64,000 nt of DNA from Clytia hemisphaerica (taxonomy: Eukaryota; Cnidaria; Hydrozoa; Leptothecata; Clytiidae), in assembly GCA_902728285.1 (NCBI GenBank), contig CACVBU010000362.1:908487-972486 (forward strand), given 5' to 3'. The notes beneath the pieces were generated by a model. It saw nothing but the letters and a program-made list of their open reading frames with translations. It was not told the origin of the DNA and searched no databases. Made by a program: the position numbers and the translations under genes. Shown in pieces: positions 1 to 64,000 of this stretch. Every line of letters begins with the position of its first letter. Positions within the stretch are counted from its first letter, which is position 1.

Positions 1-944
1 TTTTCCTAACCTTTTTTTTGACATTTTTAGTCAAATCTTTGACACTAAAATTTGAATATCTTTACAACCACTTATCCTCTGGAGGCCTATGACCCCTCAT
101 TTTCTTTCTTTTTCAAAGCTCTACAAGATAGGATAGGTTTTGAAAAAAAAATTAAAATTTGAAAAATCTTCTGGAGTTGCTATCTTGAGCTGTTTGAGAC
201 TTTCCCAAATGCGTATAGTTCCTCCTATGCTATTTGCTTTAAACCTATCTGAATAAGATTCCTCTTATTTGCTTTGAATAAGATTTTTTTAAGTCTTTGA
301 ATAAGACTGACAGTGCCATGGTTCCATAGAACTGAACAGTACTCCAGAATAGCAAGAGTTTGATATATTTGTTGAGTTTGAAACTTTGCAGACTCTTCTA
401 AAAATGCTGAGATCTACTCATCAAAACGAAGAAGGAAGTGATTTTTCACATTAACATAAAAATTTGCATTTTTGGACATATTTTCTATTTCTAGGGGATT
501 AAGTCTGCCAAATCAGATGGACCCATCTTTGAGATCTACTCTTCATGCTCTATTAAATTGTACAAAGTTTACAAAGTTTTCTCTTTCTTGATTCTTTTTT
601 TACGGTACATCAGAACGCCTACAGTACAGTCAAGTATCAATATTTGAGGTATTACGAAAATCGCTACTTTTTGCCGTAGTAATCGCTTTCGTTTTTAACA
701 TAAGGTCTTAGCAACAGGTACCCCGGGCATAGTTACGGGGCATTGAGAAAAAATCATGACATAGAATTTCAAAAAGATTCACGCTATCATATTCTACATT
801 ACAAAATACACCTGTTCTATGTTGGTTTTTTTTCTCGGTGTTTTGTAGGCTTAATTATCGTCATGCAAAGTAAATAAAACCCCCTGGAAATCTTTAGGTT
901 TTGATAAGCAAAATACTTACATACTATTGTTTACTTTTCAGGTA
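1..944. other. AT-rich non-coding sequence
   Basis: No open frame of convincing length or composition, no splice-bounded coding segment and no clear terminal-repeat element was seen on either strand. Homopolymer A/T runs dominate. Confidence 0.5.
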
Positions 945-1075
945 TTCATCCAATCAGAAACTTTCAACCAATCAAAATTCAACCGTGACGCGGGAAATGA
1001 TCCAATCAGAATCCCGAAGCTAAAGACTTACAGCCAATCAGAATTTGTTAGCGAGCGGTATTCATCCAATTGGAA
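945..1075. promoter_or_regulatory. Cluster of five CCAAT boxes
   Basis: CCAAT occurs on the plus strand at 950, 968, 1002, 1034 and 1066. Four copies read CCAATCA and three of those CCAATCAGA, the classic NF-Y/CBF-type box. The last four are spaced 34, 32 and 32 bases, about three helical turns, so bound factors would lie on one face of the DNA. NF-Y cooperating at multiple phased CCAAT boxes is known for animal promoters. No gene was recognised immediately downstream, so this is either a promoter of an unrecognised transcript or part of a repeat. CCAATCAGAGAGAAG also occurs near 9597 and 11372, in repeat-rich DNA, which favours the repeat explanation in part. Confidence 0.35.
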
Positions 1076-2960
1076 TCGCGTAACACGAAAGCAAACGTGA
1101 AAGTAAAGGCGGAAATATATTCTTTTTTCGACGTGATTTGCATATATGAGAACAGAAAGAAACGCCAATTTGTCAAAGATTTGTTTAAAACCACCTTATT
1201 TTTTGTTGAGTATCGCCTAAATTTATCGAAAAAATATGCTTTTCAACATTAATCTTAAAATCTCTTTTATTGTTAAGTATCCCCGGGGCGCTCAACGCCG
1301 AAAGAAAAATAAGCGTGCGGAACCGCCCTCGTAGTTTAATCCCGGGATTGAAAAAACCTGGAGAAAACCTTTTCCCTATAATCCCATATAATTTAGCTAA
1401 GGAATTTTAAAACACGGCATTTAAAGTGAAACAAGATGGCGAGAAGTAGTGATTGGAGGTTTTTGTAATTAGACAGCATGACAAAGGTTTGTTATATTTT
1501 AGCATAACAAAGACAAACTCAGGAGGTAAGGTAAATTGCGTTTTGACTGCTTTTAACTGTTTTTCTAATAAAGAATATCTTCAAACTTGACTTCACTGGC
1601 CTACCTTAAATTTTAGTGTATAAAACTTTGATCTCCCTTAGAATAAACCCATGATAAACCCAACTTATAATGTACTGAATTTTGTCGATTTTTTATGAAC
1701 TACCTGATGTCCCAGAAAAAATTCTCCCTCTTTGAAGTGAATTTTCCTGAGTTCTATCAAATTGTTAAAGAATCAATCATTTTGCATGGGAAAGAAAAAA
1801 GGATAAACTTAAATTTTGAGGGGTCAACTGTCAAATTTGGTCAAAAATTTATCATCTAAATTCTTCGTTACTTTTCAAAAAAGTAAAAAGAAGACGAAAA
1901 ATGAGGGTATAAAATCAAGACACTTGAAGGGACAAAATTTTACTGAAAGAACATTCAGCATTTTCGAGAAATTTTCAGCATTCACAAAGTTTGCAAAATT
2001 TCAAATGCTAATTCTCACTTTTTGTGTCCTTGGCTGCAAAATTTTTACTAAAACGTTATTTTATGTTATCGTTCACGGTGATTTACTATATACCTCTTGA
2101 AATATTGCAAACATTCCCATTTGATTTTATTCTTTGCACATTCCTTTCTGTAAAATATTATTCTTCTAATGTAGTGGAAGATACATTTATCTTTGATTTG
2201 GATTTTATATATTGGTTATGATAAAGGGGTCTTAAACTCGTTATGACTTTTTTTGCTCGAGATTTGGTACATTTTGTGTTTGGTGTTAAAAAGTAGGAAT
2301 GAGGTATGTAATATCGACAGGGAGTTAAATAAATAGTACCGCATCTACCATTTGACAACCATCATAAAAAAGTGAGTTCAAACTTTTTTGATGTTGCAAG
2401 TATTTAATTTTTCAAATATACCTAGCATGGTCAGATTTATCCACAAATATTGTGTCCTTGTTAGAATTTGTGTAAATGAAAGTTTATCGTGAAAGTTGAT
2501 AAAATGTCCTGTTTTTCAAGGATACAAGAGATTGCATCTCTCATGCCAAACCAAACGAAGCATCAAATCCAGGAAAGAATAATGATAACACTTCATCATC
2601 AACCATTTCTTGTAACAATCACACAAAAATCAAATCAATTCAACTCATTTAAAAGCATAAAAACCAAAGAAAAATAGCGAAAGAGCAGTAGCAACCAGTT
2701 GTTTATTTTTGTCGCCATCTTTATTTTGACTGTTAGAAAGCAGTATGGTCCGATCAAAAATACGCTTTCGAACCGGGCCATGTTTCCCGATCGGCAAGGA
2801 ACCGTGGGCATGTTTTCCGGTGAGGTGTCTCAAAAGAAATGTACTCCGCTTCGAAAAAAGAGCACTCTACTGTTTTCCCACTCGGAGCTCGATTTAAAAA
2901 GAAACTTGGAAAAAATCCATAATGGCTCCCCCACAGCTCATAGAAAATTAGACTTTTAGT
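1076..2960. other. Non-coding sequence
   Basis: Only short frames with unconvincing composition are present, and no splice pattern or homology was recognised. The GC-richer block at about 2645-2960 may be a decayed repeat, but no terminal repeats could be paired. Confidence 0.45.
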
Positions 2961-4020
2961 ATATAGACTAGCCGTCACCCGGTGTCGCACCCGCCGAGGA
3001 GTAGATAAGCTGAACGCATCATAAGCCCTTTGGATGGTGGGGAGGGTAAAAAGATCTGATTTGTAAGATCAAAGAAAGTAAAACTACCTCTCTAGGTGGC
3101 TGAAAACTAAAAATATTGCAAATTTAATGCTTTGTGACGTCATTTGGACCCTAAATGACGTCATCGAAACGGTGATAAATTGTTCACTTCACTGGAATGA
3201 ATTAATTATTTACCCAAAAGATTCTCTCGCTGATTTCCGATCGAATGAGGGGTCAACCATTGCTTAAATCCTTCTCAAACTCAAGATATTGTATTTTTCC
3301 GTTTTTGATGACGTCATCGGACCCAAAAAGCCCTAATTTGAATATATTTATTTTCGAAAGTCTCTATATACCCTCTTTTACCCCTCCCAACGTATTCTAA
3401 ATTAAATTTCCGATCCAATGAGGGCTCAACCATCTCCTAACTCCTTTTCAATCTCGAGTTATCACATTTTTCCTGTTTTTATGACGTTATCAACTAAAAA
3501 CGCCTGAAATTTCAGCCAAATTTCAAAGTCACTTTCAAGCCTTGTAACCCCTCCCATCTTATTCCCCTTAGAATTCTCGATCCAATGAGGGGTCAACGGC
3601 CTCCCAACTCCTTTTCAAACTCGAGATATCGCATTTTGAAGTTTCTCCCAAATCTATGACGTCATTGGGTCCCTTTACCCCTAATGTTTTCAACGGTCAA
3701 TTCGCGAATTTAGAAATTTTTGCGGTCAACAGGTACCTTGTGCCCCAAGGGTCCCAAAAAAACAAAAAACGTCAATTATTTCCAAGGGAAAGTGGGTTTT
3801 TAAATTTGCGAAAGATTTGCACTGCAACGACTTCTTAAAAAAAACGCTAATTTTTACACTCTTCCTTGACCACTTTCGCTTTCGTTTTCAACCACCCAAC
3901 CACCCACCCACCCAACCATCCAACCAAAAAATCGGTCACGTAACTCTCGAACCCCCATCTCAAAAATCCATAAGGGCCCCCTCACGGCTCACTCACATTC
4001 TACGTTTAGTAATATAGATG
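2961..4020. repeat. Diverged tandem repeat with TGACGTCA palindromes
   Basis: Three units of about 170 bp start with CGATC-AATGAGGG-TCAAC near 3238, 3412 and 3580. Each continues with a CTCGAGATATCGCATTTT-like segment and ends at TGACGTCA or a one-base variant. Exact TGACGTCA, the CRE/ATF palindrome, occurs at 3135, 3156, 3309 and 3657; a variant lies at 3482. The block is bounded by GC-richer edges, ACTAGCCGTCACCCGGTGTC near 2967 and a TTTAGTAATATAGATGACG end near 4005. This looks like one interspersed element with internal repeats; its class is unknown. Confidence 0.55.
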
Positions 4021-4983
4021 ACGTGTCCCCCAAAACGTCTATCCAAATTGAAATCTTTCTAGTGAATTCAGAAAATAGGGAATGTTGAAAAATTTTCTTG
4101 TGAATTAAAGGTTTTGTTTTTACATAAGTGTTTCCGTTTCATATCAGACATGTTTCATATCAGGACAGCAAAAAGTGTCTTTCTTTTCCTTATTCTTTTT
4201 TTAAGTTTTTGGCACTCAGTCATTAAAGTATAACACCAGTAGGTGTAAAAAATTACAAAAATTTTGTTGTAAGTACAATTTTGTGACTTACAAAGTCACA
4301 TTAAAAATTATCGAAAGGTAAGCCAAAAAAAAGTACATTTAACAGCTAGAAAGTATGTAAATTTAAAACATTTTTTAAAAAATTCAACCTTTCCTCTGTC
4401 AAGTTAAGAAAGTCCCATTCTAAGATCTCTTGTCTAATTTGTGTTGTTTACATTTCTAAAAAAGATATAAATTTTGAGTTGAAGCCACATTTTAGCCCGG
4501 TTAACGAAAAAAAAAGTTATAATGTCTTAGTATTACCCACAACATTGTAAAATTTCAAGACTTATCGATTTTTAAAGACTTCATCAGCTATGACAAAAAG
4601 TTGTTTTTAGGTATTTTTCAAAATGTCACACTATTTTTGATTGGGATCAACATCAAATTACTATCAATAGGTATGAAGGCAATGCCTTACAACTTATAAA
4701 AAGTCAAAATTTACTTTTCTCATTTTCATACAAATGATTGTCAAAACAGAGGTTAGTGGCCCCCAAAATATCGATTCAATTAAATTGAAATTGTTAGAAA
4801 CCTGTCTCGAATTAATGACACGATAAAATAATAAGTTTTTGATAATTTTGAAAAAAAAATTGATACCAAACAATAAGTATTTCATGCCTGGCTGAGTGCA
4901 ATGTTAATTGTGAAAATATTGGATATTCATTGGATGATCTCAAAGATGAACAATTCTTATTTCTAAATGTTTTAGACAAAAAA
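4021..4983. other. Upstream region of the NDUFA11-like gene
   Basis: AT-rich. The frame of the first NDUFA11-like exon stays open upstream from 4864 but contains no in-frame ATG before 4984. This segment is therefore 5' UTR, or an upstream exon junction lies here that I could not fix. No core promoter motif stands out. Confidence 0.4.
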
Positions 4984-7900
4984 ATGAAACTTCGTGAAGG
5001 AGAACCTCCAGATTGGAATGATCACGAAAACTTTGGACCGTTGTTGCTAAAAGAGTTTGACCATCATCCTGGAGATAATGTCATTGATAAAGCAGTCTTT
5101 TTTGGCACTAAAGGATTGATCGTTGGTAAGCCTTTACTTCTATTTCTACTCAAAGTGTAGCTGAAAGCTTTCCTGTTTTTTTTTTACCTCCCTTGAATCC
5201 CTTTTCCTTTTACAGAGTCTTTCACAAAATGCAAAATTCCTTTGAAGGAAAAGATCTGACTGCATTCTTCATTTTTAATTTTTTAGGCAGTCTTTATGGT
5301 GGCTTCCACGCTGCAATCTTTGAACCAGCACTAGGAGTCAATGGATTAGGTTATGCTATGAGACACATAGCAACTTTCGGTGCTTTGACTGGTATGTACT
5401 CTCAAACAAAGCTGCTTTCTTTAGATATAAAATTCGTGAAATGTTTACAGTGCCGTAGGAAGCATTTTCATATTGAGGGGGCTGAAGTTTAGTGACACCG
5501 CGAGGGCCAACCATGGTTTGGCCCGAGGGGGGGGGGTTTTGAAAATTTGAGCTTTAGATTGCTTGAAAATGCACTCAATTGTGACAATTATGACAAATTA
5601 ATAAAGAAAAACTTTGTATTTAGCAAAATTACCATTTGTGAAAAAATTATTGGGGGGGGCATAGCCCCCCCCCCTTGCCCCCCCAGTTGCTACGGCACTG
5701 GTTTAAATACCATTTATTGTTTGTCAGCCTTTTTATTGGTTTTTAACATAATTTGACGTGTTTGAAAGGTTTTACTACTTAGAAATTAGTGTTGGTTTAA
5801 TTATCTTTTGAATTTTATGATCGATCAAATGAACAAGTGCTAAATCAAAAAAAAACTTACCCTATGATTTATACAAACTTACTTACCTCAGAATCGTAAA
5901 GAGAAACATGTAGATATTTCGTACAACCCGGTATTTCATCTCATTGCTCGTTTTGACCATAATTTGTTCCTTCTCTTTATACGTCAGGTGGTGCAGGTCT
6001 TGTGTTAGGTGCAGGAATTCCCATTGCACAAGCTGTTCGAAAGAAGAATGACCCCATCGCTTGGATGTGGGGTGGATTTGCTGCTGGGGCCGTCTTCGCT
6101 CTCAAAAGTAAGTCCTTTCACCAACTAAATTTCTAACCAGCTGACACCCCTTTTTACCCCTTGTTAAATGACAGGTCTCAGTGAGTTGATGAGAATTCTT
6201 AAGTTAAGACATCATGAATAATTCAAAAGCGTTAATTGATATACCAGTCCAGATACAAGTTTCCCAGAGATTCTGGGCCTTTTTCAAGGAACTTTACTAG
6301 CTTTACTGTAAGGACTCGAAATTAAGTTTTCGTAGCACACCCAGTATAAAAACACCTTGATTTTCGGGTAGGTATTTAAGTATAGAAAGCTTCGTAATTT
6401 CATTTCAATGTGTGTAAGAAGCTTTGGAGAGGTTTATGTTGATTTATGTAATTTTTGGCAGGTTTTGATCATTTATTTTCGAGGAAAATAGCTAAGTAGA
6501 GTACTCCTAATACGTTTTGGACAACAAAAGAAGTGTTTTTCTTAAAGAAGAAATACTAACCTACTAGTACAAATATTGTTCCACTTTTCAACAAATTTAC
6601 ACGATTTCTTTCGTTTACCAAATGGTTTTAATCGTTTAAGAATCGTACCAATTTAAAGTGATGTCAGGCTGAAACGTTATTAAACGATTTTAAACGTTTT
6701 TCTTTGAACAAAAAGTGGTAAAACGATTTGAAAAGAAAGTCTTCAAGTTAAAACGATTTCCTAATTAATTAAACGAATTTGAAACTATCAAAACGAATTT
6801 GAAACTATCAAAACGAATTTCTTACCTCTAAAACGAATTTCTTACCTCTAAAACGAATATCTAAACTAGTAAACAAATATCTGAAATATTAAACGAATAT
6901 CTAAACTATTAAACGATTACTAGCTAATAGCCAAGGCTTTTCAAATCCCCAACCATAATAAGCAAGGGATTTTCTACCTTGTTGACTTTAAGCTCCTCCA
7001 TTTTATCCTCACTGGCTAATAAATTCTCACCGGGTCACTGAGACAGGGGTGTGATAATTCTTCTTGCTCCCCTGTGTGCGCAAACTAAAACCAGTTTCTT
7101 AGCCCCTCTAAAAAAGTCAAAGCACTCGTTATATATTTTTGGAAAGCTAAGGGGTAGGGGAATCAAAGTAGCATGGACTTTCACACCGACAATTAAGAGT
7201 CCACATATTTTATATATGGACCTATGCATTGTTTCTCCACTCTTGTACCTTTACTTGGCCATGTCTGGTACACTAACTGATTTTTGACGAATTTTAATGG
7301 GGCAAAAACGATTTAATTTTATTGAAACGTTTTGCCTCCGGATGGAACGTTTTTCTATTTAAAAGAACGATCTATATAAACCTAAAACGATTTTGAGAAC
7401 ACCAGAACGATTTTGAGTACACCAAAACGATTCTGAGAACACCAGAACGATTTTGAGAACACCAGAACGATTTTGAGTACACCAAAACGATTTTGAGTAC
7501 ACTTAAACGAAATGTGGATATTTAAAACGGTTGTAAACGATTTTCAAAATTTAAAACGAACGAAAACGAATTCCTTTTCATAGTTTGTCAGTCATCGTTT
7601 AGAAAACGATTTTTCTTCTAATTTTTGGCTACTAAATCGTTTCATACCTTTTCACTGTACGATTTTTTCTCAAACGATTAAAACAATATTTGTACACGGT
7701 CCCTAACTCTAATATTTAACTTAAAGATCTATAATTTCTCAATAGACATGTATATTTATTTTTGAAGACCCAGTTTTTTGTGAAAAAATCTCATTTTGTT
7801 CAAAAATTCAGGGTAGCTTGGGAAAATGATTTAAGGAAGCCTGTTTGAAGACTTTTATTGTGAGGATGCCTGTTTGAAGACTTTTATTGTGAATTCCTTA

Positions 7901-8326
7901 AACGTCCTTTATAGTGAATAGCCATAACCATTTTTCATTTTCTGATTCGTTTTTCTAGAAAAATACTCGCTGATCTGAATTTCCTATTAAAGGAATCTTC
8001 TTTCCATGTCGCTGACCTTTTCACCCTTTTTGTGGTGAAGAAAATGGAGTTAATTTGGACATGGACATTGTACATTTGAAGCAGTATATTTTGGTTTACT
8101 AACAAAATGTTGATGTTTCATTTCAGGTGGTCGCTTCGGACGAGCAATACAATACGGATCTGCTACTGGGTTGTTCTTAGCTTTCACCAAAACAATGGGC
8201 ACTTATCAACGCCCGTACGTCGACCCGTGGGCTAATTTACGGCAGCCGAAACCAGACACGCTTCCTTTGTTCGATAAAGATGGTAACATGTATACACACA
8301 AAAGACAAAGTGCACAGGATTTGTGA
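4984..8326 (+). CDS. NDUFA11: NDUFA11-like complex I membrane subunit, 4 exons
   Basis: Predicted exons are 4984-5125, 5287-5391, 5988-6107 and 8127-8326. All introns begin GT, end AG and are phase 1, giving 188 residues ending at TGA. The protein has the Gly-rich four-helix character of the Tim17/NDUFA11 family: helices near KGLIVGSLYGGF, YAMRHIATFGALTGGGAGLV, IAWMWGGFAAGAVFAL and IQYGSATGLFLAFTK. A polar N-terminus contains FDHHPGDNVIDKA. The family's complex I member is a non-catalytic accessory subunit in the mitochondrial inner membrane that steadies the membrane arm; this role is assigned by resemblance. The human protein is about 140 residues, so this one has a longer N-terminus and C-terminal tail. 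The start is the first in-frame ATG; the frame is open further upstream, so an additional 5' exon is possible. Introns 2 and 3 contain transposable elements. Another Tim17-family member cannot be fully excluded. Confidence 0.75.
5448..5700. mobile_element. Small hAT-like MITE in intron 2 of the NDUFA11-like gene
   Basis: The left end CAGTGCCGTAG and right end CTACGGCACTG form terminal inverted repeats. GTTTA is duplicated on both sides (5443-5447 and 5701-5705). CAGTG termini and a 5-bp duplication fit short-duplication groups of hAT elements. The interior is G-run and C-run rich with no coding capacity, so it is non-autonomous. Confidence 0.65.
6567..7695. mobile_element. Inverted-repeat element in intron 3, AAACGATT-rich
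   Basis: GTACAAATATTGTT at 6567 is inverted as AACAATATTTGTAC at 7682. A second inverted block (GTTTTAATCGTTT type) lies just inside both ends. The interior is built of short direct repeats around AAACGAATTT and AACGATTTTGAGAACACC. No reading frame of note was seen. No target duplication could be fixed. It lies wholly inside the last intron of the NDUFA11-like gene. Confidence 0.55.
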
Positions 8327-8849
8327 GAGTATCATCGTATCATCGTGTATCATATTATTTTTTGTAAATTCTTAAATTGAAATAATGTTTTTAAAACCCT
8401 CAATCATCAATTATTAATTCAAAAGTTATTCAGTCGATGAAACGAAGCTCCTGAAACCATTTTCGATGTTTCAGAATACAGCAAAACCTCTAATTAGCAA
8501 ACTATTTTTCCCTGGTCGTTTTCGAGCATAAAAAAAAGTCGCCAAAATTGTCAAGCAGTTTAGTTCATAAAAAAATAGACGGGGGGTGCGAACAATCAAA
8601 ACCATTATAAATAGACCTTTGCATAAATTACATCACGAGCAACGCGTACCTCGTTTTTCAAAAATTGCTACAGTGATTGATTCTCTAAGAAGTTTACTGT
8701 ATTTATAAAGGTAACACTTGACAACTCAAGGGATTCAATCACCTTGGTTATGGTTTCAAAACGAGGCAGTTAGTAAACAAGGGACAGTGCACAATATGAA
8801 CATATTCATTTTTCTTATAAGCATCTAGTTCATCAGAATCAAGTAAATA
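8327..8849. other. 3' flank of the NDUFA11-like gene
   Basis: AT-rich sequence after the stop codon, presumably 3' UTR and intergenic DNA. No canonical AATAAA lies close to the stop, and no gene was seen. Confidence 0.4.
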
Positions 8850-9005
8850 ATTACTGAGGTTAAACATACCAGGATAATCATGATGACGACGGATGAAAAA
8901 TGTAATAGGCTGGTGAAAATACGAAATTTGATTGGTTGAAACTCACTAGCCTGTTAAATTTTCGTTCGTCGTCGTGATTTTACCGATTTACTTAACTTCA
9001 CTAAT
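8850..9005. mobile_element. Hairpin MITE, copy 1
   Basis: The left arm begins ATTACTGAGGTTAA and the right arm ends TTAACTTCACTAAT. The arms pair over about 65 bases, including GATGACGACGG-TGAAAAAT against ATTTTCGTTCGTCGTCGT, leaving a short AT-rich loop. A second member lies at 18859-19010 with the same order of motifs. No coding capacity. Confidence 0.65.
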
Positions 9006-9129
9006 ATACCGAGTTTATGTATGTGTTGTTTTCTGCGACGGAGACACGGTAAGGTTCTAATTTGACTAGATCTTGATTGACTGAGGACGACGGTAAATCA
9101 GCACTTTTACCGTTCTCGATTTTGCGGGG

Positions 9130-9420
9130 TAAAACTTTCAAAAATTGTCAGATTCGGCTGAAATTTGCACACTTGTTCCTTGGGTAAATATCTGGGGGCA
9201 TTTTTTTCATTTTTCAAAATTTTTTATTTTTGGGGACTGGGGACGAGTTTTTCCCCAAAACGAGGCTAAAACTTTGGAGCAGTCTGGAGGCTTCAAAAAT
9301 TGTCCGAGGCTCAAATTCGTCACACTTGTTCCTTGGGTTGTATTTTTTCATTTTTCAAAAATTTTGATTTTTGAGGCGTGGAGACGAGTTTTTTGCCAAA
9401 ACGATCTTTTGTGACTTCAA
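9130..9420. repeat. Interspersed repeat with two internal direct copies
   Basis: The segment CAAAAATTGTC followed by GCACACTTGTTCCTTGGG occurs once near 9136 and again near 9294 with diverged spacing. A related copy, with CAAAAATGGTCAGATTTGG and CTCACTTGTTCCTTG, lies at 27190-27300. It is part of an interspersed repeat of unknown class; the open frame through it has no recognisable product. Confidence 0.5.
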
Positions 9421-9729
9421 TAATGAGTTTTAAAGCTAGTTTGTTTTGCTACAATCGGACCTTTGAATATTCTGAAAATACGTTGAGTCAAGTGCGTTGC
9501 GCACGTTCGACTATCGGTAATTAGTTCCTACAAAGTAAACAAGGGATATCACATACTGTGTACGCTAAACTGTTCCTCGTTTCTTTATTGTCAGCCAATC
9601 AGAGAGAAGAAAAACATTTGATTTGAATTTTGTGTTTGTTATTTCTTGTGTAAAACTATTTTCGATATTGTGCTGCGCGCAATACTTTCAAAGGAACGAT
9701 ACAAGACGCCCACCAGCCGACCCTCAATT

Positions 9730-9980
9730 CACGCAATCACGCAATTTTTTTTCGAAATTCACGCATTCACGCAAATTTTCCTCGAGTTTCACGCAATAAC
9801 CCGATTTTTCAGGAAATCGGAAAAATCGGGGAAATATTAGAAAGTTGGGAAAACTGCACATTATTTCTGGAAAAAAGGGAAAATTCACGTATTCACGCAC
9901 AAAATAGCCATTTTTTTCCCCAATTTTCACGCATTCACGCATTCACGCAAACCACTGGAGGGGGGGGGGGCACACAAGCA
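9730..9980. repeat. CACGCATTCACGCA-rich repeat ending in a G run
   Basis: TTCACGCA/ATCACGCA motifs recur about ten times on the plus strand in 230 bases, often as doublets or triplets. The block ends in a run of at least ten G at about 9960. This is the internal-repeat style of several other elements here, but no partner terminal repeat was found. Confidence 0.5.
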
Positions 9981-9984
9981 CTCA

Positions 9985-10622
9985 GCAAATGGGAATCTCT
10001 AGCTGTGCACTAGATGGCGTTCTAATAAAACGATTTGGTGGAATGCGGCCTTCAAACGTTCATTCTCGATTACAGCTACTGGCTAATGCTAGTACTATTA
10101 TGAAATCTCAGTGGTACACCCCAAGAACGTTTATTGTTATATCTCATTTTATTTTGTTGTTTTCGCGAGATAACATGGATATTTAATCGATATTTATTAA
10201 ACTCTCATAAGAAAGTCAATGAAAAGATTTAAAAGATTTGGCCACTCCGGTCCTCCTTGTCGAACACCGCTCGGTTGTATCAAATGTGGTTTTTTCAAAC
10301 GTCAACGAGGTTTCTTCGTACAATTTTTCAAGAATGGATTTTGGGTATCCTTAAATCGAAGTCTGATTGAGTCGAACATCCATTTTCGTGGGGTGTGGTC
10401 GAACGAAGACGATGCTATAGTCCGTTTAGAGGGTCAGTAAACGCGGGAAAACATATATGCGCAGGGTCAGGGCGTCAGGGCGGTTTACGGGAAAATAGTG
10501 GTGGTTTTACGCTTGATATTGTAAATCCCATTCGTTGTTCCTCAATTCTGTTGAGATCCGTTCTATTCATCGGTCAGTTATGCCTCGTACCAAGGTTGGA
10601 GTGTGCTTAGGATAATGTTCAC
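9985..10622. other. Non-coding sequence, no gene recognised
   Basis: Short frames exist, but none has a recognisable domain, splice context or neighbour relationship. Confidence 0.4.
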
Positions 10623-10769
10623 AATAGACGATATCGGCTTTCTGAATTCTCCCCGAATGATTACCCATGATGCATTGTTAGGGTTTGGGTTATCATCCGT
10701 GAATTTTTTTGCGCAATGCATCATGGGTAATCATTCGGGGAGAATTCGGTAAAGTCGATATCGTCTATT
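10623..10769. mobile_element. 147-bp near-perfect hairpin element
   Basis: The arm at 10623-10677 starts AATAGACGATATCG and contains GAATTCTCCCCGAATGATTA. It is complementary to 10714-10769, ending CGATATCGTCTATT, with only a few mismatches. A loop of about 36 bases separates the arms. The structure is that of a foldback MITE. No convincing target duplication was seen. Confidence 0.65.
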
Positions 10770-11180
10770 AGTTTGCTTATTGTTGAGCCGATACTCAAGC
10801 CTCTGTAATTAATAATAGGATCCTTAATAAAACCTTTGCCTTTCCATCTTCGATCTAGAGTTTCCCCATGATTTTCCCATACATTTAGTGTCATTTTCTG
10901 AATAGCGTCAAGAAGAGCTGGGCGCACTCACAATTCTTTAAGGGATAGTTCGGTCATGAAATCAATTTTTTCTTATGGTTTTCATCAGATTCTTCATAAA
11001 GAAAGAGTTCCAACGATATATACTTTTAACTAATTTAATTTTTGTATTGTTTAAAAATCTGGCCTTTTAAAATCACTTTTGTATAGTGTACCTTTTTGCT
11101 TACGTCACACTCGCATAAGACTTTATGAACGAAAATCTTTATCTGTTTATTATAAATTTGTTCAGCGAGTTCGTGAAGTG
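10770..11180. other. Non-coding spacer
   Basis: No gene, recognisable repeat end or splice-bounded frame seen. Confidence 0.4.
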
Positions 11181-12723
11181 TGTAAAGGTCGTGTTCCACT
11201 TAGCTTTTTTTGGTCGCCGCACAACGCGCACGGCTCGATTATCGCATAAATTAAATAAATTAAGCCTTCAAGGCTTGTTGCAATGAACGGCGTGAGCTTT
11301 TTTGAAAGTTGAAAAATTTCAACTTTTTGCGCAAAGCTGTGCGTCTCTTCTATTGTTCTTTATGAAGTAGCCAATCAGAGAGAAGGTAAACATACTGATT
11401 GTGTGTTTATTTTCATCATGTACAATTGCTTTTGTTTTGATTTTCTCTTACGCGCAACTTTTTTCTAGTTGTCAATGGAAGTATAAAAGCGCTCTGCGCA
11501 CAATGCGCTCGAGCCGTGCGCATTGAACGGCGACCAAAAAAGGCTAAGTGGACCATTATCTGATATTCCGATGGCGTATTGGCGGCCGCCCACGCTAAAG
11601 CTCTAAAGGAGCGGGCCAATATACCATCGGAGAGAAATAGTAGTCGTCCATTGATGTGCCGACATAAGTTTAGCCCCCATTTTCGGGGCCGTGCTGAACG
11701 CTCAAAAATTGTTTTTTTGAGATCTGGCGCCTCAAAAAGACCGTCAAATCACTGTCGTTAGTTACCACGTCATGAGTAAGTCGGCAAAAATTACAAACAA
11801 CATGGCTGATGTAATTTTCAAAAAATGTGTGCTGTATGGTTGTTTTTGGTTTCTTTTGATGGATTTTTTGTAGTTTAACTGTACTTATCACTCCCTGAAT
11901 ATTAGTTTTAGTATCCAGTGTAATTTCTGTATGTGCACCAACCCAAAAAATGTGTTTCTACCACAGAAAAGTTGATAATCATAACTTTTGTTTTTGTTTG
12001 TTTTGATGGCTGATTTTTTCTGCACTTTCTCAAATTTTATGCCATTCAAAGACCAAAGAAACTAAAGCAGGTATGTTCCTATGGGCTTAGGCTTTTATCA
12101 GTAACTTTCATGTTGTTATCTATCTTAGACCGTTTTCCAAATATAATATAACTGTTGTCCACCGGCCGACAACCGACAAACAACCGGCTTCAGTGTTCCA
12201 GAACTGAAGTTTTTTGGATAAAATCTTTATCAAACTTCACAAAAGTGTTCATTGAGGGTTAGTATTCATTTTCTATAGCTTTGGTTTTTCTTTTAGTGTT
12301 ATTATAGATGATGATTATGACTTTTCTCTTCTTTCAGGCTTTTTTGTGTACAATGTTATTTCTATTTTGTTTTTGCTTCTGTGATCAGTTTAAACAAGGA
12401 AAAATACTTATTTGAGTATTTCTACATGCCCTCCTTGTGAAAAGAATGATAATATTTTGCACGATTCCTTCTCCAAAAAGTTTTGTATTTGAATTTATTT
12501 CGTGAAACCTTTTGAAGTTTTTTCTGACCCAAATTTTGTCGGCCATGACACCTTCCCTGTCCAAATTGCACTCGGGCCCATTTTTCTAAAAAATTACGCG
12601 GTCAGGCGAAATTCCGTAATGTATTTCTTCCAGATGTTGAAAATTTTCCCGACCTTCAGAGCTTTAGCGTGTCGGAAGAAAATTTCTACATCGGGTGCCA
12701 GATAAAGTGGACCACGACCTTAA
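11181..12723. mobile_element. Nested inverted-repeat element block
   Basis: The outer ends AAGGTCGTGTTCCACTT (about 11185) and AAGTGGACCACGACCTT (about 12705) are inverted. Inside, a compact element at 11194-11552 has arms TTCCACTTAGC...GGTCGCCG...GCGCACGGCTCGA that mirror its right end. Past 11552, a CACGCTAAAGCTCT motif near 11591 has an inverted partner, AGAGCTTTAGCGTG, near 12658. The simplest reading is one element with another of the same family inserted at its left end. No transposase frame was seen. Confidence 0.5.
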
Positions 12724-14797
12724 AGTTTTTTGGATCTCTCCTCTGTGAAATAATTCTAAAATAACTGAAATATTACGACATGTCTTCCAATAACGAGGAA
12801 AGTTCTTTTAAGCGCATAATTATGCAAAATTATCTCATTGTTCGAACAATAAAAATAAATTTCCTTTGATCCGCACGTTAGTTGCCGACAAGATTTTAAA
12901 AAATGGCCGCCAAAACTCGAAGGCCACCAAATTTGGAACTAATTGTCCATGTAATTTTGCTAATTATGGTCTAATTATCATGAAATATGTCAACAAATTG
13001 GATTGGTTTGATTTTAGAATAATTATTCTTTGCATTTCTGCTCTTTGAACCTTCTTTGGCCAGAAGGAAGGAATTTCGCAAAAACAAAATGGCTGACTGG
13101 TTTCTGTGTATTTGCTATAATGACCCAAAGAATGGCTTTGAAATACTATGTTAGAGAATTTTTTGATGGTTAAAAATAATTTTCTAGCATTGTAATATGA
13201 CCAAACTTTAAGTCCATACCATTCTTTTTTGTGGCCTGGCTCTTTTCAGACTGGCCTGGCTCAATGTTTTTGTGCTATTTTTTGTGAACTGTCAGACTGT
13301 GTTTTGTTGGAAATTAAGGTTTTCAGTTAGTTTACCTGGTTTACCTGGCTTTATGTTTGTTCAGATGAAAAGTATTCGGTTTAATATCGCTCATTTGATT
13401 TCGATATAACTTTTTTCAATTTATTTAGGTGTAAAATATATATAATATAAAAAAAACATCAAAATAATCAACCATAAATTCTGTATATATCCTGCTCCTT
13501 GAAAAGGCATTTCAAAAACAGATGGGCGACTTTAAATCAAGGATATCTTCAACAGACTATGTATTGTGATTAGAATTGAAATATATACATCTAACACCCA
13601 ATGCTGAAAAATATTTTGTCGCAATGATGGTTTTTGAATCATAACTTTAATTTTCTGGCTATTTTATTATAACACCGAATCAATTTGTCACTGGATGGAT
13701 TCTTGATATAGTGGCTTGGCTGGTAGACTTGGTAGATTAGAATTATCAACAGCGATGATGTAAAGATTGCTACTAACACTAACAATATTTGGAATATATC
13801 TTAAAATTTGGATAATGTATTGTTCACACTGTCACTAGAGACAGAGCTCACAGCAGGCTACAAACTGAAATTGTGAGGGTTATTGCATCAGTATATATAT
13901 GAAAATATTTGGTACCCCAACCACCGTAAAATTGTGATGTATGTCATTTGTAGAAAGTGGACTAGAATATACAATTGATTATGCCTGGGTCATTGACTAA
14001 ATAAACGCCATCCGCCATCTCATGGACAGAATCTGAGATTTACAAAAATAACGTACATTCAATTGGCTAAAAATGGAAAGAGTATTGAAAGCTTGGATAT
14101 TACTTTTAAAACATTGTGCCAGATTTTTAATTTGGCAAGACTAGTTTCTTGCAAATGAAAAAAACTATTGCTTGTAGATAATCTTGAACAAATTTATATA
14201 GATGAATTCTTTGGCTAGGTAATTTTAACAAATTATATAGAAAGCAAACAGAAGCAAACTATATAAATTAATCAGTCAGTCATCATAATGAAATTAATTT
14301 TGAGAGGTAATTCTGGAGGTACTTCTTAATATTGGGAAATGCTCTGACTGTTAATACCAAAATTATTTGTTTGTGTAACTATTTTAATGTAGCGTAAGGG
14401 ACTTATTGTCTATACTTTGTCATCTAAGTATCATTTTCAATCGTCAATTAATCCTCAGAAAAAATTAAATCAGGTCATCTATTTTCAAAAGAATTGCCTA
14501 TTTTTGTCTATTATTGTATTGTGTATTTGAAAATTGTTTTTTGTTTGTTTCTCAGTATTACCAAACAATAAGTTAATGATTTTGTATTTTTTGATTAGAT
14601 TGTGTTATGCCAGTTAACTAGGGTCCTGGTTAAAGATATGTTACATGCATGAGTTACTTTGTTCATTTGTGCAGATTTGTGTCCAGACATTTTTTTTACA
14701 AATCTCAAGACTGATAGTTGTTAACAAAAATTACAAGTATTTTTGTGATTTTGGTCTTGATTGGAAATGGTTGACAAATTCTGAAAATTTTCAAATA
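12724..14797. other. AT-rich non-coding sequence
   Basis: No gene, terminal-repeat element or RNA gene recognised across this stretch. Confidence 0.45.
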
Positions 14798-15107
14798 CCT
14801 TGAGGGAACCTTTTCAGGCGGGAACTAATTTTGGCAGGCAGCAAATATCCTAAATTTTTTTAATTTTGGTTGGAACTTATTTTGGCGAATAGTGAATTTT
14901 TTTAATTTTGGCGAATGACAGCGTAAATCTCTTCTATTTTACCTTATTTTGAGCAATTTTGATGAATTTCAGGGTTATTTAGGCAAGGAAACAAAAAATT
15001 TAATTTTGGCGGGAACTTATTTTGGCGAGTGAGCAAAATATTTAATTTTGGCAGGAACGAACTTTGGCGAATTTCGTCTAAATTCCCAAAATTAGTTCCC
15101 TTAAAGG
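14798..15107. mobile_element. TA-flanked MITE with TTTTGGCG repeats
   Basis: The left end CCTTGAGGGAAC and right end GTTCCCTTAAAGG are inverted and flanked on both sides by TA (14796-14797, 15108-15109), the target site of Tc1/mariner-type elements. The interior repeats AATTTTGGCG-GAAC motifs. It parallels the TTTTAGCG element at 33710-34201 in design. Confidence 0.5.
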
Positions 15108-15559
15108 TACTTATTTTCTAAATAGGAAGTGATGAGTCAAAACAATCCCATCATTTTTCATTAAATTTTTCACATTTTTATGGTACTGTAATTTTTATCA
15201 AAAGGTGTCATAAAAAAGTGAAATGATCAAACAGGCATTAAAAATAACAGGAGACTTGTTAAAATTTTATGTCAGAATCTCCTCAAAAGTTTTGATCAAA
15301 ATATTGAAATTGAGTGAAAAAATTCTTTAATTTTCAATTCAATTATCAGTCTTTGACCCAAACATTGATTCTATCTTTTCAAAACAATATGATTAACAAA
15401 AATTTTTAGAATAAAAAAAACTTATACACTGGGCAGCATCTTTGTTTAAAAGAAAAATTGAAAATTTTTAATAAAATAAGGTCCATAAAAGGCTCTAACT
15501 ACTCTTGGGTACCTAAATAAATGGGGGTTTGGAAAATAAGCCAGATAGGAGAATTTATT

Positions 15560-15690
15560 TATTAGCGGGGGAGGGGAAGCTTATTAGGTACCCAAAAGTA
15601 CAGTTTTATATCGTAGATATAGTTTNATTAGCGTGGGAGGGGAAGCTACCCAAAAGTACAGTTTTATATCGTAGATATAGTTTTAGTGAA
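15560..15690. repeat. Tandem near-duplication around an undetermined base
   Basis: About 60 bases (GGGGAAGCT, then ACCCAAAAGTACAG, then TATCGTAGATATAG) occur twice in a row. The single N of the window, at 15626, lies at the junction. The first copy carries a few extra bases (TATTAGGT). This is either a real tandem duplication or two contig ends joined without merging. Confidence 0.6.
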
Positions 15691-15699
15691 ATAGAGTTT

Positions 15700-18600
15700 A
15701 AAAAATGTTTGTATGTAAAAATGTCATTCAAGTCCATCGTAAAATATCAAGACTCCCTCTAGTTGAGTGTCTACTACCATGATTATTATTTCTTCATTCC
15801 AATATGGATATTAACACATTTAGGTTTATTAAAATAGAAATAGTCAATCAACATCTTGTATATATGTACTATGTCATTCAAAATACCAAAAATATTCTCA
15901 AGTTTGCAATCAATTTAATTGAATGTCAAGAGTATGAATTCAATAAGCTTGGGTCAATCATTCCACCATTTATGAAATCAGCCTTTTTAGAGTTTCATAT
16001 ATCTGTAAGTTTTGCAAACACCAAAGTTAAGTGATAATCAAAACATTCACAACATATTAGTTCTTTAAATCATCTGTCTTTTAGTACTGGTATTAGGCCA
16101 GGTCGTCCTCGAAAGTTTAAAAGTGTCCTAAAGTCTTTGAAGCTCATCATTTGATCATCTTTGAGTACATCTTTCTGATTAGATGATTTCCAATAGTTGT
16201 TGACGATCAACTGTTAGATATGAAGAAGGCAGTTTGATATACGATATATCAGGCTGTCGGGTTTCCTTTAGCACTTGAGGAGAGGAGCCCATATCATAAA
16301 ACTTCAATTTGTATCTTTCTGTTACGAAGATGATTTGATTGCCAGTAAAACATTTTCACATTCATTTAGATTAGAACGAAGTCAGAGTTTCTAATTCTCT
16401 AATCAAAGTTTTTCTGCTTCAGCCATTTTGAAAATTTCGACGAAAATTCTGAGAAATTAGTAATATTGATTTTTTGCTGACTCGGCAAAACAATTGTTTT
16501 TATTGCTGACGCGGCAAAATTGATTGTTTTCGTTCACTAATTATGCGGAAACCCTGTAGATATAGTTTATTGTATTAGAAAAACAATAACACGCTATCTG
16601 ATGAGATCTAACTAAGGTGAAACAATGGTTAGTCGTCTTGTTTTGGTTATAAGTCTTTGTTCAACTTTAACTTTTTAGCTACGTATTGTGCAGTCTAAAT
16701 AAACTTTAATGGAATTATAATATATTATATCGCGGTCCGAAGTTGTAGCTAATATTCGTGGTTTGTTAGTACGTCGGTGCAAGACAAATATCACACCCTT
16801 ATATAGCCTAGAACATTTAAAAAAACGGCAGTTCTTCGACTTTGAAATGGCATTAGAGGACAAAATACGTCGACAATTTGATATTTATAACAATTTTGAG
16901 GTTTAATAGATTTCCAATTTTTTGAGAATTTTTCAAAGACATTTACTTTCGCAAAAAAGGCCAAAATTCCCAAAAATCGCGAATGCTTCTGCTTGCGAAC
17001 GTTTGTACGCCTTTATAGAATGGTTTAACCCTAAACGTTCCCACATACTCAAAAAATTTAAAACTTTTTAAAATGAAAAAAACCTTTGAAATTGTACCTA
17101 CAGCTCGACGCACAGCATCATCATTATGTTTTATCTGAGCATTTAAAGTCTTATTTGTTGAACGGTTTGCGCACCAATTGTTTCCAACACGCTTCGAATG
17201 GTTTGCTGATGAAATGAAATTTCTAAAATGTCTGCATACACTTGAATAACACTGTATCAGTATAAAGCAATGTCGTCTTTTGAGTTCTTCGTTTCCCAAT
17301 TTTGAACGATAGTCGATTTATTTTTTCTCAATTGAAAAAGACCTATCATTCTCGTGATGACCATTTTCCACATAAAGTTCCGTTTATCGCAATCGTAAAT
17401 TACCAAAATAAAATCCAACGAAAATCAACCATCTTCGACACTGGAAAATTTTCAATAAAATAATTTCTCAGCATTAAGTGTACAAAGAATCTTCAAAACG
17501 AAATCCAAAGGTATCGATGAGCTTGAACGATTCCAGAAAGACATTGGCTTCTGTCGAAAGAAGCAATCGCTATACCACAATTATTATCATCATTTTATTT
17601 TATTTCATCTTGGAAAACAAGGACGATTTGCGCAGCTCAGTTTTCCGAGAACCAGAAGATTCTTAAGTCAATCTGGGTCAGAACAAATTCCAACAAGTTT
17701 TAACATTGTAGATTCGATAATTATAAAGTTGTGTTAGTAGATCTTTCTATATTTTTAAGCCTAAAATAAAAATAGAAGAAATTTGAGATTATTCCGAGAA
17801 TTAGTGAGTGCAAATAAGCATTCAAAGAAAAAAAAAGGAAAATTAAATTCCGCGGAAATTTCTTCCCGTAAGGCATATTATGCAAACACTTAAAATGAAA
17901 TGAAGGATATGAAGACATTAAAGTAAACACAACAAAACATGTATTGCATATCTTTCCAAAGGATACATATAAGATCAAAAACAATAAAAACTATAACCTA
18001 ACTTTTTGAGCGCAATAACTTTCAAGAAAAAAGAAATGCTAAATTGTCTGGACGAGTAAATTATCTCAGTTTAATTTTTCAAAAATTACCATTCTATCAA
18101 TCATGCACATCCATGTAAAAGATGTTCTAATAAAAGTGTATATTATTAACCTACAGGGCTAATTCAAGACTCTCTAATAGTACTTCGTGTAGTCTGAATC
18201 GCAGACCTAGGTAGCCCCAGGTAGTATCAAATCAAAGTAAAAATGTATACAAATATGTAAAAATATATATAAAAATCAAAATGGATAAAAAGTAAAATCA
18301 TAGCGTCCAAATCGAGCTTAATTTATAATTAAAAAAAGCCGCAGGTACAAAATGCATAAAACATAATGCATATTGCATAATGCATAATAGTTAATGAGCC
18401 AATGCTTGTTAGGTTTGACTTTGCTTCAAAATGTGTTAAGAGCATAAAGATTGCAATTGAATCTGAGTAAAGATTCATTCAAGTGGACATATGTGGATGT
18501 TTGTACCTTTGTTTGAGAAGTAGAGAAGAGACTTCATGAAAATTTTGTCCCTCAGACTTAGCTCAATGCCAATTTGAACTGATGTGAAATCTTTTTAGGG

Positions 18601-18858
18601 CTTTTAGGTTAATTTTTACTGCCTGAAAAAGATACCAATGACCTTCAGTTTGGCCATTCACTTAGATTACAAGACATTTTATTGTTTGTCTATTAAAGCG
18701 GTTGATATTACTTTACTTCAATTTTTATTTTGAATATTTTCAACTACTTGATGATATTTTTTATCTTTTAACTTTGTACTGGTTGCAAGTTGGAGTAGTT
18801 TGTATTTTGTTCTTTTTTGTATATATTTTTAAACCTGGCATTTGACTAGACTTTGCTC
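15700..18858. other. Non-coding sequence, no gene recognised
   Basis: Open frames up to 118 codons exist on the minus strand near 17 kb but lack recognisable domains, splice support or composition unlike chance. A small palindromic cluster of TGCATAATGCATA motifs lies at about 18350-18390. Confidence 0.45.
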
Positions 18859-19010
18859 ATTAGTGAGGTTAAGTAAATTGGCCAAATAACGATGACGGAC
18901 GAAAAATGAAGAGGCTAGCGAGAATCAACCAATGAAATGTTGTATTCTCACTAGCTTATTACTTTTTTTTGTCTGCCATCGTGATTCCCGGTATACTTAA
19001 ACCCACTATT
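18859..19010. mobile_element. Hairpin MITE, copy 2
   Basis: Same design as 8850-9005: the left arm ATTAGTGAGGTTAAG, then GATGACGGACGAAAAATGA and GGCTAGCGAGAAT, is mirrored by a right arm through CTCACTAGC, TTTTTTTGTCTGCCATCGTGAT and CTTAAACCCACTATT. The two copies are diverged, so this is an established family. Confidence 0.6.
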
Positions 19011-19415
19011 CACCAGTATGGATTTGGTGTAACTAACGCCGAAGATCTTTGGCGTAGACAACGAAGACCTTTTATCGCCCTGGCGTAAATCTTATTTAGA
19101 GAGCAACAGCCGGTGCATTGAAAAAATGCTAGCTGGTGCAGGCTGGCGTAAGCACTCAAAAAATTTACCAAAATATACTCACTAGTTCAACAACACTTGC
19201 AGTTGCCGCCACGCAGCCTGTATTTCTTTCGTAAGTGGTCAGGCTTCCGCTCGCTCCTCTCTTCTTTTGGCTTTTGCGCTACCGCTATCGCAGGCTAATT
19301 AAAAGCAGAAACCCGGCTATTGAAGTTTCTCCCTTATCGAAAATTTCGATCGCGGTAATCAAAACATCAAAACAGCGCTAAATCAACCAAGTCAAAAAAA
19401 TCTTATTTTTTCAAA

Positions 19416-22400
19416 ATGGCGGACGATATACACGAGATAATTACATGTAAAGTATGTCAAAGAGAAGCTGGAGGGGCGCATAAATGTGTCAAATGCAAGT
19501 GCATTGTCCATTCTATTTGTGGAAAAGCTGTTGATGGGGAAAAAGAACGGCATGGCTCTAAGGTTTTGTGTCGTTTATGTTGTAATAATCATGATGGGAG
19601 TAACCAAAAAGGTAACAGTTATCTTAATCATAAACCTCTTAACAAACCTTTCGATTCAAGTCTTTTCTTTCCTCCAAATTGTAAGTTATTTTGCTGTAAA
19701 AATTTGATTGATTACATTTACATTATAAAAGTGAGCGAATTCTCCAATCACAATTTGGAGTAAAAATTAAATTAATAAACAATAAAGGGTTCCTTGGAAT
19801 GCCAAACGGTCTCTAACTTCTTCTTTTGTAGAGACAGATTAGAGCTTGTTTGTTTGCTTCGTTATTATATTACTATAAAGGAAAAAGTATTGGTAAATTG
19901 GCCAGTATATAAGAGACTTTAATATAACCACATAAATTGAAAGGAGGGGGCTTGGTCAATTAGAAATGAGAATATGTTTCCTTTTCCTACCTCTCAAATT
20001 ACATTTGATTTATTCCAGGGTTTAATTTGCTGTTTGTCGAAACATAGATTAAAAAATCATTAGATATTGGAAACTATTACATCAAAATGGATTTCATACT
20101 TCGTTTATTTGTAAACAACTGTTAATAAATACTTTCCTGTTTCGTTGTAATAATAAAGTTGTTAATAAATTCGTTCTAATTAATTTCACCTAGCTTGAAA
20201 ATCTATAGTAGCCTTAAGATAATCCCAGCTTTCATATTTTTTAATGTATTATGTTTACCCTGCTTATTAAAAACAAAGGACCAACTAACAGGAACCTTTA
20301 AATATTTTTTATTTTGTAGCAAAAAGTCCTACTGTTTCGACCTCATTAAAGCCTAAAACCAGGAAACGACCGAATGCTCTTGAATAGTGGACAGGCTCAT
20401 CCAGTAGTGAGGCTCCAGTGGAGAAAAAAGCTGTACGTGAAAAACCAAAAGAGCAGTCGAACTCGAAGTTCGTGTGTTTAGATTGTTTGAGGTTGGCGTG
20501 TGGTGACAATAGTGATCGTGACGAATCAACTGCAAAACTTTGTAGGAAAGACAACACTAGTGTAAACAGGCATAAAAGTCACAGGAAAAATTTTTCGATT
20601 TCCAAGGTTGGAAATTTCAAGTTTTCTTAGTTGGAAAAAAGATAAAATCCAATGGAAAATCCAACCTGGAAATGAGGGACATTCTCCAAGGTTGGAAATT
20701 TTGCATTTTCCATGGCTTGGAATTTTCAAAAATCCAGATTGAAAAAAGCCAAAATCCAAATTTAACAAGGTTAGAATTTTATAAAATCCAAAAAGTGATG
20801 ACACAGATGTGGAAAAAGAGATTATAAACAAGGTTTTTATTTTTGTGAACAGTCACTCGCTAGCCTAGGCCCGATGGCTCCCGGTCAATCTCTCGTTTTT
20901 GTTCGCACAGATACGTAGTTGATCTTAGATCACTCACACAGCTCAGCAGGGCACTATTTGAAACTATGACACAAGTACCCTATGTGCTTCACTGTCCGAA
21001 CTCACTGCGATTGACCGAGGCCGCTCTGAAGAGACGCCTCACCTGACGGAAACTTACAGCTTGACTGCTCACATTATAGCCTAACATCTAGGTTAGCTAT
21101 ACACCAAAACAGTTTTGAGCGAAAAATCGCTTGTGGTTTTCTCAAAGGACATGAGCAGAAAATGGTTACAAAAGCGTAATTTCCACATGGATTTTTAACG
21201 TTTTCCAAACTTTTTGGAGAAACACAAATTTCCAACCCAAAAAGTCTAGTTTTCCAATCGAAAGAGTTTCAATTTCACAAAAATGTAATTTACACATGGA
21301 TTTTTAAATGTTTTCCAAACTGTTTGGAGAAACACAAATTTCCAACCCAAAAAGTCTAGTTTTCAAAGAAAGGGTCTCAATCTTAGAAAAATGTAATTTC
21401 CACATGGATTTTTAACGTTTTCCAAACTGTTTGGGAGAAAGACAAATTTCCGACCCAAAAAGTTTAGTTTTTAAACCCGAGGTATCAAATTTACAAAAAT
21501 AAGTATTTTCACATCGATTTTTGTCTTTTTTTTTCAATTCCCAAACTGTTTTGAAAATAAAAATTTCCCACCCAAAAAGTCATGTTTTCCAACCAGCCTT
21601 GGAAAATTGTCATTTCTATATGGGTTTTTTTCACTTGATTTTTTAAGGGCATTGGTTTATTCTACAAAACCTATGGGTAATTTACGTTTTCCAAATCAGC
21701 TTAAGGTAATCGCTCAAATTTCCAACCTTCAATTATAAAACCAAAATTTCCAACCTAAAAATATTGAATTTCCAACCTTGGAAATCGAAAATTTTTTCCT
21801 GTGAGTAGGTGGCACCAAGTGCAGAAGAATTGTACAATCGTACCAGCAGAATCGTTAGAGGCTCGAAGCATTTTGTCTAAGAGAAAGAAGAATTTAAATC
21901 ATACACAAAAATCGATTCCTGCAACCCCCATTGCCGTAGAAACAGAAATATCTGACAACCAGGCAAGCGATCCAGCAGAGGAAAACGCTGTTACTCTTCC
22001 CATTACCCCTGAACAATTACGTCCTGAAAAAGTTATTAATAAATCTCAATCAACTCTGTTACAATATAGAGTTAGCTCTGTTGAAAAGCCTGAAGAGGAA
22101 GAGAAAGGAACTTTGGAGAAAGTTTTGCAATCACTAGAAGAACTCAAAATTGAAGTTTCGAGTATAAAGAAAGAACATAAAAATGTATGCCAAATCGCTT
22201 ATTCAAATGGAAAGGAAAAAGTCTTGCTAGATTCGATAAAGAATTGTTCTAATATTAACGAATTAAATAGCTGTTGTGATGTTTTAGATTGGTTTTATGA
22301 TGAAGAACTTAAAACAGGCATTTTAAGATGTAAGCCATGCTTCAATTTTCATGTTAAAAGAAAACCCACGCTAGCAAGTCTTATACCAACAAAGGCAGAA
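19416..22400 (+). pseudogene. 5' part of a hAT-like transposase-type gene, broken
   Basis: Exon 1 is 19416-19611, with an intron to 20319 (GT-AG, phase 1); exon 2 starts at 20320. Exon 1 encodes a compact zinc-binding module with Cys/His at residues 11, 14, 24, 27, 32 and 35 and a later CRLC pair, spaced like a cross-braced finger. Exon 2 adds a basic segment, a second CLDC-type module with a later RHKSRWHQ, a Glu/Lys-rich coiled-coil-like stretch and an LRCKPCFNFH zinc motif. The frame contains one in-frame TAG at 20385. It is split by a 1224-bp element (20580-21803) whose removal, with one AGT copy, rejoins NRHKS to RWHQ in frame. It is split again at 22400 by the 12.8-kb insertion; the gene resumes at 35219. 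The assignment rests on the 3' part having a hAT-like RNase H signature. Non-functional as it stands. Confidence 0.6.
20580..21803. mobile_element. 1224-bp inverted-repeat transposon in exon 2
   Basis: Ends CACAGGAAAAA-TTTTCGATTTCCAAGGTTGGAAAT are inverted over about 36 bases. The flanking trinucleotide AGT (20577-20579, 21804-21806) is duplicated. A CAC start with a 3-bp duplication fits EnSpm/CACTA-type elements; Harbinger elements also give 3 bp but usually TAA/TTA. The interior carries about four diverged copies of a unit with CCAAACTGTTTGGAGAAA and TTTCCAACCCAAAAAGTCTA, typical of subterminal transposase-binding arrays. No transposase frame: non-autonomous. Confidence 0.75.
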
Positions 22401-22439
22401 GAATTCTTGTCGAAAGCAGCCATCGAGGCCAAATGATGG

Positions 22440-22850
22440 AAAAGCCGTTCCGGAGACCCCCCTCAGCTGGAAATGGCCTAGGCGTTCCGGGAAAATTTCA
22501 AAAAGTTTGCTCCTGGAAATGTATAGCCGTTCCCTGGAAAAATTTTGAAAGTTCTCTAACAATTCTCCAGCTGGAAATTCACACGTGTTCCAGGCTGATT
22601 TTACGGCTGATTTTACGGAACTTTTTCACAGCTGGTAGAATTTTGAAGCTGTTCCTTTAACCAACTAGCTGGAAATCTGGAGCCATTCCTGGGACGATTT
22701 CTAGCTTCCTTTTCTTTTTTTTTGAGCCGTTCCTTGAGTTAGCCAGCTGGAAATCTGAAGCCATTCCTGGGACGATTTCTAGCTTCTTTTTCTTTTTTTC
22801 TGAGCCGTTCCTTGAGTTAGCCAGCTGGAAATTTGGAGGCGTTCCGGTAG
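22440..22850 (+). repeat. Left subterminal array of AGCTGGAAAT/GCCGTTCC motifs
   Basis: AGCTGGAAAT occurs five times, each followed after a few bases by a GCCGTTCC variant, often joined as GGAGCC-TTCC. Two neighbouring units near 22670 and 22746 are almost identical over about 75 bp, including CCTGGGACGATTTCTAGCTT. The same motif pair makes up 34707-35110, in the same orientation. Confidence 0.7.
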
Positions 22851-22885
22851 GTTTTTTCAGAGCTTTAAAACCAGCTCGGATCAAG

Positions 22886-23003
22886 ATGTTTCCTGGAAAA
22901 GCACCCTACTGGAGGGGAACGGCTCATTTTGATGTTTTGATTCAGCTGATTTATTAAAAATTGACCCGTTCCACTGCAGTAGGGTACTTTTCCAGAAACC
23001 AGG
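22886..23003. repeat. Inverted repeat at the inner edge of the left array
   Basis: TTTCCTGGAAAAGCACCCTA at about 22888 pairs with TAGGGTACTTTTCCAGAAA at about 22979. The arms run on through GGAACGG and CCGTTCC. Total arm length is about 38 bases around a 45-base loop containing TTGATTCAGCTGATT. Confidence 0.55.
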
Positions 23004-23434
23004 AACGATTAATTTATAATGCAGTTGAATTTTCTAGCAAAATATACCCGTTTACTTTTTTCCGACAAAATATTAAAAAACTCAATCGCGAGTTCACCGT
23101 TTACAAGGCGAGAAAAAAAGATCGGTTACTAGTCTTGCTCAAAACTCGATCTTGGAGAGTAATGGCGAAACAGAAATGTTTTTTGAAATTTTTCACTGAT
23201 TCTCGTATTGTAAAGGGATCTATTTATCCTTTAGCAGTGTTAATATTAACTGAATTAGTTGTTGACATCATTCAACTATACGTGTATAAAGTTTGTAGGT
23301 GTATTTTTCAGAGATGATGGAGATACAGTTAGATATAATTTTTAAGGGTGAAATTTAAAGTGTCTAGCAAATGGTTACCAACTGCCAATATGGATTACAA
23401 AATGCAATAACATCTCTGTATTTTGAAATTTTAG

Positions 23435-24357
23435 AACTATAGAATCATGCCTGTTATAAGTCTCAATCAAACTACCTTTAAAATTTGGATGCAAAAGAAA
23501 AAAGAGCTTGGATATACACAGAAAACACACAGTGCATCAGGGGGGGGGCACGCAGTTACTACAAGACATGATGTGTAGTAAGTGCTTTTTCAACACTTTT
23601 TTTCAGGACCACCACCCTTTGCAGTTACTACACCTTGGTAGTAACTGTTTTCAGAAAAGATTTTCAGGTACCACCCCTGATTTTGAGTGATATCATCAAA
23701 AACATGCTCGAAATTACCCTAAATTGCGATTATTTTTCAACCTAACCTAAAGCCATTTTTGTGCTAGATTTTCTTTTAATTTACTTGGTTAACAGCTGTT
23801 GAGAACATTTTAATGATAATTAGGGAAAGCATAATTTCAAAGTTGGGTCTGAGAAAAATTTCAAATTTTTTTTCGTCCATTTATAACAAAATATTTTTTT
23901 TAACAAAGAATTTTTTCACAAAAAAATTCATTTTTTGTGAAAAATTTTGAAAGTTCTTTAAAAAGAATTAAAATATAAGCACTTACTACACCAAAAGTGC
24001 TAGCGTTAGTGTTTGGCACCACCCCCAAACAGCAGTTACTACACTGTGTAGTAACTGTTTTCATAACTTCTGAATACAGTACCACCACGGTAGTAAGTGT
24101 CATACTGTCTTGTAGTAACTGCGTGCCCCCCCCCCCCCTGGTGCATTTGCACATTTTCTGGTAACACATCTGACTGCTGGTGAGAGTGAAAGTGAACCAG
24201 AAACTGATTCCTCAAACAGCCTACAAAGTGAAACAGATGAAGAATTAATTGTTGCTGATGTTATTGAAAGTGGTGACGAACAACAGACTGTTGATGTCAC
24301 TGGTGGTCTAGAACCTGAACATGATGATGGCAATGCTCTTCTTCAGCAAGATACAGA
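23435..24357 (+). pseudogene. Exon of a transposon-like gene with an acidic tail, split by a MITE
   Basis: After the acceptor TTTTAG (23429-23434), an open frame runs to the donor GTGAGT at 24358, once the MITE at 23538-24140 and one GTGCAT copy are removed (314 coding bases). It encodes a module reading F-IWMQKKKELGYTQ-THSAFAHFL, followed by a strongly Glu/Asp/Ser-rich stretch. A W..KK.E.G...AFA.FL pattern followed by an acidic region is known to me only from N-termini of invertebrate transposon-type proteins; that link is inference. It ends in phase 2, which fits the exon at 26735. It lies inside the 12.8-kb insertion and is probably that element's own gene or an earlier passenger. Confidence 0.5.
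23538..24140. mobile_element. 603-bp hAT-like MITE
   Basis: The left end CAGGGGGGGGGCACGCAGTT and right end AACTGCGTGCC...CCCCTG are inverted repeats (continuing ACTACAAGAC/GTCTTGTAGT). GTGCAT is duplicated at 23532-23537 and 24141-24146. CAGGGG termini fit hAT; a 6-bp duplication fits the short-duplication hAT groups. Removing it restores an open coding exon across the site. The interior has several AGTTACTACA/TGTAGTAACT motifs. Non-autonomous. Confidence 0.75.
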
Positions 24358-24429
24358 GTGAGTGATTCTTATAAATCCCTAAATTGCAGTAGCAATTTTT
24401 ACTGCAATTGCGGTATAAAAACCAGGCGT

Positions 24430-24760
24430 AGTTAATCGATATAATCGATAATCTTGAGTAATCGATAAATAATTGATAAGTAATCGATGGATTAGATATC
24501 GATTAACTGATAGAATCGATAGGTAATCGATACTCAAGATTTTTTCAAAGCTCGATTATTTATCGATCAATTTTGTCATCGATTGTTTATCGATTATAGA
24601 TCGATTATACTTCGATTAAATTAAGTATCGATTAAAAATCGATCGGCTATCGATCACAGCTTTTTTGATCGATTACATATCGATCATAAATTGATTAATC
24701 ATCAATCAAATAGTTAATCGATCAACTATCGATTCGTGATCGATTATTTATCAGATTTTA
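24430..24760. repeat. Array of ATCGAT palindromes
   Basis: About twenty or more ATCGAT/ATCGATTA/TCGATAA units occur in about 330 bases, at spacings near 8 to 15 bases, with no longer period visible. The core is self-complementary, so the array can pair with itself on either strand. It lies just downstream of the acidic exon, in what would be an intron. Confidence 0.7.
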
Positions 24761-26318
24761 GGGAGTTTGGATTAACGTTCGACAATCGAATTTCAATCGG
24801 TCGATTGCGTTCTCGATTTGGTTCGACTGGTTCCATCGTCGATTCCGTTCGATTGAGATTGTCTGGCCGTAGAAAGTACGCGAAACATATGCAAAAAGGA
24901 AGTATTAATATAAAACTTACATGCATAATTGGCATTATATTAAAGTAATCTTGTTGAAGAAAGATAAAAAATTTCCTTCTCTTGAAATCTAAAAATTTAA
25001 AACGGCAATTCGGCCACCATTTCACCGAACCTCCAAAGTCATTTGATTTTCAGTTAAGGAACGGCGAATTTAAAAATACACGATTTCACTTTCAATTTAC
25101 AGTAAGTGAAAATACAGACCAGATATGCAACAGTCCCATGTTTCGACCAATCGTCCCAAGTTAGAGTAGTCGACGGTACCCAAATCAAAACAACATTTTA
25201 CACGCAAAGAATTTTTTAGTAGACCTTTTTACCGAGAACTGAAAATAATAAAAAGAACCCAGTTTCCTTTTGAATCTAATGTGACCACCATACTGGCCGT
25301 CACGGCGTGCAGCCTCTTAGCGCCTAGATAGCGTGTGTTTTTGATAAATAAGGAAGGGGAAACCAGACTAAGTGTGCAAATTATTTTTATCACGTGACTT
25401 GAACGTTGAAGCGTAATAAAGTTGTAAAATTTTAATGATGGATGTTGTAAAATTTTAATGATGGATATGAGAAAGTGAAGAGAAAGTTTGCATGCGCTTC
25501 ATACATGTTTTTTCTTTTATAAGCATAACGTTTATAAGCATATGCAGGCTCAGTTTTTGGTACCTAAACAATGGCTCTATTGTTTGAGAACAATAAAATG
25601 CTAAGCATAATGCGAGCCTGATGTAGGGGCAGACACTTGCTTATAAAAAAAAAAACATGTATGTTGTGTAAAATTGTATATAATTTGGTTTCTTTTTTAA
25701 TTGAAAGGATTGTAATGTTTACTGAACTTCTAGTTTGATGGATGAACTTGTTTGATAAGAATGATACCAAGAATTTCATTCAAGGTTTGTTTTGAATAAA
25801 TATAAAAAATAAAAAATAGAAAATTTGTATCTTGTTTGTCTCAAGCATAAGAATCGTAAATTCCCTGCTAGCACTTCTGTTTTTTATTCAAAATTACCTA
25901 AATGTAAACAAACTGATAACCCTTCCATGGACAAAAATTTCATAAATTGCCAAAATAAAAAAAAAATCTGACCGACCAACCCACCTCCACAATCTAGGGT
26001 CAGGTGATGGCAAACCAACAATTATTTAAGCCCAGCCCCAGCTAGATCTATATCGATTCTTTTTTTAAATTGAAGCAAATTATAGGTCCTGCTTTTATAT
26101 ATCATCACAACTCATTGTTGGTGCATTTTTATGTAAACAAAACTTGAGTTCACATTTTTGTCTGATTGTATGTTTGATGGCTTTTTGAAAGGAACTTATG
26201 TTCAAGAGTAGCTTTTTAAAAAGCTATTTCAAATTTTTGCTTTCAGATCTCTCAATGTAACCCTCAATGTAAATATAATTCGGATAAAATCAAAGAATGA
26301 ATGACTAATTTTTCATAG
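24761..26318. other. Non-coding interior of the 12.8-kb insertion
   Basis: Intron-like AT-rich sequence; no gene or paired terminal repeats recognised. A direct duplication of GTTGTAAAATTTTAATGATG occurs at about 25425-25461. Confidence 0.4.
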
Positions 26319-26378
26319 GAATGTTTGATGATCAAATGTACTCTACAACATTGGGGAAAGCATTGAGCACAGTCATCT
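26319..26378 (+). other. Possible small exon
   Basis: A 60-base segment lies between an acceptor (TTTTCATAG) and a donor (GTGAGTAT). One frame reads MFDDQMYSTTLGKALSTVI, which looks coding. Its phase does not fit the preceding acidic exon, so it may be a decoy, an alternative exon or decayed. Confidence 0.3.
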
Positions 26379-26734
26379 GTGAGTATAACCTTTTTAAACT
26401 GAAATTCTATTACTACACATTTTAATTAATGGAACTGCTGTAAACAACGTCACTTCTCAGAGCTAAATGAATTAAAAAAATTTTCTAGCTATTTTCATTG
26501 AAAAGTATGAATTCTGGCCCAAATACTTTTAAAAGGCTTTTTCGTGAAGGTGAATGCCTCTTTATTATATTAAAAATTCTTAACAAATTGCAAGAGTTTA
26601 TGCTTGTATTCTCACATTCAAATTTTTTTTAAATTTGAAAATCTTTGAAGCTGTGAAATCAAAATTTAAAATGTCCCTAGTAGTAAAATCAATCATTGCC
26701 TTAATTTTAAGACTGACATTTTTAAACATTTTAG

Positions 26735-27059
26735 AACTGCTGATAGTGAAAGAACAATGACTGAGAGTGAAAGAACATTGACAGCATTAAACTTGTCAAC
26801 ACATGATGAAGGAAAAATGAGTGGGTTTTTACAGAAATGGCAATGAACTTGTCAAGGAAATTTATTCAGACAGATAGAGGGAATCAGAATCAAGTGGCGA
26901 AGAAAAATCTGCACTAAATGTAGCATCCTTGATGGTGGACAAATAAGTGACTGATAATGAATATGACAAGGATATTGATACATACACAGATACTGAAACA
27001 GAATCGGAAAGTTCAAGTGATGAAGAAGAATCTGATACGGATCAAATTGAATATATTGG
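26735..27059 (+). pseudogene. Decayed acidic exon of the same transposon-like gene
   Basis: It follows ATTTTAG and joins the 24357 donor in phase (GA+A), continuing TADSERTMTESERTLTALN. The frame is then broken near an A5 run at about 26814. It resumes in another frame through an in-frame TAG and a TAA (26944) to an Asp/Glu/Ser stretch (YTDTETESESSSDEEESDTD), and ends at a GTATGT donor. The acidic composition matches the upstream exon. The breaks show that the gene is dead. Confidence 0.45.
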
Positions 27060-27185
27060 GTATGTTTTGCTTACTTTTTACTTGATCATGATATCCAATC
27101 TGTTTTTCCACTGGTTCTCAACTTCAATTGAGCTAGAATCTGAGAATGTATGTCTGTTAGTCAGTCAGTATGTCACCTCAATAAA

Positions 27186-27300
27186 ACATTTGGACAGACT
27201 GGAGACTTCAAAAATGGTCAGATTTGGCTTAAATTTTGCTCACTTGTTCCTTGTTTTGTGTGAATATCTGGGGGTGTTTTTGAAAATTTACAATTTTGTA
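27186..27300. repeat. Fragment of the 9.1-kb repeat family
   Basis: GACTTCAAAAATGGTCAGATT, then CTCACTTGTTCCTTG and ATATCTGGGGGTGTTTTTGA, match the element at 9130-9420 in order and spacing. Confidence 0.5.
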
Positions 27301-28054
27301 CGCAACAACACAATGGCCTTACTTTTTTCTTTCTTTGTTTGGATATGTGACAAAATTATGTGGTTAGCTCGGTTGAAGTGTGCCAATGATTATAAGATGG
27401 TTATCTTTCAATTAGCAAAATGATTTCCTTTCTGATTTGATTTGATACACATGTTATGGATATAGCATGTGGCTCCCTAGATTTTGTAGAGGAGGAGATC
27501 TCCTATAAACAACTTAACTTAAATTATTATGTTTTAATAGCTAAAAAAAGACATGGGTACGAGCTTTTTGCTTATAGCTATATAGGTAAATACTTTTGAA
27601 ACATGAGCAGCCATGTGTCCTACATACAGGTGACAGGGAGAGATCCATCCTCAAAATTTGGCTTTGCTTCAAAGTTTTACTAGCCAAAGGAATATTCTTG
27701 CTAAACATAAGATGATTATGTTTATATATTTCCTACTGTCTGGATTTCTGTCTCATTTGAATGGTTTAACTCTTTAAATAATACACAAAGAAATAAGAAA
27801 ATAACATAAGAAATTTATTAAAGTTTATGAAAATGTTTGACTTCATTTGTTGTTTCTATTTATTATCAACACTTGCCTTTAATTCATGGACATATACCTA
27901 AACTTCCACTTACATTTTCATTTGTCAGATATTTTTATGATCAGCCAGACAAAGTCAAGAAAATTGAGATACAAAAACTAATATTTTGTAGTACGAGTGC
28001 ATAGTGCTTTGTGACTTGGTTTATTGTACACTCAATGATCGATATATTTCATAT
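27301..28054. other. Non-coding sequence
   Basis: AT-rich; nothing recognised. Confidence 0.4.
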
Positions 28055-29240
28055 CTAAAAAATTTGGGTTGGGAGACAAGATACATGGTGACGACGCGCC
28101 CCTCGAACTAGCTTATTTTTTCTATTTATTTTTTCATATTTTCATAGATTCCAGAGTTGTTTGCGACTTGCCTGTATCTTGTGATTTTTCAAAAACAAAA
28201 TTGTCTCTTGGGATTGATATGGAGCGACGCGCTCCTTCTTCCAAGGCGTTTGCGAACTACAATACTTTCCCTTTGAGATGATTCATGCTAAATGGCATTA
28301 ATAAGCAAAACGATCATAAGAAAAACCACGACAAAGCATCACAGTGTGTTCATAACCAATACAGTTAGTCAGCGTTTAATGAAATATTATTTTGTTAGAT
28401 CTGGTCAGCTTAGTGGAGTCAGTCTTGGTTTACTTGTGATTTGAAAAATCTAATTTCATATCCTAAAAAATTTGGGCTGGGAGACGAGATACATGGTGAC
28501 GACGCGCCCCTCGAACTAGCTTATTTTTTCCTTATATTTTTTCAAATTTTCTTAACAATATATATATTTTTAAATTTAGTCAGGAATATTTTTTCCATTT
28601 TATTAGAAATTAGGGATTCCAGAGTTGTTTGCGACTTGCCTGTATCTTGTGAGTTTTTCAAAAACAAAATTGTCTCTCGGGATTGATATGGAGCGACGCG
28701 CTCCTTCTTCCAAGGCGTTTGCGAACTACAATACTTTCCCTTTGAGATGATTCATGCTAAATGGCATTAATAAGCAAAACGATCATAAGAAAAACCATGA
28801 CAAAGCATCACAGTGTGCTCATAACCAATACAGTTAGTCAGCGTTTAATGAAATATTATTTTGTTAGATCTGGTCAGCTTAGTGGAGTCAGTCTTGGTTT
28901 ACTTGTGATTTGAAAAATCTAATTTCATATCCTAAAAAATTTGGGCTGGGAGACAAGATACATGGTGACGACGCGCCCTCGAACTAGCTTATTTTTTCCT
29001 TATATTTTTTCAAATTTTCTTAACAATTTATATATTTTTAAATTTAGTCAGGAATATTTTTTCCATTTTATTAGAAATTAGGGATTCCAGAGTTGTTTGC
29101 GACTTGCCTGTATCTTGTGAGTTTTTCAAAAACAAAATTGTCTCTCGGGATTGATATGGAGCGACGCGCTCCTTCTTCCAAGGCGTTTGCGAACTACAAT
29201 ACTTTCCCTTTGAGATGATTTATGCTAAGGCATAAATAAG
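28055..29240 (+). repeat. Three tandem copies of a ~470-bp unit
   Basis: Units start with TAAAAAATTTGGG-TGGGAGAC near 28056, 28463 and 28936. Each contains ACGACGCGCCCCTCGAACTA, AGAGTTGTTTGCGACTTGCC and the hairpin GGAGCGACGCGCTCC. Copies 2 and 3 are nearly identical; copy 1 lacks about 60 bases in the middle, and the third is cut at its 3' end. The close identity indicates recent tandem duplication. No conserved open frame. Confidence 0.75.
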
Positions 29241-29618
29241 CAAAAAAGATTGTAACCAAATCAATACCAAGCTACAGTTTATTTATATACCAAAGACATG
29301 AAGTTAGATAACTTATGATGAGAAATAATTTGAGAATGTTTGTCTTTGTTTTTCTCTTCATCTGCCTGTCTGTCTGTCTGTAACTTCAAAGATGTTCGGT
29401 TTTTTTGGGTGAAACCTGGGGTAGTTTTTGTTTTAACCAATAGGTTTACAGTTTCTCAGGCTTTGTCATTTCAAAATTCCAGAATCATTCCAAAATTGCA
29501 CTCCTAAAAAGTACTTTAGGCATGTGATGAGGAGTGCTATGAATAACTTTAGTAGTAAAATCCAAATTTATGGCCTGTGTTTGATCGCACTCCTCAAGAA
29601 TTTTAGGTGTGTGTGAAT

Positions 29619-30072
29619 CCCGGGGGAGGTACTAGGATTGATGGGTGTCGGGTATGTGCGTGCCAGACCTCTGGACCCTTACCCTTAGAGAGACTGAATT
29701 TTGGTGAAAAGGTGACCCTTAGAGAGACTCAGTGTAGAAAAACCCAACCCTTAGAGAGACTTTTTCACAAAAAATTTCTATAATGGGCCAAAGAAATTCG
29801 ATTTTTAAAAGAATTTCTCCAATTTTCGAAAAATTTCTCTAATTTTTGAAAAATTTTCTCACTTTTTTTAAAAATGTTCTCACTTTTTTGACTTTTCACT
29901 TTTCTTTGACCCGAGTTTGTGAAAAAACCGACCCTTAGAGAGACTGATTTTGACTTTTGTTGTTTTGGTAACCCTTAGAGAGACTTTGGGAGGGTGAAAA
30001 ACCCTACCCTTAAGGCACGCACATACCCAGCACCCATTTTTGCCTAAGTACCCCCCCCCCCCCCCCCCCGGG
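29619..30072. mobile_element. CCCGGGGG-type MITE with CCCTTAGAGAGACT repeats, copy 1
   Basis: The left end CCCGGGGG and right end CCCCCGGG are inverted and flanked by GTGTGAAT at 29611-29618 and 30073-30080 (8-bp duplication). Inner inverted sequences include GGGTATGTGCG and CGCACATACCC. The interior holds repeated ACCCTTAGAGAGACT units. An 8-bp duplication is usual for hAT, but the CCCGGGGG end is not the usual CAGGG. A long C run lies at the right end. Confidence 0.75.
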
Positions 30073-30080
30073 GTGTGAAT

Positions 30081-31036
30081 CGTTAATTCAAACAACTGCG
30101 ACCCAAGTTTTTCTTTATACATACCATAGATACAACAGAACATAAATTTATCTTTAAAAAGCTTTAAGCACTAAAATAAAATCCTCCAAAAGCCAAAGCA
30201 AGCTTGGAAACACAAAAATCCTTCCTCTCGCTAAGGGCCTTGGTTTGAAAATGTTTAAATCAAAATGTCTCGTGGATTTCAGCGAATGGCAACATTTAGT
30301 GGGAAAGAGGATTTGCTGACTATTAAGCAGCCTCTATAAGAAACTTTTTCGTTAAACGATGAGCAGAAGCCTAGAGACTTCCAAAGACTTAAAGGGGAGT
30401 CTTTTATTTTCAATTTCCTAAAGGGGGTTACCACTTAACAGGGGGGATTCCCATAAATATCTGTTCCCATGATAATACTTGAAAATAGTATTTCTCAACC
30501 AGTACTATTGAATTATTTCCCCTTGATAATGATATTGTCTAACCTTTTTAACAATAACCTTGTCATTCAAGGCTTCAGGGGACTGAACAAAAAAATTTAA
30601 GGAAGTTTTTATGGGTGTTTTTGAGGAGATGTAAATCTGAACCTTTTCAGTCTTGAACCCAAAAATTCAAACCTTCAGACAGACAGGAAATCTAGTACTA
30701 TTATTCTGGAAAGATGATTCAAGTTCTTGTTGTTTTTGTTTTGATTTTTTTGTTTACTCATGAGGTCTTGGAAATGTTCTCAATCTACACGTTCTATTAT
30801 TAGTTTTAACAAATTACCAAGATAACTGCTTTTGCAGCATTCTTTGAATGCCAAATTTAAGATGGACTGAAATTAATAATTGAGTTTTAAAAAGAAATCA
30901 TTTGCTAAAAGAAAACTATTCAAATAATTGATAACCAAATATGAGGCACTATCCCTATCACTGTTATCCAACTTGTCAGATTGTCATACTTTGAAATTGA
31001 ATTTCCTCTATTTAGCTTATTTAATTTCTTACTTAG
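30081..31036. other. Non-coding sequence
   Basis: Nothing recognised beyond AT-rich spacer and short G-rich stretches. Confidence 0.4.
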
Positions 31037-31111
31037 ACAACATTTCAGAGGAGCCGTGCTTTCAATATGTGAGAGGACCTGGAATATTAGTTGAAAATTC
31101 TTCTTGCACTT
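31037..31111 (+). other. Possible exon fragment
   Basis: A 75-base segment lies between an acceptor (CTTAG) and a donor (GTAAAT). One frame reads EEPCFQYVRGPGILVENSS, with coding-like composition. It could be a further exon of the decayed gene in this insertion. The phase does not match the 27059 donor. Confidence 0.3.
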
Positions 31112-32717
31112 ATGGTAAATGAGAAAGTGAAAAATATGACTTATTTTAACTGCTTCTGCTTACTAGTTTGTTTTTAATTTGATTGTCTTGCCTACTTTTA
31201 ATTATGATTTGTTACATTCTAGTAAATTTGTGTTCCTTTGAATGAACTACTATAGCATTTTTATCTACGTTTTGTTGATACAATATTTTCAAATTGAAGA
31301 AAAAGTTTGAATCAAATATTTGTAATCTGATTAATTTTTTTTTCACTCTAGTGATCAAGTGATTTATTTTGATGGATAATCAGCATTCAAAAGATGTCCA
31401 AATTGAAGAAATGGTAAAATTATTGTTCTTGGCTTTAATGGAATATTACATTCTGCTGGGGTCTCAAAAGGGGGTGGCAAATGTTTCATTTCAGGGAGAT
31501 TCTGAAAAGGAGAAAGAAGGAGAGCATGGGAAAAAAGTTCTGACAAAGCTCATACCATTTGCAGCAAATTTATTACTTAGCAGTTGAAAAATCGTACATT
31601 ATTGGTTAACTTACAAAGGGCTGAATCACTTTCTGAAAAGTATGCATATTTTTGGCAAAATTTAAGAATAATGGGCTAAACGTCTCAGAGGGAGGGGCAA
31701 AAGACGTTTCCATTTTCTGGTTTGGAAGGTAATTTTTGGTTTACAGACATTGGAAAGGAACCTTTAGACCGGATGATGGAAAAAAAATTAAAATTGAATT
31801 GTTTTTTTTTCAAACTTGAATTAATGGTTGAGAAAATAAAAGAAATGTGTTTTGAGATACCAGAAAACAACGAAAGTTTTGTAGTAGTTAATTTGTGTTA
31901 ACGGTGCCATTAAGGAAAGCATACAGTATTGGAGAGCTTTTGTTATTTCCTTTCTATCGCATCATACCATTTCATCCGATACGATCAGTTCCATTGATAT
32001 CCTGTGTGGCATGACGCCTGCTTTTAACCATGCAGATCATGGCTTATGATTGAAGCAATTCCCTTTCCATTTTAGCTGTTAACTGGATGCTGGACATTTA
32101 TGCTGCCATACGTTGAAGTTCTTGAACGAAATTTGAAATGATAACAACGTGATAATACTTCAAAAGACTGCCATCGGAGAAAGAGTATCGTGCTATTTCG
32201 ATTGATTGACGGAGAACAAATTATGGTAAACGATCGAAAGAGACAATCCAACTTGTAATGGTTATATATTGCATGATTTTTTTTAGAAGCATACAAAAAT
32301 CCGAAAACAGGCTCAGAGATTCTTAGGTCGAAAGCTTGATAAGACTGAAAAATGTTTGAGGGGATGCTTAAATCTAAAGCATAAATTTAGGAAATGCTGA
32401 AAATCCGTGAAATTCCAGCCAAAAAAGCCAAAATCAGGAAAAAAATATTTTTGGTAGGCTCAAGCAATGCTTGCCATATGCTAAATTTTTCCCTATATCT
32501 GAGCCTAGATATGCTTATAAGTGCAATGCTTATAAACAAACATGTATTCTGCTTTCACTGAAACTTTAACTTGGTTATTAAAGACTGACAATTGACAATT
32601 CAACGCAGACTATTTCATGAAGGAAGTAATGCATCATAAACTCTCGACGCCTAGATATTTTTCAATTTATTGTACTCTTATTAGATCAATATAATTCTAT
32701 GATTATTTTGTAAAAAT
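31112..32717. other. Non-coding sequence
   Basis: Short open frames near 31.4 kb have no recognisable product. No repeat ends paired. Confidence 0.4.
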
Positions 32718-32978
32718 GGGCTCTCCCAGAAAAAATTGTACATGGGGGGTGGAGGATATTTTGTCCGGGGGTAGCAAAAAATCATCAAAATTTGCCTTGT
32801 CCGGGGGGTAAGTTTGCTCTGTTCGGGGGTAATTTGGGGTGTCCGGGGGGTCAGCAGATGCTTGTCTGGGGGGTAAAACCTATTGTCTGGGGGGCCAAAA
32901 GTCACCCTGTTCGGGCGATAAATCACTAAAAATTGTTATATCCTCCACCCCCATGTACAATTTTTTCTAGAAGAGCCC
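32718..32978. mobile_element. GGGCTCT foldback element with TGTCCGGGGG repeats, copy 1
   Basis: GGGCTCTCCCAGAAAAAATT, then GTACATGGGGGGTGGAGGAT, is mirrored at the right end through ATCCTCCACCCCCATGTAC to AGAGCCC. The interior holds about six TGTCCGGGGG/TGTCTGGGGG units. AAT occurs directly outside both ends but is weak evidence of a target duplication. Confidence 0.65.
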
Positions 32979-32999
32979 AATACATGGAAAAGATAAACC

Positions 33000-33292
33000 T
33001 TAATTAGTCTAACCGAAAATAAACCCTTAGAGAGGTAAAATTTTCTTTTTTTGGGAACCCTTGGAAAGACTTCCTAAATTTTGGTTGATTTTCACCAAGT
33101 TTTGTTCGAAATTTCTGGGAATTTTGACCCTTTCTGAGGGAAACTCTCGATTTTCGTGATTTTGGAACTACTCCTTCAGAGACTAACTTATAAATCTACA
33201 CCCCATTCGAGAGACTTTTGAGGCGTGAAAAAAAGATATCCTTATGGCTCGCACATACCCGTCTCCTGTTTTGATCAAGTGCACCCGGTGGG
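33000..33292. repeat. Partial CCCGGGGG-family copy
   Basis: Contains degenerate ACCCTTAGAGAG and CGAGAGACTTT units and the right-end motif GCTCGCACATACCCGTCTCC, ending near CACCCGG. It resembles copies at 29619 and 34251, without an identifiable left end. Confidence 0.5.
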
Positions 33293-33362
33293 CTCCTTTG
33301 CTATGCTATCAAAATGTTCGAATAGTGCCTTCAAAATTCCCAATATCCAGAACATTCGGATT

Positions 33363-33622
33363 GGGCTCTTCCAGAAAAAATCCGTTCATGGGGGGTGGAG
33401 GATGAATTGTCCAGGGGTATTGAAAAAATACCAAAAAATTGCAATGTCCAGGGGGTAAATTCCAATGTCCAGGGGTAATTTTTTGTGTCCACGGGGTTGA
33501 TTTGATGTTTGTCCAGGGATTTAACCCGTGTCCAGGGGGTTAAAAATCAAAATGTCCAGGGGTAATTCATGAAAAAAATAATATATCCTCCACCCCCCAT
33601 GAACGGATTTTTTCTGGAAGAG
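33363..33622. mobile_element. GGGCTCT foldback element, copy 2
   Basis: GGGCTCTTCCAGAAAAAAT, then CCGTTCATGGGGGGTGGAGG, is mirrored by CCTCCACCCCCCATGAACGG and ATTTTTTCTGGAAGAG. Internal TGTCCAGGGGGTAA-like units replace the TGTCCGGGGG of copy 1. The stem bases that differ between copies (GTACATGG versus CGTTCATGG) change on both arms together, so pairing is kept. Confidence 0.65.
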
Positions 33623-33709
33623 AATTTAAATAGACTTTTAAAGTAGTGTTTTTTCCGCAGAAGGGCCTTTTGCGAACTTTCTACTTGATTCTCGACCTTT
33701 GAATAAGTA

Positions 33710-34201
33710 CTTTAATCGTAGAAATTTTAGCGAGAGTAATTTTAGCGTATATTAGCGAGTCAGGAAAATCTTCATTTTTTTTGGATTTATTTTAGCGAAT
33801 CACGATTTCAAAAAATTTCGCGTGGATAAATTTTAGCGAATACTTATCTGAGAAAATTTCGCGTGGATTAATTTTAGCGAATCACCATTTCCAAATAACT
33901 TTTTGAGATGTATTTTGGTGAAAGTTCGAGATATAACGGAGGTTCGAGATAAGCTTGTGTTTTTAAGCCTACATTTTCTTACAGAACTCTAGGGACCGAC
34001 AAAAATAAATATCTTTATTAGTTTTCGCAGAAATCGTAAAAAAATAGAAGAAAAAAACTGGATTTATTTTAGCGAATTGCGTTTATGAAAATTTTAGCGA
34101 TCTGTCGATTCGGCGTGTTTTAGCGAGATTAATTTTAGCGAAAATAGGGAAAACTCGCTAAAACGCTAAAATTAGTCTCGCTAAAATTTCTACGATTAAA
34201 G
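33710..34201. mobile_element. TA-flanked MITE with TTTTAGCG repeats
   Basis: The left end CTTTAATCGTAGAAATTTTA and right end TAAAATTTCTACGATTAAAG are perfect inverted repeats, continuing into GCGAGA and TAATTTTAGCG. TA flanks both sides (33708-33709, 34202-34203). More than ten ATTTTAGCGA units lie inside. The TA target suits Tc1/mariner-type mobilisation. Confidence 0.7.
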
Positions 34202-34250
34202 TATACGCCTGTGATAGATTCTCATGGCGTTATACTCTGCAACTATCGTC

Positions 34251-34651
34251 CCCGGGGGGGGGGGGGGTACTAGGGTTGGTGAATGAGGGGTATGTGCGGA
34301 TGGGACCTCCGAAAACCGACCCTTAGAGAGACTGATTTTTGCTGAAAAGGTGACCCTTAAGAGAGACTTTTTGAAATTTTTTTTTTAGATTTTTGAAAAA
34401 AGTGATACCATGGGGGAGACTTTATTACAATTTTTTCTCTGGAAATCAAAAAATTTCCTAAATATCTTGAATTTTCCGACCCTTAGAGAGACTAATTTAA
34501 AACTTTCTGAATTTTCCGACCCTTAGAGAGACTAATTTAAAACTTTCTGATTTTTCCGACCCTTAAAGAGACTTTGAAAGGTGAAAAAACCGACCCTTAC
34601 CGTCCGCACATACCCATCATCCATTTTTGCCTAAGTACCCCCCCCCCCGGG
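34251..34651. mobile_element. CCCGGGGG-type MITE, copy 2
   Basis: CCCGGGGG and CCCCCGGG ends are flanked by CTATCGTC at 34243-34250 and 34652-34659 (8-bp duplication). The interior has about seven CCGACCCTTAGAGAGACT units, two of them in a near-identical 57-base tandem pair. The perfect duplication and conserved ends suggest recent insertion. Confidence 0.8.
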
Positions 34652-34706
34652 CTATCGTCACTTGAAGGACTGCCAAATGCCTGAGTGCTACATTTTCACC
34701 TCTTTT

Positions 34707-35110
34707 CAGCTGGAAATACAGTGCCGTTCCCATTAAATATTGTAATCATTCTAGGCAATTTTGGGACAGTTATTTTTGCATTTTTATTTCCAGCTGGAAA
34801 TAGAGAGCCGTTCCCATAAAATATCTATATTGCTCTAACATTTTTCCTTTTTTATCTCCAGCTGGAAATAGAGAGCCGTTCCCATAAAATATCTATATTG
34901 CTCTGACGTTTGCTACATTTATTTTCCTTTTTGATCTCCAGCTGGAAATAAAGAGCCGTTCCTATACATTTGTATATCTCCTCCTGGCAAATGTGAACGG
35001 CTATTTTAAGGAAAAGGTCGAAACTTTTTTTTTGAGAGCTGTTCCCGTGCAATTTGTTCCATTTTTCTGGCATATTTTTCTTTTCCAGCTGGAAATTTGG
35101 AGCCGTTCCG
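34707..35110 (+). repeat. Right subterminal array of AGCTGGAAAT/GCCGTTCC motifs
   Basis: Five AGCTGGAAAT units are each followed by a GAGCCGTTCC-like motif; those at about 34799 and 34859 share about 50 further bases. These are the same motif pair as the left array at 22440-22850. Confidence 0.7.
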
Positions 35111-35218
35111 GACAACCCGATTATGTTCATTTTATAGAAATTTTCTCCTGGCTGGCAAAAAGGAACGGCTTTTTCGTGTTTTGCCTCGGTGGCTGCTTCT
35201 GTCTTGTCTTCTTCAGAA

Positions 35219-36420
35219 CGTAATAGTTTCTCGATAGGAAAAGTTACAGAGGAGACTCTTGCTCCAAGCTAATTATTGGAGAAAATGAATTTTGGTACCG
35301 CCAGAAACACAGAATCATTGAACACATATGCTTAATCGGAAAAGGATCCGTGTTACATAAAAAAGCAGTCCAAGCTTACAATGAAGAAAATGCTCGTAGA
35401 CAAAAATCCCACGCAATCACAGCAAATATTTTCCGCTGTGCAGTGGCCGATTTGAAAATAGGAGCAGCTGCCGTTCATTTCGAGACACTTGTTTCACTGA
35501 TTTCAAGCTGTGGTGGAAATGTAGGTTCGATTGGTCACGGGAGAAAGAATTTTAATGATATTTGCTACTGTTTGGAGGCCGTAGTAAACAGACAGACCAA
35601 CAGATGGCTAAAAAGCTCACTGAAATCTACTGGAATACCACCTCATTTTTGGTCTACATTGGACAAAGCAACGCCATCTCGGGTAACTAATCAGGCAGTG
35701 CTAATTGTTGCAAGGAATAATGACGGAAACCCTTGTCCGATTCCCATAAACTCCCCAGAGGTTTATCAGCAACCTAGTGAAGCATTGTATGACATATTAG
35801 CAGAGCAAATGATCACAGCCATTAAAGAGAATTTATCTGCAGATCTTTTCACGCGGTATTTTTTAACTTGATTTTTTGGTTTTTGAAACGTAGATATTCT
35901 TAATGATTCAATGCACAACTAATAAATAGTAATAGCTGCTCTGTATACTGGTACTCAATTGATTTAGATTTTAAACATGTATTACTGACCAAATATTTAG
36001 ATTTTTTTCCTAGCTCATACAATAATCCTGCACATTTAAGATTATGTATTCAGCTATTATCTTTAAAAACTGTATCAGCTTTTAAAAACTGTGGGGATTT
36101 CACAAAATACTATCATCCAAGTGATAGTGAAGGCAATTATACAAATTCTTTAAGAGATCCTTTCAAATTTCAGGCTTTGTGTTATTGCTGCTGATGGCCC
36201 ATATCAGGCATCCAATTTTAAGTCTGAACTTCGAGACTTGTTGGGATTAAAGGGAAACGACGAATTGCAGCTTCCGATAACGTGGGATCCCGGTCATCAA
36301 GTGAATTTAGCTGTTACAGATATTTGTGATTTCAAATCGCTTACTGGGGAGTTTCTCTCAACGTTCATCAAGAGATGCAATCTTTTTAACCAGACTTTTC
36401 CCATGAAAATTTCTTTCTAA
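35219..36420 (+). pseudogene. 3' part of the hAT-like transposase-type gene, broken
   Basis: It resumes at the 12.8-kb insertion junction with RNSFSIGK, then shifts frame near 35268 and continues KLIIGENEFWYRQKHRIIEH to the donor at 35856. Exon 3 is 36174-36420 (acceptor TTTCAG); the codon CG|G is rebuilt across the intron. Motifs fit an RNase-H-like hAT-type core: W-TLDKATPSRVTNQ, VIAADGPYQAS and WDPGHQVNLAVTD, which resembles the hAT H-NL signature. It ends at a TAA directly after RCNLFNQ, without a donor, well short of a full transposase, so the 3' end is missing or diverged. Transposase, or a host gene derived from one, is the likely origin; the exact family is uncertain. Confidence 0.6.
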
Positions 36421-39400
36421 CATATTCTGGAAGAGCCTACTCATTTTTCTCTTAAAAAAGCCGTTTGTATGAATGAACCAATTTTTTAACATTCGAGCAA
36501 CTGATAATTCTAGCTACTTCTAGCTGATATATACATGAAAGATGGAATATTGCTAAAAATGCTAAAGTCTCTATAACAAATTACAAATTGGCACACGCCT
36601 ACTAATATAAACTTAAATAAAATCTAATCTTTACGATCGCATGTGAGTGGAGTTTGCCTGAGTAAGGAACCTTGTTTTTTCTTTTTTTCAACGATACCTT
36701 AGATGTAATTGAGGAATTCCTCCATTTGACGGGTTTGACCTGTCAATTATAGAAAAGATGTTTTAAATTCTATTAGGTTACAGTATCCTATCTATATCAT
36801 TCATATTTCTCCTTTTCTCTTGAAAAAAAACTCAATACTTAAGGTGGCGCCTATAGATAAAATTTAAGTAAGTGATGGATGGATGAAAAAAAAATAGAAA
36901 AATAATTCAAGTTTGGTTACTTTCATCAATTTTTTGAAAATTTATTGGCCTTTTTCATCAAAAATGGGCCGAAAAACGCATACATCCTTGCACAAAAAAT
37001 CTCAAAAACTACAAAAGCTATAACCATAAAACTTTACATGCTGTTTACACATGTCATGGTCTATGTTCTGAGTTTTTTTCAACGAAGAGAAAAAAGTCGG
37101 GTACAGCCTGAAAATACCCTAGTTTCTTAGTAGCGGCATAACCACGGCATAACTATTATTATGATTGTTATACGCGCTAAATCCGGCTAAGCCTTAGTAT
37201 TGAAGTAGCTTATTACTTCGTAGTATATTCAGGTTGAAGCCAACTATTTACCTGACTTTTGGAGAGTTAAAAAATCAGTCATGTTGAAGTTGATGAATGA
37301 CCAATGACTGTTGATAACAGGTTACAAGGTATTTACTTCTTTATCCACTCATCATGATAACTTAAGAAAGGGGGGTCGAACTATGGATTTTTTTGTGATT
37401 TAGTTTTTAGTTTTTAATTCTTAAATACTTACCAAAAAAGGGTTGTTAGTAGAGGAGGGGCTGGTTTTTTTCCAATTTCAGCCAGGAACCTCGTTGGTCA
37501 TGTTGGGGAGCTTAAACCTGATGCAGCTCGTAATTTTTTTGCAGGCATGGTTTAGATATCTAAAGGCCCTTGAAAACCACCTGATCTGTCTATAAAGAGT
37601 TATCGTGAGATTGCAGCAATGGTCAAACTTGCATCGGTTGAGGCTAACCCCAGGCTAACAAACATGGTAGAGTGGACCTGTGAGCTGAGCTACGTAGTTC
37701 ATTTGTTTTGAAATTTTGCTGCTTTGATTGGTCAGTCATTTGATGGCAATGTAAGTTTCCCTCCACTGATGCAAGTTACCCGACTTACAGTCAGGTACAT
37801 CCTAGTAAATGAACAGGGTATTTTTCACTTGCGACCATTGGCAAATTAACGGGGTCGAAAACGAAAGTGACGTAATAGCGCCGAATACCCAGTTTAATTG
37901 AACCGGGTTGGAAATATTTTGCTTCATTTCAAAGAACTGCATAGATGAAATTTTTTTTTCCATGGGTCATTTTGTCTTTGAAGATTGAAGAAACTTTTAA
38001 TGAAAAAATAAAGTTCCCAGTTTTCTTCCTTTTTTCCCTTTTTCAGTTAGAAGTTCATTTTTATTCATTTTCACGCTTTTAGCCTGAGACGTCCTATCTC
38101 ATTTACACTCGGTGACGAATACCCCATGCAAATGCTCACCCCGTTCATTTGCCAGGATGTGCCTGACTGACTTAACGGTAGTTCATGTAATGTTTCCACA
38201 AATACACGTATGCATGCACAATTTATCCTTTTTTAGTCATTAATTACATAAAACACAAAAAAGTAATGAATATGTAGGGGTGGTAGTCACTGACCAAGGT
38301 TGGGGTTTGTGGGACGACACCAAAATGGGTTTTTCCAGAAAAAAATTGAATATGAGAGGGGGGGGTAGAGGATGTAACATTTTTTGGAAATTAATAACTG
38401 ACGGAAAATCAATGTTGTCCACAGTAGGGTAACGGACTATAGCTGGAACCGCCCAATGTGGAAATGTGCCTCAGTCTCAAGCCTAACGTGTGAGAGTTGG
38501 CACCTCTGGGTATGATTTAAATTCAATATTGTCAAACGCAATTGTATTTCAATGACACACTTTGATAAGAATAACTTTTCCTCAGGGTGGAATATTTTTA
38601 GCATTTTTTTTCACTTTTCTGATCTGACTGATGAAACTTTTACCAATTCAGGAATTTTTGTTGAGCTCACCTTCCTGAGGGTTTTCTAAATGTATTTTGA
38701 CAATTTGGCCAATTTTTAGAAAAGAAAATACTAATAAATAAACAGAAGCTTTTCTTATTAAATAGTGTGTAATAGTAATTGAGAATGCCATTTTATTGTT
38801 CAATGATTGACTTAGATTGTTTTGCAATCTTTTGTCGATCAAGTTAATTTCTGATGCTCTTCCCCATTTTAAAATGTTGTGCTTCTCAAACAGAAATGCA
38901 ATAAATTTACATCAATGCGTTTGGTAAAATTGTAAACCAATCAACTTAAAGTTGAAAACAAGCTGTTCGAACTAATCAAACAGTCAAAGTCACTATACGT
39001 GACTTTAGAATTTTTAATCCAATCAATCAACAATGTATAACAATGTGCCCTCCCGGTTATTACCATAATGGCTTTATGGCAACTCCTGAACTTGGGCACA
39101 GGATGTGCGGTTACACATTTTGTGGATTGCATTGTGGAGTCACAAGAGTGCTCAAACTGCGAGCAGCAAGCAATGCATAATGCAAATAGTGAGCGTCTTA
39201 AATAAAGACTCTCCACCCAATCCAAGAGTGCTCAAACAAAAGCAGTGAGCCAATATCCAATCCAATCAATCAAGAAAGAAAACTTAAATTTGATTTTGGT
39301 TTGATTTATTCAGCCAATGACTTTGATTTATTTGGTAACTGAATAATTTGATTAAATTCTGGTTTTTAAGCGTTATAAATTTAATAATATGATTAATACC

Positions 39401-39488
39401 AATAGACCAAATTAAATACCCTTCTGATGAATTTAGTATATAAATCTAATAAAAACATATAGTATTATTTTATCAACTTTCAGTCATC
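36421..39488. other. Non-coding sequence
   Basis: No gene recognised. A single arm of the GGGCTCT foldback family (TTTTTCCAGAAAAAAATTGA followed by GAGGGGGGGGTAGAGGATG) lies at about 38329-38380. Confidence 0.45.
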
Positions 39489-40376
39489 ATGTACACAAAT
39501 GAAATAAAAAAGTGGTTTCAGAGTTCTTTATCAATTAAAAGACTAGATGAAGCACCAGTTTCGTTGTCCACTCTGGTGGAAAATTTTAAAAATTCAAATA
39601 AAGACACTATAACCTTGAGTAATGGTGAATTCAAAAAGATTTTAATGAAACTTTTGGAAAACAAAGAAATACCATTCAACTGTAAAAAAGTAAAATTTAG
39701 AGGAAAAAATTCCACTTTAATCTCAGGAATAGGATTAAAACCAGTTGAAACATCAAATAAAGTCTCAGTCATTACTCCATGTATTGGTCATGAGGATGTC
39801 AAAGAAAGTGCAAATGAGGAATGCAAAGATAAAAAAGCTGTAGAATACCAAGAAAATTTTCAACGTGAGCTGTTGTTTGAGCAAGTTGATTTACCCTCGA
39901 CAAACACAAATACTAATACAAATGAGACAGAAGCAAAGTGTAATGAGTGGAAAGATAAGCAAACGTTATTATCCGAGAGTTTTGATCAAAGGGATGCAAC
40001 TAGAATAAATAATTGCCAAGAGGGGAGTGTTTTGACACAAGATTGTTTCAAGGATGTTAATTTGAATAACCATGCTAATGTGATGTGTTCTGATAAAGTT
40101 TCTGAAATAAAAGATAAAAACATTTGTTCTAAGAGACCTCACGCTGATTCTAATATCGTGATTGTTCATCTTTTCTTTTTACTCCAAATAATGATAGATC
40201 TTGTTCAGATTGTGAAAGTTATTCTAACACTGAAATCAATGAGCAGCTCAGTTTTGTTTCCAGCTCAAATTTGTGTTCATCGTTTGGTTCTAATGAAGAT
40301 ATTCAATTTTATTCAGATATTGAATCTAACAGTGATGTGGACTATTCTGTCCAAGGAAGTTCTAATATAGACAATA
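39489..40376 (+). pseudogene. N-terminal segment of the Ulp1-fusion gene, interrupted
   Basis: It starts at an ATG shortly after a possible acceptor (CTTTCAG). The first ~85 residues (KWFQSSLSIKRL; LSNGEFKKILMKLLENKEIP; KFRGKNSTLISGIGL) look like a small helical DNA-binding domain. An acidic Asn/Ser-rich linker follows. Near 40170 the coding frame shifts beside a T5 run; beyond it the other frame gives PNNDRSCSDCESYSNTEINE up to the Harbinger insertion at 40377. Coding composition is sustained on both sides, so this is the broken start of the protein that continues at 43575 rather than an independent gene. Confidence 0.55.
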
Positions 40377-40655
40377 GGGACCTTACGAATCGACGACGCC
40401 GCTATAGAAGACGTCGTGAGAACCAAAGGTTTCGAGCGGCGTCCTTTTAACAACGTCTTCCTTTTATATCTCCCTACGAATTTTTCATCGAGGACTTCTA
40501 TCTATTTTCCCGCGATAAAAAAAGCCCGCCATTATAATGCGCCATATTTGTTTACATTTTTAGAAAGGTTATCGTAGAAAACATCCAAAATACTCATTCC
40601 AAGAAAAACACAAGTTTTTAACCATTTCCAGGAAAATCAAGTCAATGTTTGCAGA

Positions 40656-41732
40656 ATGCCAGCTTTGAGAGATGTGAGAAATGCTCTGGTACTAAGTTAT
40701 GCCTTTGACATGATTGATGATTTTGAATTTGCTGCATTGTACGATATCAATCGTTCAAAGAATCCAGACTTTCCATATTGGATTTATGAAGGTTTTGATC
40801 TTGACAAATTGACAGACGACCAAAGCAAAGCAGATTTCAGATTTTTCAAAAATGATATTTATATGCTCAAAGAAGCTTTACAAATCCCTGATACTTTCAT
40901 CTGCAGAAATAGACTTCATGTCGATGGAATCGAAGCTTTATGTATACTTTTAAAAAGATTCTCTTATCCAATTAGATTTGGTGACATGGTCCCTAGATTT
41001 GGCAGATCGGAGCCTCAATTATGTATGATAACAGGAGACATTACAAACTTCGTTTATAACATGCATCATCAAAAACTATCGGATTTCAATCAGCAATGGC
41101 CTTCTCCTGCTAATTTACAAAACTTTGCAAATGCTATACATCAGGCTGGTGCACCGTTAGATAATTGCTGGGGTTTTGTTGACGGAACAGTCAGGCCTAT
41201 ATGTAGACCAAATCAATTACAAAGAGTTGTTTATAATGGACACAAACGTGTTCATGCCCTGAAATTTCAATCGATTGCTGCCCCTAATGGCTTGGTAGCA
41301 AATCTATTTGGACCTATTGAGGGAAGGAGGCATGATAGTGGAATGCTGGCTGATTCGAACGTATTACCTCGTTTGAGACAAATTTGTAGAAGAAATAATC
41401 AAATCCCACTTTGCATCTATGGAGACTTGGCTTATCCTTTGAGACCAGAACTACAAAAACCTTTTCAAGGGTTACAACTTACTCAAGATCAAAAAGATTA
41501 TAACACTGCTATGAGCAAATGCAGAATTGGGGTCGAATGGGTGTTTGGTGAAATTACGAACTATTTTAAATTTATGGACTTCAAGCGAAATTTAAAGATC
41601 GGACTTTCCCCTATTGGAAAAATGTATATAGTTTGCACTCTTTTGACAAATGCTAGAACATGCATGTATGGCTCCCAAACTTCCTCATATTTCAGGATAG
41701 ATCCACCTACTGTATGGGATTATTTTCAGTAA
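40656..41732 (+). CDS. Harbinger DDE transposase (HARBI1-like nuclease)
   Basis: The 358-residue intact frame carries the PIF/Harbinger catalytic triad in context: D176 in GFVDGTVRPI, D257 in YGDLAY and E294 in GVEWVFGEI. The HDSGMLAD segment usual for the family lies between. Known Harbinger nucleases cut and rejoin the element's ends with a Myb-like partner that brings them to DNA and the nucleus; HARBI1 is a vertebrate host gene derived from one. The length is typical. A potential splice acceptor (CATTTCCAG) lies about 26 bases upstream of the ATG, so the 5' UTR may be spliced. No stop, frameshift or lost catalytic residue was seen, so activity is plausible. Confidence 0.9.
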   Translation: MPALRDVRNALVLSYAFDMIDDFEFAALYDINRSKNPDFPYWIYEGFDLDKLTDDQSKADFRFFKNDIYMLKEALQIPDTFICRNRLHVDGIEALCILLKRFSYPIRFGDMVPRFGRSEPQLCMITGDITNFVYNMHHQKLSDFNQQWPSPANLQNFANAIHQAGAPLDNCWGFVDGTVRPICRPNQLQRVVYNGHKRVHALKFQSIAAPNGLVANLFGPIEGRRHDSGMLADSNVLPRLRQICRRNNQIPLCIYGDLAYPLRPELQKPFQGLQLTQDQKDYNTAMSKCRIGVEWVFGEITNYFKFMDFKRNLKIGLSPIGKMYIVCTLLTNARTCMYGSQTSSYFRIDPPTVWDYFQ

Positions 41733-42372
41733 TGTAATGCAATGTATATTATATTTTAAAATAGTTGTGTTTTATTTACAAGGATAAAAACAATGTTGTT
41801 TAAAAACAAAAATAAATATTAACTGTTAATTTAATTGCATGGGTTTATACTGTATTTACAAGACTACAAGAATGCAAAACAGGAACTAAGAAGTATTGAT
41901 ATCTCTCACCTATTTTCATGTAGTTTTGATTACAAATACTCAACTTATATCTTCACTTGAATGAATTTTCTCAGCTTTGAAGTTCAAATAAACAAATGGG
42001 AACGCAAATACACTTGTAATTATTCTTTTCAGTCATTCAATGTCAAATTCCTTCTAGTAGATAGAGACAAATTTTCCTTTAGAACGAAAGAAAACAAGAC
42101 AAAAAATCTATTTGCCATAGTTTTATTAAAAATAAATTTTGATTTTTTAAAATAACCTGCTTTTTCAAAATGTCAAATACTTACAAATTTCAACGTAGAA
42201 TCATATAAGCAACATCAACTTCAATATTATAGAGTGATAAAAAATGCATCACCAAACGTCAAGTCAGCAACACCAATTTCAATGGAAGTCGTAGAAAGCA
42301 CAGCCAATTTCAACGTACAAAGTCATAAAAAGGAACCACCAAATTCAACGTGAAGTCATTAGAAGGACCAAC

Positions 42373-43074
42373 TCATTTATTTGAAGGGTTTTTATTGTTC
42401 ATTTGTGATAAAGCTTGAATAAGTTGTAAAGAAATTTGGTTTTGTTGTTGTTGATTTGCCTGTATTTGTTTCTGTTGTTCAATTAAAAGTTGTAATTGCT
42501 GTTGTTCACGTTCCATAGTCATTTTCTTCATTTCTAGTTCCTTGTCCTTTGTTTCCTTATCGGTTTCAAGTTTTGCCATCAGAAACGAAAATGTCTCAGT
42601 ACCAGTATTGCGTTTACCTTTAGATGATGATGGGCTGCCATCGTCAGCTGCTTTCCTCTTCCTTGTTTCTGCATGTGTTTCCATAGCTGTAGCACGAATT
42701 GCTTCAGCATCAGCCTTATATTTGTCTTCCTCTTTCTTCTTGTTGGAGGATGTGGCTTCATGTTTCTCGGATGCTTCTTGCATTTCAGAGCTTATCTCCT
42801 CCCATACCTGGTCCATTTCCGTTGGATTTTCCACTGACCCGGATTCCGCTGTTTGTTGACGCATTTTTCGTTTGTGGTTGTTCATTGCGATCTTCGTTCT
42901 GTCTCGAACTGACTTCTGTGTCACATCGAACTTGACCTCAGTGACCTTGTTTAAGTCTTCTGCAACTGCTGTCCACGCTGAACCGCTATCTCTGGTACCA
43001 GGTTTGAAATTATATGGCTTCATGAATAAGAGCTCACGCCCCAACAAAACATCGTGCTTATCATCCCATTTCAT
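42373..43074 (-). CDS. Harbinger Myb/SANT-like DNA-binding protein
   Basis: A 233-residue intact frame convergent with the nuclease gene. The N-terminus (KWDDKHDVLLGRELLFMKPY; GSAWTAVAEDLNK; QKSVRDRTKIAMNNHKRK) has the Trp-spaced three-helix pattern of the Myb/SANT-like (MADF-like) domain of Harbinger partner proteins. An acidic, Ser-rich linker, a Lys/Arg-rich patch that could be a nuclear signal and a long C-terminal Glu/Gln/Lys coiled coil (MEREQQQLQLLIEQQKQIQ) follow. In Harbinger systems this protein binds subterminal DNA and recruits the nuclease; that role is inferred from family and position. Confidence 0.85.
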   Translation of the reverse strand: MKWDDKHDVLLGRELLFMKPYNFKPGTRDSGSAWTAVAEDLNKVTEVKFDVTQKSVRDRTKIAMNNHKRKMRQQTAESGSVENPTEMDQVWEEISSEMQEASEKHEATSSNKKKEEDKYKADAEAIRATAMETHAETRKRKAADDGSPSSSKGKRNTGTETFSFLMAKLETDKETKDKELEMKKMTMEREQQQLQLLIEQQKQIQANQQQQNQISLQLIQALSQMNNKNPSNK

Positions 43075-43574
43075 GATGCTAAAAATGTGAAAACATATGC
43101 CTGATTAATGCTTACATATACAATAATTTGTGTCATTTTACCTTCTTCAGATTGTATATGAATAGCCAGAAAGTTGCACATTTAAATCGAAGAAGTGATA
43201 TCCAATTTGTTTCCAAATCCAAGAGCAATCAAGGCAAAAGGCATTTATGTTTGTTTTGGTTTGAAATTTGGAAAATTTATGCCCAAAAATATAAAATAAT
43301 TGGTTAGTTTTTCAAGTAATTATATCTTCTAAATGGAAATTATCAAACTCCAATGGATTCAGCTTAAAAATTACGTTTTTTTTGTCAAAGTTTCATCAGA
43401 TTTTACTTCAGCCATGTTTCTTCGAAGGACGACGTGAAAAAGACTGTTTTGAAGGAGTTGACCTCACGAGGCCGACTTTTTGCAAAAGGTGATTCCCGGG
43501 CACGCATGCGCATAAGGAGCAAAAATGGCGCATACGGCGTCATCTAAAGCGGCGTCGCCGATTCGTAAGGTCCC

Positions 43575-44563
43575 TAAAATGGTAAAGCTGGACATTCTGT
43601 CATTTCAGCATCTGATTCCAAAAACTTGGTCTTCAAAAACTCTGTTTCTAGTGAACTGTCTGTTTCCAGCTTTTTCCCTATTGATAGTGTTGCTCATCTC
43701 GAACAAAATAACTCAAAAGTGAAGATTCAAGATCAAAAGACATCAAACAAAGCTTCAATTTTTCATTATTTACAAAGGGTGAGGTTGATTCAAAAAAAGG
43801 AGAACTTCAAAACATTACATACTCAGAAAAGAAATTTTCTTTTCGAAACCCATCAAAAGAATCATCTCGACATTATGATAATTTAACATTTTCTAGATTT
43901 TATCAAAATTTTAAAAGCATAACCCCATTGCAACTACAGTCTTGTGATTATAACAAATTTGAAGACTTTTTGCACGCAAAGTTTCCGATTAATCGGCTCA
44001 AAAGTGATCAGTTGAGAAATTCAATTCTTCAAGCTAGGTCCACCTCTGATTTTTTGGAGACACGCATGAATGCTTTTCTATGTGGCTCATTTCCTCCAAT
44101 ATCTGGTGGTAATGCAGCTAGCCAAATGTTGGAATACTTGGAAGTTTCAATGTCGATTCCACAGTTTACAGCAGAAAGCTATTCACCAAACTTGATGTTC
44201 AAATGTGAGTTCTGTGAGATTTATCGTGATTATTTGAAGCGGAGTGGAAAACTCTGTAAGATGGGCCCTAGTGTCTTTGAGGGCTGTCGACAGCTCTATG
44301 AGCATTCTGTAGCTGATCACCACAGCAATGCAATTGAGTTTTTGGAAAGACACAAAGTGTCTCAACAAGATTCAAATGATAAACACAAAGAGCATATTTC
44401 AAGCTATTTTAAAGATTTGCTGCAAGAAAAATGTCTTGCATGTATTTATGGGACCCTGACCTTGTTAATGAATTTAAACATGATCAAAACCTTCGAAGAA
44501 AAAATCCAAAAAGTTTTTTCTTGGAGAGGAAAATGTGGAAGAAATGTATGAATGAATTAAATC
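43575..44563 (+). pseudogene. Middle segment of the Ulp1-fusion gene, frameshifted
   Basis: After the Harbinger, coding resumes (GKAGHSVISASDSKNLVFKN), shifts near an ATTTTTC run at about 43770 and continues FTKGEVDSKKGELQNITYSE into CDYNKFEDFLHAKFPINRLK and a zinc-type CEFCEIYRDYLKRSGKLC motif. It then shifts again at GAAAAATG near 44427 to MSCMYLWDPDLVNEF and once more at an A8 run near 44601 into the long downstream frame. All three shifts are single-base events at A or T runs, as is the one at 40170. Confidence 0.6.
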
Positions 44564-47500
44564 ATGAAAATTGTCAAGACTACCAAGGTCTGGAAAAAAA
44601 ATCATCCAAAACACTTCGCAGCATTGTTTGAAGAGAGTAAATCTAACTCTTCCAGGTCTGTCTTTGTTCCTGCAAATGAACAGAAAATTTTGGTAAATGG
44701 TAAAACAGTAGTTCTTTTTGGTGGAATAAGATCACTGGACCCTCCTTGCCTAGGTAATGCATTGAATGCTGGTCCACACCCATTTACTTGTGAAAACTGC
44801 CAAAAACAGAGGAAATCACTCAGAAACCTTAAATCATTTCGTGACAAAAAGGCTTCCCTTCCAAAGACAGAATCACGAGTTGGTAAGAAAGGGATGCGCT
44901 TAGACTACGTTTCAAACCCTGAGAAGGAACAGCATTATCAAGAAGTCCTTGAGAGAAATGAAGCCCTTGGTAAATTAAATAAAGCTTACAAAAAGCAAGT
45001 CATGAGTAAAACCAATTGGGAAAGATTGTTGTTAGAAAGTTGTCAAAAGGATGAAGTAAGGAAGCTTGTCCTTGACTTGGTTTTACTCATTGAAAGTAAA
45101 GATAGCTCCCTTGAAATTAAAAAAGACATCATCAAAAATTTACTAGGAAAATTGAGATCAGGTGTAAATCATAAATTTCAACCAATAATCAAAGATGTGG
45201 CAGCATATTATCACAATTCTCTTGGGCCTGACAAGTATAGCTTACTTCAGGATCTCTTTGGACTTCCAGGAAAGACTTGTGCAAAACAGCACGGTCTACA
45301 ATCTAAACTTTTTCTTGGCATGAACGAAGATGTGTTTGAAAGGGGTGTAAATTTATACAATGGTTGTCCTGTCATTGATGCCACTGATGAGGCAAGAACT
45401 CTGAGGATGCTGTCTGGTGTGGTTGACAAGGACGGGAAAATTGAAATAATTGGTCAATGTTGGGAGCCTGATTTGGATGATTGGAGAGAGTCGCGGAAAT
45501 TTTTAACAGATATTGTTGAGGAAGTTGAAAACAAAGGTTTTCCAGATGAATTCACTGCATTGAAGAGTTATGCTGATAGTGCTATTACAAAAAATCAACT
45601 TGCTAAAAGCACTGCTATTCATAATCTGGTTTCAGCATCTGGATTGAAAACAAAACCTCTAATCTACATGATATGGCCTACTCCAAATTTAGGATATCGT
45701 TCTTTTCACCTTTTGAAAATATGGGATGTAGTCAGATCAAACTGCTTCCTTTTACCATCTGGAGAACTAAGGAAAGAGCCTATCAATCTAGTTGGTCATA
45801 GCTCGGACTCAGCTGGATTCCAATTGGCAGCTGCTGTCTCATTAATGACACCTCAATCTCAGGCATTTAATGTTGGTGTTAAATATTTGACTCTTGGTGC
45901 AGGAGAAAGTCAGTTTGCTGCACCATACTTTGGTCCATTACCTTCCATAGCTTATCTAGATTATGATCATAATCTGCGTCTTTTTCTGAAGTGCTTGAAA
46001 TATGATACCTTGGATCTTGATTTTTTTCCTTGTTCAACAAATTCCTATATTGCTTCTATTACTCATCTTCGGGAGCTAAAGGATATTCTTGATAATAGTG
46101 GTAATTCTCATCTTTGCTCATTTTCTATCAACGATTTGCTTTTCGCTCGCTTCCTAGACCAGAATGTTGATGCACCTCTAAAGGTTTTTACCACACAAGT
46201 TGCACAACTTCTGCATGAACATGTTCCAGGCTCCTCAGGAACGTCTTTGTATATTGAAGGTGTTGTAGCTCTTTTCAAACCTTTTCTTCACCCAGAATGC
46301 AACCCAATTTCAAGTCAGGAAAGCCTCAGCGAAGGGATAACTATTTTCCGAATCTGGAAACAAATTTTGAAGAAAAAATCTAAACGTTTGAATGCGATAA
46401 AGAATGCAGCCAAGGATGCTTCTAAGCGTGGGAGATTTATCACGTATGGGTGCTCAAAGACATCAGAAATTCTTTTTGCTGCTGGTACATGCCATATGCT
46501 CGCCATGTTTGCCCACTTTAGAGAACTTGGTACAGCCATGCTCCCGCTCTCCAACTGTGGTACAAAAACAACCGAAAGGATTATCAGTGAGATCCAGGGA
46601 AAAACGAACCAGCTTCAATCTTTGGATGCACAGCCAACACTTGCTGAGATAATGGCGAAAATATCGAAAGTTCAAACCAATCATACAGCTGAGGACAATA
46701 TAATTGCAGCAGGAGGAAAGAAACATAGTACAACTAATCGGCGGAGATTGTCCCAGAAATTGAAGGTGGCTGAGAGTTCAGACTACACATATCCGGAGTC
46801 TTTTGTTGAATTCAAAGAGCAACAACAAATTGCTTTCCAAAGTGGAGTTGAGAAAGGTATTGCCTTGTTTCGAAAGTATTGCTCTGAAGGAATTGAATTT
46901 TTAGAAAAGAATGGTGGTCTTGGTTTTTTGACAGGATTCAAAAATGGCGTGCCTAAAGAAAATGAGTTTGATGGTTGTGTTGATGAAAAGTATGCTTTAG
47001 AGAAGTTGAATTTGAAAGCAGCTGAACTTCTTTCTAAGGGAGCTGCGAAAGAAGAAAATCTAATCACCAACTATTTTAACCCTGAAGATCAAACTACACT
47101 CAGTGACACTGTTGACAAAAAAGATGACAAACATGAATTAATTTCTGATGAAATTCTTGATGTTCTTGAGACAGGAGATAATGCATTGGAAGAAGGTACA
47201 GAAGTGTCAGATAAGAGAGAATGGTTTTTGTCAAGGGTTGTAAATGGCGAAAGTAGGGATATACATCTAGCACAGGCGCTTAAACTTTTTATCCCACGGG
47301 AGTATGTATCAAGAGAGAGGTCTCGAAGTCACATAGCTGCCAAGTTTCTTCCGGACAGATCAGAAGTGGATGAGCAACACAATGTCGTGGCATTTAGGTT
47401 TGTTGTTGCCAAAGTTTTGGGTAAGATCTCTGTTTGTAAAGTTGCGTCACTCAATTCAAGTGGTAAATCTGTTAAGAGTGCCTCGAATTTGGATGACAAT

Positions 47501-48796
47501 ATGACTTGTCAGCTTATCCCTTTAGAAAAGGTGCTTTCTGATAATAAGTTGTATGTCTTGCCAAAAAAAATCATTGTAAGTAATTGGATCAAGGTTTCGA
47601 ACATATTGGGGGAGTTGAAGATGTCCTGTAATCAAAATGGACAATACAGCATTTTAGATAAATCACTCAGTATTTTACATGCGGCTGAAAAATGTCTTAA
47701 CTTGACTGAAGATTTGAAATATGCCAAACAGCTCTCAAATAGCTTACCTCCACTAGGGTTTTATGAAGTTGACGATGTTCTTCAGAAAAAATTGGATCCT
47801 AAAACTGAGGAATTCTTGTACCAAGTGAAATTCAAAGGGCAAGAACAACAAGATCCCGTCTGGCTTAGTCAATCTTGTTTTGATCGTCCAATCAATTTCA
47901 CTAAGCGAAAAGGCTTTGTTTCTGCTGAAAAGGTATTTGCTTCTGAAGATTCTTTCATGAAATTTGCTTTGGATGGAGGGAACTCTAGTGGAAAACAAAA
48001 GGCTCCAAAAAGGAGTTTGTCAGCTACCACTGCCACTCCAGGGAAAAAAGGGAAGGTTTCTGATAAATCCAAAGCTAAACTAAAATCGTTCTCGTATGAT
48101 AAGGCTTCTTCACAGACTCAAAAAAAAGCCAGAAGCACCTCAATAATCGATATTGATATTATACAGTCTGATGTCGAAGAGAATGGAACTAGTTTGAGTG
48201 ATGAAAAGATTTTTGATGATGCACTTGAAAAGGTTGCAAACGGAAGCTGGATTAACGATATTGTGATAAAGAAAGCTACTGAAATGATCAAAACACAGTT
48301 CCCAAACATAGAAGGCCTGCAAGATTCAATGAGATCAAGGAGTCAGCGTTCAAAGCTTAAACCAGTGCCAGTAGATAATGTTTTTAGTTTGCAAATTCAC
48401 CATGATGGTCACAGCCATTGGGTATTATCATCATGTAAAGGACAGGAGTTATATGTCTACGACAGCCTGTATTGTGAACCATCCACTAATTTGAAGGCTC
48501 AATTGCTACAGTGCTATGGTAATCTTCTTGATGAAGGAAAACTCAAGATTCAATACAAAAACGTGGTAAAACAAGAAGGCTCCAATGATTGTGGCCTTTT
48601 TTGTATTGCATATGCCATTGATATTGCTAATGGAAGATTTCCTGAGAAAATTTGTTATGATCAGCCAATTATGAGGATGTATCTTTTGGAATGCCTTGAG
48701 AAGGGTCAACTAACTCCTTTTCCTGTTGATACACCTTTGGCGGGTACAGATGAACCATTAGCTTTGGAACTTCCTCCTCAATTCATCACCATGTAA
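44564..48796 (+). CDS. Transposase-like core, chromodomain and Ulp1 protease fusion protein
   Basis: A 1410-codon uninterrupted frame. The start at 44564 is only the first ATG; homologous-looking coding continues upstream in other frames, so the real protein was longer. In order: a small FTCENCQKQ zinc motif; a helical segment (KFQPIIKDVAAYYHNSLGPD) resembling the part before the core in P-element/THAP9-like transposases; a region with acidic residues in HSSDSAG, YLDYDHNLRLF and TTERIISEIQ that may be an RNase-H-like catalytic core (inference); acidic linkers; a chromodomain at about 1065-1115 (YEVDDVLQKK...LYQVKFKGQ...DPVWLSQS); a Lys/Ser-rich linker; and a C48/Ulp1 protease with H1285 (HSHW), D1300 (VYDSL), Q1337 and C1343 (NDCGLF). 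Ulp1 enzymes cleave SUMO or ubiquitin-like proteins; chromodomains bind methylated histone tails. The protein probably belongs to a mobile element or is derived from one. Confidence 0.75.
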   Translation: MKIVKTTKVWKKNHPKHFAALFEESKSNSSRSVFVPANEQKILVNGKTVVLFGGIRSLDPPCLGNALNAGPHPFTCENCQKQRKSLRNLKSFRDKKASLPKTESRVGKKGMRLDYVSNPEKEQHYQEVLERNEALGKLNKAYKKQVMSKTNWERLLLESCQKDEVRKLVLDLVLLIESKDSSLEIKKDIIKNLLGKLRSGVNHKFQPIIKDVAAYYHNSLGPDKYSLLQDLFGLPGKTCAKQHGLQSKLFLGMNEDVFERGVNLYNGCPVIDATDEARTLRMLSGVVDKDGKIEIIGQCWEPDLDDWRESRKFLTDIVEEVENKGFPDEFTALKSYADSAITKNQLAKSTAIHNLVSASGLKTKPLIYMIWPTPNLGYRSFHLLKIWDVVRSNCFLLPSGELRKEPINLVGHSSDSAGFQLAAAVSLMTPQSQAFNVGVKYLTLGAGESQFAAPYFGPLPSIAYLDYDHNLRLFLKCLKYDTLDLDFFPCSTNSYIASITHLRELKDILDNSGNSHLCSFSINDLLFARFLDQNVDAPLKVFTTQVAQLLHEHVPGSSGTSLYIEGVVALFKPFLHPECNPISSQESLSEGITIFRIWKQILKKKSKRLNAIKNAAKDASKRGRFITYGCSKTSEILFAAGTCHMLAMFAHFRELGTAMLPLSNCGTKTTERIISEIQGKTNQLQSLDAQPTLAEIMAKISKVQTNHTAEDNIIAAGGKKHSTTNRRRLSQKLKVAESSDYTYPESFVEFKEQQQIAFQSGVEKGIALFRKYCSEGIEFLEKNGGLGFLTGFKNGVPKENEFDGCVDEKYALEKLNLKAAELLSKGAAKEENLITNYFNPEDQTTLSDTVDKKDDKHELISDEILDVLETGDNALEEGTEVSDKREWFLSRVVNGESRDIHLAQALKLFIPREYVSRERSRSHIAAKFLPDRSEVDEQHNVVAFRFVVAKVLGKISVCKVASLNSSGKSVKSASNLDDNMTCQLIPLEKVLSDNKLYVLPKKIIVSNWIKVSNILGELKMSCNQNGQYSILDKSLSILHAAEKCLNLTEDLKYAKQLSNSLPPLGFYEVDDVLQKKLDPKTEEFLYQVKFKGQEQQDPVWLSQSCFDRPINFTKRKGFVSAEKVFASEDSFMKFALDGGNSSGKQKAPKRSLSATTATPGKKGKVSDKSKAKLKSFSYDKASSQTQKKARSTSIIDIDIIQSDVEENGTSLSDEKIFDDALEKVANGSWINDIVIKKATEMIKTQFPNIEGLQDSMRSRSQRSKLKPVPVDNVFSLQIHHDGHSHWVLSSCKGQELYVYDSLYCEPSTNLKAQLLQCYGNLLDEGKLKIQYKNVVKQEGSNDCGLFCIAYAIDIANGRFPEKICYDQPIMRMYLLECLEKGQLTPFPVDTPLAGTDEPLALELPPQFITM

Positions 48797-49019
48797 ATTA
48801 TTTTCCATTGATAGGGTTAGCAAATTCTTGTTCATTTTTGCTATAATCTGATTTATTATATTGTTAGTATTATTTAACAGAAACATTGGGTCTGTTTATT
48901 AAATGATGAACTTCATTGTGATGAATTTGTTCAGTTTATTTTTCTCTTCTGTACACTGTAGAGCTTTCATACGTTTGATTTTGTATGTTGTAGATATGCC
49001 TTGAGCAGTTTTATTTAGT

Positions 49020-49460
49020 TTTAAAACGTACTGTGTAATTTAACAGGTCTTCCTCAAAATTACCTTTGCGAACCTCTGTTATTGTTATATTGTACATAGT
49101 TGTACGTACATATTATTGCGCAGTTTTTTTTGTTTTAAACGTATTGTGTAATTTAACAGGTGTTCCTCAGAATTACCTATGCGTAACTTCGTTGTTGTGT
49201 TTTTGTATATATTGTGCTTGAAGGAGGTATTGATATTTCTGTTATGCACTGATTTTTTAAATTCGTCTATAGTCTATAGAGAACTTGTTTTGATATACTA
49301 TAGATCTTGTTTGTTGACTTGTTTAAATTAACGTTGCATTAGCTTGGATAGTTTTGTTTGGGTTTAAAACGCATTGTGTAGTTTAACAGGTGTTCCTAAG
49401 AATTACCTTTGCGTACCTCCTCCGTTGTTGTGTTTTGTATATTGCTTGAGGGAGGTAACT
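49020..49460 (+). repeat. Three diverged copies downstream of the Ulp1-fusion gene
   Basis: The string AAACG-A-TGTGTA-TTTAACAGG, then TTCCT-A-AATTACC and GCG-ACCTC, occurs near 49023, 49136 and 49365. It is followed by GTTGTTGTGTTTTGTATAT in the last two. Spacing is irregular (about 113 and 229 bases). The repeats may be 3' UTR sequence or subterminal repeats of the element carrying the gene. Confidence 0.6.
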
Positions 49461-49793
49461 TGCCGTCGTCCTGGTTCACTGCTTCTTAAAATCTCAATTA
49501 TTTTTTATCAAAAGTTTATTATCTGAATCTAGGAGTGCAGTGAAAAAAGCCACCTAAATGTTTATATTTTGCCATCTTTTCAATTTCAAAAACTAACCTA
49601 ATTTCATATTACTCCAACTAAAAAGTCCAGGGCGACGCCTGGTCCAAAGTCCAGGTTTTGTATAGTTCACAGCTTTTCAACCCTGTGAATTTGTGAAGAA
49701 AAAGGATGGCCTCCTTCAAGCAATTCAATACATTTAAAATTATTAAACTCGAGACTTGATTTTTTTCTTATCCTATAATAGATTAAGATAAAC

Positions 49794-50335
49794 ATGTCCA
49801 AAAGAAGCAACCTTCTTCCAGAGATGTCAGAAGTGGGGCAGGATGATATTCTTGACAGCGATGATGAGGTTACTCTCCCGACGAACGGCTTACCACTCAA
49901 TGATGCCCGACACAAAATTAAAGCGGTAAGAAATCGGAGGAGACGTCGAAATAAAATGGCCTCATTAAAGCAAATAAAAAAAGAAAATGTAAAGTTGAAG
50001 CAACAAATCGAGCTTCAACAAGTGCTTTTGCATGCTCATGTGCAAAACCTTGGTCAACTGCTTGGAAACCCGCAACATGCAAACATGCAACATGCAACAT
50101 GCAAACATGCAACATGCAAACATGCAACAAGTAAACATGCAACATGCAAACATGCAAACATGCAAACTTGCAACAAGCAAACTCACAACATTCAAACATG
50201 CAACATGTAAACAACAATAACAACATCATACCTAATGCTGTGATACCACCAGTATTGCCTCATTCTGGTCAATGTGTGAGAATTCCAATGGCAATTCCAA
50301 TTCAATATCCATACCAGTATCAATTTTTTGGTTAA
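49794..50335 (+). CDS. Small basic coiled-coil protein with slippage-prone C-terminal repeat
   Basis: From ATG 49794 the frame runs 138 codons to a stop at 50208-50210: an acidic start (GQDDILDSDDEVTLPTNGL), a basic block (RNRRRRRNK) and a Leu/Lys heptad stretch (KQIKKENVKLKQQIELQQVLL) that could dimerise. The order recalls a bZIP, but the usual N...R basic-region signature is not met. The frame then enters a 7/8-bp repeat open in all three frames. After the repeat, the most gene-like ending (PNAVIPPVLPHSGQC...YPYQYQFFG) is in a different frame, ending at 50335, so the allele shown may be one unit out of register. It lies 1 kb downstream of the Ulp1-fusion gene on the same strand. Function unknown. 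Confidence 0.5.
50075..50215 (+). repeat. AACATGC/AAACATGC heptamer-octamer array
   Basis: About eighteen units of AACATGC (7) or AAACATGC (8) with point variants (AACAAGT, AAACTTGC, AAACTCAC). Pairs sum to 15 bases, so pairs preserve frame while a single unit gained or lost does not. None of the three plus frames contains a stop until the end of the array. Confidence 0.8.
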
Positions 50336-53027
50336 ACATGAACTCAATGACATTATTTGCATATGCCAAGCAAAATATTGATATTCAAGTGAAAATAAAA
50401 ACTAGTGTTTTTAGAAATCGACTGGTTGAGGTACAGGGAAAATTCTTTTTCACTCTCTTTAAGTTTACTAATGACCAAGATATTTATACTTTTTTTGGTG
50501 ACATTGTATCAGCCAATTCAGTACAATTGTATAATGTAAAATGATTTGCTGTGCTGATGAAAAATTTTAATAACCACACCTCTTCTTCACCTCTGAATTG
50601 AATTCCAATGTATACACTCATTCCTCAACTTTTAATCAATTGTCTGCCTGAAATTCACAGCTTGATTACTATCGAAATTATCCTTAGCCAGTCAATTTTC
50701 CAGGGTTTTGAGCTGCTACCGTTTTTATTTCAAAGATTGAGTTTGAGTTAAGCTTGAAGAACAAAGTAATCAACCCAGGCTCTGTTTAATTAGTTGGGAA
50801 CTATTAAAACACAAAGAATTAACCTCAGAATGGGCTTTTCTGTTAATAAGGGCCTAAAACATCAAATTTCTGTCATGATTCTCATGGCTCATGTACAAAA
50901 ATTAGGATTGAGTTTCAAAATTCAAGCAAAGATTGAGTTTCTGCCACCGTTTTATACAACATATTTAATAAAATTCTGATTAATAATGATTGATTATGCT
51001 TTTTTCATATGACAGTTTTTGCAATGTCGCCAAAATTGAAAAAAATTTGCATCTCGCCGAATGAAAAAGATTTTCCCTCGCCCGCATTCCGGAAACACAA
51101 TTTTTTTAAATATTTGCGTTATTGTTCATTAGATTCTTAATTTATTTAGTAGTTTTTTAATATTTATTTTTTTCAAAAGTCAGAGGTCTATTGAGGCTGA
51201 TTTGTTGTTGTTTTTAATTTTTCAAATCGTTTGTATTTTTATTGTTGGATTTTTTCATAGCTTCCACCCGTAGGTGGGTAGTAAGCGGTAACTGACAGTA
51301 TTTTGGCCAGGGGGTCAACAAACTCATTTCAAATAAATCTGCTGGGGAAAAATTTTTCCCCATACAACAACACATTAAGGTGATCGCTTCAAGTACTTAT
51401 CTCATTTTCTAGTTCTAAAGGGGATTGGTTTCGAGTTGAAAAAAACATTGCACGTTTTGTCAAAGTAAAGTTTACGTTTTTGTCAAATATATCATTTCTG
51501 CAGGTTAACAATTAAGCGGGCATCTAGAATAGTATTTAAATAAGGCTCACCTAAATTAACCTACCATAAACCTGCTTGGAAGCCAAGTTTTTTATTTAGC
51601 CTAGCCTTATGTCAATATTTTTTATCATATTTATAATACACCTGTATATTTTATTCAAAACCGAAAACGTTAGAAATTAATCAGATTCAAAGCATTTTTC
51701 GTTTACTTTTTTTGCTCAAATCTGACTTGACGAAGGATCCCTTGATCTTAAAATTATACTCTGTTTGTTATACTCTCAAAGTGATATTCAAGCTTTAAGT
51801 AAAGTGTATTATCCAAATAATCTGCAGCTGTGACAAAAAAGACGTAACTTTTCATAGAATTTGAATTGAATTGCAATCTTGTGCTCGCCGAAAAGATATT
51901 TTTGATTAGAATATTATCATTAAAAAATTGAAAACTTAAATTTAAAAGTGAAGACGAAAAATTGACTTACTTGAGTGATTCTTTATTTTTAGATCATAAT
52001 CACCGTGAAAATTTTTTTTGAAAAATATCATGTTCATTTTCCATTTCAATTTTTTATTTGTTTGTTTGATACCTAAGGGGGAGAGTTTGACACAAACTAG
52101 AAATCCACTTATGCTTCTGTAGAAAGGTGAAGGTTAGAAATGTACACAACAGAAATTTCTTTTATGATCGCCCTGATTCTTGGTCGTAAGAACCACAAAG
52201 TTGATTTTTAATTGGCCTTCCAGAAAACTTTACAATATTTCTATAATTTTGAGCTTATTTTTCATTTTTCAACAGAAAAATAAACACATGCTAATTAGCA
52301 AAATTTTGATAGAGCTTGACCACAACCTGAAGACGGCTCAACAACGGTGGTAATGAGAACAAAGAAATGATCGTCCGAAAACCAAATAAATCGTTCCCAA
52401 AGAATAAAAAGTGACGCATTTTAAAACGAATGTTATCAACGTTTTTGTTTCAAGGTAGGTATCTTTTTATGTGTTTTAATTTTAAAGTTATTATTTTCGA
52501 AGTAAATTAAAGTGCAATAAAGAATATGTGTCCATTGTTTTAATTTTTTTTACGAATTTTTCGCACATAGTTTACAGTGGCATGGCGAAAAGAAGTATGA
52601 GGCATTTTCAAAGATGCCGTGATCAATCGACCATTTGTTTGATTCATTTATGAAGGGGATGTTGAATCACTTGTGAATGGTGAGAAAGAATTTTGTCAAA
52701 TTCACAGAAATACAAGTTAAGTATGCAAATTCGGATCTTTTTTAAAACAGCCTTCAATTGATTTATCTGTTTTTCATAAGTCAATATGATGAAAAGTCTG
52801 TTTGTTGTCCTTTATTTCAACAAATGATAACGAACAGTCATAATGCTTCGATCATTAGTGATACTTCTCTAACGCTTCTTGAACTTGTTTATACAATGTA
52901 AGTTTTTCGACGAATATAAAGGGTTTCTTTTGTGACAAAATGATTGACAATAGAAATACTCGGGGAAGTTTCAATGTCTACATTCAATTATCAAGAAATT
53001 TTTTAATGAAATTGGGGGTTTGGGGAA
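50336..53027. other. AT-rich non-coding sequence
   Basis: No gene or paired terminal repeat recognised. The segment from about 50700 to 50980 contains short frames without recognisable products. Confidence 0.45.
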
Positions 53028-54560
53028 GATCTGTACAACTCAACTTCCATCGTCTCTGTAATCAGAGGTTGCCGTGGAAGTATGTTGACAGAATCTCGTT
53101 TTCGATTCTTGAAAAAAAATATGTTTTGGTCCAGATAAGATCTGTACAACTCAACTTCCGTCGCTTCTGTAATCAGAGGTTGCCGTGGAAGTATGTTGAC
53201 AGAATCTCGTTTTCGATTCTTGAAAAAAAAAATGTTTTGGTCCAAATAAGATCTGTACAACTCAACTTCCATCGCTTCTGTAATCAGAGGTTGCCGTGGA
53301 AGTATGTTAACAGAATCTTATTTTCAACTTTAAATAAATGGACCAATTATTATCACATATTCTTTGATTGTTTGTGACAAAGTGACTGACCAAATGACTG
53401 CAACAATCTTATTGTTTACATTCAATTATCAAGAAATTTTTTAATGAAATTGGGGGTTGGGGAAGATCTGTACAACTCAACTTCCATCGCTTCTGTAATC
53501 GGAGGTTGCCGTGGAAGTATGTTGACAGAATCTCGTTTTCGATTCTTGAAAAAAAATATTTTGGTCGAAATAAAATCTGTACAACTCAACTTCCATCGCT
53601 TCTGTAATCAGAGGTTGCCGTGGAAGTATGTTAACAGAATCTTATTTTTAACTTTAAATAAATGGAACATTATTATCACATGTTCTTTGATTGTTTGTGA
53701 CAAAGTGACTGACCAAATGACGGCTACAATCTTATTGTTTACATTCAATTATCAAGAAATTTTTTAATGAAATTGGGGGTTTGGGGAAGATCTGTACAAC
53801 TCAACTTCCATCGCTTCTGTAATCAGAGGTTGCCGTGGAAGTATGTTAACAGAATCTTATTTTCAACTTTAAGTAAATGGACCAATTATTATCGCATGAT
53901 CTTTGATGGTTTGTGACAAAGTGACTGACCAAATGACTGCGACAATCTTATTGTTTACATTCAATTATCAAGAAATTTTTAAATGAAATTGGGGGTTTGG
54001 GGAAGATCTGTACAACTCAACTTCCATCGTCTCTGTTATCGGAGGTTGCCGTGGAAGTATGTTGACAGAATCTCGTTTTCGATTCTTGAAAAAAAATGTT
54101 TTGGTCCAAATAAGGATCTGTACAACTCAACTTCCATCGCTTCTGTAATCAGAGGTTGCCGTGGAAGTATGTTGACAGAATCTTATTTTCAACTTTAAAT
54201 AAATGGACCAATTATTATCGCATGTTCTTTGATTGTTTGTGACAAAGTGACTGACCAATTGACTGCGACAATCTTATTGTTTACATTCAATTATCAAGAA
54301 ATTTTTTAATGAAATTGGGGGTTGGGGAAGATCTGTACAACTCAACTTCCATCGCTTCTGTAATCAAAGGTTGCCGTGGAAGTATGTTGACAGAATCTCG
54401 TTTTCGATTCTTGAAAAAAAATGTTTTGGTCCAAATAAGATCTGTACAACTCAACTTTCAGAGGTTGCCGTGGAAGTATGTTAACAGAATCTTATTTTCA
54501 ACTTTAAATAAATGGACCATTATTATCACATGTTCTTTGATTGTTTGTGACAAAGTGACT
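53028..54560 (+). repeat. Higher-order satellite array
   Basis: The start GATCTGTACAACTCAACTT (one copy begins AATCTG) occurs at 53028, 53139, 53250, 53465, about 53574, 53789, 54005, about 54115, 54330 and about 54439. Spacing alternates between about 110 and about 215 bases: a short unit ending in CGATTCTTGAAAAAAAATGT and a long unit adding AACTTTAAATAAATGGACC, GTGACAAAGTGACTGACC and TCAATTATCAAGAAATTTTT. Each copy holds a small inverted repeat, AACTTCCAT with GTGGAAGT. Frames through the array are by-products of the period. Confidence 0.8.
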
Positions 54561-55606
54561 GACATGTTTAAATTTCAATTGCTTCTGTAATCGGAGGTTT
54601 TCGTGGAATAGTTGATGGAACTTGGTTTTCGACTCTTTAACCCTTTAAGTGTCATTGTCGTATATATCAGACATGGGCTATGTAGGAGGGCGAAGCCCTC
54701 CTGTAATGCATAGTTTGAGTTAGAAATCGTCATTTTTGGTCTAACTCGTAGGAATTGGATTGGGCTTCATGGCCAAGCAAAAAAAATCAAAAGTGAGTCT
54801 TTTCAGCGAGATTTTAAGTTAAAAAGTAAACAAAATGCAAAAGTTTGACAAAAACTTTTTAAAGATTTTAATCATTTTTTTTAAACCATTTTTGATCAAC
54901 GAGTGATCCAAGAATATTCAAATTTGACCCAGATTTCTTGATTCTGTCTTCCAGCGAATTAATTCGTACTTTTACCACTGGGCACTTTTCTATCATTCAG
55001 GCAGGTCTGAAAGAAAAAAGAGACTCTAATCTATCCAACGCTCTATGAACGAGCTTCTAACTCCTTCCTATATAAGTCTTTAAAGTTTGAACTGGCAGGG
55101 ATCCCACTCCACCTAAAATTCCTAAAATAAGTCAAAACTCCTAAAATTCTCCTAAATTCCTAAAATCTGAAAAATTTATCAAGCACGGTAGCTGATTATA
55201 TTTGTATATTTGTATAATCAGACAAGAAACTAAGATTTTTTCCTGCGAGCAAGCTACCTGACCTTGAAACAACATGTTTAAAATGTATTTTCGCACTGAA
55301 ATATTTGAAACAAAAGCCTATGTTTATTGAAGGAGTGCAGACTTTATTCAACTAAGAGGGCTCAAATGTTTTAAGAGCAAGGTTTGGTGCTTTGCGCCCT
55401 CGTCTGTGATTTTTTTACTTGATCATAAGCTTTATTACAATACAATGCCTTTCCCTGTTAATCTACTATTCATTTGTTTCGTTTAAGCAAAAATGAAAAG
55501 AAATTATGAACGCTGACAACTTCTCATTACAAAAAGTTCTAAATAATTTGTCTTGTCGTTCTCTTTCATCTTCTATCATCGTCTATTTTTTATCTATTCA
55601 ATTTTT
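54561..55606. other. Non-coding sequence
   Basis: A diverged half-unit of the satellite reaches about 54640; beyond it no gene was recognised. Confidence 0.4.
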
Positions 55607-57753
55607 GGAAGATCTCAAGATTCAATTTTTAAAGAGATCTCCACAAAAGACTTACATGGAAAGTGTTGTAACAAATGTTTAATTATAATGCCTATTACTT
55701 TTCAAAGGACAGCTAAGAAGGGAAGGGTTCTAAGAGCACAGGTAAGTTTATAGTCACATCCTCAAAATGTATAACACCAAGTTTTACGTGCTTGCTGTTC
55801 AACCAATATGTTTAACAATAAAATGTATTGTTGGGATTTAGACTGTAATGTATGTACAAATGACTCTTTTTTAGCTTTTGGAACAAATTCATCATAGTTC
55901 TTGACAACCTAGATGTAAATAGTAAACGACGCCACATGACAATTGGAAAAAAAAAACGTAGATCGACATCTTACACACATCATACACACATCATACACAC
56001 ATCATTGCCGTCCAAAACAGAGTAAATACCCCTGCAGAGCTGATTGGTGTACCAGCGACCAAAATACAAAACGCAAGTGATATCAATCTTACTAAATATA
56101 TTCCAAACATAACGGACGAGCAAAATCTAAAAGAAGAGCTGAAGGTTTTGGTGGCTAGGGATTTAGCAGAATATGTAGACGAGTTGAAATGGATGAAGAA
56201 GTTTACACCAGAGGTTATAACTCACAAGTATATGAAAGAGACAGAAACTGCATCAACAACAGTAAGAATCTTTTCTAAGAGTTTTTAATTTCCATTCACA
56301 AGGCCATTATGTACTTTACTTTAAATGCAAAACTGAATCTTGGTTTTCAAACTGTAGAAAGAACATCCGAAACAAAAAATCTGAAAGACAGGAAAAACAG
56401 AAATTAAACGCTGAATAAGCAAAGTAGAATACATCTTATTTTATTTTACTTTTCTTGGGGGTCCACGATTTGATGAGAACACCAGTTCTGGAATACAAAA
56501 GAATTGAGGGAGATACATCAGTTTGTTCTGGACATGACCGCCAGCTATCGTTAACAACAATGTCTATGATTATTGACTTATGAACGGATTTGAATGGAAT
56601 TGAACATCAGAAAGATGCGAGTACTGCAACAAAAAGACTGGAAGGGTTGGTGCCAGGCATTGCTGATTTCCATACCTTTGGAAACATCTTAGAAGTGAGA
56701 GAAAAATAGTATTTTCTTTTCAACTGTGCTGAGTATCATGCTTATTTCTTGTTGTATGACAGTCTGTCTCAATCAATCTCAAGTAGTTCAAGTTGACCCA
56801 AAGAACTAAAAATGAGTTTTTGAGTCATTTAGTTCTTTCTGCGTTTCTACTTTCCTCTACTCTTTTGCTAGTGAAATCTCTTAGATTAAGTTAGGATTTA
56901 AAACTAAGATTAACTACTTTAAAATTGTTTAGCCCCAACCAAGCAAGCAGCCCAACTTTAAGTAGTAAAAGATTCCTGGTTGGTTTGTCTTTTATTTTTT
57001 GAGGTCTTACAAAAGGAGAATGAGGGTTTGGACAAAATATGGTCTGACCTTTTAAAATTACACATGAATGTCCTCAGAATCGAAGATTAATCCATGAAAA
57101 ATCTTCTTTCATAGGCATTGGGAGCATTTTCTATGACAATAAATCAGCTACAGACATTGGCACTTTATATCAAGCACGCAACTTTCTAAATGCACGAAAT
57201 GTCACCAAGGAGCCAATTAAATGTGTCAATGCCTCAGAAGAAATACTTCTGAAGTATGTTAAAGCAATCTTACTGGCAGCCTACGACCTTTTTTTATCAA
57301 ACAATAACAATATTATTGCCAGTGAACAAACCAAAGAGAATTACAACAAGATTTGCGATGGTATGGTAACAACATTTTTGATGCCTGCATATCAAATGGA
57401 AGAGGAAATTGAATTTGGACCACACCACAAACCCAACAGTGTACCCAACTACACAAAAAATGTCCTTGCACTCGATACATGGTTAAATCGTTTATGAGCA
57501 AGAAAGTGTGCAGGTGGAGGCATACCACTCCCAGTTGGAAGGCGACGTGCTAGAGTTAGCTGAACAGTACAAAGAAAAGAAACTATTTCAAAAGGAGAAA
57601 GACAAAAAACACCTACAATTTTTGGATTTCCCTATCAATCTACTGGATGCTCTGAACATCAAAAAATTTAAAAATTGGGCCATTGAAAGTATCCTAAAAG
57701 CCAGCAAGAAAGGAGTTTACAGTCTACTTGAAGAGTGTGTGTCAGACAATTGA
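55607..57753 (+). pseudogene. Broken DUF6589-like transposon gene
   Basis: Coding pieces: a possible exon to 55741 (KDLHGKCCNKCLI...KKGRVLRAQ, donor GTAAGT); 56021-56261 (VNTPAELIGVPATKIQNASD to KETETASTT, acceptor CAG, donor GTAAGA); about 56480-56694 (SGHDRQLSLTTMSMIIDL, in-frame TGA at 56579, then RLEGLVPGIADFHTFGNILE); and from 57115 (IGSIFYDNKSATDIGTLYQA, RNFLNARNVTKEP, VKAILLAAYDLFL). The last shifts frame near 57484-57490 to end QVEAYHSQLEGDVLELAEQY...EECVSDN at 57753. The order RLEGL-P-IADFH, FYDNKS-T-GTLY, NARNV, LAAA/LLAAYD recalls proteins carrying DUF6589, which are common near transposons in cnidarians and fungi. No biochemical role is established. The stop and frameshift show it is dead. 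Confidence 0.5.
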
Positions 57754-59497
57754 ATAATTTTTTTCAAATCTTCATTTTGGGTAAACAGTTCTAATTATTT
57801 TGTTCTCCTTTTTTATACAATTTACAAAATTTTTAATAATTTCTAGAATCATTTTATAACAAATATTTATATTATAATAATCTAATCTACTAATCAACCC
57901 ATTGACAAGGTGCATTTAAGACAAACCACAATTTAAATTTTTTTTTTTTAATTTGCACTACTTGTCTAATAACAATGAATATAATTGAAATGACACTACT
58001 TTTACATTATTAATCAAGATCAAAAGCTTTGTGTCTAGACTTATCCAGATAGATATAGCATGCTTTGTGTTTCACTGTGTGGCCTCTTTTTAATTTGTAA
58101 GTAGTTTTGTAGTCTTTTTTATTGTATCATACTTTTTTTTGTTTGTTTTGTTTGTGCGTGGGTAAACATGTAAACAAATCTAATTCATTATATTCGTCAA
58201 TGATTGTTTCAGACGAATTATATTTTATATTCAGTTTTCAATTCATTTTTTTACTTTTAAACTGAGACCTTGTTATGTTTTATGGGTCTGACCGACCCTG
58301 AAAATTCCAAAATAAAATAAAAATAAAATTTATTTTGCTAGTGCATTTTTATTTTCATTGCTTTACAGACTACCAAATTTTCAAGGTTTTGAGAATTTTA
58401 TGTTCATTTTTTTCATTTTATTCATGAATTCGACCATTTTCTGCCTTTATTTTCTATTTTCACATTTGTTTTAAACATCTCCTTCATTACGAAAGATTAC
58501 CCATTTTTGTCAAGATTTAGTAGTTTTTGCTTCCTTTTTAGAAGATTTTTAGTTTTAGTTTTTTGCTAACCGACCGACCAACCCACTTTTTTGGATAGCT
58601 TGACCACTAAAGCAACAAATTAAATTTGCCTCCCCTAAGTCAAAAGAAAAAAAAAACTTCTCAACACAGGATTTTAGGTAATCAAAGTCACAAATTCTTA
58701 AAAAGGCTGACTCTTTCCTAATACTTTATTCTTCATTTTTTACAAATCTAGGAAAAGAAACAGCCCTTTAACCCTGAAACCCAAAAATGCAAAAATAAAT
58801 CTGGAAATTTCTGAGAGCTACTTTAGAAGGTTTTCTCCTATTTTCATTTTTAAAGAGGTAAAATAATACAACTCTATTCAAATACCAAGTTCAATTCTTG
58901 TATTCTTTGGTCTAGTTAATGTTGATATTTACTAAAAAATATAACTACATCCTTTTGTTATAGAATGTAACAAACATTAGGTCGATACTTTTCAATGCCG
59001 TAAATTTATAAACTATTAACTACGATCTATGAAACTAATAAAACCAACAGTAAAAACAACAACAGTGATAAATCTACTGAATATGAACACACTCTAATAT
59101 ATATAAAGAACAATATTTGTAAGCAATAACATAAAAAATACAACAAGCAATAAAAGAAACAATTAAAACCCACAACTATAAGAAGAAAAGATACTAGTAT
59201 GCAAACAAGATAGACTAAACAAGAAACTAGTACAGGCTAAGAAATTGGGACATACTAGCTAGAACTCTAGCGTGCTTTACTCTTGCTTCTTTCAAATTGT
59301 CAAATTATTCTAAACTAAAGTTTTACTTGAATGAAATGCAAATCTCAAAACTTTTAAAAGCAAAACATATAAAAATTCTTTTATGATTGTCTTACAAGCC
59401 TGACATGAGAATTTTACCTAGTGAATATCATATTGCAAAGTATATGACAAAAGTATTCTAAAACATTCTTAAAAACAAATCAATACTAAGCAAAAAA
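57754..59497. other. Spacer between two convergent genes
   Basis: AT-rich. It contains GACCGACC-type strings near 58288 and 58570 also seen inside the element at 61546-62244. No open frame of note. Confidence 0.4.
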
Positions 59498-62400
59498 TCA
59501 AAAGTCAGATGAAGATAAAGAAGAGTTGTCTGAGCTAAAGGAATCATCATGCATTGAACCTGCTCTTATATCAGTGTCAGTGTCGCTTTCTTCTATATCT
59601 GGTTCAGAGCCAATTCGATTATATTCACTGTCATTGAAACTTTTACTAGCTGCAGTTTCTTGACATAAAAGGTCATGTTGTTTTAAAACATTCTGGACAA
59701 TGTAAACCACTTTGGGAATGACATCCATATTGAATAGAGAGGTGAATAGAGTAATATAGCTTTCATCAAAACTATGATTGGATATATCAATTATTTCCTC
59801 AATTGAACTCAAAGGGAATCCTGATGTTAAATCATTATTTAGAAGCACACCCTTGCTTGATTGAGAATCTGAGTATTGTTGTCGTAAGCTCAGAAGACTG
59901 TTTCTTAGTATTTCACGCCCATGTGCATTGAGTATACAACTTGGCTTTTGTTTTTCATTTGGTTTAAATAAAACTAAGTCATGTACAGTACATATTGCAT
60001 CACAATTTCCGCATGAACATTGTTGTTGACAAATATCACAACAATCATGCTGCTTTTCCAAAGGTTTCAATTGACTTGTAGAATATTGGGAAAGTAATGT
60101 TTTCCTACGACATACCTCCTTTGTCGAGCAATAATCTTTCATTTCTTTATCTATCTTGGGAGAGGAACAAGAATGAGGATATTTGATGATAATAGCCTGG
60201 CTTTTCTGGCCATCTCTTCCAGCTCTTCCAGACTGTTGGAAATAGTCATCCAGACTGCATGGAGGTCCATAGTGGATGACTGAGTGTAAACCTTTACAGT
60301 CTACACCCATGCCAAACGCTACAGAGGCTACTAAAAATCTGACCTTTCCATCAGCGGCTGAAAAGGAATTAAGGACCCAATCAAGAACATCTGGATCTGT
60401 TTCTGCTGTATACTTAGCGTAAGGCCTAGTTTTGAAGTTTTTATATTTATCTTTCATTGCATCGTTAAAGGCATCAAAAATCAATGTACTTTGGTCAACT
60501 CTTCTAGCAAACACAAGAACCTTCTTTGATTCGTAACCATTTAACATCATATCATTAACATAATTTTTGAATATTAAGCTTGGATCCTTGATCTCAGATT
60601 TTAATACAAAATATCTAATGTTGTCTTTGTTTGGTATTTTTCTAATGATCTTTGGTGAATTCAAGCCTAGACTATTTATAACAGCTTTAGTCAATTTAGT
60701 TGTTGCTGTAGCTGTTAAGGCAGCCATTGGGACAGGATGGGTCAACAGGGACCTCATTTGACTAAGCTGACCATAGCTTGCACGAAATGCCTCACCATCC
60801 TCACTGTCTGAGCCCCTAAAAAAACCAAAATATTATTTCTGAACAAAGTAACTGAATGCAAAAATAGCAAAACAATACTTCAAACTGATGAAAATCTGTT
60901 CACACCCTCGACTAGAAAACAAAGGAACCATAATGACAACTGTTGAAGTGTATTTCTACAAGAATATGCGAAAAAAAGTTTATTTTAGAAATATTCTGCA
61001 AATCTTAACTATAATAATTACCATTTTTTAACAATATGACTCTCATCGACAACAATTGATATAAGTTTTGTGCTGAATGCAGACTGTTTCAAAATTGTAC
61101 GGTAACGTTCCAAGATTGCTTCAGGAGAGGAAAACAAAATTTGGAAGCAGCCAGAAAGGACTTGCTGAATGGTTAAAAGAATAAGAAGTTAGAAAAAAGT
61201 GAATTACTTTATGTATATGTTTTATTTAGGAATTTTTGAAAAAATGATATCATTCATTTTCCATCTGTTTCCATATATATAATATACAAATTTTGGGCTG
61301 AAAAATATTTTTCAAAGATACAATGAAAATGCTTATTAAGCTCCCCCTTTTAAAAGTTTTAAATTTTAAAAGCTAATTGAATATTTATTTTATAGACAGA
61401 ACCTACAACTACTGTACCGTAGCTTTGTGCAATGTCAACATATCGTTCTTTCATAGCAACTATATCTGATCTTTAAATGTTTATATATAAAACCTTCTGA
61501 ATAAGCTGTTTAAAAAATCACTATACTATTATCGTAACTGCTTTGGGCGAGATCACAAATAACTTGTGTTCGCGTCGTCCAACCGACTCACTTTTGATCT
61601 GAAAAATCTGATTGTTTTTAGTCGGAAAGTCGGGGAATCTGTCGAATTTTTAGGCGATATTTTCCAAAGAAAATTTGCAGATTTAGCGCTAGTTAGTTTT
61701 TAATCATCAAGCGTTTAAAACAATTTCTACTCACAATTTTTCAGAGATTTTTTGCGTTTTAGAGTGCTACATAACTGATTTTGCCCATTGAGTTTAAAGC
61801 CTGAAGGGCTAGAGTTCAATCTCTAACCTTTCTCAGGCAAGAAAAAGTGAAGCCTTAAAAAAAGCGCCGCATTTTTGACGACAGATCGAATCTATCGTTT
61901 ACGATTGATATTTTTTACAAAATTTAGCGGTAAATTTTAGTTTCAATCTGTCATTGTGGAAAAACCAGGCCACTCGCTCAAGGCCGCGCAATTTTGGTAG
62001 GATTTGTTGGCTTCAAATCCTACCAAGGAGATTGACTTCTAGCCCTTTGGTCTTATACTTCATTGATTTTGCCGCTTCACATGTAACAATAAACATACTG
62101 CAGACCGGGCGCTAGATGATTCTTGCAGCCTGAACAAGCCTAAGGCCAGAATGTATTTTTCCAACATTTTTATTGCCTACCGACCAACCGACCCATATTT
62201 TAGAGCCAAAAATGATGTGAACACAAGTTATTTGTGATCTCGGCCTTTGCAGACCATCAGATTAGTTGCTATGGCAGGCATGCAGAATTAGACAAGGTAT
62301 GTTGAGATTAATAGCTACTACTACATACATACGAAGCTGTATGATTCAAACAGTACTCATTAGCAATAAAACAGATATATACATGACTTTTAATCAACTC

Positions 62401-62847
62401 TATTCTCCTAAAAAATAAATGGATCTGTTTCGGACTGCTACTATACTAAAAAGTATATAAAATCCACAGCCGCACATACAGAGCACACAAATCAAAAACA
62501 AAAACCCAAATTACCTCAACCACATCAGCAGAGTCACCTCTAGCAGTCACCTCTTGTTCCTCTTCAAATTTTGACATCAAATGAACAGATTTGATACCTA
62601 CAGCTTCAAGCTTTGTCATTTGATCTTTGATCAAAGAGGTCAAAGGAGAGATGACCAAAACTATACCCCCTTCTTTTATCACTGGAAGGGAAAAAAAAAT
62701 CAAACTTTTGCCACTGCCAGTTGGCTGGATCACAAATAAGTCTTTCTTCTGCTGAATTAAACAATTGATGGCCTCTATTTGATATTCTTTCAGATGTTCA
62801 ATCCCAAACTTGGAACATACAGCATCATTCCAACTTTCCTTCTCCAT
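59498..62847 (-). CDS. RecQ-family DNA helicase, 3 exons
   Basis: Exons on the minus strand are 62847-62515, 61164-61022 and 60815-59498, with GT-AG introns and the split codon TG|G rebuilt, giving 597 residues. Superfamily 2 motifs in order: Walker A PTGSGKS (42-48), ISPLTSLIKDQ, Walker B VVDESH (149-154; DExH with Ser for the common Ala), TATAT (193-197), VLVFARR, ASVAFGMGVDCKG and QQSGRAGRDG (352-361). A RecQ zinc region (DYCSTKEVCRR ... CCDICQQQCSCGNC) follows. No RQC winged-helix or HRDC domain was recognised; the tail is acidic and Ser-rich (EESDTDTD, SSDNSSLSSSDF). RecQ enzymes unwind DNA 3' to 5' in repair and recombination. This short form resembles the multicopy RecQ-like genes of some invertebrate genomes, so it may be mobile-element cargo; that is inference. 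The start is the first ATG preceding the conserved FGIEHLKEYQ-EAI segment. Confidence 0.85.
61546..62244. mobile_element. 699-bp inverted-repeat element in the RecQ gene's first intron
   Basis: The left end GGCGAGATCACAAATAACTT and right end AAGTTATTTGTGATCTCGGC are inverted, continuing GTGTTC/GAACAC. CTTTG flanks both sides (61541-61545, 62245-62249), a 5-bp duplication. A CCAACCGAC-type motif near the left end is matched by ACCAACCGACC near the right. No coding capacity. Confidence 0.7.
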
Positions 62848-63480
62848 TCTTTTTACTTTTTTACTTTTGTTTTGCCGCCACAAAAATATTCATTCGAAAA
62901 CTTTTTTAGAAAAAATTTACATCGTACTCAAGAGCGTACCTCAAAACAATCCAAAACAAAACTGTGAGGCCCCCTGCTATAAAGAAATTCCCTTATAAAG
63001 GGACTGGGAACCAGCGGACTGTTTTACAGTCCGCCTAAGCAAAAGCTCAAAATTAAAAAACTACCCAATACTACCGGGCCACTTATCAGCGCCAAAAAGA
63101 CCATAAAAAAGCTCTAAGTGGACCCCGGGCTAGTAATTTAATTGCTAATCGCACGATGGGTTTTTTTTTTCTTATTTGGCACGCCCTCAAAGAGAGCAAT
63201 TAATCGTTAATTGCATCCTGTAGAGAGCAATTAATCGTTAATCACACTCTCCAATGCCGCGCCAATGTTTACAAAATTGATTTTAATGTTTTTTCTTACT
63301 TTTTTTTTGCATCGAACGTTTTAATTGCATTCGAAATTTATTTTGTGAGAAAGAAAATCAATAAACAACAATAAAAGAAAGACATAAAGAGAAGAGAAAA
63401 ATATAAAACTCTCAGTGTAATTTCTGTAATTTACTTTCCTAACTGGGAAAAAGTAGTGAAAGCCATTGTGCGATTAGCTC
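62848..63480. other. 5' flank of the RecQ gene with short inverted repeats
   Basis: Includes a GGGCCACTT...AAGTGGACCCC inverted pair at about 63077-63125, similar to the 11.2-kb element ends. AGAGAGCAATTAATCGTTAAT occurs twice, at about 63194 and 63222. No clear core promoter. Confidence 0.45.
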
Positions 63481-63633
63481 GTAATCACATAATAACTCGT
63501 ACAATTCGAATATTGCACTCGTGATTTTTTTGTTTCGAATTTTCCTCGTCCTTTCGGACTCAATAGTTTTTTTAATAACAAAAAAATTACTCGTGCAATT
63601 ATATTCGAATTGCACTCGTTATCATGTGATTAC
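63481..63633. mobile_element. 153-bp palindromic element
   Basis: GTAATCACATAATAACTCGT, then ACAATTCGAATATTGCACTCGT, pairs with a right arm reading ACTCGTGCAATTATATTCGAAT, then TATCATGTGATTAC. Each arm also contains a smaller palindrome around TTCGAA. The centre is CCTCGTCCTTTCGGACTC. Foldback-type repeat. Confidence 0.55.
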
Positions 63634-64000
63634 ATATACTAATTACTCTTGATAGAATAAATTCAGAAACAACTTATAAAGACAATTTTTTGTTAAAAGT
63701 GTCAGAACTCAAAACAGAAGTTTTATCTTCAAATTTCGTAACCGACCTTCTGATTATGGTCACAAATTTGTTCGAGTCAAGGAAATTTCAAGTTGTACAG
63801 AGTAAAGATTATAAGGCATTGTTAACTGAAGGGACTGGTATAAACTTGAAAGAGTTGAAGAGACATTCTAGCTATAGAGGTTCGAGTTAAGGAGACTCCA
63901 TTGTATACACCAGTAAATCTTTGTGTCGCAGGACGAGTTGGCCGAGTCAGGTAAGTGCAGTGGTTTCTCTGAATCCTGTCCTGGATATGATCTTTTCTTT
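63634..64000. other. Non-coding end of the window
   Basis: An open stretch at 63690-63890 has no recognised product. The sequence may belong to a gene beyond the window. Confidence 0.35.

Follow-up and report, generated by a model that had tools for sequence, protein, structure and literature searches.

DNA transposons of the hAT type have a left end reading CAG, a right end reading ...CTG-3' and subterminal arrays, and Polinton elements encode DNA polymerase B together with an integrase. Excerpts of the cited sources give a 6-bp target-site duplication (TSD) for the hAT6 group of hAT transposons (PMC12730594) and TSDs of 8–11 bp for Mutator-like elements (MULEs), which tend to pick up pieces of host genes (PMC6446971). 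According to the excerpted text of PMC10045372, IS256 and MuDR together cover TSDs of 4–10 bp, while IS3EU and GingerRoot make 6-bp TSDs and have TA..TA termini, with TG..CA occasionally found in GingerRoot. Dada elements, in the portion of PMC3706591 cited here, make 6–7-bp TSDs; terminal inverted repeats (TIRs) are absent from Dada-U6 and Dada-U1, and Dada elements with definable termini sit in small RNA genes. Non-autonomous families of the Ac/Ds type are one comparison system for the element described below.

The element lies in a 64,000-nucleotide window of the Clytia hemisphaerica genome (contig CACVBU010000362.1) and occupies positions 22411–35201 on the forward strand, 12,791 bp with nested insertions counted in, reading CGAAAGCAGCC...GGCTGCTTCTG. 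Homology with other copies extends from 22411 to 35201, limits that seven other full-length copies share. A 6-bp TSD, TCTTGT, flanks the element at 22405–22410 and 35202–35207. The interrupted host coding frame runs on the forward strand as a left part (21768–22410), where paralogue L039 is continuous, and a right part (35208–35871), which changes frame about 33 bp past the insertion site. L039, located on another contig and identical at 685/714 positions (96%), is uninterrupted and contains a single TCTTGT, and so provides an empty site at base level. The empty sister stretch and the copies elsewhere show that a 12.8-kb piece of mobile DNA really jumped into a protein-coding stretch. The first-pass annotation had described an insertion of about 12.8 kb that interrupts a coding frame, which reads on when the insertion is taken out, and that has imperfect inverted repeats at its termini; both observations hold. 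Its proposed edges, a 5-bp duplication of CAGAA, are replaced by the homology limits and the 6-bp TCTTGT; at the position of the left CAGAA, L039 has CACAA. CAGAA occurs 106 times on the forward strand of the window, so a matching pair is unremarkable, and the proposed cut was 21 bp (seven codons) too long, which is why the frame was kept there too.

The terminal motif is present at 191 places in the genome, compared to 0 for a reversed control. The TIR cores are CGAAAGCAGCCATCGAGG at 22411–22428 on the forward strand and CAGAAGCAGCCACCGAGG, read on the reverse strand, at 35184–35201, and the terminal 11 bases are identical in all eight main-family copies with both ends. Eleven further copies were taken, four of which (C342, C205, C245 and C162) have no right end in the stretch read, two of them including runs of N, and were left out of the TSD count. 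Exact 6-bp duplications flank eight of the nine elements with both ends read, namely the window copy, seven full copies and one copy from a subfamily of about 77% similarity; the miss, C949, whose duplication does not match, was kept in the count. Both checks suggested earlier, a search for other copies of the ends and for an empty site in a paralogue, were positive. Fixed termini at unrelated places, a fixed short TSD and an empty site identify a TIR/TSD cut-and-paste DNA transposon. Pairwise similarity among the eight copies is 93.8–95.9% across all 28 pairs, which looks like the outcome of a burst, and the least interrupted copies measure about 10.6–12.5 kb. Pairs of ends also lie 34–36 kb apart on C41 and C904. 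An autonomous copy among these pairs was considered and rejected; a 7-kb piece of C904, lying 10–17 kb inside the pair, shares no similarity with the element.

Arrays of CAGCTGGAAAT and GCCGTTCC motifs, already seen in the first reading, lie inside both ends on the forward strand, at 22411–23000 on the left and, with the same motifs and orientation, at 34690–35201 on the right. Compared to the diverged subfamily, motif columns in the left array are identical at 136/140 positions versus 1354/2260 for the remaining columns; in the right array, where C635 alone was compared, the values are 50/65 and 270/435. The interior also contains a forward-strand tandem array at 28046–29293 (unit 469 bp, about 2.4 copies), with matches in the C635 and C218 subfamilies.

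No Pfam family was found in the six frames of the element at E ≤ 1; the same read-through method recovered DDE_Tnp_4 (E 1.2e-21) in a neighbouring Harbinger-like element. The window copy has one stop-free stretch, of 158 aa (26947–27423), extending out of an acidic exon into intron-like sequence. Of the stop-free stretches listed (from 120 aa) in the other seven full copies, only one reaches 150 aa, at 414 aa in C193. The element resembles hAT6 in its 6-bp TSD, and hAT elements in general in its right end, ...CTG-3', and its subterminal arrays, but its left end is CGA, not CAG, and no hAT domain was found in its six frames or in C635, where a sub-threshold Pfam match is to DnaA_N (E 0.061). 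A likeness to MULE/MuDR elements lies in a relative of the gene fragment described below, which has a weak Mutator match; the 6-bp TSD falls outside the 8–11 bp in the excerpted text of PMC6446971, but a MULE is not excludable by TSD length alone given the 4–10 bp for IS256 and MuDR together in that of PMC10045372. IS3EU and GingerRoot share the 6-bp TSD and were rejected, as the ends here are CG..TG, not TA..TA or TG..CA. A TSD of 6 bp is also within the 6–7 bp excerpted for Dada; this candidate was rejected because the element has TIRs, is inserted in a coding frame and lies in a region (21000–36500) with no Rfam match. An intact, coding Polinton was rejected on the Pfam result for the six frames. 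The exact ends, TSD, empty site and sister copies are given for a large transposon family with no clear fit among the families checked. The caution of the first-pass annotation in naming no superfamily stands, and none is assigned; its proposal of an undescribed element is qualified, as this one resembles a non-autonomous family moved in trans and not a self-sufficient new kind. The listed results of a literature search do not name the element, which is no proof of its being undescribed.

Within the element lies the front half of a transposase-like gene. Positions 23016–27102 are collinear on the forward strand with the front part of the multi-exon gene L038, upstream region included, with blastn blocks within element offsets 606–4692 at 69–84% identity. 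Exon 1 (101 aa; 23447–24358) is split by a nested insertion into 23447–23536 and 24143–24358, and a GTGAGT splice donor, placed by eye, overlaps its last codon. Two putative internal exons on the same strand, MFDDQMYSTTLGKALSTVI at 26319–26378 (edges by eye) and TADSERT... at 26736–26843, are conserved in L038, and a putative acidic exon at 26902–27060 has one stop common to all nine copies matched. A tblastn search (E ≤ 1) with the later L038 exons, covering the window, 11 copies and four sister loci, gave only stray matches to one acidic exon (E 0.16–0.89). Within the family (12 copies), exon 1 shows 18 non-synonymous to 6 synonymous changes, with 2.78 to 1 expected, as if it evolves neutrally. 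Between gene lineages it is constrained, with dN/dS of 0.23–0.38 and synonymous sites near saturation. Subfamily C635 lacks exon 1, as does C218 in the 3 kb read. These two have a diverged spacer in common, scoring 146 against a best of 118 in 60 shuffles; the main family, with a slightly shorter query, scored 95 against a best shuffle of 108. The spacer comparison is one diverged alignment.

Complete relatives of the half-gene encode a DxxH domain that is weakly Mutator-like. L041 has a 361-aa frame with GDGRSDSPG...TTDAS...SLDVWH, the last being the DxxH, and matches PF20700 Mutator weakly (E 4.2e-4, 19.8 bits, below the cut-off of 26.5); HTH_Mga (E 0.0093) and 3H (0.089) are further sub-threshold matches. 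The corresponding L038 pieces have no Mutator match at E ≤ 1 and return only other sub-threshold families, among them DUF5098 (E 0.0014) and two others in one piece. No member of the L038/L041 family passed a Pfam cut-off here. Searches with L041 of PDB, IMG/VR and phages found no relative, and its AlphaFold model was discarded (mean pLDDT 39). L038, which contains the gene plus 1.2 kb of upstream and 1.8 kb of downstream sequence, has neither the element's ends nor a convincing TIR/TSD pair, and none of 58 pieces matching the DxxH domain lies between element ends, among the ends listed (100 of 191).

The window element is probably a non-autonomous cut-and-paste transposon moved in trans, a judgement that covers either origin of its half-gene. 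On this account, the terminal repeats of about 18 bp and the CAGCTGGAAAT sites arrayed inside each end would be bound by a transposase provided in trans, which would excise the element and reinsert it by making a 6-bp staggered cut at the target, generating the TCTTGT duplication. We infer movement in trans because no transposase acting on the element's ends was found. The mismatched TSD of C949 and the 158-aa stop-free stretch count against this explanation. Autonomy, with an unrecognised transposase encoded in the well-conserved interior, would be compatible with the absence of some transposases from Pfam; it is very unlikely in view of the single long stop-free stretch, in C193, and the lack of constraint on exon 1 within the family. 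The in-frame joining of the flanks would suit an ordinary host intron, but the uninterrupted paralogue refutes this, and sequence with the same ends at other places and an exact 6-bp duplication make the idea practically untenable.

Closer to the favoured account of movement in trans, and compatible with it, is a deletion derivative, in which the half-gene is the remnant of the element's own transposase and the burst was driven by autonomous copies that had these ends and a transposase of the L038/L041 type. The gene lies forward just inside the left end with its upstream region, as the start of an own transposase gene would, making deletion about as natural as capture and counting against the favoured account; the DxxH and Mutator match of L041 point the same way. 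The reading is possible but less than probable, given the L038 pieces without a Mutator match, the domain pieces outside the listed element ends, the bare flanks of L038, and the sister subfamilies, which lack the gene and have another spacer in common. These subfamilies slightly favour acquisition of the half-gene by the main subfamily over an own-gene remnant. Pack-type gene capture would require both a fragment of a gene with relatives elsewhere, as carried here, and its acquisition. A more specific proposal, which we regard as doubtful, is that the ends mark an undescribed DxxH-type lineage (MuDR/hAT/P/Kolobok/Dada-like) making 6-bp TSDs, with the L038/L041 family as its multi-exon transposase and the window element as a deletion derivative. 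If the L041 type is the partner enzyme, a transposase family below Pfam cut-offs would be tied to a defined 6-bp transposition chemistry.

The description of one large DNA transposon with several other elements inside it was right. A possible inner element of 7 kb, bounded by TATAAGCAT ends near 25500 and 32547, was rejected, since other copies are collinear across the region. Of the "at least six" guests proposed, five are stretches private to the window copy for which sister copies provide empty sites, and these insertions are younger than the element itself. They lie at about 23534–24141, inside exon 1 (empty site in 6/6 sister copies tested); 25500–25660 (empty in C721 and C228, with longer intervals in C816 and C352, and C949 and C275 not placed); 29613–30070 (empty in 5/6 tested, C275 not placed); 33360–33622 and 33708–34203 (each absent in 6/6 tested). 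The sixth, at 32717–32979, is polymorphic in the family: a base-level empty site is seen in C228 only, intervals of 295–382 bp occur in C816, C352, C949 and C275, and C721 was not placed. The insertion at about 29613–30070 is flanked by a 9-bp duplication, GTGTGAATC, recognized by eye.

The 12,791-bp element at window 22411-35201 is a member of a genuine, well-delimited DNA transposon family that carries a half-gene and is unassigned to any superfamily. A search of the genome (417 Mb, 951 contigs) with a 1,001-bp left-edge query matched at least 102 pieces, 40 of the 71 first-look candidates having been scored, and left-side homology mostly started at query base 111-112, corresponding to window 22410/22411. 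Eleven copies were fetched for comparison and both ends were located in seven. All seven start with CGAAAGCAGCC and end with GGCTGCTTCTG, as does the window copy at 22411 and 35201, and, counting nested insertions, they range from 10,644 to 18,814 bp. The first-pass annotation had proposed a search for other copies of both ends, and such copies exist; it had drawn the left edge at a CAGAA about 10 bases outside the homology start.

The identical six bases TCTTGT lie on both sides of the window copy. A 6-bp flanking duplication was found in eight of nine elements: the window copy, six of the seven other full copies and C635, a copy from a sister subfamily about 77% similar at the left end (duplication TCTATG); C949 was the sole miss. 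The same test at lengths of 3-5 and 7-9 bp matched none of the nine. Searching with the interrupted host protein (X placed across the frame change) returned 21 matches, among which one C897 piece (query 29-206) spans the insertion site at query ~64, as do pieces on C156 and C907 (56% and 34% identity). The C897 locus, L039, is the empty site that the first-pass annotation had proposed to look for: it matches the joined flanks at 685 of 714 positions, with a single TCTTGT and no additional base at the junction, and reads CACAA where CAGAA had been taken as the left edge. The C156 locus is diverged (207/310 identical), has small indels close to the site and adds little. A 1-base difference from L039 lies ~33 bp past the site, where the window frame changes, and the C897 match carries its own stop and frame change; the interrupted host gene copy may therefore be a pseudogene. 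Neither half of its frame has a Pfam match.

Five stretches of the window copy are matched by empty sites in sister copies, and a sixth by one in C228, bearing out the earlier count of at least six elements inside. Without the five, the window copy sums to ~10.8 kb. Two relatives of one small element, ~80% alike, lie at window 34240-34660 and 29613-30070; one is private to the window copy and the other falls within a region that has a match in each of the seven other full copies. Copy C193 has a nested 414-aa open frame (L022:4332-5573) that by eye resembles a rolling-circle Rep protein and has no Pfam match.

The 18-base terminal pattern CRRAAGCAGCCAYCGAGG, with at most one mismatch, occurs at 94 + 97 places genome-wide (191), and its reversed control at 0 + 0. 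Among the matches listed (100 of 191), correctly oriented end pairs 10.6-18.8 kb apart comprise the eight copies read, C255, C473 and two on C735; on C242, also among these matches, a right end lies 14.8 kb from a left-edge match. All 28 pairwise comparisons among the eight full copies give 93.8-95.9% identity, a star-like similarity that would be expected from a burst. End pairs of similar length, ~34 and 36 kb apart, were seen at L042 (C904) and C41:195909-232131; a 7-kb piece of one of them has no similarity to the element.

The six frames of the element yielded no Pfam family at E<=1, and those of C635 none beyond DnaA_N (E 0.061). The same method detected DDE_Tnp_4 in the neighbouring PIF/Harbinger-like element (window 39453-43104; domain in 40578-41732, E 2.5e-22). 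The family is apparently non-autonomous and, judging by its anatomy, probably moves by cut-and-paste with a 6-bp stagger and an enzyme supplied in trans. Published work reports 6-bp duplications for hAT6 (PMC12730594) and for IS3EU/GingerRoot and Polinton (PMC10045372), and 6-7 bp for Dada (PMC3706591). Membership in hAT6 is possible. The element's ends depart from the TA..TA rule of IS3EU, its TIRs are at odds with Dada, and no coding expected of an intact Polinton was seen in it. Its 6-bp duplication is shorter than the 8-11 bp given for MULEs in PMC6446971; a Mutator relation is nevertheless compatible with duplication length, since the range in PMC10045372 for IS256 and MuDR taken together is 4-10 bp.

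Left CAGCTGGAAAT-type motif columns are identical at 136 of 140 positions between the main and diverged subfamilies, against 72/80 for the terminal 20 bases and 1354/2260 for the rest. On the right, where C635 is the only comparison copy and lacks one motif unit, the values are 50/65, 19/20 and 270/435. The majority of motif offsets are also retained, and together with motif conservation this suggests that the subterminal array is a candidate binding platform. The main family's subterminal GCCGTTCC is absent from C635 (window 22444-35109 versus L029 286-7807), which has GCTGTTCC at the aligned places, with adjacent CpGs appearing as TpG; either founder CpG decay or a binding-site switch could produce this difference.

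L038, on another contig, holds a multi-exon gene whose front part aligns collinearly with element offsets 606-4692 (window 23016-27102), in blocks of 69-84% identity that reach upstream of the gene's ATG. Exon 1 (101 aa) is present in 12 copies including the window copy, with frame breaks in several, and genome-wide at 18 family places and in 12 diverged relatives elsewhere (grouping of 39 rows). It is without constraint inside the family and constrained between gene lineages, where synonymous sites are near saturation. In their later exons, L038 and its relative L041 code for a domain that contains G-D-RSDSPG, TTDAS and SLDVWH; L041 weakly matches PF20700 Mutator and the L038 pieces do not. 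In another relative of the carried gene, a 1,958-aa open frame that may be BEL/Pao-like lies between exon 1 and later exons (L037:3541-9414, - strand).

How the half-gene arose can be weighed against the sister subfamilies. C635 (7.5 kb) has both subterminal regions and part of the 469-bp unit in common with the main family, and C218 (3 kb read) shares the left region and the 469-bp array; exon 1 has no match in C635 or in the 3 kb of C218. In its place, C635 and C218 share a diverged spacer, with a local score of 146 against 118 for the best of 60 shuffles; in this comparison the main family scored 95 (best shuffle 108), the C218 query being slightly shorter. The simplest history would be acquisition by the main subfamily, which we favour modestly. 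A deletion derivative, with the half-gene left over from the element's own gene, is less probable yet a serious alternative, and would also show what is seen here: a half-gene placed immediately within the left end, in forward orientation and with its upstream region included. By tblastn, L038 exons gave only stray matches to one acidic exon (E 0.16-0.89) in the window, 11 copies and four sister loci, and by eye none of 58 genome pieces of the L038/L041 domain lay between element ends (among the matches listed, 100 of 191 ends).

Elsewhere in the window, the PIF/Harbinger-like element has a charged ORF without a Pfam match (42373-43104, - strand). Two long open frames of 279 and 1411 aa follow (43712-48796), possibly another transposon gene; the 1411-aa frame has only a sub-threshold RickCE_cat match near its end (E 0.045). 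Helicase pieces (Helicase_C and DEAD by Pfam, RecQ-like by eye) lie at 59498-62889 (- strand), and some transposons carry helicases of this type. Long direct repeats, as much as 95% alike, are densely arrayed at 52929-54640.
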